From the NCBI GenBank assembly GCA_944390945.1, contig CALXRV010000011.1:1-37976 (forward strand): 37,976 nt of DNA, in the 5' to 3' direction. The notes beneath the pieces were generated by a model. It did no database searches. It was not told the DNA's origin and was given only the letters and a program-made list of their open reading frames with translations. Shown piece by piece: positions 1-37,976 of the stretch. Both the position numbers and the translations under genes were made by a program. This DNA is from an uncultured Clostridia bacterium. GTDB lineage: Bacteria > Bacillota > Dehalobacteriia > UBA4068. Numbering within the stretch: position 1 is the stretch's first letter; every line of letters begins with the position of its first letter.

Positions 1-1032
1 GTCATCATTGCGCTTTCGATGATTTCTATCGTCTCCTACCAATACCGTGGCCTCGGCTTTATCCTCAATGCGACCACCGGACTTACTGTCGATGCTTCCA
101 CCATCATCTGCTGTGCAGTCGTGGTGCTGCTCGCATTTTCCGGCGGCCTGAAAACCGTCGCGACCACGGATGCGATGAGCGCTTTTCTGATGGTGCTCGG
201 CCTTGCCGTTTCTTTACCCATTTTGCTGAAAACCGTAGGTGGCGTAGACTGGATCGTCAGCACGGCGCAGGCTACCGACCCCAACCTGCTCACCTTCTCC
301 GGCGGGCAGACCCTGTTCGGCTGGCTGGGTGGCTATCTGCCCCTCTTCTTCCTCACCATTGGCGACCAGAATCACTTCCAGCGCATTGTGGCCGCTAAGG
401 ATCTGAAGACCGCGCGCACCGGCCTTTTCGGTTGCCTCGTCGCCTGCATCATCATCATGCCGGTCGTGGCTACCTTTGCCTTCATTGGCCGTCTCTATTT
501 CGGCGCCAATATCCAGGCTGGTCAGGCGCTGATCTCCACCGCCACCCTGATGCCGTTGATCTGGGGCGGTATCGTACTTGCCGCCGCTTCTGCCTTCACC
601 GTCACCACCGGCGACTCCTACCTGCTCTCCGGTGCTTCCAACTTCACGATCGATATCTATAAGACGAAAATCAACCCCAACGCCACGCCGAAGCAAGAGA
701 TGCGGACGACTCGGCTTTTCATTCTGATCGCTGGCGTGCTCGCTTACGTCATTCTGCAATTCTTCCCAAGCGTACTTGCAGTACAGTACTGGTCCTACAC
801 CATCTATGGCGCCGGCATCACGCCTGCCGTCTTCTGTGCGCTGGTCTGGCCAAAAGTGACCAAGGCTGGAGGTATCGCATCCATGCTGATCGGTACGGCG
901 CTTACCATTGTTTGGGAGGCGTTAGGTATGCCGTTTGGTATCCAGACCGTCATCATTGCTCTGCCGGTCTCCGCAATCGTCATCGTCGTGGTATCTCTGC
1001 TCACGCAGCCCAAACAGGCAGCTCAAGCTTGA
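1..1032 (+). CDS. Sodium:solute symporter family permease, C-terminal part (5' truncated by window)
   Basis: The reading frame is open from base 1, so the start lies outside the window; an internal ATG at 19 is not a credible start because it falls inside a membrane segment. About 343 residues are present. They are strongly hydrophobic with roughly eight membrane helices separated by short polar loops. The stretches GGYLPLFFLTIGDQNHFQRI and TTGDSYLLSGASNF match the conserved core of the SSS (solute:sodium symporter) family, where similar segments line the substrate and sodium sites. The likely role is Na+-coupled uptake of a small organic solute across the cytoplasmic membrane. The substrate cannot be read from the sequence. 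An amidohydrolase follows after 32 bases on the same strand, so the pair may import and hydrolyse one amide or cyclic substrate. Confidence 0.85.
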   Translation, partial: VIIALSMISIVSYQYRGLGFILNATTGLTVDASTIICCAVVVLLAFSGGLKTVATTDAMSAFLMVLGLAVSLPILLKTVGGVDWIVSTAQATDPNLLTFSGGQTLFGWLGGYLPLFFLTIGDQNHFQRIVAAKDLKTARTGLFGCLVACIIIMPVVATFAFIGRLYFGANIQAGQALISTATLMPLIWGGIVLAAASAFTVTTGDSYLLSGASNFTIDIYKTKINPNATPKQEMRTTRLFILIAGVLAYVILQFFPSVLAVQYWSYTIYGAGITPAVFCALVWPKVTKAGGIASMLIGTALTIVWEALGMPFGIQTVIIALPVSAIVIVVVSLLTQPKQAAQA

Positions 1033-1064
1033 GATAAATCATAAATGTACTTGGAGGGAACTAC

Positions 1065-2330
1065 ATGGCTTTTACCAAAATCGTTTGTGGCAAGTTATAT
1101 GACGGTTGCAAACAAGCTTTGCAGGAAAATATGGAGATTCTGATCGAAGGGCGTTACATTAAAGAAGTCGGGCATAACCTTGCCTGTCCGGAAAACACAG
1201 AGATTATCGATCTTTCACATTTGACGGTAACGCCCGGCCTGATCGATGCGCATGTGCACCCGCAGTATTTTAATTGGAAGGATGTCTATCGCGATACGAT
1301 CTATAATTCTGACGGCTATCGTGCGCTAGCCACCTATCATACGGCCGAATTGGCGCTCTATGGCGGATTCACCACCATTCGTTCTATCGGTTGGTTCCGT
1401 GAATCCTATGAGCTGGATGTCAAACGCGCTATCAATGAAGGCCATCTGCCTGGCGCGCGTTTGGTCGTTGCTCCGCATCTGCTGGGAAGCTCCGGCAGCC
1501 ATGGCGACATGACGCAGGTTGTGCGTAACAACCCGATTGTCTGCGACTTTTTGGAAAACATCTACTCTGGTACAGGAAACGGTCCGGATTTCTTTGTAGC
1601 TGCCGTACGCCGTGAGAAAAAATTAGGTGCGGACTTCATCAAGATCATGGCAACCGGTGGTTTTGCCACACCAAACGATGATCCGGATGACATTCAAATG
1701 AATGACGAAGAATTGAAAGCAGTAATCGATACTGCGCGCGAGCTGAAGCTGTCTGTGACGGCGCATGTTTATGGCCCGCGTCTGATGCAGAAGCTGATTG
1801 GCTTTGGCATCGCCGGCATGGAACATGGATCCATGATGGATGAAGAGACTGCGCGCATGTTCGAGGAAACCGGTACCTATCTTGTGCCTACCTTCTGCCC
1901 CTATCAGGACGCGATTGAGGGCGATGAAGAAAGCATGGCAAAAAAGACGCCGGAATTCAACCGCAAGCTGCATTTCTATCAGGAACGCCTTCGTAAAGGC
2001 CGTGAAATTATCCTTAATAGCAAGATCAAGCTTGGTTATGGTACGGATTTTGTCACCGTACACAACAACTATGAAAGCGGCTGGGAGTACAATGCCTGGC
2101 TGCGCAGCGGTGCAGATCCTTTCCGCGCCCTGCAGGCTGCGACCAAGAACAATGCGGAGATCTGCGAAGTAGATAAGTTCACCGGTACGATTGAACCCGG
2201 CAAGTATGCGGATATCTCCGGCTGGGGACGCGATCTGCTTAAAGACCCGGATGCGCTGCGCGATTGCGCTTTCGTCATGAAGGAAGGCATAGTCTATCCT
2301 GCAATGAGCATGATGAATGTGCAATATTAA
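1065..2330 (+). CDS. Metal-dependent amidohydrolase (imidazolonepropionase/prolidase-like)
   Basis: This is a 421-residue enzyme of the amidohydrolase superfamily, probably cytoplasmic, hydrolysing a C-N bond in an amide, lactam or dipeptide-like compound. The metal ligands are all visible: HVH at residues 63-65 after PGLIDA, a lysine near 193 in DFIKIMATGG (carbamylated bridging lysine in two-metal members), H234 in VTAHVYG, H254 in GMEHGSMM, and D328 in GYGTDF. Start: ATG with GGAGG eight bases upstream. It lies 32 bases after the symporter and is followed by a strong terminator, so the two genes form the end of one operon. Family members include imidazolonepropionase, Xaa-Pro/Xaa-Arg dipeptidases and atrazine-type hydrolases; the substrate cannot be chosen from sequence alone. 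Confidence 0.88.
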   Translation: MAFTKIVCGKLYDGCKQALQENMEILIEGRYIKEVGHNLACPENTEIIDLSHLTVTPGLIDAHVHPQYFNWKDVYRDTIYNSDGYRALATYHTAELALYGGFTTIRSIGWFRESYELDVKRAINEGHLPGARLVVAPHLLGSSGSHGDMTQVVRNNPIVCDFLENIYSGTGNGPDFFVAAVRREKKLGADFIKIMATGGFATPNDDPDDIQMNDEELKAVIDTARELKLSVTAHVYGPRLMQKLIGFGIAGMEHGSMMDEETARMFEETGTYLVPTFCPYQDAIEGDEESMAKKTPEFNRKLHFYQERLRKGREIILNSKIKLGYGTDFVTVHNNYESGWEYNAWLRSGADPFRALQAATKNNAEICEVDKFTGTIEPGKYADISGWGRDLLKDPDALRDCAFVMKEGIVYPAMSMMNVQY

Positions 2331-2352
2331 TCTATTGCAATCTTTCTTAGTA

Positions 2353-2380
2353 AACGGGGCCAAATTTTGGCCCCGTTTTT
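2353..2380 (+). terminator. Intrinsic terminator after the amidohydrolase gene
   Basis: A perfect inverted repeat with core GGGGCCAAA / TTTGGCCCC, flanked by AAC and GTT, is followed by five T residues. It lies 22 bases after the stop codon and ends the symporter-amidohydrolase operon. Confidence 0.93.
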
Positions 2381-2437
2381 CCTACCCCATGGCAAACATC
2401 ACAACTGCCGCTAAGCAGCTCAAGCGTCACGAAAAGA

Positions 2438-2466
2438 TTGCTGATCATATCTTCAGCTGCTATAAT
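2438..2466 (+). promoter_or_regulatory. Sigma-70/A promoter of the Crp/Fnr-type regulator gene
   Basis: TTGCTG (2438-2443) and TATAAT (2461-2466) are separated by 17 bases. The -10 box sits in the string AGCTGCTATAAT, which recurs exactly at the hydE promoter (3274-3285), so both promoters may share a control element. The rest of the 2381-2542 gap shows no gene. Confidence 0.65.
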
Positions 2467-2542
2467 ATAATAATGATAATACTATCGATCGCTGTATGCC
2501 ATTAAATATAGTTTAATAATGAAAAGAGGGATATCGGCGACT

Positions 2543-3211
2543 ATGCCATACGATTCGATCGTGCTCGGCAAAAGCATACTTTTTCAGGGATTGAGTCATT
2601 CGGAGCTGGAGCACGCATTCGCGTTCTTCCATGCGGAAGAAGCGCTCTACAAAAAAGGAGATTACCTGCTACGGCTGGGAGAACGAGTTAACCGCTTTGG
2701 CCTTGTTCTTCGCGGTACAGTTCAGGTATCAATGGATGATCTCAACGGCAACCGCATCATCATGGCAAATGTATCGCCCGGAGGAACATTTGGAGAATCA
2801 CATTGTTATTTGCAAACACAGGAAAGCCCGATCAACATCGTGGCGGGCAGCGATTGTCATATTCTTTGGCTTGCCACCAGCGGCCTGCAGCAACCGAATC
2901 ACGAAGATGCCATATTTCTACAGCGCTTTATCGCCATGCTGGCCAATCGCACGCTGGAAATGAATGACCGCATTCAAATCCTCTCGAAACGTACGCTGCG
3001 CAGCAAGCTGGTCACCTTTTTTTCTCTGCTGATCAAACGCTATGATGACGATTCTTTTGCTATCCCTTTTGATCGTAGTGCAATGGCCGATTATCTCGGT
3101 ACAGATCGAAGCGCGCTTTCACGCGAGCTTTCTCATATGCAGGCCGAAGGCCTGTTGCGTTTTAGACATAACCGCTTTGAAATTTTAAATGCGCATCATT
3201 GGCACGATTAA
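2543..3211 (+). CDS. Crp/Fnr family transcriptional regulator
   Basis: About 222 residues if translation starts at the ATG at 2543, which has GAGGG 12 bases upstream; an in-frame ATG at 2519 would add eight residues but lacks a binding site. The N-terminal half is a cyclic-nucleotide-binding-like beta barrel (FGLVLRGTVQVSM, then NVSPGGTFGESHC). A long dimerisation helix follows, then a C-terminal winged helix (MADYLGTDRSALSRELSHMQAEGLL) with the helix-turn-helix expected of the family. There is no N-terminal cysteine cluster, so this is not an oxygen-sensing Fe-S Fnr of the classical type; it could bind a small effector or sense redox otherwise. Its position directly before hydEGF suggests that it controls the hydrogenase maturation operon or hydrogenase itself. 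The effector is unknown. Confidence 0.88.
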   Translation: MPYDSIVLGKSILFQGLSHSELEHAFAFFHAEEALYKKGDYLLRLGERVNRFGLVLRGTVQVSMDDLNGNRIIMANVSPGGTFGESHCYLQTQESPINIVAGSDCHILWLATSGLQQPNHEDAIFLQRFIAMLANRTLEMNDRIQILSKRTLRSKLVTFFSLLIKRYDDDSFAIPFDRSAMADYLGTDRSALSRELSHMQAEGLLRFRHNRFEILNAHHWHD

Positions 3212-3240
3212 CAAGAATTTTTCTCAATATTTTTCTTTTT

Positions 3241-3270
3241 TGCGTTGCGAATGCAACGCATTTTTATTTT
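3241..3270 (+). terminator. Intrinsic terminator of the regulator gene; possibly also a Crp/Fnr operator
   Basis: A perfect 8-bp inverted repeat TGCGTTGC-GAAT-GCAACGCA (3241-3260) is followed by TTTTTATTTT. As RNA it is a good intrinsic terminator for the upstream regulator gene. As DNA it is a 20-bp palindrome whose centre (3250.5) is at about -41.5 relative to the start predicted from the hydE -10 box, the position used by class II Crp/Fnr activators. The double role is inference. Confidence 0.75.
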
Positions 3271-3279
3271 CTAAGCTGC

Positions 3280-3285
3280 TATAAT
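3280..3285 (+). promoter_or_regulatory. -10 box of the hydEGF promoter
   Basis: TATAAT preceded by AAGCTGC. No recognisable -35 hexamer lies 16-18 bases upstream (the bases there are CGCATT), which fits an activator-dependent promoter served by the palindrome at 3241-3260. Confidence 0.55.
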
Positions 3286-3323
3286 AAAGTCGAATCCTGA
3301 ATACAAAGGAGCCTGCGATACAG

Positions 3324-4376
3324 ATGATCCCCGATTGGCGCGAATTAATAAATAAACTGGAGCGGCACGGTCTGGATGCCGCTGAATTCGTTGCGCTTCT
3401 CGACTGGGCTCAGGATGCGGAAGCCTATACTGCCATTTTGGCACGCGCCGCAGATACTGCACGACAAATTTTTGGCAATCGCATCTATATTCGCGGTCTG
3501 ATCGAAATTTCCAGCTATTGCCGGAACGATTGCTTTTATTGCGGTCTACGCCGCAGCAATCCGCAGGCTTGCCGCTACCGCTTGAGCGAGGAACAGATCC
3601 TCGCCTGTTGTGAAGAAGGCTATCAGCTTGGCTTTCGTACGTTTGTCCTACAGGGTGGCGAAGATGCCTGGTTTGATGATACGCGCATCTGCCGCATTAT
3701 CTCCGCGATCAAGCAAAGCTGGCCCAGCTGCGCGGTCACCCTGTCGTTGGGAGAACGAAGCCGCGAAAGCTATCAGCGTCTTTATCAGGCAGGCGCAGAC
3801 CGCTATCTTTTACGGCATGAAACAGCAGATAGCCAACACTACAGACTGCTGCATCCGCCGTCGTTGACCCTTGCCAACCGAATGCGTTGCCTGTACGACT
3901 TGCGCGAGATCGGCTTCCAAACCGGAGCCGGCTTCATGGTTGGCTCTCCAGGCCAAAGCAAGCAAACATTGGCGGAAGACCTGCTTTTCCTCGCCAGATT
4001 TCGGCCACATATGGTCGGCATTGGCCCGTTTTTACCGGCATCGAATACGCCGTTTGCTGATCAACCGCCAGGGTCTGTACATCTTACGCTATTTTTACTG
4101 GCAGTGATCCGCCTATTGCTGCCCAAAGTGCTCCTGCCAGCGACAACTGCGCTGGGAAGCGCTGTTGCCGATGGTCGTGCGCAGGGCATACTGGCTGGCG
4201 CAAACGTGATCATGCCCAACCTCTCTCCACCAGAGGTGCGGCAAAAATATGCCATCTACGATAACAAGCTAACTAGTGGTGCTGAAGCTGCAGAAGGTCT
4301 ACGTGAGCTGAAACAGCAAATGCAGAAGATCGGCTATCAAATCGTGACTGACCGGGGTGACAGCCCGGATAAATAA
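3324..4376 (+). CDS. hydE: [FeFe]-hydrogenase H-cluster maturation radical SAM enzyme HydE
   Basis: A 350-residue cytoplasmic radical SAM enzyme. The cluster motif CRNDCFYC (C66, C70, C73) is preceded by RIYIRGLIEISSY, typical of HydE. Downstream are FVLQGGED and a TIM-barrel pattern with GAGFMVGSPGQ. In the established pathway HydE works after HydG, converting an Fe-CO-CN-cysteine synthon towards the di-iron subcluster that is loaded on HydF and inserted in the hydrogenase HydA. The length matches the family. AAAGGAG lies 12 bases before the ATG, a slightly long spacing. hydG begins 49 bases after the stop, and hydF follows, so the three form one operon. BioB and PylB are related folds, but the context settles the assignment. 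No HydA gene is in the window. Confidence 0.95.
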   Translation: MIPDWRELINKLERHGLDAAEFVALLDWAQDAEAYTAILARAADTARQIFGNRIYIRGLIEISSYCRNDCFYCGLRRSNPQACRYRLSEEQILACCEEGYQLGFRTFVLQGGEDAWFDDTRICRIISAIKQSWPSCAVTLSLGERSRESYQRLYQAGADRYLLRHETADSQHYRLLHPPSLTLANRMRCLYDLREIGFQTGAGFMVGSPGQSKQTLAEDLLFLARFRPHMVGIGPFLPASNTPFADQPPGSVHLTLFLLAVIRLLLPKVLLPATTALGSAVADGRAQGILAGANVIMPNLSPPEVRQKYAIYDNKLTSGAEAAEGLRELKQQMQKIGYQIVTDRGDSPDK

Positions 4377-4425
4377 TCCTGATAGAATTATCATGAAGCG
4401 GCTACCTGCCGAGAAAGGAAAAAAT

Positions 4426-5844
4426 ATGTATAATGCAAAATCCATGATCGCGGAAGAATTTATTGATGATGCGGAAATTCTGGAATCCTTGGCTTATGCG
4501 GAAGCGCATAAGAATGACCGCGCTTTGATCGAAAGTCTGCTGGAGAAAGCAGCGGAGCATAAAGGACTCTCGCATCGTGAGGCGGTTGTCCTGCTCGACT
4601 GCGAGCTGGAAGATCTGAATGAGCGGATGTATAAACTGGCTAAAGAGATCAAGCTGAAATTTTATGGCAAGCGCATCGTCATGTTTGCACCGCTCTATCT
4701 TTCCAATTATTGTATCAATGGCTGCACCTATTGTCCTTACCATGCCAAAAATAAACACATCAACCGCAAAAAATTGTCCCAGGAAGATATTATTCGAGAA
4801 GTGACCGCCTTGCAGGATATGGGGCATAAGCGCCTGGCTCTGGAGACCGGCGAGGATCCGCGTAACTGCCCGATTGAATATGTATTGGAAAGCATCCGAA
4901 CAATCTACAGCATCAAGCATAAAAACGGCGCTATCCGCCGCGTTAACGTCAATATTGCCGCCACAACGGTAGAGAATTACCGTAAGCTGAAAGAGGCGGG
5001 CATCGGCACCTATATCCTTTTCCAGGAGACGTATCATAAAAAGACCTATCAGGAACTGCACCCCACTGGCCCGAAAAGCAACTATGCCTACCACACTGAA
5101 GCAATGGATCGCGCGATGGAAGGCGGCATTGATGATGTCGGTCTGGGTGTACTGTTCGGTCTCAACCTCTACCGCTATGATTTCGTCGGCCTGCTGATGC
5201 ATGCCGAACACTTGGAAGCCGTACATGGCGTGGGTCCGCATACGATCAGCGTGCCACGCATCTGCCCGGCAGATGATATTGATACGAACGATTTTTCCAA
5301 CAGCATCAGCGATGACATCTTTGCCAAACTGGTTGCTGTCATTCGCATCGCAGTGCCCTATACCGGCATGATCATCTCCACCCGCGAATCCGTCGCAGTG
5401 CGTAAGCGCGTGCTTGAACTGGGTATTTCTCAGATCAGTGGTGGCTCCCGCACCAGCGTCGGCGGCTATGCAGAAGAAGAACCAGAAGAAGAGAATTCTG
5501 CACAGTTTGATATCAGCGACCGCCGCACCCTAGATCAGGTTGTGAATTGGCTGCTCACGCTGGGCTATATCCCAAGTTTCTGCACCGCCTGCTACCGGGA
5601 AGGGCGTACCGGTGATCGCTTTATGTCCCTGCTGAAATCCGGGCAGATCGTTAACTGCTGCCAGCCAAACGCCCTGATGACCCTGAAGGAATATCTGGAA
5701 GACTATGCCTCGCCGGATACCCGTGCCAAAGGTGAAGCGTTGATTCTGCAGGAAGCAGCGCAGATTCCTAACCCCAAGGTGCGGGAAACTGCATTACGCT
5801 ATCTGACCGATCTCGAGCATGGTATGCGCGATTTCCGCTTCTGA
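4426..5844 (+). CDS. hydG: [FeFe]-hydrogenase H-cluster maturation enzyme HydG (tyrosine lyase)
   Basis: The ATG at 4426 with AAAGGA six bases upstream gives 472 residues, the usual HydG length; the frame extends upstream to 4357 but that would overlap hydE and lacks a binding site. HydG is a radical SAM enzyme that cleaves tyrosine to p-cresol and dehydroglycine, yielding the CO and CN ligands for the hydrogenase H-cluster. The SAM cluster motif is CINGCTYC (C96, C100, C103). The second, C-terminal cluster that carries the dangler iron is seen as CTACYREGRTGDRFM followed by a CC pair in IVNCCQPNAL. Both sites look intact. Members of the ThiH family are similar, but the C-terminal cluster and the hydE/hydF neighbours identify HydG. 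Confidence 0.96.
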   Translation: MYNAKSMIAEEFIDDAEILESLAYAEAHKNDRALIESLLEKAAEHKGLSHREAVVLLDCELEDLNERMYKLAKEIKLKFYGKRIVMFAPLYLSNYCINGCTYCPYHAKNKHINRKKLSQEDIIREVTALQDMGHKRLALETGEDPRNCPIEYVLESIRTIYSIKHKNGAIRRVNVNIAATTVENYRKLKEAGIGTYILFQETYHKKTYQELHPTGPKSNYAYHTEAMDRAMEGGIDDVGLGVLFGLNLYRYDFVGLLMHAEHLEAVHGVGPHTISVPRICPADDIDTNDFSNSISDDIFAKLVAVIRIAVPYTGMIISTRESVAVRKRVLELGISQISGGSRTSVGGYAEEEPEEENSAQFDISDRRTLDQVVNWLLTLGYIPSFCTACYREGRTGDRFMSLLKSGQIVNCCQPNALMTLKEYLEDYASPDTRAKGEALILQEAAQIPNPKVRETALRYLTDLEHGMRDFRF

Positions 5845-5883
5845 TTTTGGATCGCGCCTTCAAAAACGTAAAGGAGAGCAGCT

Positions 5884-7083
5884 ATGTCGCTGAACGAAAC
5901 GCCGAGCGGAGAACGCGTGCATATCGCCTTTTTTGGCAAACGAAACGCCGGCAAATCTAGCCTAATCAATGCCATCGCAGGACAATCGCTGTCCATCGTC
6001 TCACCGGTCAAAGGCACGACAACCGATCCAGTCTACAAAGCGATGGAATTGCTGCCTGCCGGCCCAGTCATGCTGGTCGACACGCCCGGGCTTGATGATG
6101 AAGGGGAATTAGGCATGGCGCGTGTGGCCAAAGCACGGCAAATTCTGCAGAAAACCGATCTTGCCATACTTGTCATCGATGCGGCCATCGGCAAAAGTGC
6201 GGAAGACGAGGCTTTGCTCGATGATATCCGTAGCCGCGGGTTGCCTTGGCTGACCGTCTATAACAAAGCAGATCTTGCACCCATGACCAGTCTGGGCGAA
6301 AATGAGATTGCGGTCAGCGCGGAAAACGGACAAAATATTCCCGCGTTAAAGGAACGCATTGCTCAGCTGGCAAGTGGGGAAGTCAGCGATAAGCGGCTGG
6401 TTGCCGATCTTGTTTCGCCACTCGACCTTGTTGTGCTGGTTGTGCCAATCGATGCTGCCGCACCAAAAGGACGTCTGATTTTACCGCAACAGCAGACGAT
6501 TCGCGACCTGCTGGAAGCAGGTGCGATCACGACCGTCGTTCGCGACAGCGAACTGGCCAAGACGCTGGAATGTCTGCATGGACAAGTAAAGTTGGTAATC
6601 ACCGACAGTCAGGCTTTTCGCCAGGTTAGCGGTATTGTCCCGGATGAGGTCCTGCTCACCTCGTTTTCCATCCTTTTTGCGCGCTACAAGGGTGATCTGG
6701 CTGGTCTGGTACGCGGCGCAAAAGCGCTCGATCAGCTACGGCAAGGGGATAAAGTGCTGATTTCAGAAGGCTGCACCCATCACCGGCAATGCGGGGATAT
6801 CGGAACGGAAAAGTTGCCCCGTTGGTTGCGTCAACATGCTGGCTGCGAACCGCAGTTCGTTTTCAGCAGTGGCCGCGAATTTCCCGACCATCTTTCAGAT
6901 TTTAAGCTGATCATTCATTGTGGTGGTTGTATGCTCAATGAACGTGAGATGCAACGCAGACTGCGCCAGGCCGCAGCCGCAGGCGTGCCGATGACCAATT
7001 ACGGCATTTCGATTGCTTATATGCAGGGAATACTCGAGCGCAGCCTGCGCCCCTTCCCTGCTCTGCACGATCTGCTTTCCTAA
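5884..7083 (+). CDS. hydF: [FeFe]-hydrogenase H-cluster maturation GTPase HydF
   Basis: A 399-residue scaffold protein on which the di-iron subcluster is assembled and from which it passes to HydA. The N-terminal GTPase domain shows G1 GKRNAGKSS (18-26), a G2 threonine run GTTTDP, G3 DTPG (66-69) and G4 NKAD (127-130). The C-terminal cluster domain has the family signature CxH (C297, H299) and HCxxC (H345, C346, C349), which bind a 4Fe-4S cluster. Start: the ATG at 5884 has GGAGAG a few bases upstream, 39 bases after the hydG stop. It is the last gene of the hydEGF operon, with a strong terminator downstream. All key residues are present. Confidence 0.96.
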   Translation: MSLNETPSGERVHIAFFGKRNAGKSSLINAIAGQSLSIVSPVKGTTTDPVYKAMELLPAGPVMLVDTPGLDDEGELGMARVAKARQILQKTDLAILVIDAAIGKSAEDEALLDDIRSRGLPWLTVYNKADLAPMTSLGENEIAVSAENGQNIPALKERIAQLASGEVSDKRLVADLVSPLDLVVLVVPIDAAAPKGRLILPQQQTIRDLLEAGAITTVVRDSELAKTLECLHGQVKLVITDSQAFRQVSGIVPDEVLLTSFSILFARYKGDLAGLVRGAKALDQLRQGDKVLISEGCTHHRQCGDIGTEKLPRWLRQHAGCEPQFVFSSGREFPDHLSDFKLIIHCGGCMLNEREMQRRLRQAAAAGVPMTNYGISIAYMQGILERSLRPFPALHDLLS

Positions 7084-7119
7084 AGATTCACACCGCAAAA
7101 GTAAATTTTTTCTCTAAAC

Positions 7120-7157
7120 AACAAGCGGGGCGCGCATAAAAGCGCGCCCCGCTTGTT
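7120..7157. terminator. Bidirectional intrinsic terminator between convergent operons
   Basis: A perfect 16-bp inverted repeat (7120-7135 and 7142-7157, core AGCGGGGCGCGC) with a six-base loop. It lies between the end of hydF (plus) and the end of the large minus-strand operon, with A/T-rich flanks on both sides, so it can stop both transcripts. Confidence 0.92.
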
Positions 7158-7177
7158 ATTGGCAAAGACTATGCAAT

Positions 7178-8185
7178 TCAACCAAAATAAGCATTAAAAC
7201 GCTCCGTACTGAAACGAGCGATTTCCTCCGCCAGTGCATCATAGCGGCGCAGTAATTCATGCGCTTCATCCGTCAAAGAAGAATGGCCGCCGCCCATGCC
7301 GCCGCGGCTGCTGACTAACAGACTGTAGCCAAGCTGCGTTTCAGCAATACGAATCGATTTCCATCCCTTGCTGTAAGATATCCCCAATGCAGCGCAGGCG
7401 GTACTCAATGAATGCTTGGCATCTGTCTGCCGCAGCAGCTCTGCCACCATGCTCGTGAAGAATGGTTTGCCACGGCCAAGCTGTATCTCGGTTTGGCAGC
7501 TGACCGGAATCTGCAGCACGACCTGCTGCGCATAGCGGCAAAATGCACGAAAATCCTCCGCTTTATCTACATCCAGATAAAGCCCGGGGTCAGCAAGTTC
7601 CAGCAAATGCTTCTCGCCTGAGTAGCTTTCGATCGCACCACGCAAGCCCTGCTCGCCACGATAGGCAAGCAGCTGCTCGATTGCAGTCCGCCGCAGCAAC
7701 ACCGGGTGCCCGCGCCTACCTTTGCAGCAAGGCTGCAGGATATCGCATTCGGGATGCGCCGCCATATGTCCAGCCATCTGCTGCAGACTATCAACATTCA
7801 ATACCGGAATATCGGATGGCAGGAAAAAGATCAAATCATATTCATTTGGCACAGCACCCAACCCACAACGCGCAGAATAAAACATATCCGTCTGCCGGGC
7901 AGCGCTATTGCTGATATAAAGAATATTCTTTGCGCCAAGATGCCGTTTCAGGGCATCGAGTATTCTGCCCCCCACAACGACCAGCAGTTCTGCTCCGGCC
8001 AGCCGCAGGTTGTCCGTCGTGGATTTGATCACCGTAGACCCGGCGAGTACCGGCAACGGCCGCAAAGAAGTATGTCGCAAACCCATGCCTGCGGCCACGA
8101 TCACCGCTGCAATTCGCATCATCATATCATCACCATCATCAATTCTTTGCCGCCCCGGCACTGGCCGCGGGGGAATTGAACTCAT
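7178..8185 (-). CDS. NTP transferase (MobA/MocA-like) fused to a ModE-like winged-helix domain
   Basis: A two-domain protein of 335 residues. Residues ~21-225 resemble MobA/MocA nucleotidyltransferases: VIVAAGMG at the nucleotide site, FFLPSDIPVL carrying the metal-binding aspartate, and KGRRGHPVLL. Residues ~235-335 resemble the N-terminal DNA-binding domain of ModE/LysR proteins (ALGISYSKGWKSIRIAETQLGYSL, then a glycine run RGGMGGG and SSLTDEAHELLRRY). The usual GxSxRMGxxK loop is altered to GMGLRHTSLRPLP, so the lysine is replaced and activity may be changed. The ATG at 8185 overlaps the upstream stop codon (ATGA), suggesting coupling; starts at 8125-8119 (MMMRIAA) are also possible. Last gene of the operon. 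It could be a regulator that senses a cofactor or nucleotide, or an enzyme tethered to DNA. Confidence 0.8.
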   Translation of the reverse strand: MSSIPPRPVPGRQRIDDGDDMMMRIAAVIVAAGMGLRHTSLRPLPVLAGSTVIKSTTDNLRLAGAELLVVVGGRILDALKRHLGAKNILYISNSAARQTDMFYSARCGLGAVPNEYDLIFFLPSDIPVLNVDSLQQMAGHMAAHPECDILQPCCKGRRGHPVLLRRTAIEQLLAYRGEQGLRGAIESYSGEKHLLELADPGLYLDVDKAEDFRAFCRYAQQVVLQIPVSCQTEIQLGRGKPFFTSMVAELLRQTDAKHSLSTACAALGISYSKGWKSIRIAETQLGYSLLVSSRGGMGGGHSSLTDEAHELLRRYDALAEEIARFSTERFNAYFG

Positions 8186-9435
8186 TCCTGCCCAGATTCA
8201 TCCCGCACATCTTCCTGGATAATACGACGTTTTGCCACGCCGGTCGAAGCGAAACCTTTGCCCGCATTTACTGCAATATCCAAATCAGGGAACCGCGCAG
8301 ACAGCTGTTGTTGTATGCGTGCCAAGGCAGTCTGATCTTGCGTCAAGATAGAGATGCCCAATCTGTTCGCGCGCAGATCTGCAGTAAAATCCAGCACATC
8401 ACGATCTGCAAACAGCAACTCGTCCAGCAGATGAATCGAAAGCTGGCGACCATCCGGCAAGGGGATCGCGCTGGTCAATCTACCATATACTCCCCGCAAA
8501 CGCGGCCAGCGGCTGCCACAAGCACAGGAGCCGGTTTCCAAGGCAGCAATATCACCGGTACGATAACGCAGCAACGGCATCGCTTCCCTGCGCAGCGTGG
8601 TCAACACCAGCTCACCGCGCTGTCCTGGTGGCAAAACGGCACCATTTTCCGGATCAATAATCTCCAGCAGCAGCTCATCATGACGGATATGCCAGCCAGC
8701 ATGCGCTGGGCACTCCACCGCCCCGCCATAACCGGTTTCCGTCATCCCCCAGTGGCGGAAGATCTCACAGTTCCATTGCCGCCGGATCATATCGCAAAGG
8801 CTCTCTGCAATATAATCCGCCGAAAGCAGCAGAGTACGGGGGGCAATCGAAGGCGCAAGCAGCGATAGTTGCCGCATCTGAGATGGTAAACCCACCATGC
8901 AGTCGGGCTGAAAGTCACTGCAGGCCCGAATCGCGTCTGCCATATCCGTCACAGGGCCATAGATATATGGAACAGCGCCAAACCGGCACAAGCCACGACG
9001 CAGCAGATCGGAAATGCCATCCTGCGTTGCAGGCATAAAAATCATCACGCGTTCGCCCGGTCCAGCCATACACTGCATACCTGCTGCAAAAAATGCCACC
9101 GTCCGCTCAAGATCTGCGGCAGAAAACATCAGTCTCTTTGCAGCGCCACTGCTGCCGGAACTGCGTAGTGTCACGATCCGTTGCACGGCAGAGGCAGGGA
9201 CACAGCAAAATGCGGATTCCTGCCCGCGCAAATCATCTGCGGTTGTAAACGGCAGTTGTGCCAGCTCATCCAGTGATCGCAGGGAGAGCGGGTATCCTGC
9301 CAACAGACATTGGTAAAAAGAGCTCCTTTCCCGCAGCACTGCGATCTGTCGATTGACCATGCGCAGACGATATGCGTCAAGATCATCGCCCACCGTCGTT
9401 CCGATCAGCGCCTCCAAGGCGCGCACGTCGTTCAC
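8182..9435 (-). CDS. PaaK-like AMP-dependent ligase (DVU_1553-type)
   Basis: About 417 residues from the GTG at 9435, which overlaps the stop of the preceding methyltransferase as GTGA and has GGAAGGTG just upstream; a longer frame to 9459 lacks support. It belongs to the acyl-adenylate-forming superfamily near phenylacetate-CoA ligase. Visible motifs are the phosphate loop SSGSSGAAKR, HWGMTETGYGG, the YRTGD hinge with its aspartate, and a C-terminal GVAKRRII carrying the candidate catalytic lysine. The expected chemistry is carboxylate activation with ATP followed by transfer to CoA or another thiol or amine. It is embedded between a methyltransferase and a fused NTP transferase in an operon beside a molybdenum hydroxylase. 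The substrate is unknown. The DVU_1553 family assignment is from memory of gene order and could not be checked. Confidence 0.85.
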   Translation of the reverse strand: MNDVRALEALIGTTVGDDLDAYRLRMVNRQIAVLRERSSFYQCLLAGYPLSLRSLDELAQLPFTTADDLRGQESAFCCVPASAVQRIVTLRSSGSSGAAKRLMFSAADLERTVAFFAAGMQCMAGPGERVMIFMPATQDGISDLLRRGLCRFGAVPYIYGPVTDMADAIRACSDFQPDCMVGLPSQMRQLSLLAPSIAPRTLLLSADYIAESLCDMIRRQWNCEIFRHWGMTETGYGGAVECPAHAGWHIRHDELLLEIIDPENGAVLPPGQRGELVLTTLRREAMPLLRYRTGDIAALETGSCACGSRWPRLRGVYGRLTSAIPLPDGRQLSIHLLDELLFADRDVLDFTADLRANRLGISILTQDQTALARIQQQLSARFPDLDIAVNAGKGFASTGVAKRRIIQEDVRDESGQE

Positions 9436-10112
9436 GGCAACACCTTCCGCCAGATCCACAGCGCATATCCGGCACGCGCCCGGCGCAGCCTTGCCAGATC
9501 CTGAGCAGATAAACAGGCACAGGCGGAACCATCCAATATCATTTGCCCCAACATCTGCAAAAGCGAATCGCTATGATCAGCAAAATAAAGCAGCTGAAAA
9601 CCGCCCTGCTCCAGACTGGCGGCAAAAACATCACGATCAGGCAGCATATACAGCAGCGGCTGTGTTGCATCCGGCTGAACCGCATCAAAACGAACACCTT
9701 CTGCACGCGCATAAACATCGCTGAGCACCAGGCTGCCGCCGGGTACCAATACGCGACGAATCTCGTGCAATGCGGCATCCGTATCCTGCAGCAGAGAGAA
9801 TACACATTCAAGCAGGACAATATCAAAGCTTGCGGCTGCAAAAGGCAGCTTTCCTGCATCCCCCTGCCGGATATCTGCGGCAGGACAAGCTGCCGCAGCC
9901 TGCGCAGCATAATCGGCAGCCAAGTCCACGCCAGCACAATGGCAACCAAATCTTTGCTGTACCCAAGCAAGACTCTCGCCCCGCCCGCAGCCGATATCCA
10001 ACAAGCGCGTATCCGTATCGATCAGTAAATGGGATAACGCCTCTTCCGTTATCGCTACGCCGCCGGGCCGCAGAGCGGCCAAGCCCGCACCATAAGAAGC
10101 CCGCTCAGTCAT
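9432..10112 (-). CDS. SAM-dependent class I methyltransferase (DVU_1556-type)
   Basis: A 226-residue cytoplasmic methyltransferase with a Rossmann SAM-binding core: motif I LLDIGCGRGES (residues ~38-48), motif II around CAGVDLAADY, a DAGKLPF acidic segment, and motif IV FDIVLLECVFSLL. The arrangement VLVPGGSLVLSDVY is typical of the Methyltransf_11/UbiE group. The substrate is not evident. The gene overlaps the radical SAM gene upstream by eight bases and the ligase downstream by four, so the three are almost certainly co-translated and act in one pathway. The position in the operon matches the methyltransferase of the DVU_1551-1559-like neighbourhood (recalled, not checked). Confidence 0.87.
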   Translation of the reverse strand: MTERASYGAGLAALRPGGVAITEEALSHLLIDTDTRLLDIGCGRGESLAWVQQRFGCHCAGVDLAADYAAQAAAACPAADIRQGDAGKLPFAAASFDIVLLECVFSLLQDTDAALHEIRRVLVPGGSLVLSDVYARAEGVRFDAVQPDATQPLLYMLPDRDVFAASLEQGGFQLLYFADHSDSLLQMLGQMILDGSACACLSAQDLARLRRARAGYALWIWRKVLP

Positions 10113-11616
10113 GCGCCGCCTCCGCTGCTGTCAGATAATGGCTGCAAAACGGTTTCAACATGCCATCCGCATAGACATGCAGACTACATTGGCGAAGTCT
10201 TTCAATATCCAAATTCCAGGCATCCTGAAAGGCCATCGCAGAGATGGTAAACGCGTGGCTGCGCGCACGCGTAAGAAAACCGCTAAGGCTGGAAATATCC
10301 TGCCCATTACTTTCCTGTTCTGCCTGTAGGTTCCGCTGCCAGCGGCGGCCAATATATTCGCGGTTCTGCGCTGCCGTCGTCCGACTGATTTCATCACAGG
10401 CGCACGGCAGGACCTGCACCTCTCCGCCTGCGCAACAGCTTTGCTGCTGCGTAGCTTCCAGCTGCCCGCTGCAGCAATTATCTGACTGCCATGCCGTTTT
10501 GCCACTGCCACAGCAACACCCTTCTTGCAACGCTGACTGCGGCGCTCTCTCGCTTCCACCACAACAGCTCTGCTCCGGCTGCGGCGGTTGATCAGAACCA
10601 CAGCAGCAAGTCTGCTGCGGCTGCGTCAATGGCAGCAAGCTGCCGTCTTCCAAAACGATAAAACCGCCATGAAAGCCACAAAGCGGGTGGTCACAACAGG
10701 ATGAGCGGAAATTTGCCAATTCGATCCTGCCGCCACTCTGCGCAACGAGATCCGTCAACAGCTCATCTAGCGTATAGCGGTCAAGCGCAGCAGGCGCCGC
10801 CGGATAGCGGCCCAAAAAGCTGACCGGTTGAAAATGCACACCGCGCACGGCCGGAGAAAGTGAGACCGCCAGGCGCAGAATATCCCCCAACTGCGCAGTG
10901 TTCACCCCTCGTACCACCGTCGGTACAAAAGTCACACCAATATGATGAGCATCGCAATGCTCGACGGCGCGCAGCTTTTCCGTCAGCAGCGGGCGACCAC
11001 GCAGTTGTTGATAAACCCCGTCATCCGTGCCATCAAACTGCATGAAAACAAAATCCAGACCAGCTTCAGCCAGGGCAGCCACATATTCCTCATCTTCCGC
11101 CAGGCGCAGACCATTGCTGTTCAGCTGGACATAGCTGCAGCCCTGTTGCTTGGCATACGCTACCAACTCCGGCAAATCATCCCGCAGTGAAGGTTCTCCG
11201 CCGGAAAGCTGCAGTGTCGGCCGTCCGGCAGATGCAATATGGTCGATAGCGGCCCGCAACTGCCCCAGGTCAGGTTCTGGCATCTCATCGTCGGCAAAAC
11301 AAAACTGACAAGCCAGATTGCAGCGGGGAGTGACCTCCAACAATGCACAACATGTACCCTGTTTGTGATCTGGACAAATACCGCAGCCATGCGGACAATG
11401 CGGATTCTCCCCCTCCATCAGCGGTTTAACGCCGGCACGCCATAGTTCCAGATCCAGTTTGTCCCGCCAGATTGGGGTAGAAAAAAAACCATGCTGCGGG
11501 CATTGCTTCTCCAGCCAGACCGCACCGTCATGCCGCCTCTGCACTGCAGGGATGCGGCGCAGGCAAACCGGGCAAACCGAAACCGTATGCCGAATCACGC
11601 CCTGCGCATCACTCAT
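10105..11616 (-). CDS. Radical SAM protein with five CCxG motifs (TrsS-like)
   Basis: The ATG at 11616 has GGAGG nine bases upstream and gives about 503 residues; the frame runs on to 11772 inside the preceding gene, which I reject. The N-terminus has zinc-ribbon-like pairs (CPVC at 15-18, then C39). A CPHGCGICPDH segment at 74-84 precedes the radical SAM motif CNLACQFC (C99, C103, C106) and LQLSGGEPSLR. Residues ~330-400 are unusual: CCCGS, CCGGS, CCCGS, CCSGQ and CCAGG occur at intervals of 13-16 residues in a Gln/Ser-rich linker, followed by CACDE. The C-terminus ends near CSHYLTAAEAA. The fold recalls MoaA/SPASM-type enzymes that modify peptides or cofactors. Some relatives are, as I recall, selenoproteins named TrsS; here the positions are cysteines. 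Substrate unknown. Confidence 0.82.
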   Translation of the reverse strand: MSDAQGVIRHTVSVCPVCLRRIPAVQRRHDGAVWLEKQCPQHGFFSTPIWRDKLDLELWRAGVKPLMEGENPHCPHGCGICPDHKQGTCCALLEVTPRCNLACQFCFADDEMPEPDLGQLRAAIDHIASAGRPTLQLSGGEPSLRDDLPELVAYAKQQGCSYVQLNSNGLRLAEDEEYVAALAEAGLDFVFMQFDGTDDGVYQQLRGRPLLTEKLRAVEHCDAHHIGVTFVPTVVRGVNTAQLGDILRLAVSLSPAVRGVHFQPVSFLGRYPAAPAALDRYTLDELLTDLVAQSGGRIELANFRSSCCDHPLCGFHGGFIVLEDGSLLPLTQPQQTCCCGSDQPPQPEQSCCGGSERAPQSALQEGCCCGSGKTAWQSDNCCSGQLEATQQQSCCAGGEVQVLPCACDEISRTTAAQNREYIGRRWQRNLQAEQESNGQDISSLSGFLTRARSHAFTISAMAFQDAWNLDIERLRQCSLHVYADGMLKPFCSHYLTAAEAAHD

Positions 11617-12067
11617 CTTCTGGTGCCTCCAGCAATTCCTGCAGGATCTCCAATGCGCCGATGACAAAACCTGGGCAGACCGCATAGACTCTGCCGTCGG
11701 CAAATGCAGCTTTAGTTTGGCCGGGCTGGCTAAAATCATATCCCAGCAGGTCGCGACAGATCGTTGACCCAAAGCGCGCGGTAAAGCGCTCCTGAAATTC
11801 CGTCAATTTTTTCTGGCAAATACGATCTTGCTTCTTATTCCCCAACTCACCATTGCCAAAACGCATACCGATCGCAATTAACGCGCCGGTCACCGCACCA
11901 CAAGTATCGCCGCGCAACATACCTCCGGCAAAAGGCGTGGCGATGCGGCCAGCTTCCTCGCGGTCATAGCCCAGATCCTCCGCCACCTCCATCAACACCA
12001 CCTGAGAGCAATGCATATTGCCTCTAAAACGCTGCAACACCTGATCCTCTGTCAATTTACCATTCAT
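11609..12067 (-). CDS. C_GCAxxG_C_C family redox protein (DVU_1555-type)
   Basis: About 152 residues. The ATG at 12067 has GGAGG seven bases upstream; an adjacent ATG at 12070 and one at 12085 are alternatives. The family name describes four conserved cysteines and a glycine motif, all seen: C in GNMHCSQ, CGAVTGA as the GCAxxG-like element, C in RICQKK and C in GSTICRDLLGYD, plus a further C in YAVCPG. Such proteins are thought to bind a metal or cluster, often next to redox enzymes; no reaction is established. It overlaps the radical SAM gene by eight bases and follows an NTP transferase, so it belongs to the same operon and probably serves as a carrier or redox partner in that pathway. Confidence 0.88.
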   Translation of the reverse strand: MNGKLTEDQVLQRFRGNMHCSQVVLMEVAEDLGYDREEAGRIATPFAGGMLRGDTCGAVTGALIAIGMRFGNGELGNKKQDRICQKKLTEFQERFTARFGSTICRDLLGYDFSQPGQTKAAFADGRVYAVCPGFVIGALEILQELLEAPEDE

Positions 12068-12101
12068 CATTCTTCCTCCCAACATCGCTATACAATCTCA
12101 G

Positions 12102-12755
12102 TCAAGCCCCATCCGCCCGCTGCAGCTTTGCCAGCCTGGCTAACGCCTGTTGATATTCTTCCGGCCTATCCAGGTCGAAAAGAATATCCGCGCACACTGT
12201 CGGCATTTGCAGGATATCCTCCTCATGCTGTTGATAGAGCGAACGCATGCCCTGCTCAAAATCAGAGGTCAGTATTTCCTGTGCATAACGCATGGCAATC
12301 CGGCAAGGGTGTCCGTTTTTCCCCTGATAGCGAGGCAGCACAATTCCCTTTCCGCTCTGCTCTGCTGCCACGGCCAATTCTCCGGGCAATTCTGGAGCAA
12401 TAAATGGATGGTCGCCTGGCAACATGAAAAAAGCCTGGTAGGGGTTTTCCTTCGCCAGGATCGCACGAATGCCGGCCTGCACCGAGCTGAACATACCACT
12501 GGCATAAGCCACATTATATACGATTTCAACCTGCGCCCGACAGGTCAACGAGGCCTCTATCTCTGCCGCTCGGTGCCCCAGAACAACGAATACATCGTGT
12601 ACCCCGGCCAAAAGCATAGAACGTATGGCATGCTCCAGTAGTGTATATTCTCCTAGCCGCAGCAATGGCTTAAGTGTTCCCATCCGGGATGAAAAACCAG
12701 CAGCCAAGATCAGTCCAGCATGATCCGTCAGCGCCAGTCGCTGTCCACCGGTCAT
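12102..12755 (-). CDS. MobA/MocA-like nucleotidyltransferase (DVU_1551-type)
   Basis: A 217-residue NTP transferase with an intact signature LILAAGFSSRMGTLKPLL (residues ~15-32), including the lysine missing from the paralogue at 7178-8185. FFMLPGDHPFI carries the metal-binding acidic residue, and KNGHPCRI is a later conserved element. MocA-type enzymes attach CMP to the molybdopterin of molybdenum hydroxylases, and MobA attaches GMP. Given the neighbouring Mop-type hydroxylase, CMP transfer to form molybdopterin cytosine dinucleotide is the most reasonable inference. Its start overlaps the stop of the zinc-ribbon gene as ATGA. No classical MobA occurs elsewhere in the window. Other sugar- or alcohol-nucleotidyl transferase roles cannot be excluded. 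Confidence 0.87.
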   Translation of the reverse strand: MTGGQRLALTDHAGLILAAGFSSRMGTLKPLLRLGEYTLLEHAIRSMLLAGVHDVFVVLGHRAAEIEASLTCRAQVEIVYNVAYASGMFSSVQAGIRAILAKENPYQAFFMLPGDHPFIAPELPGELAVAAEQSGKGIVLPRYQGKNGHPCRIAMRYAQEILTSDFEQGMRSLYQQHEEDILQMPTVCADILFDLDRPEEYQQALARLAKLQRADGA

Positions 12756-12946
12756 TTGTCCTCCAGCTCGCGTTCCACGCGCGACATCCTGCCTTTTACC
12801 AGTTCCTCGTCAATATAGACCTGCCCGCAAACCGGGCAGCGCGGCAGATCGGTATGAAAGGCATGTCCCAGATAACTAAAATAAGTTTTCTTCAGTTCCA
12901 GTGCAACGCCGCAGCGCTCGCATTGCAACTCGCTTGCTTCTATCAC
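12752..12946 (-). CDS. Small zinc-ribbon/redox protein (DVU_1557-type)
   Basis: The GTG at 12946 has GGAGG eight bases upstream and gives 64 residues; an earlier GTG at 12985 would add 13 residues but has a poorly spaced binding site. The protein contains two CxxC pairs (CERC near residue 9 and CPVC near residue 38) separated by ~25 residues, followed by a charged helix. This fits a zinc ribbon or rubredoxin-like metal site. It sits at the promoter side of the maturation genes and overlaps the NTP transferase by four bases. The role is probably structural or electron-carrying in the same pathway; no function is established. Confidence 0.78.
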   Translation of the reverse strand: MIEASELQCERCGVALELKKTYFSYLGHAFHTDLPRCPVCGQVYIDEELVKGRMSRVERELEDK

Positions 12947-13094
12947 AGTGTTTTCCTCCGTGCTCACGATCTTCTGCTTGTTCACTTCTCCCCATGCTTG
13001 TATTTATATCGCCGACATCTGCTGCAACTATACCGGCATAAGAAATCCAGCGGCAATGCAGCCTCGACAAGGCAAGGTAACGCTGCAGCTGTAT

Positions 13095-15380
13095 TTACTC
13101 AGCGCGGTAATGTTCCTCAATTTCGATCTTCATGCGGTGCAGATATGCATTATGCACTGCATACCCGCCATCAGGCAGCAGATGATATTCCACCCAACAA
13201 GTATAGGGACCGATCTCACGGTAACCACAAAAATGTCCGTTCGGCTTGGTCACGCGTCGGTGATCCGCCTCGCAGGCCTGGATCACTGTGGCAACATCCT
13301 GCAGCAGAATATGCTCTTGCGCCAGCTTATCTGCCAGGCCATCGTCCAATACCAGCTTTGGCAAGGCTGGCTCCGGCGGCATCGCGTCACCCATCGCCGG
13401 AAAATATGCTTCGATCATCTGTTTCTTCAACTCCCTGCGATTTTGCAAACGCTGCTCCCAGCTGGGCTCTGGCATTGTCGTGCGCGCACAGCCCGGATAC
13501 AGTTCCAGGATATGCTTTGCCTCTTTACCGGCGGCAGTAAATGCATCCCGGCAGTTGACACAATACACCAGATACGGCAAATCACTCTCGCTGACACGTT
13601 GTTGCACCAACCATTCTGTATACGGCGGATTTGTCATGCCGATCTGTCCGCCATAAGAACAACACTGCGCGCGTTCACCATGATAAGACAGTTCAGAAAG
13701 CTGATAACCTGCTGCCTCTGCAAGCTGCCTGGCTGCTGCGCGAGAAGAAGGTTGATGCCGCATCGCACAGGGATCAAACACCGCAGCCGCAGTTCCCTCC
13801 ACGCTTTTCGCCGGCCGCAGACCATGTTCTGCCAAAAGATCAAGCAGAAAAACGGTTGGAATCTCCGGCAAATACTGGCGGAACATCTCACCGCAGCTGG
13901 GACAGGCCAGAACCATCTTCGGCTGCCCCAAGCGCTGCCATTGTGCGCGAATATCGGCAAATACCTCTTCCTGTAGTGCAACTTCGCCGGCCCAAACCGC
14001 CGGCGCACCACAGCAGCCCAGGCTGATTGCCGTATCCGGAAGAATCTGCCGTAATAAAGCATAGCTACCGCGCACCAAAGCAGGGTCCGAGGCGCCAATC
14101 TGGCAGCCTGGGAAGTAGAGATATTTCGGCCGCTCCACCGGGGAAGCGAGCAGCGCCGCCGCATCCGAACGCGCAAACGCAAGATCGCGCAAATACATAG
14201 CGTGAAAACCCCAAGGCCAGCTCTTTCGCTCACGCATCAGGCGATGCGCCGTCAGGAAAAAACTACCCATATCAATGTGCTGTGGGCAAAGTTCAGTACA
14301 AAGACCGCATTGACTGCAGGTAGAGATCAGGCGTGTCGCTACCGTCCCGTCATGGTCAAGCGTCACCGGATGGATCGTCATCCGCACTTCTTCCATCAGC
14401 CGTAGCGGGAATTTCTCAAAATAACCGAACATTGGGCAATGACGATAACAGGCGTCACAACGGCAGATCAAACAGCGCTTCGCCTCAGCGATCGCTTCCT
14501 CCTTGGTAAAGCCACCTTCCAACGCGGTGGGTTGCGGCCCCTCCTGCGGCGTCAGAATCGTCTCATCCAATACCATACGCGTCGGCCTCAGCGCTGGCGC
14601 AGATTTCATTTCTCCCGTTTTATAATAGCTCTCCAGCACCGTAGCGGCAGTCATTCCTTGCGCCAGGGCATGCATTGTATCCGCCCCTAACAGCGAACCG
14701 CCAAGAAACAGACCAGGCGTATCCGTAGCAAACGGTGCAGCACCGTCCGCCAACGGTTGCAAACCAAAATCATCACCGCCGGCACCAGTCGCAATATAGA
14801 CCGCATCGAACTCACCGGCTGGCTTGAGCAAAACACGCGGGTCCTGCACTGTCTCACCACAGCGCAATGTATAGCGCTCATAGACAAATTCGCGATTAAG
14901 CAGATCTTCCACTTCTTCAGCTGGCAAGATCTGCAAAAGGTGCCCGCCGATCCGCGCCTCCTGTTCAAATACCGTGACCTGGTATTTTTTATTGCATAAG
15001 CGCAATGCACAACCAAGCCCGCTGACGCCCGCGCCGATAATCGCAAAACGTCCTTCCTTGGCTGGCAGATTATAACTATTCGGCCGTCTATTGCTGACCA
15101 GACGGTAAACTGCCTGCTCCATAAGCGGCAGGCGGATCGGCGTATCGGTCTTCCCACGTGGGCATGCCTGCTGACAATACCCCGGGCAAAGCCTGGCGAC
15201 CAGGCCGGGAAAACCTACGCCATTAGAAAATGTGCGGAAAGCAGAATTTACACTACCACGCCGCAGGCGCAGCGCAAATTCACGCACATCCAAATGAAAA
15301 GGGCATTGATCCGCACAGAAAGGTGCTTCCTTTTCATAACAGGTACGCACCTTCTCAATTGCCATATCAAATGTGTCCAT
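13095..15380 (-). CDS. FAD-dependent pyridine nucleotide-disulfide oxidoreductase / dicluster and CCG-domain protein
   Basis: The ATG at 15380 with AGGGAG about five bases upstream gives 761 residues. Domain order: an N-terminal GltD-like cysteine region (CADQCPFHLDVREF, then LCPGYCQQACPRG) that binds Fe-S clusters; an FAD domain with IIGAGVSGLGCALRL and a glutamate in VFEQEARIGGH; two 4Fe-4S motifs (CLICRCDACYRHCP and CSQCGLCTELCP); and two CCG domains as in HdrB/HdrD and GlpC (GCCGAPAVW and QCCSYGGQIG, with PGCQIG and CPSCGEMF). About 130 residues of unassigned C-terminus follow, containing CGYREIG. It likely moves electrons between a flavin and cluster chain and a quinone, thiol or hydroxylase partner. 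It lies between mop and the maturation genes, so it is a plausible electron partner of the Mop enzyme. Confidence 0.85.
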   Translation of the reverse strand: MDTFDMAIEKVRTCYEKEAPFCADQCPFHLDVREFALRLRRGSVNSAFRTFSNGVGFPGLVARLCPGYCQQACPRGKTDTPIRLPLMEQAVYRLVSNRRPNSYNLPAKEGRFAIIGAGVSGLGCALRLCNKKYQVTVFEQEARIGGHLLQILPAEEVEDLLNREFVYERYTLRCGETVQDPRVLLKPAGEFDAVYIATGAGGDDFGLQPLADGAAPFATDTPGLFLGGSLLGADTMHALAQGMTAATVLESYYKTGEMKSAPALRPTRMVLDETILTPQEGPQPTALEGGFTKEEAIAEAKRCLICRCDACYRHCPMFGYFEKFPLRLMEEVRMTIHPVTLDHDGTVATRLISTCSQCGLCTELCPQHIDMGSFFLTAHRLMRERKSWPWGFHAMYLRDLAFARSDAAALLASPVERPKYLYFPGCQIGASDPALVRGSYALLRQILPDTAISLGCCGAPAVWAGEVALQEEVFADIRAQWQRLGQPKMVLACPSCGEMFRQYLPEIPTVFLLDLLAEHGLRPAKSVEGTAAAVFDPCAMRHQPSSRAAARQLAEAAGYQLSELSYHGERAQCCSYGGQIGMTNPPYTEWLVQQRVSESDLPYLVYCVNCRDAFTAAGKEAKHILELYPGCARTTMPEPSWEQRLQNRRELKKQMIEAYFPAMGDAMPPEPALPKLVLDDGLADKLAQEHILLQDVATVIQACEADHRRVTKPNGHFCGYREIGPYTCWVEYHLLPDGGYAVHNAYLHRMKIEIEEHYRAE

Positions 15381-15432
15381 GACTCTCCCTCTGGCAGCCG
15401 GGCTCCTGCCCGGCTGCCGAAAACATATCCCT

Positions 15433-15474
15433 AAAAAACAAGCCGGGAGTATACAAAATGTATGCTCCTGGCTT
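15433..15474 (-). terminator. Intrinsic terminator of the mop gene
   Basis: On the minus strand a 15-bp stem (15474-15460 with 15454-15440, containing G-U pairs) is followed by T residues at 15438-15433. It lies between the mop stop codon and the downstream dicluster gene, so mop is probably transcribed mainly as a single gene, with some read-through possible. Confidence 0.88.
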
Positions 15475-15499
15475 GCCTTTTGCATGGGAATAACTCGGT

Positions 15500-18421
15500 T
15501 TAGAAGAATTTCTCCGCGCCTTCGCCCAGCGGCTGGAAGAAGTCTTCGCCGCCGAACTTGACCGGGTTGGCCTTGATATCCTCCAGCTCCTCATAGAGGT
15601 CAGAGCCAAGGAAGTACTTATTCGGCTTGGGGCAAGGTTTGCCGGCCGCAATCGCATCCAAACCAGCCTTAATCTTATCCGGCGTGGCAGGCATCTCATA
15701 GATACGAACGCCGCAGGCATTGTTGATCGCATTCAGCACCGCAACATGGCCGGAAGCCTGGAAAGCTTCAGAAGCGCCGGAGCTGCCGAACGGACCCTGT
15801 TCATCCGGACGTTCATAATGGATGACATTGATCTCATCCGGAATATCATTGCAGTACGGAACGCCACAAGCAGCATGGTTCGTATGCTTCTTGACATCAT
15901 GGTAATTTTCCGAAAGCGCGAAGCCAATGCTGTGGCTGATGCCGCCATAAGCCTGACCGTTAACCGCCTGGATATTACCGATCTTACCGACATCATCCAC
16001 GCAGGTGAAGCGAATGCAACGCGCCTTGCCGGTCTTGGTATCAACTTCTACTTCTGCCATGTTCAGGCAGTAGGTGTAAGCCGGAGAAGGATCGCCGATG
16101 CCCGTATTCGGATCCGGACGGCAAAGGCCTTCCACTGCGGTGCAGGAGTACTTGCCGAAATATTTGGTCGGCAGTCCTTCCGCCACCATCTCGTCATAAG
16201 TCCGCCAGCTGCCATCCGGTTTACGCATCGCATCCATCAGCTTATTCGCGGCGATGATCGTCGCGTTACCGCTCATGAAGTGCGTCCGGCTGGCGCCCGA
16301 CATACCGGAATCCGGGCACAGTTTTGTATCATTCTGCACCAGACGGATATCTTCCGGCTTGACGCCCAACGGCTTCAACGCTTCCAGCGTCAGCATCAGG
16401 GAACCAATGTCACCGCCCTGACCGAGTTCCTGGTAGGTATCATATTTCGCGATCTTACCATCCGGCAGCAGTTCGAGCGCTGCAGAGGCGGAATCGGTCG
16501 GACCCTCTGTCACATTGAAACCACCCCAGGCCAAGCCCACGCCACGGCGTGCTTCCGGCGTATCCGCTGCCTTTGCTTCCGCAACCGCGCGATCATAATG
16601 CGGCTTGAGCAGCTTCATCATCTCTTCCATCGGGTACTGACGGAAAGGATAGCTGTTGATATTTGTCTGGCCAGGACGTGCGATGTTGATCCAACGGAAT
16701 TCGAACGGATCAATGCCCGCTTCCTCAGCCAACATATCGACGAGCGCCTCGCCGCAAGTATAAGCCTGAGGAGAACCATAGGAACGATATGCCGTACCAA
16801 AAGTATGGTTCGTATTCGCCACACGGGTCAAACCAGCCACATGCGGGACATAATACGGGAAGAAGGTGAAGCGCGGCGCCTTGGTCATCACGTCGTCGCC
16901 GCCCCAGGAATAGGCGCCATGGTCAAGACCGATATCGAATTCACCAGCAGTAATATGGCCATCCTTATCGCAGCCAAGACGGCCGTTGGAATAGGACGGG
17001 CAGCGTTTGCCGGAGAAGTGCTGATGTTCTTCATAAGTCATGGAAAGAGCGCAGGGCGCCTGCATGACGATAGCTGCAGCACCAGCCAGGCAGAGGTCGC
17101 CGGCATGGGTGGACCAACCAAAAGAAGCACCCGTCGGATTCATGATCACGCGCATATTCTCTTTCGGTACACCCAGGGAGTTGCCGATACGTCCCAAAGA
17201 GGAGTAGCAGCCCTGAGATTTGCACTGGAAGGTCAGCATGCCGTCTTCATCAAAGTAGGCCTGCACGGTATCGCCTTCAATGGAGAGGTGCGGCTCGCGC
17301 GTGCTGTGGAAGGAACCTTCCACCCAGTGCGCGGAATTTTCGATGATGTCGCCGACCTTAGAAGCATCTTCCAAACCAACGCCCTTGAGCACGGGCTGTT
17401 CGGCAAAGATGTTCGGCGTCTCTTCATGCACGCGGATAGCATCCGGCATAACCGCATCGAGATAAGTCAGGTATTCCGGCAGCTTCTCCACTTCCACCTT
17501 AACTTTCGGTACGGCGGCACGTGCATGCTCTTTCGTATCCGCCACAATCAGTGCAACCGGATCGCCCCAACGGAAGATCTTCGTATCGCAGAGGATCTTA
17601 CGGGCAGGCGCAGTGACCTTGGAACGTTCATGGAACTGGCCTTCCGGCATTACGTTCGTGCCGCCGGCTTCCAGAATATCCTTGGCCAAAATAACCTTCG
17701 CTACGCCAGGCATTTCTTCGGCTTCGCTGATATCAATGCTCTTGATGATACCATGGTGGCAGACGCGTGGCTGTACCATGACAACATGCCAGCTGTTCGG
17801 CGGCATCTTTAATTCCTGGTCGTCGCCATAATCCGCAACGCCGCAAACCTTGGCAAGAGCGGTCGGACGAACAACAGGTTTGCCGTAAAATTCACCGTCT
17901 TCCGGATTCTGGAAGCAGATATCTTCCAGTTTGCATTCACCGCGCATCACTTTTGCCGCTTCCATCACGCCGTCGACAATCTGTTTGTAACCGGTGCAAC
18001 GGCAGACATTGCGGTTCTTGGTAAACCAGTCACGGACTTCCTGACGCGTCGGGTTGTTGTTCTTCTGCAGCAGCGCATAGGCGGAAACGACAAATCCAGG
18101 GATGCAGAAGCCGCACTGAATCGAGCCACTGTTCATGAATGCGATTTGGATCGGATGCGGATGCATCGGCGTGCCGATACCTTCCACCGTGATCACCTGG
18201 CTGTACTCAGGAACATTTTTAATCTTTTTTGTGCAGGAACGGATGACCTCACCGTTGAGGATCACCGAGCAGCTGCCGCAAACGCCAGTACCACAACCAA
18301 CCTTCACGCTGGTGCAGCCCAGCCGGCGCAGAACGTCGGACAGCTTGTCCTGTTCCGGATCGCAAATAAACATGCGATTCGCGCCGTTGATGTTCAGCCA
18401 CATTTTTCGTAATGCCGCCAT
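15500..18421 (-). CDS. mop: Molybdenum-dependent aldehyde oxidoreductase, Mop type
   Basis: The ATG at 18421 has AGGAGG upstream and gives 973 residues; the frame extends to 18712 through a structured leader, which I reject. N-terminal plant-type [2Fe-2S] domain: C43, C48, C51 in GCGTGVCGSC, and C63. Second [2Fe-2S] domain: C103, C106 in QCGFC and C140, C142 in CRC. The molybdenum domains follow directly (GKPVVRPTALAKVCGVADY) without an FAD domain, as in Desulfovibrio Mop. A glutamate in GSSGASEAF near the C-terminus fits the catalytic position. The enzyme should oxidise aldehydes to acids using a molybdopterin cytosine dinucleotide and pass electrons to a flavodoxin, ferredoxin or the adjacent dicluster protein. 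Mop is about 907 residues, so this is somewhat longer. A xanthine-dehydrogenase-like substrate is possible. Confidence 0.88.
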   Translation of the reverse strand: MAALRKMWLNINGANRMFICDPEQDKLSDVLRRLGCTSVKVGCGTGVCGSCSVILNGEVIRSCTKKIKNVPEYSQVITVEGIGTPMHPHPIQIAFMNSGSIQCGFCIPGFVVSAYALLQKNNNPTRQEVRDWFTKNRNVCRCTGYKQIVDGVMEAAKVMRGECKLEDICFQNPEDGEFYGKPVVRPTALAKVCGVADYGDDQELKMPPNSWHVVMVQPRVCHHGIIKSIDISEAEEMPGVAKVILAKDILEAGGTNVMPEGQFHERSKVTAPARKILCDTKIFRWGDPVALIVADTKEHARAAVPKVKVEVEKLPEYLTYLDAVMPDAIRVHEETPNIFAEQPVLKGVGLEDASKVGDIIENSAHWVEGSFHSTREPHLSIEGDTVQAYFDEDGMLTFQCKSQGCYSSLGRIGNSLGVPKENMRVIMNPTGASFGWSTHAGDLCLAGAAAIVMQAPCALSMTYEEHQHFSGKRCPSYSNGRLGCDKDGHITAGEFDIGLDHGAYSWGGDDVMTKAPRFTFFPYYVPHVAGLTRVANTNHTFGTAYRSYGSPQAYTCGEALVDMLAEEAGIDPFEFRWINIARPGQTNINSYPFRQYPMEEMMKLLKPHYDRAVAEAKAADTPEARRGVGLAWGGFNVTEGPTDSASAALELLPDGKIAKYDTYQELGQGGDIGSLMLTLEALKPLGVKPEDIRLVQNDTKLCPDSGMSGASRTHFMSGNATIIAANKLMDAMRKPDGSWRTYDEMVAEGLPTKYFGKYSCTAVEGLCRPDPNTGIGDPSPAYTYCLNMAEVEVDTKTGKARCIRFTCVDDVGKIGNIQAVNGQAYGGISHSIGFALSENYHDVKKHTNHAACGVPYCNDIPDEINVIHYERPDEQGPFGSSGASEAFQASGHVAVLNAINNACGVRIYEMPATPDKIKAGLDAIAAGKPCPKPNKYFLGSDLYEELEDIKANPVKFGGEDFFQPLGEGAEKFF

Positions 18422-18510
18422 ACCCCTACCTCCTGTTGTGTAAATGATTTGCTTATCCAGCAACTTAATCACCGGCCTGCTTGCCGCAGCGAGCAGAACC
18501 GAAAACGCCA

Positions 18511-18541
18511 TATAAATAAAGCGCGGCCCGAAGGGCCGCGC
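18511..18541 (-). terminator. Leader terminator upstream of mop (attenuator)
   Basis: On the minus strand a perfect 9-bp stem (GCGCGGCCC / GGGCCGCGC, three-base loop) is followed by TTTATTTATA. It lies within the mop leader, after the structured element and ~90 bases before the start codon, which is the place expected for a riboswitch expression platform. Confidence 0.72.
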
Positions 18542-18605
18542 CACACACGCAAAAGGATACACTTCGCCAAAAAGCAGACATGGCATTGATGCGTGGAAAA
18601 CAGCG

Positions 18606-18700
18606 CAGCTCCTTCCCCACAGGAAGCATGGACGTTTCCCTCCATACTCTATCGTCTGCCACCCCATAGCCATTGCCTTAGGGAATGCAGATCGGAGCCG
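18606..18700 (-). promoter_or_regulatory. Structured leader before mop; candidate Moco/Tuco riboswitch aptamer
   Basis: On the minus-strand RNA a closing stem CGGCUCC/GGAGCUG (18700-18694 with 18612-18606) encloses three hairpins: P2 UCUGC/GCAGA (18691-18687 with 18659-18655), P3 GUAUGGA/UCCAUGC (18647-18641 with 18632-18626) whose loop is GGGAAACG, and P4 UUCC/GGAA (18625-18622 with 18616-18613). A terminator hairpin follows. The leader before the thiF-like gene (26625-26711) has the same plan and a UGGAAACG loop. Moco RNAs are known before molybdenum and tungsten enzyme genes and contain a GNRA tetraloop. The structure is seen by eye; the class is inference. Confidence 0.55.
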
Positions 18701-18739
18701 TTTGTTCACCATATCTAATTGACAGCTTTCGCTATTACG

Positions 18740-18769
18740 ATACTATCACGGCAAATGGTTTTTCGTCAA
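18740..18769 (-). promoter_or_regulatory. Promoter of mop and its leader
   Basis: On the minus strand TTGACG (18769-18764) and TAGTAT (18745-18740) are separated by 18 bases. The start would fall near 18733, just before the structured leader. The 517-base gap 18422-18938 thus holds this leader, this promoter and a divergent promoter; I see no gene in it. Confidence 0.65.
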
Positions 18770-18817
18770 TATGTTTTTGAAAACATAACGACATCTATCC
18801 ACTTCAGCCTGGCATAC

Positions 18818-18846
18818 TTGACGCGGCCCAGCGACTCGATTATAAT
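18818..18846 (+). promoter_or_regulatory. Promoter of the NifX-like gene
   Basis: TTGACG (18818-18823) and TATAAT (18841-18846) with a 17-base spacer, ~90 bases before the start codon. It diverges from the mop promoter with ~50 bases between the two -35 boxes, so one regulator could act on both. Confidence 0.75.
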
Positions 18847-18938
18847 ACATCGTAGTTTCCTGCTGTCTACTGTTTGCAGAAATATTTGTCATACGGATAA
18901 TTCACTGGAAATGGAAAGCTAAAGAAAAGAGGCTGCCT

Positions 18939-19334
18939 ATGCGTATTTCAATCGCAGTATTAGAAAAGATCCCCAAAGGGAAAATCCCGGAAAAATTGGC
19001 TGATGCACGCTATCTGTTCATTGTGGAAACTGAACAGAATCAAGTGATCCACATCGAAGATGGTACGCAGAGCAGCCAGCCGGATGTCGATTTTGCAAAA
19101 GCGACCCTGAAATGGGATTGTGAAGCGATCATCTGCGGCGCAGAGATTGAACGCGAAGCTTTTGATATTTTGGCGGACGCCCAAGTCTCCCGCTTTGACG
19201 GCTTTGGTTTTAATGCCAGTCAGGTGCTAAAGCAGCTCTATCTTTATCAGCTGCCGCTGATCCGTGAATACCGCGGGGGAACGGGTTGCCAGGGACATCA
19301 GCATCCGCATCATCATGAGGAAGAAGAAGAATAA
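18939..19334 (+). CDS. NifX/NifB-C-like dinitrogenase iron-molybdenum cofactor family protein
   Basis: A 131-residue protein of the NifX/NafY/NifB C-terminal domain family (PF02579-like). It starts MRISIAVLEKIPKGKIPEKLADARYLFIVE and continues to CEAIICGAEI and ADAQVSRFDGFGF, then a helix. The tail is unusual: GCQGHQHPHHHEEEEE, a His/Glu-rich end that could bind metal. Family members bind FeMo-cofactor precursors or other Mo-S-Fe units. No nitrogenase genes are in the window, so a role in handling molybdenum or tungsten species is more likely. Start: AGAGG lies a few bases before the ATG. The gene is monocistronic, divergent from mop, with its own promoter and a terminator at 19463-19495. Confidence 0.8.
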   Translation: MRISIAVLEKIPKGKIPEKLADARYLFIVETEQNQVIHIEDGTQSSQPDVDFAKATLKWDCEAIICGAEIEREAFDILADAQVSRFDGFGFNASQVLKQLYLYQLPLIREYRGGTGCQGHQHPHHHEEEEE

Positions 19335-19462
19335 TTCGCTGCATTTCTTCATTATTAATAAAATTATATTATTCAATCAATTATCCATACTCGGTTCCGA
19401 CTCCGGCAGATGGCTGTAGCCAATATCGCCATCCACCCGCCACTGCTGAACCAAATAACAAA

Positions 19463-19495
19463 AGCCTGGCGATCCAACAAACAGATCGCCAGGCT
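19463..19495. terminator. Bidirectional intrinsic terminator
   Basis: A perfect 12-bp inverted repeat (AGCCTGGCGATC and its complement) with a nine-base loop lies between the convergent NifX-like gene and the MoeA-PBP gene. The minus-strand side is followed by TTTGTTATTT and the plus-strand side by a T-rich run. Confidence 0.88.
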
Positions 19496-19592
19496 CATTT
19501 CTATCTTTCGATCCAGGCCACTAACATGTAGCCATATTGAGCGGACATGACCACATGCAAACATCCTATCAGCTGGCGCAAAGGAAAGTGCG

Positions 19593-21506
19593 CTATTCCC
19601 GGGAAATGGGAATGACCTCGCCGCTGCGCGTATAGCTGTAACCGCCCAGCTCATCAAGGCGGCGATGGAATTCCTCACTCCGCAAGACCGCAATGAAATG
19701 CTGAATATGCGGCAGATCGAGGAAGGCGCCAGGGATTGCAAAATCATATTCCTCCGGCCCGATTGCGATAAAGTCAAGCCCCATTGCCCGGGCTGCGGAA
19801 AGCACGCCCATACCAGCATCTGCACTGTCGCTCTGCACAGCCGCTGCTACCGCCATATGCGTCGTCGCCTCCCGTTCATAACCGTCGATCTGCTCCGGCG
19901 CAATACCCTTCTGCTTGAGCAAATGGTCGAATAATACGCGCGTCCCTGCTCCGCGCTGCCGGTTGACATAACGGCAACGCACCAGGTCCTCGATCCCACA
20001 GATCTGCAACGGATTACCCTTTTTCACCATCAAGCCCTGAATACGGCCTACGCCCTTGATGAGGGCCATCGGCTCCTGGAACAGGCGGCGCAGATAACTA
20101 AGATTGTATTCCCCAGTCTCTTCATCAAGCAAATGCGTCGGCGCAATATGCGCTTCACCCCGCTGCAGCGCCATCAGGCCTGCCATACTGCCAACATGCG
20201 TACTGGAAAGATGCTCGCCAGGATAGCGGTTCGGCATCAGGTCAGCGATCAGATCCAGGATCAGATCATGGCTGCCAATGGCAACTACCGTACGGTCGAT
20301 CTCGTCAAGATTACGGTACAATTCCACATCGACTGTTTCCCCAGCTTCAATGCCTTCGCTATGCTGTGGGATGACGCAGAATCCATCCGCACGCACCAAC
20401 GACATTGCAGCGCCGGCGCCACGCGCCAACGGCGCGGCAACGATACGATCATTGACCCGACCCACCTTCACGCGCACATATTCCCGATGCTTAAGCGAAG
20501 ATACCAGTCGTTTGGAAAGCACCGCCTCTACCATTCGGTTCTGTCGCGGCGGCTCGCCGGTAAACAGCGATAATACCGGCGCCACAAAATTTTCAAAACC
20601 AATATAGGCGGAAACAGGATATCCCGGCAGACCGATCACCGGTTTTCCCTGGACCACAGCAAGAATCACCGGTTTACCCGGTTTGATCGCCACGCCATGC
20701 ACAACCACCTCGCCCAGCTCGCGCAAAACATGGACGGTATAGTCCTCCGTGCCGGCACTGGAGCCGGCATTGACGATTACGCAGTCAAACTGCGCCACTG
20801 CCTCGCTGACCTTCTGTTTCAGCAGCTGAAAATCATCCGGCAGCGGCGCGAAACGCGTTGGTTCGCCGCCGCATTCGCAGACCATCGCTTCAAACATACG
20901 GGAATTCGATTCGATGATATCTCCCTCATGCGGCGTTTCCGTGGGTTCGATGATCTCGCTGCCAGTCGGAAAAATAGCGACGCGCGGGCGGCGATACACC
21001 TCCAGCTGTAAAATACCGCCGGAAAGCAACACGCCGATATCGATCGGCCGGATCGCATGACAGCTCGGCAGCAGCATTTCACCGGCAACAATATCCTCGC
21101 CGATCGGGCGCATATGCTGCCAGGGCGCCGCCGCTGCCGTAATCGCCAGCGTGCCGTCATCCTGCTGGATCAAATCTTCTGCCATGATCACAGCGTCAAA
21201 CGGCGGCCGTACTGGGTCGCCCGTATCAACGACACAGTAATCCTGCCCTGGTCGCAGGATCAGTGGTTGCGTTTCAGATGCACCTTTCGTCATCGCTGCC
21301 CTTACAGCGATACCATCCATCGCCGCTGCGTTGAATAATGGTGAACTGTATTTTGCATAAACTGCCTGCCAAGTAATACGGTGCAGGCTTTGCTCCGCTG
21401 CTACGCACTCCGATGTCGGCGCGACGCCGGAGCGCTGCAAAGCGGCAAGATACATCTCACGCGCCTCATCGACCGGCGTATTTTTCAAATATAGATTCCG
21501 TTCCAT
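19593..21506 (-). CDS. MoeA-type molybdotransferase fused to a PBP-like (molybdate-binding) domain
   Basis: The ATG at 21506 has AGGAGGG upstream and gives 637 residues. Residues ~1-405 are MoeA-like: SSPLFNAAAMDGIAVRA, the GSSAGTEDY form of the catalytic loop, KPGKPVIL and GLPGYPVSAY. Residues ~410-637 resemble the periplasmic-binding-protein-like domain found fused to MoeA (PF12727-like), with STHVGSMAGLMAL, RQRGAGTR and AGMGVLSAARAMG; it has no signal peptide, so it acts in the cytoplasm. MoeA enzymes insert molybdate or tungstate into adenylylated molybdopterin. The extra domain may bind or sense the metal oxyanion. It follows the second MoeA by ten bases and is the last gene of the AOR operon. 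Two different MoeA proteins suggest separate routes for Mo and W. Confidence 0.88.
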   Translation of the reverse strand: MERNLYLKNTPVDEAREMYLAALQRSGVAPTSECVAAEQSLHRITWQAVYAKYSSPLFNAAAMDGIAVRAAMTKGASETQPLILRPGQDYCVVDTGDPVRPPFDAVIMAEDLIQQDDGTLAITAAAAPWQHMRPIGEDIVAGEMLLPSCHAIRPIDIGVLLSGGILQLEVYRRPRVAIFPTGSEIIEPTETPHEGDIIESNSRMFEAMVCECGGEPTRFAPLPDDFQLLKQKVSEAVAQFDCVIVNAGSSAGTEDYTVHVLRELGEVVVHGVAIKPGKPVILAVVQGKPVIGLPGYPVSAYIGFENFVAPVLSLFTGEPPRQNRMVEAVLSKRLVSSLKHREYVRVKVGRVNDRIVAAPLARGAGAAMSLVRADGFCVIPQHSEGIEAGETVDVELYRNLDEIDRTVVAIGSHDLILDLIADLMPNRYPGEHLSSTHVGSMAGLMALQRGEAHIAPTHLLDEETGEYNLSYLRRLFQEPMALIKGVGRIQGLMVKKGNPLQICGIEDLVRCRYVNRQRGAGTRVLFDHLLKQKGIAPEQIDGYEREATTHMAVAAAVQSDSADAGMGVLSAARAMGLDFIAIGPEEYDFAIPGAFLDLPHIQHFIAVLRSEEFHRRLDELGGYSYTRSGEVIPISRE

Positions 21507-21516
21507 TCTTTCCCTC

Positions 21517-22755
21517 CTACCAGCGATAAACCTGCACCAAAGCTCCCTGAGGCAAGCCTTCGCGCTCCCCTTCGATGATGAGATAGCCGTCCGCACGCGC
21601 CACGGTCGTAATTAAGGCAGATTTGCCAAGCACCGGACGTGCCAGCAATTTTCCGTCTTTTTCGATCAACATGACCGGCTGACAAGTCAGGCGCCCCGGG
21701 GCGGCGGGTAAATTCGTTTCCAGTTCAGCGGTAAGCGGCAGCTGGGGAGCAACGCCGCACAAAGTCTCCCACAGCCAAACCAGCAACAGATGGAAAACCA
21801 TCAAAGCGGCAGCCGGATGCCCGGGCAGCCCCACGAGCAGCGTGCCGCTCGCGATATCCTTGGCCAATATGGTCGGCTTACCCGGCTTCAGCGCCAACCC
21901 ATGCGTAAATAGGCCCGGGCTGGCTACCTCATCCATCAGGCGGCCCGTCATATCTTTTTTACCCTGCGAACTGCCTCCAGATACGGCTATGATATCACTA
22001 TCATGCATGGCTTCCTGCAGTGCCTCGCGCAATAAGGGTTCTTCATCCTGTAGCACCCGAGTACGAACCACGAAAAACCCGGCCCGCTCTGCCAATGCCC
22101 GCAGCGCATAAGTATTAATATCGCGAATCTGACCACAGTTAGGCTTGCACTCTGCCGGAACCAGCTCATCACCGGTAGAAATAATGCTCAGCCGCAGCGG
22201 TTGCCAGACCGGCACCGTTGTCAGCCCCAATGCAGCCAGTGCGCCCAGCGCCCCAAACTCCAGCCGACTGCCAGCCGGCAAAACAAGATCTCCCTGACGG
22301 ACATCTTCCCCGGGAAACACCACATCCCGGCCATAGGCCACCGCTTGGTACAACGCAACATGCGTAGCATCAAACAGCTCACTGTGCTCGATCATCACCA
22401 TTGCATCAGCTCCGGGCGGCAACATGCCGCCGGTCGGGACATAAGCGCATTCACCCGGGCCGATCGCCGTGGCAGCCGCTTCCCCGATATGCACTTCATC
22501 CACGATCGTTAAAAACACGGGCAAGCTTTCGCCGGCGCCCTGCGTGTCAACAGCGCGCACCGCATAGCCGTCCACTGTAGCGCGCGCAAAAGCCGGCAGG
22601 GGCTCCGGCGCGCGGAAATCCTTTGCCAAAATGCGCCCCGCAGCCTCGCTAAACGGAATGTTTTCCTGCGGCAACGCCTTTTTTCCCATCTCTTCCATCG
22701 CTGCCAGCAGCTTTTGCCGCGCTGTGGCAAGCGTATCCACCTGGAATAGCTTCAT
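21517..22755 (-). CDS. moeA: Molybdopterin molybdotransferase MoeA
   Basis: The ATG at 22755 follows GGAGGAGGT and gives 412 residues, the normal MoeA length; the frame extends to 22920 through a terminator hairpin, which I reject. Motifs: FARATVDGYAVRA, the active-site loop SGGSSQGKKDMT, LKPGKPTILA and VGLPGHPAAAL. The enzyme ligates molybdate or tungstate to molybdopterin at the expense of the AMP-adduct, in the cytoplasm. It lies downstream of AOR and the MoaD-like gene and ten bases before the MoeA-PBP fusion. Pyrococcus-type organisms use one MoeA copy for tungsten, so this copy may be the tungsten-specific one; that is inference. Confidence 0.92.
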   Translation of the reverse strand: MKLFQVDTLATARQKLLAAMEEMGKKALPQENIPFSEAAGRILAKDFRAPEPLPAFARATVDGYAVRAVDTQGAGESLPVFLTIVDEVHIGEAAATAIGPGECAYVPTGGMLPPGADAMVMIEHSELFDATHVALYQAVAYGRDVVFPGEDVRQGDLVLPAGSRLEFGALGALAALGLTTVPVWQPLRLSIISTGDELVPAECKPNCGQIRDINTYALRALAERAGFFVVRTRVLQDEEPLLREALQEAMHDSDIIAVSGGSSQGKKDMTGRLMDEVASPGLFTHGLALKPGKPTILAKDIASGTLLVGLPGHPAAALMVFHLLLVWLWETLCGVAPQLPLTAELETNLPAAPGRLTCQPVMLIEKDGKLLARPVLGKSALITTVARADGYLIIEGEREGLPQGALVQVYRW

Positions 22756-22827
22756 CTCTTTACCTCCTCCCAGCAACAGGCAGCATCCCCCTGTAACAGG
22801 CAGCGCGTTCTGGGCTGCAATAAATGC

Positions 22828-22875
22828 AAAAACATGCCCGCAGGATACACGGGATACCCCGGTATCTTGCGGGCA
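22828..22875 (-). terminator. Intrinsic terminator between the MoaD-like gene and moeA
   Basis: On the minus strand a 14-bp stem (22875-22862 with 22848-22835, core TGCCCGCA) with one G-T pair is followed by TGTTTTTGC. It sits inside what otherwise looks like one operon, so it probably reduces moeA expression relative to AOR rather than ending the unit completely. Confidence 0.8.
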
Positions 22876-22916
22876 TAGGTTTTCCTGCCCTCCGGCTGCA
22901 GGCCCGTGCCGCAGGA

Positions 22917-23114
22917 TCAACCGCCGGCCAACAGGTGGTGGATCTTCAGATCATCCTCTTCCGCCACCAGTGTCGCGGCATAATCCTCCTTGCGGATCAG
23001 CTTGCCGTTCAGCTTCACCACCAGTTTCGGATAGATGAAATTGCGCTCATCTATCACATCCTGGATACTCATCCCCTGCCGCCAATGCAGATAGGGCCGG
23101 TCGTTCAACTGCAT
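22917..23114 (-). CDS. MoaD/ThiS family sulfur carrier protein
   Basis: A 65-residue ubiquitin-like protein ending in AGG. The double-glycine C-terminus is the hallmark of sulfur carriers that are adenylylated by MoeB/ThiF-type enzymes and then carry a thiocarboxylate. KLVVKLNGKLIRKEDY and AEEDDLKIHHLLAGG match the beta-grasp pattern. The ATG has AGGAGG seven bases upstream and lies 15 bases after the AOR stop. With the ThiF-like protein in the same operon it should supply sulfur for the dithiolene of the tungsten cofactor. Because no MoaE is seen here, a partner MoaE must lie elsewhere or be replaced. Confidence 0.87.
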   Translation of the reverse strand: MQLNDRPYLHWRQGMSIQDVIDERNFIYPKLVVKLNGKLIRKEDYAATLVAEEDDLKIHHLLAGG

Positions 23115-23129
23115 GGAATCATCCTCCTG

Positions 23130-25340
23130 CTACTGCAGCGGCTCGATCACCTCCAGAACCTCCGGGAAATCAATCCCGAGATCCTTGACGCGCTCGATCG
23201 TCGGCACGCCGTTCAGGTTCCAGCCGCGCCGCGGGTAAACCGCATCGATCAGCTTTTCATATTCAGCCTCTCTATATTTTCTCGTTTCGGCCATCTTTTC
23301 CTGCAGGCTCATCGCCGCGACCTGTTCTTTTGTAAAACCGACCAGATCCACCAGCTGTCCATCATAGCGCTCCTGGCGGGAAAGATATTCTTCCTCGGTT
23401 ACCGGGCCGGAAGAACGGTACGGAATGGCATCGTTCTTGCGCAGGCCTTTGCCCATACGAATATTGAAGATGCGCTGGAACTGATAGACCTTTTCCGACA
23501 TCCGCAGCATTCCGGGCGTATCAAGATGTTTGCCGGTAATGCCGTAATAGATATCGAAATAATTCTGCACATGCTCCGGCACCTTTGCCGGCTCATCCGT
23601 TTCGCTGTTGTTGGCAGGAACAATATCATTCCAGGGTAGCTTGCACAGGCCAAGCAGACCAAACCAGGTACGGAACATCGGGAAGTAATAAAGCGCTTCC
23701 GCCTTGTCTTCGAAAGTTGGGATCTGATTATTGACCTGATCCATAAAGATCAGCCAGGCTTCGTCATGCTGAGGCCCCTTGTTGGTCAGACCATAACCGC
23801 CCTTCTGCGCCAGCGATTCCTTGGAATTGTATTCCGAATACTCCAGTCCCTTCTGCTCCATACCGATATCTTCCAGGAACTGCGCGTCTGCACCATACTG
23901 TTCAACAAAGATCTTCTTCATCTTGTGCACGCCCTGGCCTGCAATCTGGCCAAATCCTTCATTACGCGCAATCTGATGCATCATTTCCAATGCAGCTTCC
24001 CAGTTGCCAAAATTCAATTCCAGCCCACCGGTAATCTCCTTATTGAGAATACCTGCTTCATAGCATTCCATGATAAACGCGGTCATCGTACCAAACGAAA
24101 TGGTATCCAAACCATAAGTGTCGCAGTAGAAATTCAGCTCGAGTATGGCCTCCGGGTCATCAATGCCACAGTTCGGACCCAAGCCAGCACCGTTTTCATA
24201 TTCCGGGCCATCGATGCAGACCGCCTGTCCCTTGTATGGGCCGGTCTTCAGTTTGAAATGGTCGGCCGCTTTGGCGCAGGCCATCGAGCAGCCATACCAA
24301 CAACCATCCGCCGCACCCTGCGTCAGATATTTTTCAATAAATACCGTGGAGCGGAAGCGATCGATGCCAGGATGGCTACCGAATTTGAAATTGTTGGTCG
24401 GCAGGATATCATAAGCATCCATCACTTCCAGGATGTTCGCCGTACCCACCTTACGCATTCCGTTCTGCAAATTATCAAGATCATGAATTTCCTTATGATA
24501 TTTTTTCCCCACCTGATTGATGATGCTGATATCATAAGGGTCGTTAAGATCTGCTTTCACGCCGGAGAACTTGCAGACCAGCGCCTTGATATTCTTATGG
24601 CGGAATACTCTGCCCAGTCCGCCGCGGCCAGCCTGTTTCAGCCGAACCACACCGCGGTTCGGATCATAGAAGGTGAAGTTGATCATGCCAATATTGGAAT
24701 ACTTGGCCGCAGAACCGGCGCAGACCACCGCCACATTCTTACGGTCATTTTCATCATCCGCATACATATAGGTCAATTCTTCACCCAATACATGCGCATC
24801 TTCATGCTCCAGCGGTGCGGTCTCGATCGAAATGGTGTTTTTATTGCCGTCAATGACGAGGATCACATCTTCCTTTGCCGTTCCCTTCAAGGTCAGGCCG
24901 TCAAAGCCGGAGAACTTGAGCAGCGGGCCAAAATAACCGCCCACATTCGTATCAAAAGGGGTATCTGTCAACGGAGAAATCGAGCAGAGCAGCGTTTTAC
25001 CAGTACCAGCATACTGTGTTACCCCGCAGAGCGGGCCGGGCGACATGGTGATCGCATTTTCCGGCGAATCCCAACGCGTGCTGGGCTTGACCTCATCCCA
25101 GAGATAGCGCAGGCAATAGCCCTTGCCACCGGTAAACACTTCTTTTACCTTCGGGTCGATATCCGTAATCTCGATGCTGTTGCGGCTGAAATCCACAGTA
25201 AGGTATTTGTCCGTATACCCGCGGTGAATCGGTTTATGGTCATAAGTGATCCGTGTCAATTCCACATGCGCATCCTGCATGCGTTTCAATTCTTCCGCCG
25301 GGATGCCGTGATACTTCTTCACATCGCAAATCCTGATCAT
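23130..25340 (-). CDS. aor: Tungsten-containing aldehyde:ferredoxin oxidoreductase (AOR family)
   Basis: The ATG at 25340 has AAGGAGG about 8 bases upstream and gives 736 residues, longer than ~605-residue archaeal AOR because of an N-terminal extension of about 40 residues before GYTDKYLTVDF and a C-terminal extension. Pterin-binding segments are seen at GGKGYCLRYLWDEV, SPGPLCGVTQYAGTGKT and AGRGGLGRVFRHKNIKA. The 4Fe-4S ligands are CWYGCSMAC, with spacing CxxxCxxxC rather than CxxCxxxC, plus a later cysteine in LLGLCKLPWND. The enzyme should interconvert aldehydes and acids with a bis-tungstopterin centre and pass electrons to the ferredoxin encoded 13 bases upstream. Other AOR-family roles, such as BamB-like, are possible because the subfamily is not resolved. 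Confidence 0.93.
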   Translation of the reverse strand: MIRICDVKKYHGIPAEELKRMQDAHVELTRITYDHKPIHRGYTDKYLTVDFSRNSIEITDIDPKVKEVFTGGKGYCLRYLWDEVKPSTRWDSPENAITMSPGPLCGVTQYAGTGKTLLCSISPLTDTPFDTNVGGYFGPLLKFSGFDGLTLKGTAKEDVILVIDGNKNTISIETAPLEHEDAHVLGEELTYMYADDENDRKNVAVVCAGSAAKYSNIGMINFTFYDPNRGVVRLKQAGRGGLGRVFRHKNIKALVCKFSGVKADLNDPYDISIINQVGKKYHKEIHDLDNLQNGMRKVGTANILEVMDAYDILPTNNFKFGSHPGIDRFRSTVFIEKYLTQGAADGCWYGCSMACAKAADHFKLKTGPYKGQAVCIDGPEYENGAGLGPNCGIDDPEAILELNFYCDTYGLDTISFGTMTAFIMECYEAGILNKEITGGLELNFGNWEAALEMMHQIARNEGFGQIAGQGVHKMKKIFVEQYGADAQFLEDIGMEQKGLEYSEYNSKESLAQKGGYGLTNKGPQHDEAWLIFMDQVNNQIPTFEDKAEALYYFPMFRTWFGLLGLCKLPWNDIVPANNSETDEPAKVPEHVQNYFDIYYGITGKHLDTPGMLRMSEKVYQFQRIFNIRMGKGLRKNDAIPYRSSGPVTEEEYLSRQERYDGQLVDLVGFTKEQVAAMSLQEKMAETRKYREAEYEKLIDAVYPRRGWNLNGVPTIERVKDLGIDFPEVLEVIEPLQ

Positions 25341-25353
25341 CTGCCCAACCTCC

Positions 25354-25740
25354 TTATGCTTCTTCAATCCGAATCGCGCCGGTGGGGCAGGCCTTTACGC
25401 AAAGCCCGCAAGCCGTGCACTTCGACGGTTCCAGATGGTCGTCGCACTGCACCATGATCTGCAGCGGGCAAAAGCCCACGCACATCAGGCAGCCGGCACA
25501 TTCCTTTTTATTCAACATATACACGCCTTTGGCGTTCGGCTGGATCACACCGGTATTACAAACCGCAGCGCATTCACCGCACTGCGTGCAAACGGTGATC
25601 TCATAGCCGCCTTCTTCCTTTTCCGTGATGCGTATCGCCGACTTGGCGCTGTCCTCAACTTTGTAAAAAGCCTTGGAGCAGGCAGCCTCGCATTGACGGC
25701 AGCCGATGCACAACGAATCATCCTTCACTACCCGTTTCAC
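25354..25740 (-). CDS. Four-cluster 4Fe-4S ferredoxin, AOR electron-transfer subunit
   Basis: A 128-residue polyferredoxin with four cysteine motifs: CIGCRQCEAAC, CTQCGECAAVC, CAGCLMCVGFC and CTACGLCVKAC. Such AorB-like subunits relay electrons between AOR and ferredoxin or a flavin subunit in the cytoplasm. The GTG start at 25740 overlaps the stop of the ThiF-like gene as GTGA and has GGGAGG seven bases upstream. It precedes AOR by 13 bases. All cysteines needed for four clusters are present. No separate flavin subunit is encoded beside it. Confidence 0.92.
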   Translation of the reverse strand: MKRVVKDDSLCIGCRQCEAACSKAFYKVEDSAKSAIRITEKEEGGYEITVCTQCGECAAVCNTGVIQPNAKGVYMLNKKECAGCLMCVGFCPLQIMVQCDDHLEPSKCTACGLCVKACPTGAIRIEEA

Positions 25741-26444
25741 GATTTTTCCTCCCTTGCCTGATTTTCTCCCATATCGAGCACATCATACTGATGTTGCAAT
25801 AAATCCAGATAAAGCAGCCGACCGCGCAAAATACCTTCCCTCTGCAACAGCACTTTCACCGCTTCCGCTGTCTGCAATGCAGCGACGGCAGCCGGCGTAA
25901 ACGACGGATTGCCGAACGCTGCCTCTGCGCCCGCACCATCGAATCCCGCATAATATTTGGAAAGCAGCTTGTCGCCGGGGAAACAGACGCCAACCTGGCC
26001 ATACCAACCGGCGATCGCACCATGAACGAGCGGAATACCCAGCCGCTCAGTAGCAGCCTCCAGGACCAGCCGCGTCGGGATGCCATCGCTGCAGTCGAGC
26101 ACCAGATCGCTACCGGCCAGCAGTTCCTCGGCATTTTCCGCGTCCAACCGTACGTTCAGCGGTCGAAATACCACGTCAGGGTTTACCGCCATGATACGCT
26201 GCTCTGCCGCCATGACCTTCAACATACCAAGTGTGGCCTCGTTCGCCAGCAGCTGTCGGTTGAGGTTTGTCACTTCCACCCGGTCGTCATCGATGCCGGT
26301 AATCCGACCGACGCCAACCCGAGCCAGCAGCTCTGCGGCATAACCGCCTAAACCGCCCAAACCGACTATGGCAACATGACGCGAATGCAGGTATTCCGTC
26401 TCTTTTTCTGCAATGCACGATGCATTGCGCGCGTATCGCTCCAT
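25737..26444 (-). CDS. ThiF/MoeB/HesA family adenylyltransferase
   Basis: A 235-residue E1-like enzyme. The nucleotide loop GLGGLGG (residues ~28-34) is followed by DDDRVEVTNLNRQ, with the conserved acidic residue and the arginine needed for ATP binding, and by DCSDGIPTR. These enzymes adenylylate the C-terminal glycine of MoaD/ThiS-type proteins. It is the first gene of the AOR operon, and the matching GG-tailed carrier lies three genes later. No zinc-binding CxxC pairs are seen, unlike classical MoeB. Start: ATG with AAGGGA seven bases upstream. Very likely it activates the MoaD-like protein for pterin sulfuration; a role in thiamine or cysteine synthesis is less likely in this context. Confidence 0.9.
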   Translation of the reverse strand: MERYARNASCIAEKETEYLHSRHVAIVGLGGLGGYAAELLARVGVGRITGIDDDRVEVTNLNRQLLANEATLGMLKVMAAEQRIMAVNPDVVFRPLNVRLDAENAEELLAGSDLVLDCSDGIPTRLVLEAATERLGIPLVHGAIAGWYGQVGVCFPGDKLLSKYYAGFDGAGAEAAFGNPSFTPAAVAALQTAEAVKVLLQREGILRGRLLYLDLLQHQYDVLDMGENQAREEKS

Positions 26445-26474
26445 AGGCGTTTCCCTTCATAATAAAAACCATAT

Positions 26475-26510
26475 AAAAAACCATGGCTACGCTGAAAACA
26501 GCTGCCATGG
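26475..26510 (-). terminator. Leader terminator before the thiF-like gene (attenuator)
   Basis: On the minus strand a CCATGGC/GCCATGG stem (26510-26504 with 26487-26481), extended by CAGC/GCTG inside, is followed by TTTTTT (26480-26475). It ends ~30 bases before the start codon and would stop transcription inside the leader, as expected for riboswitch control. Confidence 0.85.
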
Positions 26511-26557
26511 TCATGTTCTGTCATCATATTCACAGGCCGCCTCTTACAATATTCGCA

Positions 26558-26595
26558 TATCCCGCTCAGGTTATACTATCCCGCTCAGGTTATAC
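26558..26595. repeat. Perfect 19-base tandem duplication in the AOR-operon leader
   Basis: TATCCCGCTCAGGTTATAC occurs twice head to tail (26558-26576 and 26577-26595) with no mismatch. It lies between the putative aptamer and the terminator. It may be recent slippage, or two copies of a binding site or linker. Confidence 0.95.
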
Positions 26596-26624
26596 GGACA
26601 GAAAAAGAGACCGGCGCTTTTTCG

Positions 26625-26711
26625 GAACCTTTCCAAGCGGGAGGCGCTGCCGTTTCCAACAACACCCATTGGCCGACCACCATCGTGCAGGCACTTTAGG
26701 CGGCTAGGCTC
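26625..26711 (-). promoter_or_regulatory. Structured leader of the AOR operon; candidate Moco/Tuco riboswitch aptamer
   Basis: On the minus-strand RNA GAGCC/GGUUC (26711-26707 with 26629-26625) closes a junction. Inside are a GC-rich P2 arm built on GCCG/CGGC and a hairpin GUUGUUG-GAAA-CGGCAGC (26663-26646), seven pairs capped by a GNRA tetraloop, followed by a CCUCC-containing arm. Order, sizes and the GGAAACG loop match the mop leader. Downstream genes are a tungsten enzyme and its cofactor genes, which fits a tungsten-cofactor sensor. The 396-base gap 26445-26840 also holds the promoter, a 19-base repeat and a terminator, but no gene. Confidence 0.55.
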
Positions 26712-26773
26712 GGATTCCTAAGGAATCATATGCATGAACATGTAAAAATGCAGCCATTCATCTAGCTGAATTC

Positions 26774-26802
26774 ATTATAGCACTGTCTGCAAATCCTGTC
26801 AA
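26774..26802 (-). promoter_or_regulatory. Promoter of the AOR operon
   Basis: On the minus strand TTGACA (26802-26797) and TATAAT (26779-26774) with a 17-base spacer, a consensus promoter. It starts only 38 bases after the tupC stop codon with no terminator in between. Confidence 0.9.
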
Positions 26803-26840
26803 TCATACAACAGGCTAGAGAAATCAAAATATCGCGCTGC

Positions 26841-27527
26841 CTACCAGCTCTGTACGCTCTGCTCCGCCACAAAGCGGCGTACGGCGTCATTTGCCGGATG
26901 CAGCAGCATCTGTTCTGCCGTGCCGCTGGCCAGATGACGCCCTTTTTCCAAAAAATGTATTTCGTCACATACACGGAATAGATGCGGCAGCTGATGGCTG
27001 ATCAGAATCCAAGTGATCGACCGCGTCGCCTGTCGCTCCAGCATCCATCCTTCAAAAAGCCTTGTACTATCCGGATCCAGATTGGAAAGCGTTTCGTCTA
27101 CGATCACCAGCTGCGGGTCAAAAATAAGCGCACGTGCAAACGAAAGTTTTTGCTGCTCCCCACTGCTCAGGCTGCGTGCGGATTGCTTTCGCTTATCTGC
27201 AAGACCACAACGCGCGAGCCATTGCTCCACACGCGTTTCATCCGGCCGGATCCCACGCAAGCGTAACGGATAGACCAAATTCTTATAAACAGAATCATGC
27301 AGCATATAGGGCTTCTGCGCCGTCATCGTGATATCGCGCGGTTTCAATCCCTCATAATCAATACTGCCGGCATCCGCTATCAGCGTGCCCGCCAGCAGGC
27401 GGCATAGCGTGGTTTTACCACAACCATTGGGGCCGATCAAACCGTGAATCCGTCCCGGCGCCAGATAGAGGTCCCTGATCTGCAGGTGGAAATCCCCCAG
27501 TTTTTTTTCCAGCTCAATCATCCTCAT
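26841..27527 (-). CDS. tupC: Tungstate ABC transporter ATP-binding protein TupC
   Basis: The ATG at 27527 has AAGGAGG about nine bases upstream and gives 228 residues; an ATG two codons later is less well spaced. It shows Walker A GPNGCGKTT, the signature LSSGEQQKLSFARAL, Walker B LVIVDETLSNLD and the H-loop SHQ. The protein is short and lacks the C-terminal TOBE/MOP domain of ModC, which fits TupC. It powers uptake of tungstate together with the permease, whose gene it overlaps by 14 bases. Cytoplasmic face of the membrane. Confidence 0.88.
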   Translation of the reverse strand: MRMIELEKKLGDFHLQIRDLYLAPGRIHGLIGPNGCGKTTLCRLLAGTLIADAGSIDYEGLKPRDITMTAQKPYMLHDSVYKNLVYPLRLRGIRPDETRVEQWLARCGLADKRKQSARSLSSGEQQKLSFARALIFDPQLVIVDETLSNLDPDSTRLFEGWMLERQATRSITWILISHQLPHLFRVCDEIHFLEKGRHLASGTAEQMLLHPANDAVRRFVAEQSVQSW

Positions 27528-28212
27528 CCGGCGTATCCTCCTTACGAAAATGATCGGCAAGACATTGTATGATGAAAGCCATGATCATCAACAGAACACC
27601 AAGAAATATTCCTGCTTCAAAATCACCGGCGCTCTTCAGCGCAGAAATCGTCGTTGTCATCGTACGCGTACTGTTCTTGATATTGCCACCAATCAGAAAA
27701 ACAGCGCCGACTTCACTGATCGAACGGCCATAGCCGGTAACTACGGCAAAATATACCTCGTTCTTCATTTCCCGCAGCAACAGCCAACGGGTCTGGCGCT
27801 CTGTCGCGCCCATCGTTTTGGCAAAGGCATAAACCGCTGGCGCAATGCGTTCTGCATAAGAATGAATCAGTCCGCAGATCAGTGGCGTAATGATCAACAC
27901 TTGTGCAAACACCATGCCCTGAATGGTAAATACCCATTCCAGCATGCCCAGTGGTCCTTTATTGCGCAGCAACATATACGAAAACAGGCCGATCACCACC
28001 GGCGGCGCAGCCATCAAGGTTCGGTTCAACCGCACCACAATACGTTTACCGGCGAACTGCGCGCGCTGCAGCAACAAACCAAGCAATACACCAAGAACAG
28101 AAGAGATCAGCACTGACCAGAAGGACATCACCAGCGTGACGCGGATCGAATCCGTAACGCCGACCATGGAAAAAAAATCAGAAAAGAACCCGGAAAAGAG
28201 ACGATCGGCCAT
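27514..28212 (-). CDS. tupB: Tungstate ABC transporter permease TupB
   Basis: The ATG at 28212 has GGAGGG five bases upstream and gives 232 residues; an in-frame ATG at 28224 lacks a site. About five to six membrane helices are visible, beginning with IRVTLVMSFWSVLISSVLGVLLGLLL. The coupling segment GATERQTRWLLLREMKNEVYFAVVTGYGRSISEVGAVFLIGGNIKNSTRTM contains the EAA-type loop and the GRSISEVGAV pattern found in tungstate permeases. It forms the channel in the cytoplasmic membrane for tungstate delivered by TupA. A sulfate or molybdate permease is the nearest alternative; the binding protein favours tungstate. Confidence 0.88.
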   Translation of the reverse strand: MADRLFSGFFSDFFSMVGVTDSIRVTLVMSFWSVLISSVLGVLLGLLLQRAQFAGKRIVVRLNRTLMAAPPVVIGLFSYMLLRNKGPLGMLEWVFTIQGMVFAQVLIITPLICGLIHSYAERIAPAVYAFAKTMGATERQTRWLLLREMKNEVYFAVVTGYGRSISEVGAVFLIGGNIKNSTRTMTTTISALKSAGDFEAGIFLGVLLMIMAFIIQCLADHFRKEDTPDEDD

Positions 28213-28273
28213 ATAGCCCTCCATCCAGAGAAGCGGGTGGGCTCATGCCCACCCGCCATCCGCGCCTGTAACT

Positions 28274-29212
28274 TTACTGATCGCTGCCAGCATTGGGGAA
28301 GAACAGCGGTTCGCCGTACTGATCCACACCATATTCTGCGATCAACGCCTGCACTTCATCCGAGCAAATCCATTCGATGAACGCATTTGCACCCTCGATG
28401 TTTGTTTCCGGCCACTGCTCTGGGTTGACCGCGATCACGCCATACTGATTAAGCAGATTGCTGTCGCCCTCGCAGATAATGCTCATCGTCGGGAAATCCG
28501 CCTGACGGGAAAGCCAGGTGCCACGGTCAGAGAGGCAGTAAGCCTGCAACTCATCAGCCATGGTCAGCGTATCGCCCATGCCCGCGCCGGCCGACACATA
28601 ATTCGGATTGCTTTCATAATCAAGCCCCAGCGCTTCCCAGATACCGGTTTCTTTCGTGTGCGTACCGGAATCATCGCCGCGAGAAACAAAAGACAGACTC
28701 TCATCGAGGATCTGTTGGAACACCGCATTGATGTCGCTGCTAACCGCGATTGCGCCATCCGTCGGGCCAACGATCACAAAGTCATTGTACATCACAGGAA
28801 AACGTTCCACGCCATAGCCGTCCGCAACGAACTGCTCCTCGCGCGCCTTCGCATGAACCAGCAGGACATCCGCCTCACCGTCCATGCCGAGCTGCAGCGC
28901 AGCGCCGGTGCCGACCGCCGTCCATTCCAGCGTCCAACCGGTATCTTCCTGGAAGAGCGGTGCCAGATAATCCAGCAGACCGGTATCATCCGTGCTCGTG
29001 GTCGTCGCCATCAGCAAAACGCCCTTTTCCTCTACCGCGCCTTCAGACTCCGCCTCTGCTTCTGCATCAGCGTCTTCCGACTGCTCCGAACCCGCCTGTT
29101 CCTGCTCACCTTCCGGCAGCGTCGTCTCATCGGTCGTATCACCGCAAGCGGCCAAAGCAAAGATGCACATCGTCAAAACACAGATCAACAACAGACTAAA
29201 CTTTTTTTGCAT
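28274..29212 (-). CDS. tupA: Tungstate-binding lipoprotein TupA
   Basis: The ATG at 29212 follows GGAGGAG and gives 312 residues. A lipoprotein signal peptide ends in LAAC (C23). The mature N-terminus is a long acidic linker of Glu/Asp/Ser (about residues 24-60). The binding domain starts at LLMATTTSTDDTGLL, whose TTTST element is the tungstate-binding signature of TupA, and includes SFVSRGDDSGTH. The protein is anchored outside the cytoplasmic membrane and passes tungstate to TupBC. It leads the tupABC operon from a consensus promoter and is divergent from the GTPase-ABC gene. Molybdate cannot be excluded, but the motif and the AOR neighbours favour tungstate. Confidence 0.92.
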   Translation of the reverse strand: MQKKFSLLLICVLTMCIFALAACGDTTDETTLPEGEQEQAGSEQSEDADAEAEAESEGAVEEKGVLLMATTTSTDDTGLLDYLAPLFQEDTGWTLEWTAVGTGAALQLGMDGEADVLLVHAKAREEQFVADGYGVERFPVMYNDFVIVGPTDGAIAVSSDINAVFQQILDESLSFVSRGDDSGTHTKETGIWEALGLDYESNPNYVSAGAGMGDTLTMADELQAYCLSDRGTWLSRQADFPTMSIICEGDSNLLNQYGVIAVNPEQWPETNIEGANAFIEWICSDEVQALIAEYGVDQYGEPLFFPNAGSDQ

Positions 29213-29269
29213 TGAACTCTCCTCCTCAAACAGACAAAGATCAGCACATTCTTCTGTCAAAGCCTACGT

Positions 29270-29338
29270 CCTCCCCCAAACTGCCGGCGGCAAGCTAGCA
29301 ATGTCCAGGGAACGCCACGCTATCACTCTGGCTGGAGA
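29270..29338 (-). other. Possible structured tupA leader
   Basis: In the minus-strand leader UCUCC/GGAGG (29338-29334 with 29274-29270) could close a small multi-branch structure containing GCCA/UGGC and UGCC/GGCA hairpins. It lacks the GGAAACG loop seen in the two other leaders and has no obvious terminator, so I do not assign it to a riboswitch class. The 439-base gap 29213-29651 otherwise holds two divergent promoters; I see nothing in 29400-29590. Confidence 0.3.
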
Positions 29339-29364
29339 TATGTAGCTGTTTAACAAACAGATGC

Positions 29365-29393
29365 ATTCTAGCACCTTCATGAACCCTTGTCAA
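29365..29393 (-). promoter_or_regulatory. Promoter of tupABC
   Basis: On the minus strand TTGACA (29393-29388) and TAGAAT (29370-29365) are separated by 17 bases, giving a leader of about 150 bases before tupA. Confidence 0.88.
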
Positions 29394-29592
29394 TAGACGG
29401 CGGCGGCGAACAGTAAAACAGCAAAATAAATTCTCAACAGGCAAATTCCCCCAGCCCTACTTGCCGCTGGTTGCAGGATCTGCAATTGTCATTTCCACTG
29501 CTAAAGATACTCTGCTTCGCATGTCTCTTTTCACGGCCAGGCCAGCACGTACGACGCAGATGCAGCTTAACCCCATTTACCCATAGAAAAAA

Positions 29593-29621
29593 TTGACTTT
29601 TCGGCCCGCTTTTTTTATACT
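29593..29621 (+). promoter_or_regulatory. Promoter of the GTPase-ABC fusion gene
   Basis: TTGACT (29593-29598) and TATACT (29616-29621) with a 17-base spacer rich in T, 30 bases before the start codon. It is divergent from the tupABC promoter about 200 bases away. Confidence 0.85.
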
Positions 29622-29651
29622 TGGAAAGGAAATATAGAAAGGAAGTGCCAC

Positions 29652-31181
29652 ATGAAGCTCGTCACGGTAGCCGGCCCGCCTTCTTCCGGCAAAACAGCTG
29701 TATTGCTGCAGCTGATCCGCCATTTTCAACAAAACGGGCAACAGGCGGGCGTTGTCAAATTTGATTGTCTGACCTCTTTCGATCATCTGCGCTATGCAGA
29801 ACATGGCATTCCCGTCAAGATCGGGTTTTCCGGCAAATTCTGTCCTGATCACTATTATGTCAGCAATATCGAAGACGCGCTCAACTGGGGAAAACGTATG
29901 GGGTTGGATTGGCTGTTGACAGAAAGCGCCGGGCTCTGCAACCGATGCTCCCCTTACATCAAAGGTGTCACGGCAGTCTGCGTCATCGATTGCCTGGCTG
30001 GCATGTCTACACCGCGCAAGATCGGCCCGCTGCTGCAGTTTGCCGATATTGTCGCGGTCACGAAAGGCGATATCGTCTCCCAAGCCGAACGGGAGGTGTT
30101 TTCCCATAATATTCGCGCGGTAAATCCTCGCGCTGCAATCCTGCACATCAACGGTATTACTGGCCAGGGTTCTGTTTTGTTACACCAGTCCCTGCTGACC
30201 ACGCGTGATACCCAGACCCTGCGTGATAGCCGCCTGCGTTTTTCCATGCCCTCGGCCGTCTGCTCCTACTGCACCGGTGAAATCAAGATCGGCGATGCCT
30301 ACCAGATGGGCATGATGCGCAAGATGAATTTTGACGGTGAAGATGTCCTTGCGGAAGAAGAGCAGCTTCCGGTGCCGCAACAATCGTCGGAGCAATCAGA
30401 GAACCGCTTCCGCAGCCTGCACACGCTGACCATCTGCAGCGGACATGATAAAGACGGCCAGCCGGAAAAACATGACTGCATGGTCCATGCGGAACAGGTG
30501 GTGGCGATCGTCGGTCCGACCGGCGCAGGGAAAAGCCAGCTGCTTGCAGATATTGAATGCCTTGCGCGCGGGGATACGCCGACCGGCCGCACCATATTGC
30601 TCGATGGGGAAACCGCCAGCGATAAAGAACGATTTCATCCTGCAGAAAAACCCGTCGCGCAGCTTTCGCAGAATATGAACTTTGTTGCGGATATGACGGT
30701 GCAGGAATTCCTGCGCAGCCATGCGGATAGCCGTGGGCTGCGGGATACGGAATCCCTGGTGGAGCTCTGCTTTTCCTGTGCCAATACGCTTTCCGGCGAG
30801 CAGTTTCGCCCCACGGATAAGGTGACGCGCCTTTCTGGTGGGCAATCGCGCGCATTGATGATTGCTGACGTTGCTTTTCTCAGTGCATCGCCGATCGTGC
30901 TGATCGATGAAATCGAAAATGCTGGTGTCGACCGGCGCCGCGCGATCGAACTTCTAGCGCAGAACGGCAAGATGATCTTCCTTTCCACGCATGATCCGCT
31001 GTTGGCGCTGCGCGCGGACAAGCGCATTGTCATCCGTAACGGCGGCATTGCCGAGATCCGGGATACGACGGCGGCAGAGCGCAACAGCCTGCTGCGACTG
31101 GAACAGATGGATCGGGAATTGCAGGCCTGCCGGGATCTGTTGCGGGGTGGCGACGAAGTCATCCCGACTGTGCTGGCCTAA
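29652..31181 (+). CDS. HypB/CobW-like GTPase fused to an ABC-type ATPase
   Basis: A 509-residue cytoplasmic protein with two nucleotide-binding halves. Residues 1-~200 form a P-loop GTPase of the HypB/UreG/CobW type: GPPSSGKT (8-15), a switch-like region with KFDC and FCPDHYY, a cysteine pair LCNRC (96-99), and TKGD (137-140) as a G4-like motif. A CxxC pair (C204, C207) follows. Residues ~255-500 form an ABC ATPase: Walker A GPTGAGKS (288-295), signature LSGGQ (394-398), Walker B IVLIDEIEN with D419/E420, and the H-loop STHD. There are no membrane segments. Such GTPases insert or deliver metals, and the gene is divergent from tupA. I infer a metal-handling or enzyme-activation role for tungsten or molybdenum; the actual partner is unknown. 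Start: ATG with AAGGAAG upstream. Confidence 0.85.
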   Translation: MKLVTVAGPPSSGKTAVLLQLIRHFQQNGQQAGVVKFDCLTSFDHLRYAEHGIPVKIGFSGKFCPDHYYVSNIEDALNWGKRMGLDWLLTESAGLCNRCSPYIKGVTAVCVIDCLAGMSTPRKIGPLLQFADIVAVTKGDIVSQAEREVFSHNIRAVNPRAAILHINGITGQGSVLLHQSLLTTRDTQTLRDSRLRFSMPSAVCSYCTGEIKIGDAYQMGMMRKMNFDGEDVLAEEEQLPVPQQSSEQSENRFRSLHTLTICSGHDKDGQPEKHDCMVHAEQVVAIVGPTGAGKSQLLADIECLARGDTPTGRTILLDGETASDKERFHPAEKPVAQLSQNMNFVADMTVQEFLRSHADSRGLRDTESLVELCFSCANTLSGEQFRPTDKVTRLSGGQSRALMIADVAFLSASPIVLIDEIENAGVDRRRAIELLAQNGKMIFLSTHDPLLALRADKRIVIRNGGIAEIRDTTAAERNSLLRLEQMDRELQACRDLLRGGDEVIPTVLA

Positions 31182-31242
31182 CTATCATCGAAAGAAAAAT
31201 GATTGCAGCGATAGATGACTGACGAAAGAAAGGATGAACCGC

Positions 31243-31995
31243 ATGTGGGAGCTGTATGATGCCTTGATCGAAGGAATCGATCCCGTCTTTACTGCCGACG
31301 AGATCGCCTGCGGTTGTTCTCTGTCCTATATCCGCAGCCATGGCAGCATCGGGCTCGGGTCTTATCTGGAAGGGGACAGCCGTTCTCCCCTGACTAGCCA
31401 TAATTTGCTCGGCCGGCCTCTGCGCGAAGTGGCCGTCTGCATCAAATCCTGGAATTATCCAGAGGCTGCCGTCGGTATGGCAGCGATCTCTGCCTACTAT
31501 AATCATCCCGATACGTTAAAAAAGGCCGGCCTGCTACCGCAGGCAACCGGACGCGGCGAAGATCGCATGAACGACCCATTCATTATCTACCAGCGGGAAT
31601 TGGCGGATAAACGCGTCGCTGTGCTTGGGCACTATCCCTATGTCGAGCAGCTGCTCGGCCCGGTCTGCGAGCTTTCGATCCTGGACCGCGACCCAGACCG
31701 CGGCGAATACCCGCTGCCAGCAGCGGAATATCTGCTGCCGGAGCAGGATGCGGTGATCATCCCGCCCTATTTTCTGTTGGTCAAAATGATGCCCCGCCTG
31801 CTGGAACTGGCAAGTGGCGCAAAGATTATCCTCGTCGGGCCCACCCTGCCCTTGGCGCCGGTCTTTCGTAATTTTGGCGTTAGCGAACTTTCTGGGCTGC
31901 TGATCACAGATCCCGACCGGGCGGCGCGTATCGTTACCGGCGCGGAACATGTGCGCATCTATACTGCCGGCCGGAAAGTGACGCTGCGCCTATAA
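31243..31995 (+). CDS. DUF364 (putative heavy-metal chelation) protein
   Basis: About 250 residues from the ATG at 31243, with AAAGGA eight bases upstream; an ATG at 31234 is an alternative. The N-terminal part (MWELYDALIEGI, then ACGCSLSYIRSHGSIGLG) and the C-terminal part (KRVAVLGHYPYVEQL, DRDP, DAVIIPPYFLL, KIILVGPTLPLAP) match the DUF4213-DUF364 pair, labelled in databases as putative heavy-metal chelation. The second half looks like a Rossmann fold. It has no signal or membrane segment. It follows the GTPase-ABC gene by about 60 bases and is followed by a terminator, so the two form a small operon. The reaction is not known; with TupABC opposite, binding of a metal oxyanion or a cofactor precursor is the favoured guess. 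Confidence 0.83.
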   Translation: MWELYDALIEGIDPVFTADEIACGCSLSYIRSHGSIGLGSYLEGDSRSPLTSHNLLGRPLREVAVCIKSWNYPEAAVGMAAISAYYNHPDTLKKAGLLPQATGRGEDRMNDPFIIYQRELADKRVAVLGHYPYVEQLLGPVCELSILDRDPDRGEYPLPAAEYLLPEQDAVIIPPYFLLVKMMPRLLELASGAKIILVGPTLPLAPVFRNFGVSELSGLLITDPDRAARIVTGAEHVRIYTAGRKVTLRL

Positions 31996-32035
31996 CGCAA
32001 GCAGACGGCTGCCGCTACAAATCATAAAACCGATA

Positions 32036-32070
32036 AAACGCCGGCCCGGGAACTCCCGGCGCCGGCGTTT
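32036..32070. terminator. Intrinsic terminator after the DUF364 gene
   Basis: A GC-rich inverted repeat (AAACGCCGG arm at 32036-32050, four-base loop, complementary arm to 32070) with one small bulge, with T-rich sequence on the minus-strand side and a weaker run on the plus side. It can serve both the DUF364 gene and any minus-strand transcript from azlD. Confidence 0.85.
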
Positions 32071-32099
32071 CAGCTTTATCTTATCCCCATCTGCATATC

Positions 32100-32200
32100 C
32101 GGGGCCGGCTAGGCGGCAATCCGGTTTTAGGCAAACGTCCTGGCTGCAGTAAGCCGGACAGAAGATTGCGGTACGCCGCGGAAAAAGCGATGGCAGGCAG
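32100..32200 (-). other. Structured intergenic element downstream of azlD
   Basis: The gap 32071-32255 has no gene but can fold into a long interrupted hairpin: GCGGC/GCCGC, GCAAUC/GAUUGC and CCGG/CCGG arms around 32112-32179. On the minus strand UUUUUCCGCGGCG and AGCCAGGACGUUUGCC recall conserved parts of cobalamin riboswitches, but the 5' half is not recognisable and nothing lies downstream on that strand except a terminator. Class not assigned. Confidence 0.3.
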
Positions 32201-32255
32201 TGTGCAAAAGAAGTTCTGCGGCCAATTCAGGTGCAAACAAACAATATACGCACGC

Positions 32256-32564
32256 TTAAAAAACAAGATATAAAAGCAGATCCGCCCCGATCGCAGCCAA
32301 AACGACCACCATGACAGAGGCGCCGCGCCAGGCCAGCAAACAAGCGGCCAGACAACCGGCCAAACCGATCAGCGGTCGCTGCGGATCCACACGGAAAACT
32401 CCTGGTACGATCATGGCAGTCATCGCCGTATAAGGGATCAGGCGGAGAAATTTTTCCATCCGCCGGCTGAAATGCATTCGCTCGATCAAAGCAGCGGGCA
32501 ACAGCCGCGGCAGCCAGGTGACCACCGCCATACCGAAGATCAGCAGCCAGATCTTATCCAGCAT
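32256..32564 (-). CDS. azlD: AzlD-type branched-chain amino acid export subunit
   Basis: The ATG at 32564 has AAGGGGG upstream and gives 102 residues. The protein is almost entirely hydrophobic with three to four helices: WLLIFGMAVVTWLPRLLPAAL, IPYTAMTAMIVPGVF, LAACLLAWRG and ASVMVVVLAAIGADLLLY. The TWLPRLLP pattern is typical of AzlD. It acts with AzlC, whose gene it overlaps by 11 bases, in export of branched-chain amino acids or analogues in the cytoplasmic membrane. It is the last gene of the azlCD/DMT operon. No link to the metal genes is evident. Confidence 0.88.
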   Translation of the reverse strand: MLDKIWLLIFGMAVVTWLPRLLPAALIERMHFSRRMEKFLRLIPYTAMTAMIVPGVFRVDPQRPLIGLAGCLAACLLAWRGASVMVVVLAAIGADLLLYLVF

Positions 32565-33291
32565 CAGAAACGCCCCCTTGCCCTGCTTTTTCCTGCTTTC
32601 CTTCCGTGTCCGGATCAACAAAAAACACGCCGAGCGCCGCGCAGATCAACGTGGAAAGAATCAATGCCCAGCTGCTGTCCATCATCTGCGACAAAGCCGT
32701 ATTGCAGCCGGCCGTCATCAACACCAGCAGGGCAAGCCGCAGGTTTCTCGTCAGATTTGGCACCATGATACCAATAAAAATGGCATAAAGTGCGATGCTG
32801 AAACTTGCGGTCAGCACATCCGGCAGCAGACCAGAGGCAAAAACACCAAGTGCGGTACCAGCGATCCAGGCAGAATAGGTTACGGTGATCAAACCGAAAA
32901 AATAAGCCGCCGTATGATCTTCAGCCTGTCCGGTGGTAAATATACCAAAGGATTCATCCGTTACGCCCAGCGAAGCCAGCAATCGTACAGGCAACGGCGA
33001 GTGGCGGATCAGGTGGATCACGCAAGTACTCATGATCAGATGACGAAGATTGAGCATGAAGGTGGCCAGGATGATTGCGAGCATCCCTGCACCCTGCGTA
33101 TACATACCCACCGCCATCATCTGGCTGGCGCCGGCAAATACGGTTACAGACATCAAAATTGTTTCCGCAGCGTTGAACCTGGCAGACAGCGCCACCACCG
33201 CGTAGGCAATCCCTACTGGGATAAATCCCGGGATGACCGGTAGGCCGGCATGTACACCGCGCAGGTATTGCCTGCGCCAGGAATTATTCAT
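32554..33291 (-). CDS. azlC: AzlC-type branched-chain amino acid exporter
   Basis: The ATG at 33291 has GGGGGA nine bases upstream and gives 245 residues. Features of the AzlC family are GLPVIPGFIPVGIAYAVVA near the N-terminus, FAGASQMMAVGM, LNLRHLIMS and LASLGVTDESFGI. Six to seven membrane helices are visible, followed by a polar tail of about 20 residues. The AzlCD pair exports branched-chain amino acids; the E. coli YgaZH pair exports valine. The gene overlaps the DMT permease gene by eight bases and azlD by 11, so the three are co-translated. Confidence 0.9.
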   Translation of the reverse strand: MNNSWRRQYLRGVHAGLPVIPGFIPVGIAYAVVALSARFNAAETILMSVTVFAGASQMMAVGMYTQGAGMLAIILATFMLNLRHLIMSTCVIHLIRHSPLPVRLLASLGVTDESFGIFTTGQAEDHTAAYFFGLITVTYSAWIAGTALGVFASGLLPDVLTASFSIALYAIFIGIMVPNLTRNLRLALLVLMTAGCNTALSQMMDSSWALILSTLICAALGVFFVDPDTEGKQEKAGQGGVSDAG

Positions 33292-34180
33292 GTCGCATAT
33301 CCCCCAATGCCTTCTTTTCAACCGCAGGCCGTCTCTGCGCCAGATAAACACCACAGGAGATAATCAATATCGCTAGCAGCTCCATCCAGGAAAGCTTTTC
33401 CCCAAACAGCACCAGGCCAAGCAAAGCACCGATCGCCGGTTGCGTGAGGGAAAGCGTAGATCCCAGCGAGACCTGGATGCTTCCCAGGCAATAGCTGACC
33501 AGGCCAATACCGCCAAACTGGCCGATCGCCACGATCACCAACAACGGCCAAATCGCATCCCAGCGCGCAGGAAAAGAAAAGCCCTCACTCAGCAGCATCA
33601 CGGGGAAAAGCACAAACAGGCTGCCCAAGGCGGAAAGGAACAGCGTGCAGGCAGTGGAGCAGCGGTCACGCGCAACATAAGTCGTCATCAGATACCCGCC
33701 ATAAACAAGTGCGGTAATAAACGCCGCCGCATCGCCGATAAAATATCCTGGCTGCGGATCCGCTTTACCCAAGATGAGCATGACCAAGCCCAGCAAAGCA
33801 ATACCGATGCCCAGAAAGAAATGCCCGCGCAACTTTTCATGATAGACCAGGCAGGAAACAGGCGCTGTTACGAACACATGCAGATTGGCCAGAAGATTGG
33901 CATTTGCTTGCGTCGTTGCAACCAAAGAATAATTCCACAACCAAATATTCAACCCAAACAGCAGGCCTCCGAGCAGAAGATTCCGTACATCACGACGATT
34001 GGTATGCCGTAATTCTCGCCAGACGACGGGCAAAAGGATCAACACCGTAAGCAGCATGCGATAAAAGCCCGTGCTGCAGGGCAGCAATACGCTGTAGCGG
34101 ACAAAAGCGCCGCCAAGCGCGAAACAGAAGATCGCGCCGAAATAGATCAGGATATATTTTGTTTCATTCTCCCGTTGCAT
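33284..34180 (-). CDS. EamA/DMT superfamily transporter
   Basis: A 298-residue permease with ten predicted membrane helices in two EamA repeats of five: first repeat FGAIFCFALGGAFVRYSVLLPC to LGIGIALLGLVMLILG, second GDAAAFITALVYGGYLM to LLAILIISCGVYLAQRRP. SLTQPAIGALLGLVLFGEKLSWMELL is a typical end of the second repeat. DMT carriers export amino acids, nucleosides or other metabolites; the substrate is not evident. It is the first gene of the operon with azlC and azlD and is divergent from a LysR regulator, so it is probably controlled by that regulator. The ATG at 34180 has GGAGG about 12 bases upstream, rather far. Confidence 0.88.
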   Translation of the reverse strand: MQRENETKYILIYFGAIFCFALGGAFVRYSVLLPCSTGFYRMLLTVLILLPVVWRELRHTNRRDVRNLLLGGLLFGLNIWLWNYSLVATTQANANLLANLHVFVTAPVSCLVYHEKLRGHFFLGIGIALLGLVMLILGKADPQPGYFIGDAAAFITALVYGGYLMTTYVARDRCSTACTLFLSALGSLFVLFPVMLLSEGFSFPARWDAIWPLLVIVAIGQFGGIGLVSYCLGSIQVSLGSTLSLTQPAIGALLGLVLFGEKLSWMELLAILIISCGVYLAQRRPAVEKKALGDMRHE

Positions 34181-34274
34181 TGTGCATCCAGTCCCCCTCC
34201 GCCATCATGCGCCGGCCTTTACAAAAGCCATAGCACTAGTGTAGAATAGGTTTATTCATTTGAAAAGCGAATAT

Positions 34275-34303
34275 TTTACATGTAAACCATGCGTATTACG
34301 CAT
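34275..34303. promoter_or_regulatory. Paired palindromes, probable LysR operator
   Basis: TTTACATGTAAA (34275-34286) and ATGCGTATTACGCAT (34289-34303) lie side by side in the divergent region. The second has the T-N11-A form with dyad symmetry that defines LysR-type binding sites. They would serve the LysR gene and the DMT-azlCD operon. Confidence 0.7.
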
Positions 34304-34343
34304 AAATAAACTCCGGCAGCCATCCAAAACTGTGCAAAAATGA

Positions 34344-34434
34344 CGGCGCTCCGCACGCTAAACACAGCGATGCGCCGGAAGATGAAAAAGGCTGTGCAAC
34401 AGCAACCAATAAGATGTTGCCAGCAACACAGCCT
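34344..34434 (+). other. Two stable hairpins in the LysR leader
   Basis: CGGCGC/GCGCCG (34344-34349 with 34372-34377), with an inner CGCT/AGCG stem, is followed by AGGCTGTG/CACAGCCT (34389-34396 with 34427-34434), with an inner GCAAC/GTTGC stem. The rest of the 307-base gap 34181-34487 shows no gene. No T-run follows the hairpins, so they are not terminators. A leader-level control of the LysR gene is possible; I do not recognise a class. Confidence 0.4.
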
Positions 34435-34487
34435 GCAGTGGACGCCGCGGTTAAGCCGGGGCCGGGCGCAGCAAAGGAGGAGAGCCA

Positions 34488-35405
34488 ATGGATGGCCGTT
34501 ATGAAGCGTTTCTGAAAACAGCGGAGCTGGGCAGCATTAGCCGTGCTGCGGAATATCTCGGCTATTCCCAATCTGGTCTGTCCCGCGCCATCGCCGGACT
34601 GGAAGAAGAGTTCGGCTTTTCGCTCTTCATCCGGGGCAAACAGGGGGTACGGTTGACCGCCAATGGCGAGCGTGTGCTCGCGCCGATCCGTCGTTTGTTT
34701 AATGAAGCACAGGCACTACAGCAAACGGTAGATGACATTAACGGCCTGGCATCCGGTGTCATCCGCGTCGGCACCTTTACCAGCGTGACAACAAACTGGC
34801 TGCCCGGATTAATCGACGGCTTTACCAGCCTCTACCCAGGAATAGAATTCCGCTTGCGCGGCGGGGATTATGAGCAGATCGGGCATTGGCTGGAACGTGG
34901 CGAGATCGATTGTGGCTTTCTCAGCGCGCCGGCGCCGGAAGGGCTGAGTTTCTTACCGCTGCTCCACGACCCCATGCTTGCCGTACTGCCGCCCGGACAC
35001 CCGCTTGCCGCTGAAAATACAGTCAGTTGCGAAGCGCTGGCCTGCGAAGATTTCATCAGCCTAGGGACAGGAGGCGACTATGATCTGCGCCGCGCGCTCG
35101 CTCTCCTGCCGTCGCAGCCCAGAGTCAAATATACCTTGCATGACGATCTTTCCATTGTTGCGATGGTCGCAGCCGGGCAAGGCGTCAGCATCATGCCTGC
35201 GCTTGTGCTGCGCGGTCTACAGACCACCGCTGCATTACGTCCGCTGCAGCCCCCTTGCTGCCGTGTCCTCGGTATTGCCTCCCGGCCACGTCGCTATATC
35301 TCGCCTGCGGTTAGCCGTTTTTTGGACTATCTTTCGCATGCATTGGCGGAACTGCTGGTGGAAGATCCACAAGGGAGTCCTCCCTTCGCCACGGCCCATT
35401 GTTGA
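34488..35405 (+). CDS. LysR family transcriptional regulator
   Basis: A 305-residue regulator. The N-terminal winged helix-turn-helix is clear: FLKTAELGSISRAAEYLGYSQSGLSRAIAGLEEEFGFSLFIRG, then VRLTANGERVL. A linker helix leads to the substrate-binding domain (VIRVGTFTSVTTNWLPGLIDGF, LLHDPMLAVLPPGHPLA, ACEDFISLGTGGDYDLRRAL, VAMVAAGQGVSIMPALVL). The effector cannot be read. It is divergent from the DMT-azlCD operon and near a T-N11-A palindrome, so it most likely controls that exporter operon and itself. Start: ATG with AAAGGAGGAG, a very strong site. It is not ModE-like and shows no direct sign of Mo/W sensing. Confidence 0.93.
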   Translation: MDGRYEAFLKTAELGSISRAAEYLGYSQSGLSRAIAGLEEEFGFSLFIRGKQGVRLTANGERVLAPIRRLFNEAQALQQTVDDINGLASGVIRVGTFTSVTTNWLPGLIDGFTSLYPGIEFRLRGGDYEQIGHWLERGEIDCGFLSAPAPEGLSFLPLLHDPMLAVLPPGHPLAAENTVSCEALACEDFISLGTGGDYDLRRALALLPSQPRVKYTLHDDLSIVAMVAAGQGVSIMPALVLRGLQTTAALRPLQPPCCRVLGIASRPRRYISPAVSRFLDYLSHALAELLVEDPQGSPPFATAHC

Positions 35406-35451
35406 CACGCCCCGCCCGTAAAGGCGACCCGGTCAGGAGGTTCTGGCAGCC

Positions 35452-36423
35452 CTACCCCCCAATCTGCGACATCGCACGCGGATCTTCTCCTCCAGCATCT
35501 GCCTCCCCAAAATGATGCCCCGCCGGTTTTGCCGCGACTGCAGTCCGAATCGCCTCCAGCAATGCGGCGTCATCACATCCGGCCACCATCATTTGCTTTA
35601 GGTTGATGCCGCCTGCATACTGCAGACAGCCTTTCAGCAGACCGTCCGCCGTCAGGCGCATACGGTTGCAGCTTGCACAGAAACGGTGACTGATCGCGCT
35701 GATGAAGCCGATCTTCCCGCAAAAGCCAGGCAAGGAAACATACCGCGCCGGCCCATTGCCCAGCCGTTCGCTGCAGGGCACAAGCCCGCCCCAGCGAGCT
35801 TCCAGCAACTGACGCAGCTCCGCTTCACTGCGGAAAGGCAGCCCCCGCGCAAAGCCGACCGGCATCACCTCGATAAACCGCACATGGATCGGCTTCTCCT
35901 TTGCCAAAGCGGCTATCGCCAGGATATCCGTTTCATCGCCCAGCGGCACGCAGTTGATCTTACGTTGCAGCTGTGGAAAATCATCCAGCCGCGCCAGCCC
36001 AGCCAATACCGCCGGCAGCTCATCGCGGCGGGTCAGCGTGGCATAATGCTGACGATCCAACGTATCCAGGCTGACTGTAATGCTGTCAATGCCTGCCGCC
36101 ACCAGCTCATCGAGCTTGGCAGCCAAAAGGACACCGTTGGTCGTGAGCGTAACGCTTTCTATGCCGGCGATTCCCCGGATGCCGCGGATCAAATCGGCAA
36201 TACCACGCCGCACAAGCGGTTCGCCACCGGTTATCTTCACTTTGCGCAACCCCTGCCCTGCCATCAAACGACAAATGCGCAAGATTTCATCATAACGCAG
36301 GATACTGTCATGCGGCAGGCTTTCCACCCCCTGCTCAGGCATACAGTAAATGCAACGTAGATTGCAGCGGTCTGTCACCGAAACACGCAAATAGTCGATC
36401 ACTCTGTTCTGCCCATCAATCAT
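35452..36423 (-). CDS. moaA: GTP 3',8-cyclase MoaA
   Basis: A 323-residue radical SAM enzyme that carries out the first step of molybdenum/tungsten cofactor synthesis, converting GTP to 3',8-cyclo-GTP. The N-terminal cluster motif is CNLRCIYC (about residues 20-27). [10 protein letters not shown] is the SAM-binding GGE element. The C-terminal cluster is [18 protein letters not shown]. The protein ends in GG, as MoaA proteins do. It overlaps moaC by four bases (ATGA) and is transcribed after it. Length and motifs are complete. Confidence 0.97.
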
Positions 36424-36893
36424 CGCTGAAATTCCCCGCTTTTCCCACCGGATTTTCGTTCCAGACGGATATCGGTAATCTCCATCCGTTTATCAATCGC
36501 CTTGCACATATCATATATCGTCAGCAAAGCGACGGAAACACCGGTCAATGCCTCCATCTCTACTCCGGTCAGGCCGCTCACTTTAACCGTACAGGCGGCC
36601 AGCACACTTTGGCTCTCGTGCTCGATCACAAATTCTATCCCTGCTTTCGCGATTGGCAGCGGATGACAAAGCGGGATCAAGGACGATGTCTGCTTGACTG
36701 CCATAATGCCTGCCACACGTGCCACGCCCAACACGTCGCCCTTGGCAGCCGACCCTTGTTCAATCGCCGCCAGTACCGCTGCGGAAACATGGATGCGCCC
36801 ACTGGCCGTGGCCTCGCGCATGGTCGGTGCTTTCTGCGAAACATCTACCATTACAGCATTCCCTGCCGCATCAAAATGATTTAGTTCTACCAT
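36420..36893 (-). CDS. moaC: Cyclic pyranopterin monophosphate synthase MoaC
   Basis: About 157 residues from the ATG at 36893, six bases after GGTGGG; the ATG at 36896 is an alternative. MoaC converts the MoaA product to cyclic pyranopterin monophosphate. Conserved segments are [46 protein letters not shown] and [23 protein letters not shown], with the lysine- and aspartate-rich [10 protein letters not shown] near the C-terminus. It is the first gene of the moaC-moaA unit, driven by a promoter at 36963-36991. Genes for MoaE, MoaB/MogA or a large molybdopterin synthase subunit are not in the window. Confidence 0.96.
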
Positions 36894-36962
36894 CATTCCC
36901 CACCCGCTCCCATCTGGTTAATCTCTGTTTCCCCGCAGGATACTTTCATTCTTTCCCGTTTA

Positions 36963-36991
36963 ACTATAATCCAGACTGCCAAAATTGGCAA
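36963..36991 (-). promoter_or_regulatory. Promoter of moaCA
   Basis: On the minus strand TTGCCA (36991-36986) and TATAGT (36968-36963) are separated by 17 bases. The -35 box overlaps a small palindrome TGCCAAAATTGGCA (36978-36991). The leader to moaC is about 70 bases and has no large structure. Confidence 0.72.
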
Positions 36992-37116
36992 GCAAAAGAA
37001 ACCATCTGCGCTATTCCTTTTCGCTCCCCTTTTCGTTATACTGGTATACGGGTGACCGGCAAGCAACAAGCAAGACATTTACTGCCGCAGCCGGCAAAAA
37101 CAAAGGCGGTGATCTT

Positions 37117-37976
37117 ATTTCCGGTAAAAGATTTGAAGCAGGCGTGGATATCGGCGCGACAAAAACTGCGCTCGCGTTATTTGACGCCGGTACCATGCTG
37201 GCGCAGGCCCGCTATCGCACGGATGTTACGCTCAATGCGCAGGAGACCATCGCCATGCTGGCACAGCAACTCGCGCAGCTGGCAGCGCAGCACGGCGGAC
37301 ATCTAAGCGCGATCGGCATCGGCGCCCCTTCGGATATCGATTATGCACATTGCTATATCCGCAACACGACCAATATCCCGGGCCTGGCAGCCTGCGATCT
37401 GCGACAGGCCTTGCAAGCATATTTTGGGCCGATACCAATTGCGGCGGATAATGATGCCAATACTGCTGCATTGGCAGAATACCGCTATGGGGCCGGGCGC
37501 GGTACAGAAGACATGATCTACTCCACCATTTCTACTGGTATCGGCGGCGGCTTAATTCTCAATGGCAAGGTTTATCGCGGCAGCCACGATTATGCTGGCG
37601 AAATTGGACATATGATCGCCACGCCGGGCATCGGCGTACGCTGCGGCCGCGGCCATCAAGGCTGTTTTGAATCCTATTGCGGCGGGGCAAACCTGTATAA
37701 GCATGTTCAGCTGCGGCTGGCCGCCGGGGAGCAAACCATGATGACGCAGTGGTCAGCGGCGGAAAACATTGACGGTAAAACCTGGCTGCGCGCCTGGCAG
37801 GCAGGCGACGCCATGGCGCAGGCCCTGCTCGAACAAACTGGTAATTACCTTGGTTTGCTCTATTACAATTTATATCAGGTTCTCAATCTGGATCGTTTTG
37901 TACTCGGCGGCGGCTTAACTGCCTTTGGAGAGCCGCTGTTTAATCAGATCAGGGCCGCTTTCCGTCGTTTTGCCGG
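37117..37976 (+). CDS. ROK family sugar kinase or regulator (3' truncated by window)
   Basis: The frame is open to the window end; about 286 residues are present. VDIGATKTALALFD is the ATP phosphate loop, IGIGAPSDID and AADNDANTAALAEYRYG contain the catalytic aspartate region, and GIGGGLILNGKVYRG with AGEIGHM follow. The zinc motif is odd: CGRGHQGCFE replaces the usual CxCGxxGCxE, so one cysteine is an arginine. Upstream there is no in-frame ATG; the best start is ATT at 37117, seven bases after AAAGGCGGTGATC, which is a near-perfect match to the 16S anti-Shine-Dalgarno complement. GTG at 37144 is the alternative. There is no DNA-binding N-terminus, so a hexokinase-like enzyme (glucose, N-acetylmannosamine or similar) is more likely than a repressor. 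Confidence 0.85.
   Translation, partial: MSGKRFEAGVDIGATKTALALFDAGTMLAQARYRTDVTLNAQETIAMLAQQLAQLAAQHGGHLSAIGIGAPSDIDYAHCYIRNTTNIPGLAACDLRQALQAYFGPIPIAADNDANTAALAEYRYGAGRGTEDMIYSTISTGIGGGLILNGKVYRGSHDYAGEIGHMIATPGIGVRCGRGHQGCFESYCGGANLYKHVQLRLAAGEQTMMTQWSAAENIDGKTWLRAWQAGDAMAQALLEQTGNYLGLLYYNLYQVLNLDRFVLGGGLTAFGEPLFNQIRAAFRRFA

Follow-up and report, generated by a model that had tools for sequence, protein, structure and literature searches.

P3-less RF01055 leaders on neighboring molybdenum and tungsten enzyme operons argue against P3 as the mark of the cofactor metal

Does the P3 arm of a riboswitch tell whether the RNA senses the molybdenum (Moco) or the tungsten (Tuco) form of the cofactor? 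In 2008 it was proposed, on the basis of 176 examples of which 58 were P3-less, that a P3 arm marks sensors of Moco and its absence sensors of Tuco (Regulski et al., 2008; PMC2408646). Since then, the discrimination between the two cofactors in this riboswitch family has rested on that correlation, as the instability of the ligand blocked direct proof; deletion of P3 from the Escherichia coli RNA abolished regulation (PMC2408646) and did no more than that, so the rule is a correlation. No later work on P3 or Tuco RNAs was found in the open-access literature. The window analyzed here (the whole 37,976-nt stretch of contig CALXRV010000011.1 of an uncultured Clostridia bacterium) carries two P3-less leaders, A and B, one heading a molybdenum operon and the other, at a distance of 8 kb in the same genome, a tungsten operon; together they form a natural pair for testing the specificity rule.

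Leader B is a genuine, ordinary member of the known RF01055 riboswitch family. Its sequence (26727-26614, minus strand) is a full-length match to the Rfam model (cmscan; 60.3 bits against a gathering cut-off of 36 bits, model positions 1-135, E = 3e-12) and reaches 72.7 bits with our own model (R1). The region 26625-26711, singled out in the original prediction, spans the aptamer from P1 to P1' on the minus strand. P4 is capped by a GNRA tetraloop and P2 carries the tetraloop receptor, and the adjoining genes are of the kinds expected for Moco/Tuco synthesis, transport or use (thiF, AOR and moeA downstream, tupABC upstream). The GAAA cap foreseen for P4 is present, whereas the stem comprises 11 pairs (G-U included) instead of seven; P1 is interrupted by a U bulge or a U-U mismatch. 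The closing stem, arm order and GGAAAC loop said to be common to leaders A and B are indeed shared, and the full-length RF01055 match of each explains this by homology.

Table 1. Features of the two leaders and their operons (positions in the window).
Feature	Position	Strand	Basis or remark
Leader B, RF01055 aptamer, P3-less, 114 nt	26614..26727	-	cmscan, 60.3 bits
Leader B putative promoter, TTGACA-17-TATAAT with extended -10 TG	26774..26802	-	scan; sigma-70-type match, 12/12 consensus
Leader B P1, closing stem: GGAAUCC (26718-26712) with GGUUCC (26629-26624)	26624..26718	-
Leader B P2 with tetraloop-receptor bulge CCUAA...AUGG	26672..26709	-	model alignment
Leader B J2/4, four nt (CAAU), place of P3, no P3	26668..26671	-
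Leader B P4, 11 pairs (G-U included), GAAA tetraloop	26642..26667	-
Leader B 5' hairpin GAUUCC-UUA-GGAAUC	26713..26727	-	minimum-energy fold (prediction)
Leader B 5' UTR, exact 19-nt tandem repeat GTATAACCTGAGCGGGATA x2, between riboswitch and terminator	26558..26595	-
Leader B intrinsic terminator, U6	26475..26510	-	sequence, folding
ThiF/MoeB-family adenylyltransferase, first gene behind leader B	25737..26444	-	Pfam PF00899
Polyferredoxin, several 4Fe-4S, likely AOR partner	25354..25740	-	AOR neighbor in most related loci
AOR-family oxidoreductase (AFOR_N, AFOR_C), presumed tungsten enzyme	23130..25367	-	metal: family knowledge and tup neighborhood
MoeA	21517..22920	-
MoeA fused to PBP-like domain	19593..21596	-
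tupABC-type tungstate transporter	26841..29260	-	tupA 29260-28274, tupB 28224-27514, tupC 27560-26841
Leader A (mop leader), RF01055 aptamer, P3-less	18593..18709	-	cmscan, 61.6 bits, full length
Leader A intrinsic terminator and U tract	18520..18542	-
Molybdopterin-dependent aldehyde oxidoreductase, xanthine oxidase family, Mop-like	15500..18421	-	NF045668, 1118 bits, above cut-off

The structure is well supported by comparison. The fold z-scores of the two leaders are -4.1 and -3.7, and 40 relatives without P3 served to build a model that retrieved and aligned 100 leaders; in these, 29 of the 30 base pairs are altered on both sides (702 cells). The covariation score of 0.555 lies far above that of shuffled alignments (0.206; reached by 0 of 500 shuffles) and of slid controls (0.10-0.17), and 83% of the alignment cells pair; fitting the alignment to the structure biases the pairing counts in favor of the latter, and the margin is nonetheless large. 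The covariation check suggested for this design thus yields compensatory changes that back it. A first alignment combining P3-bearing and P3-less RNAs had P2 misplaced and was dropped, the P3-less alignment A2 being used instead.

Leader B stands between tupABC and the thiF-ferredoxin-AOR-moeA-moeA/PBP operon. TupA has a TTTST motif, and the model matches of TupA and TupB are below the curated cut-offs. The xanthine-oxidase-family (XO) gene behind leader A is accompanied by partner and maturation genes. Enzymes of the XO family use molybdenum and those of the AOR family tungsten, with E. coli YdhV as the known molybdenum exception among the latter, and Mop-type XO and AOR enzymes both oxidize aldehydes. 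The view that one design serves a molybdenum and a tungsten operon holds: RF01055 precedes the hydroxylase (NF045668) as well as the AOR behind tupABC. Judged by its AOR (73% similarity), the organism stands near gut Oscillospiraceae/Lachnospiraceae-like Clostridia, mostly known from metagenomes, and in the orthologous gut-Clostridia operons a P3-less RNA lies between tup and moeA-moeA/PBP-fdx-AOR (L042, L100, L038, L044, L035 and L037). At positions ~1470-1830 (+), the tup/moeA-AOR leaders of L042, L100, L038, L044 and L035 have an extended P5 hairpin, e.g., GCAUC...GAUGC. In L096, L101 and L049, ferredoxin-AOR is followed by XO and an NAD(P)-binding partner, which places tungsten and molybdenum aldehyde oxidoreductases in one string. 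Three other genes of the window were noted: (i) where the molybdenum hydroxylase cluster ends, a fusion of a MocA-like cytidylyltransferase with a ModE-like DNA-binding domain (7178-8185, minus strand); (ii) next to leader A but on the other strand, a small protein that weakly matches the Nitro_FeMo-Co domain (18939-19334, plus strand); and (iii) beyond tupABC, a protein of which one half resembles the HypB GTPase and the other an ABC ATPase (29652-31181, plus strand).

In the RF01055 model alignment the P3 columns are deleted in leader A, in leader B and in a third copy of the RNA in the same genome. The pair was expected to reveal how the metal forms of the cofactor are told apart; P3 is missing from all three RNAs, so it does not do so, and P3, absent from both the molybdenum and the tungsten leader, is no discriminator at this locus. 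Leader B has the mark of the 2008 Tuco subclass, the absence of P3. P3-less RNAs are not confined, as that proposal has it, to genes of MPT synthesis or Tuco use, because leader A and 15 other XO-operon leaders are of this type.

These relatives come from a survey of 193 leaders in 80 genomes of one phylum (two samples, among the matches listed; relatives are not independent). Downstream genes were labeled by tblastn with Pfam-typed references, counting genes within 4.5 kb or the first gene. P3 was called by stem search and by eye, automatic hairpin/P2 scoring having left 25 of the 193 leaders ambiguous; every sequence of at least 125 nt, and every one called P3-bearing, was inspected visually. 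Among the matches listed, P3 was present in 64 leaders and absent in 129. An XO-family gene lay within 4.5 kb of 11 leaders, none of them with P3, and a search with Mop relatives added five XO-operon leaders from four new genomes, likewise P3-less (5/5), which brings the XO-operon leaders to 16/16 without P3 (198 leaders, all among the matches listed). In the five added cases, a putative MoeA-like molybdopterin-binding gene, recognized by eye, lies between the leader and XO. P3 was found in 0/6 leaders with AOR within 4.5 kb and in one leader of the formate dehydrogenase type, 12 others lacking it (among the matches listed). The corresponding figures, again among the matches listed, were 10/12 for leaders with mod as the first gene, 5/24 for those with TupA within 4.5 kb, and 28 with against 15 without for molybdopterin synthesis leaders.

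The difference between mod and tup leaders (p = 0.0008, among the matches listed, relatives not being independent) makes the 2008 pattern visible in transporters. A larger one separates XO from mod leaders (p = 5e-6, among the matches listed), both of which belong to molybdenum. At the genome level, AOR occurred in 20 of the 27 genomes whose leaders all bear P3 and in 21 of the 27 whose leaders all lack it (p = 1.0, among the matches listed); P3 type does not follow the organism's use of tungsten. Since the 16 XO and six AOR leaders, molybdenum and tungsten alike, are all P3-less, P3 gives no indication of which metal the enzyme encoded downstream uses. The useful result is thus a negative one: P3 separates no molybdenum from tungsten enzyme operons, either here or in these 22 leaders (among the matches listed). 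The leader pair and the survey of 198 relatives argue against the proposed P3 rule, and P3 would, as the survey says, follow gene class (transport, synthesis), not enzyme metal. We prefer the reading (probability roughly 0.6) that leader B is a P3-less RF01055 RNA controlling the thiF-ferredoxin-AOR-moeA operon, that leader A does likewise for the molybdenum hydroxylase operon, and that P3 does not decide the metal.

Two further arrangements were seen among the relatives. Triple tandem RF01055 leaders, as reported for Syntrophomonas wolfei, occur at L183:10010-10616 (-), where one copy has a long P2 insertion, and at L202:6509-7259 (-). Several leaders without P3 (in L123, L189, L187 and L118) stand ahead of very large proteins, of which some carry S-layer domains and some a molybdopterin domain of the sulphite oxidase type (PF00174).

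If the 2008 rule held, both P3-less leaders would sense Tuco and shut off (or set) both operons; at leader A, plentiful tungsten cofactor would silence the molybdenum enzyme and AOR would take over, an isoenzyme switch by metal. The adjacency of molybdenum XO and tungsten AOR in this genome, the direct succession of AOR and XO in L096, L101 and L049, and the bias of transporter leaders described above (tup mostly P3-less, mod mostly P3-bearing; p = 0.0008, among the matches listed) would all suit this scheme, as would the lack of a recognized ModA in the ~85% complete genome and the same idea put forward for the S. wolfei sulphite-oxidase genes (PMC2408646). It demands, however, the opposite logic at leader B, where Tuco would turn off the very enzyme that uses tungsten, and it has to accommodate 16/16 P3-less XO-operon leaders in genomes of several families (among the matches listed). 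We consider it unlikely.

The aptamer core was also searched for another metal code, and among 440 column tests no column passed correction; the two groups of leaders are not neatly divided by any core position. The core of leader A has the P4 base GAGU/GCUU and a P2-basal U-A in place of G-C, and recurs in four leaders from the same family, of which two have XO behind them and the other two a MobA-like NTP transferase. The GAGU/GCUU base is found before tup, AOR and moa/moe genes as well and is thus no metal code. The P2-basal pair has an A as its 3' member in 6/11 XO leaders vs. 1/24 tup/AOR leaders (among the matches listed; related leaders inflate the counts). Predicted beforehand, this A was then seen in three of five new XO leaders and two of four new genomes (p = 0.01 and 0.045), giving 9/16 vs. 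1/24 overall (among the matches listed). The enrichment of this junction-side A in hydroxylase leaders is a weak lead. On that basis the two leaders could be tuned separately, leader A and other XO leaders having changed the junction to sense Moco and leader B, which keeps G-C, sensing Tuco. The skewed counts and the fulfilled prediction would agree with such tuning, but 7/16 XO leaders retain G-C, so that the A is not required, and the site was picked from tests of which none survived correction, with counts inflated by relatedness; we hold it to be improbable. A bolder version, in which the adjacent leaders form a metal-dependent molybdenum/tungsten aldehyde oxidoreductase isoenzyme switch with selectivity set by the P2-basal pair and not by P3, seems likewise improbable.

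If P3 is no metal determinant, as in the preferred reading, a leader without it would suit molybdenum and tungsten operons alike, so that A and B either share one pool of cofactor or owe their tuning to a different site. Both leaders are most likely cofactor OFF-switches acting by termination, where we infer the metal of the ligand and the OFF direction. The pyranopterin cofactor (Moco and/or Tuco) would bind the junction and stabilize P1, whereupon the downstream terminator would halt transcription; this scheme draws on the terminators and on homology to E. coli moaA, which is under OFF regulation by Moco (PMC2408646). The terminator anticipated after leader B was found: CCATGGCAGCTG-TTTT-CAGCGTAGCCATGG-TTTTTT (26510-26475, minus strand), ~104 nt beyond the aptamer and ahead of the first start codon at 26444. 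It is absent from the list of a simple scanner, probably on account of its interrupted stem. Terminator-like hairpins lie downstream of 5/5 type-A leaders. In leader B, the predicted 5' hairpin takes the 5' strand of P1 and would therefore rival its formation, and for each copy of the 19-nt repeat a 13-nt pairing with the aptamer's 3' core is predicted, which 0.4% of shuffled repeats equal; hairpin and repeat are candidate switching strands. Against the OFF reading, such a switch is less intuitive on enzyme genes than on biosynthesis genes. An antiterminator formed by the P1 flank and a terminator arm in type-A leaders beat shuffles in two of five cases, the leader's own terminator not being preferred; in leader A it is a possible, weakly supported element.

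In equilibrium folding the terminators of both leaders form with or without P1, and coupling of aptamer and terminator was not seen. Leader B might accordingly be a decayed or non-switching attenuator, whose terminator folds regardless and whose P1 is weakened by the hairpin and the bulge. The terminator's pair probability (0.99-1.0 with and without P1) and the unconstrained fold, which favors the hairpin 26727-26713 over P1, would be expected of such an element. Equilibrium folding of a whole leader is, however, a poor guide to co-transcriptional switching, and the full-length model match, the intact core, GAAA loop and receptor, and the perfect promoter make decay highly improbable.

The third RF01055 copy of the genome (1.89 Mb, ~85% complete; C65:35871-35992 = L106:10001-10122, minus strand; 67.7 bits, P3-less) serves a Peripla_BP_2/FecCD-type ABC transporter. 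A GGAG inside its P1, ~10 nt before the ATG, is a likely ribosome-binding site, and its position probably places this copy under translational control. Leaders A and B are of the terminator type, the third copy probably of the translational type.

Membership of RF01055 is in itself ordinary; the value of the locus lies in the natural, adjacent pair. Leader B equals the P3-less type of Regulski et al. (2008; PMC2408646) in its P1-P2-P4-P5 architecture, GAAA tetraloop with receptor and conserved junction, as well as in the lack of P3, the downstream terminator and the tungsten-enzyme operon. What differs is its partner, since leader A precedes a molybdenum hydroxylase, which the P3 rule would assign to P3-bearing RNAs. 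The Moco RNA of E. coli moaA is of the same family and core but has P3, acts by translational control and governs biosynthesis genes; the third copy resembles it in control, with the likely ribosome-binding site in P1, but is P3-less. The closest precedent for leader A is found in the P3-less RNAs on putative sulphite oxidase genes of S. wolfei (exception c in PMC2408646), likewise a presumed molybdenum enzyme. There the exception comprised two cases, whereas here it extends to XO as a second family of enzymes, all 16 leaders of which, among the matches listed, lack P3.
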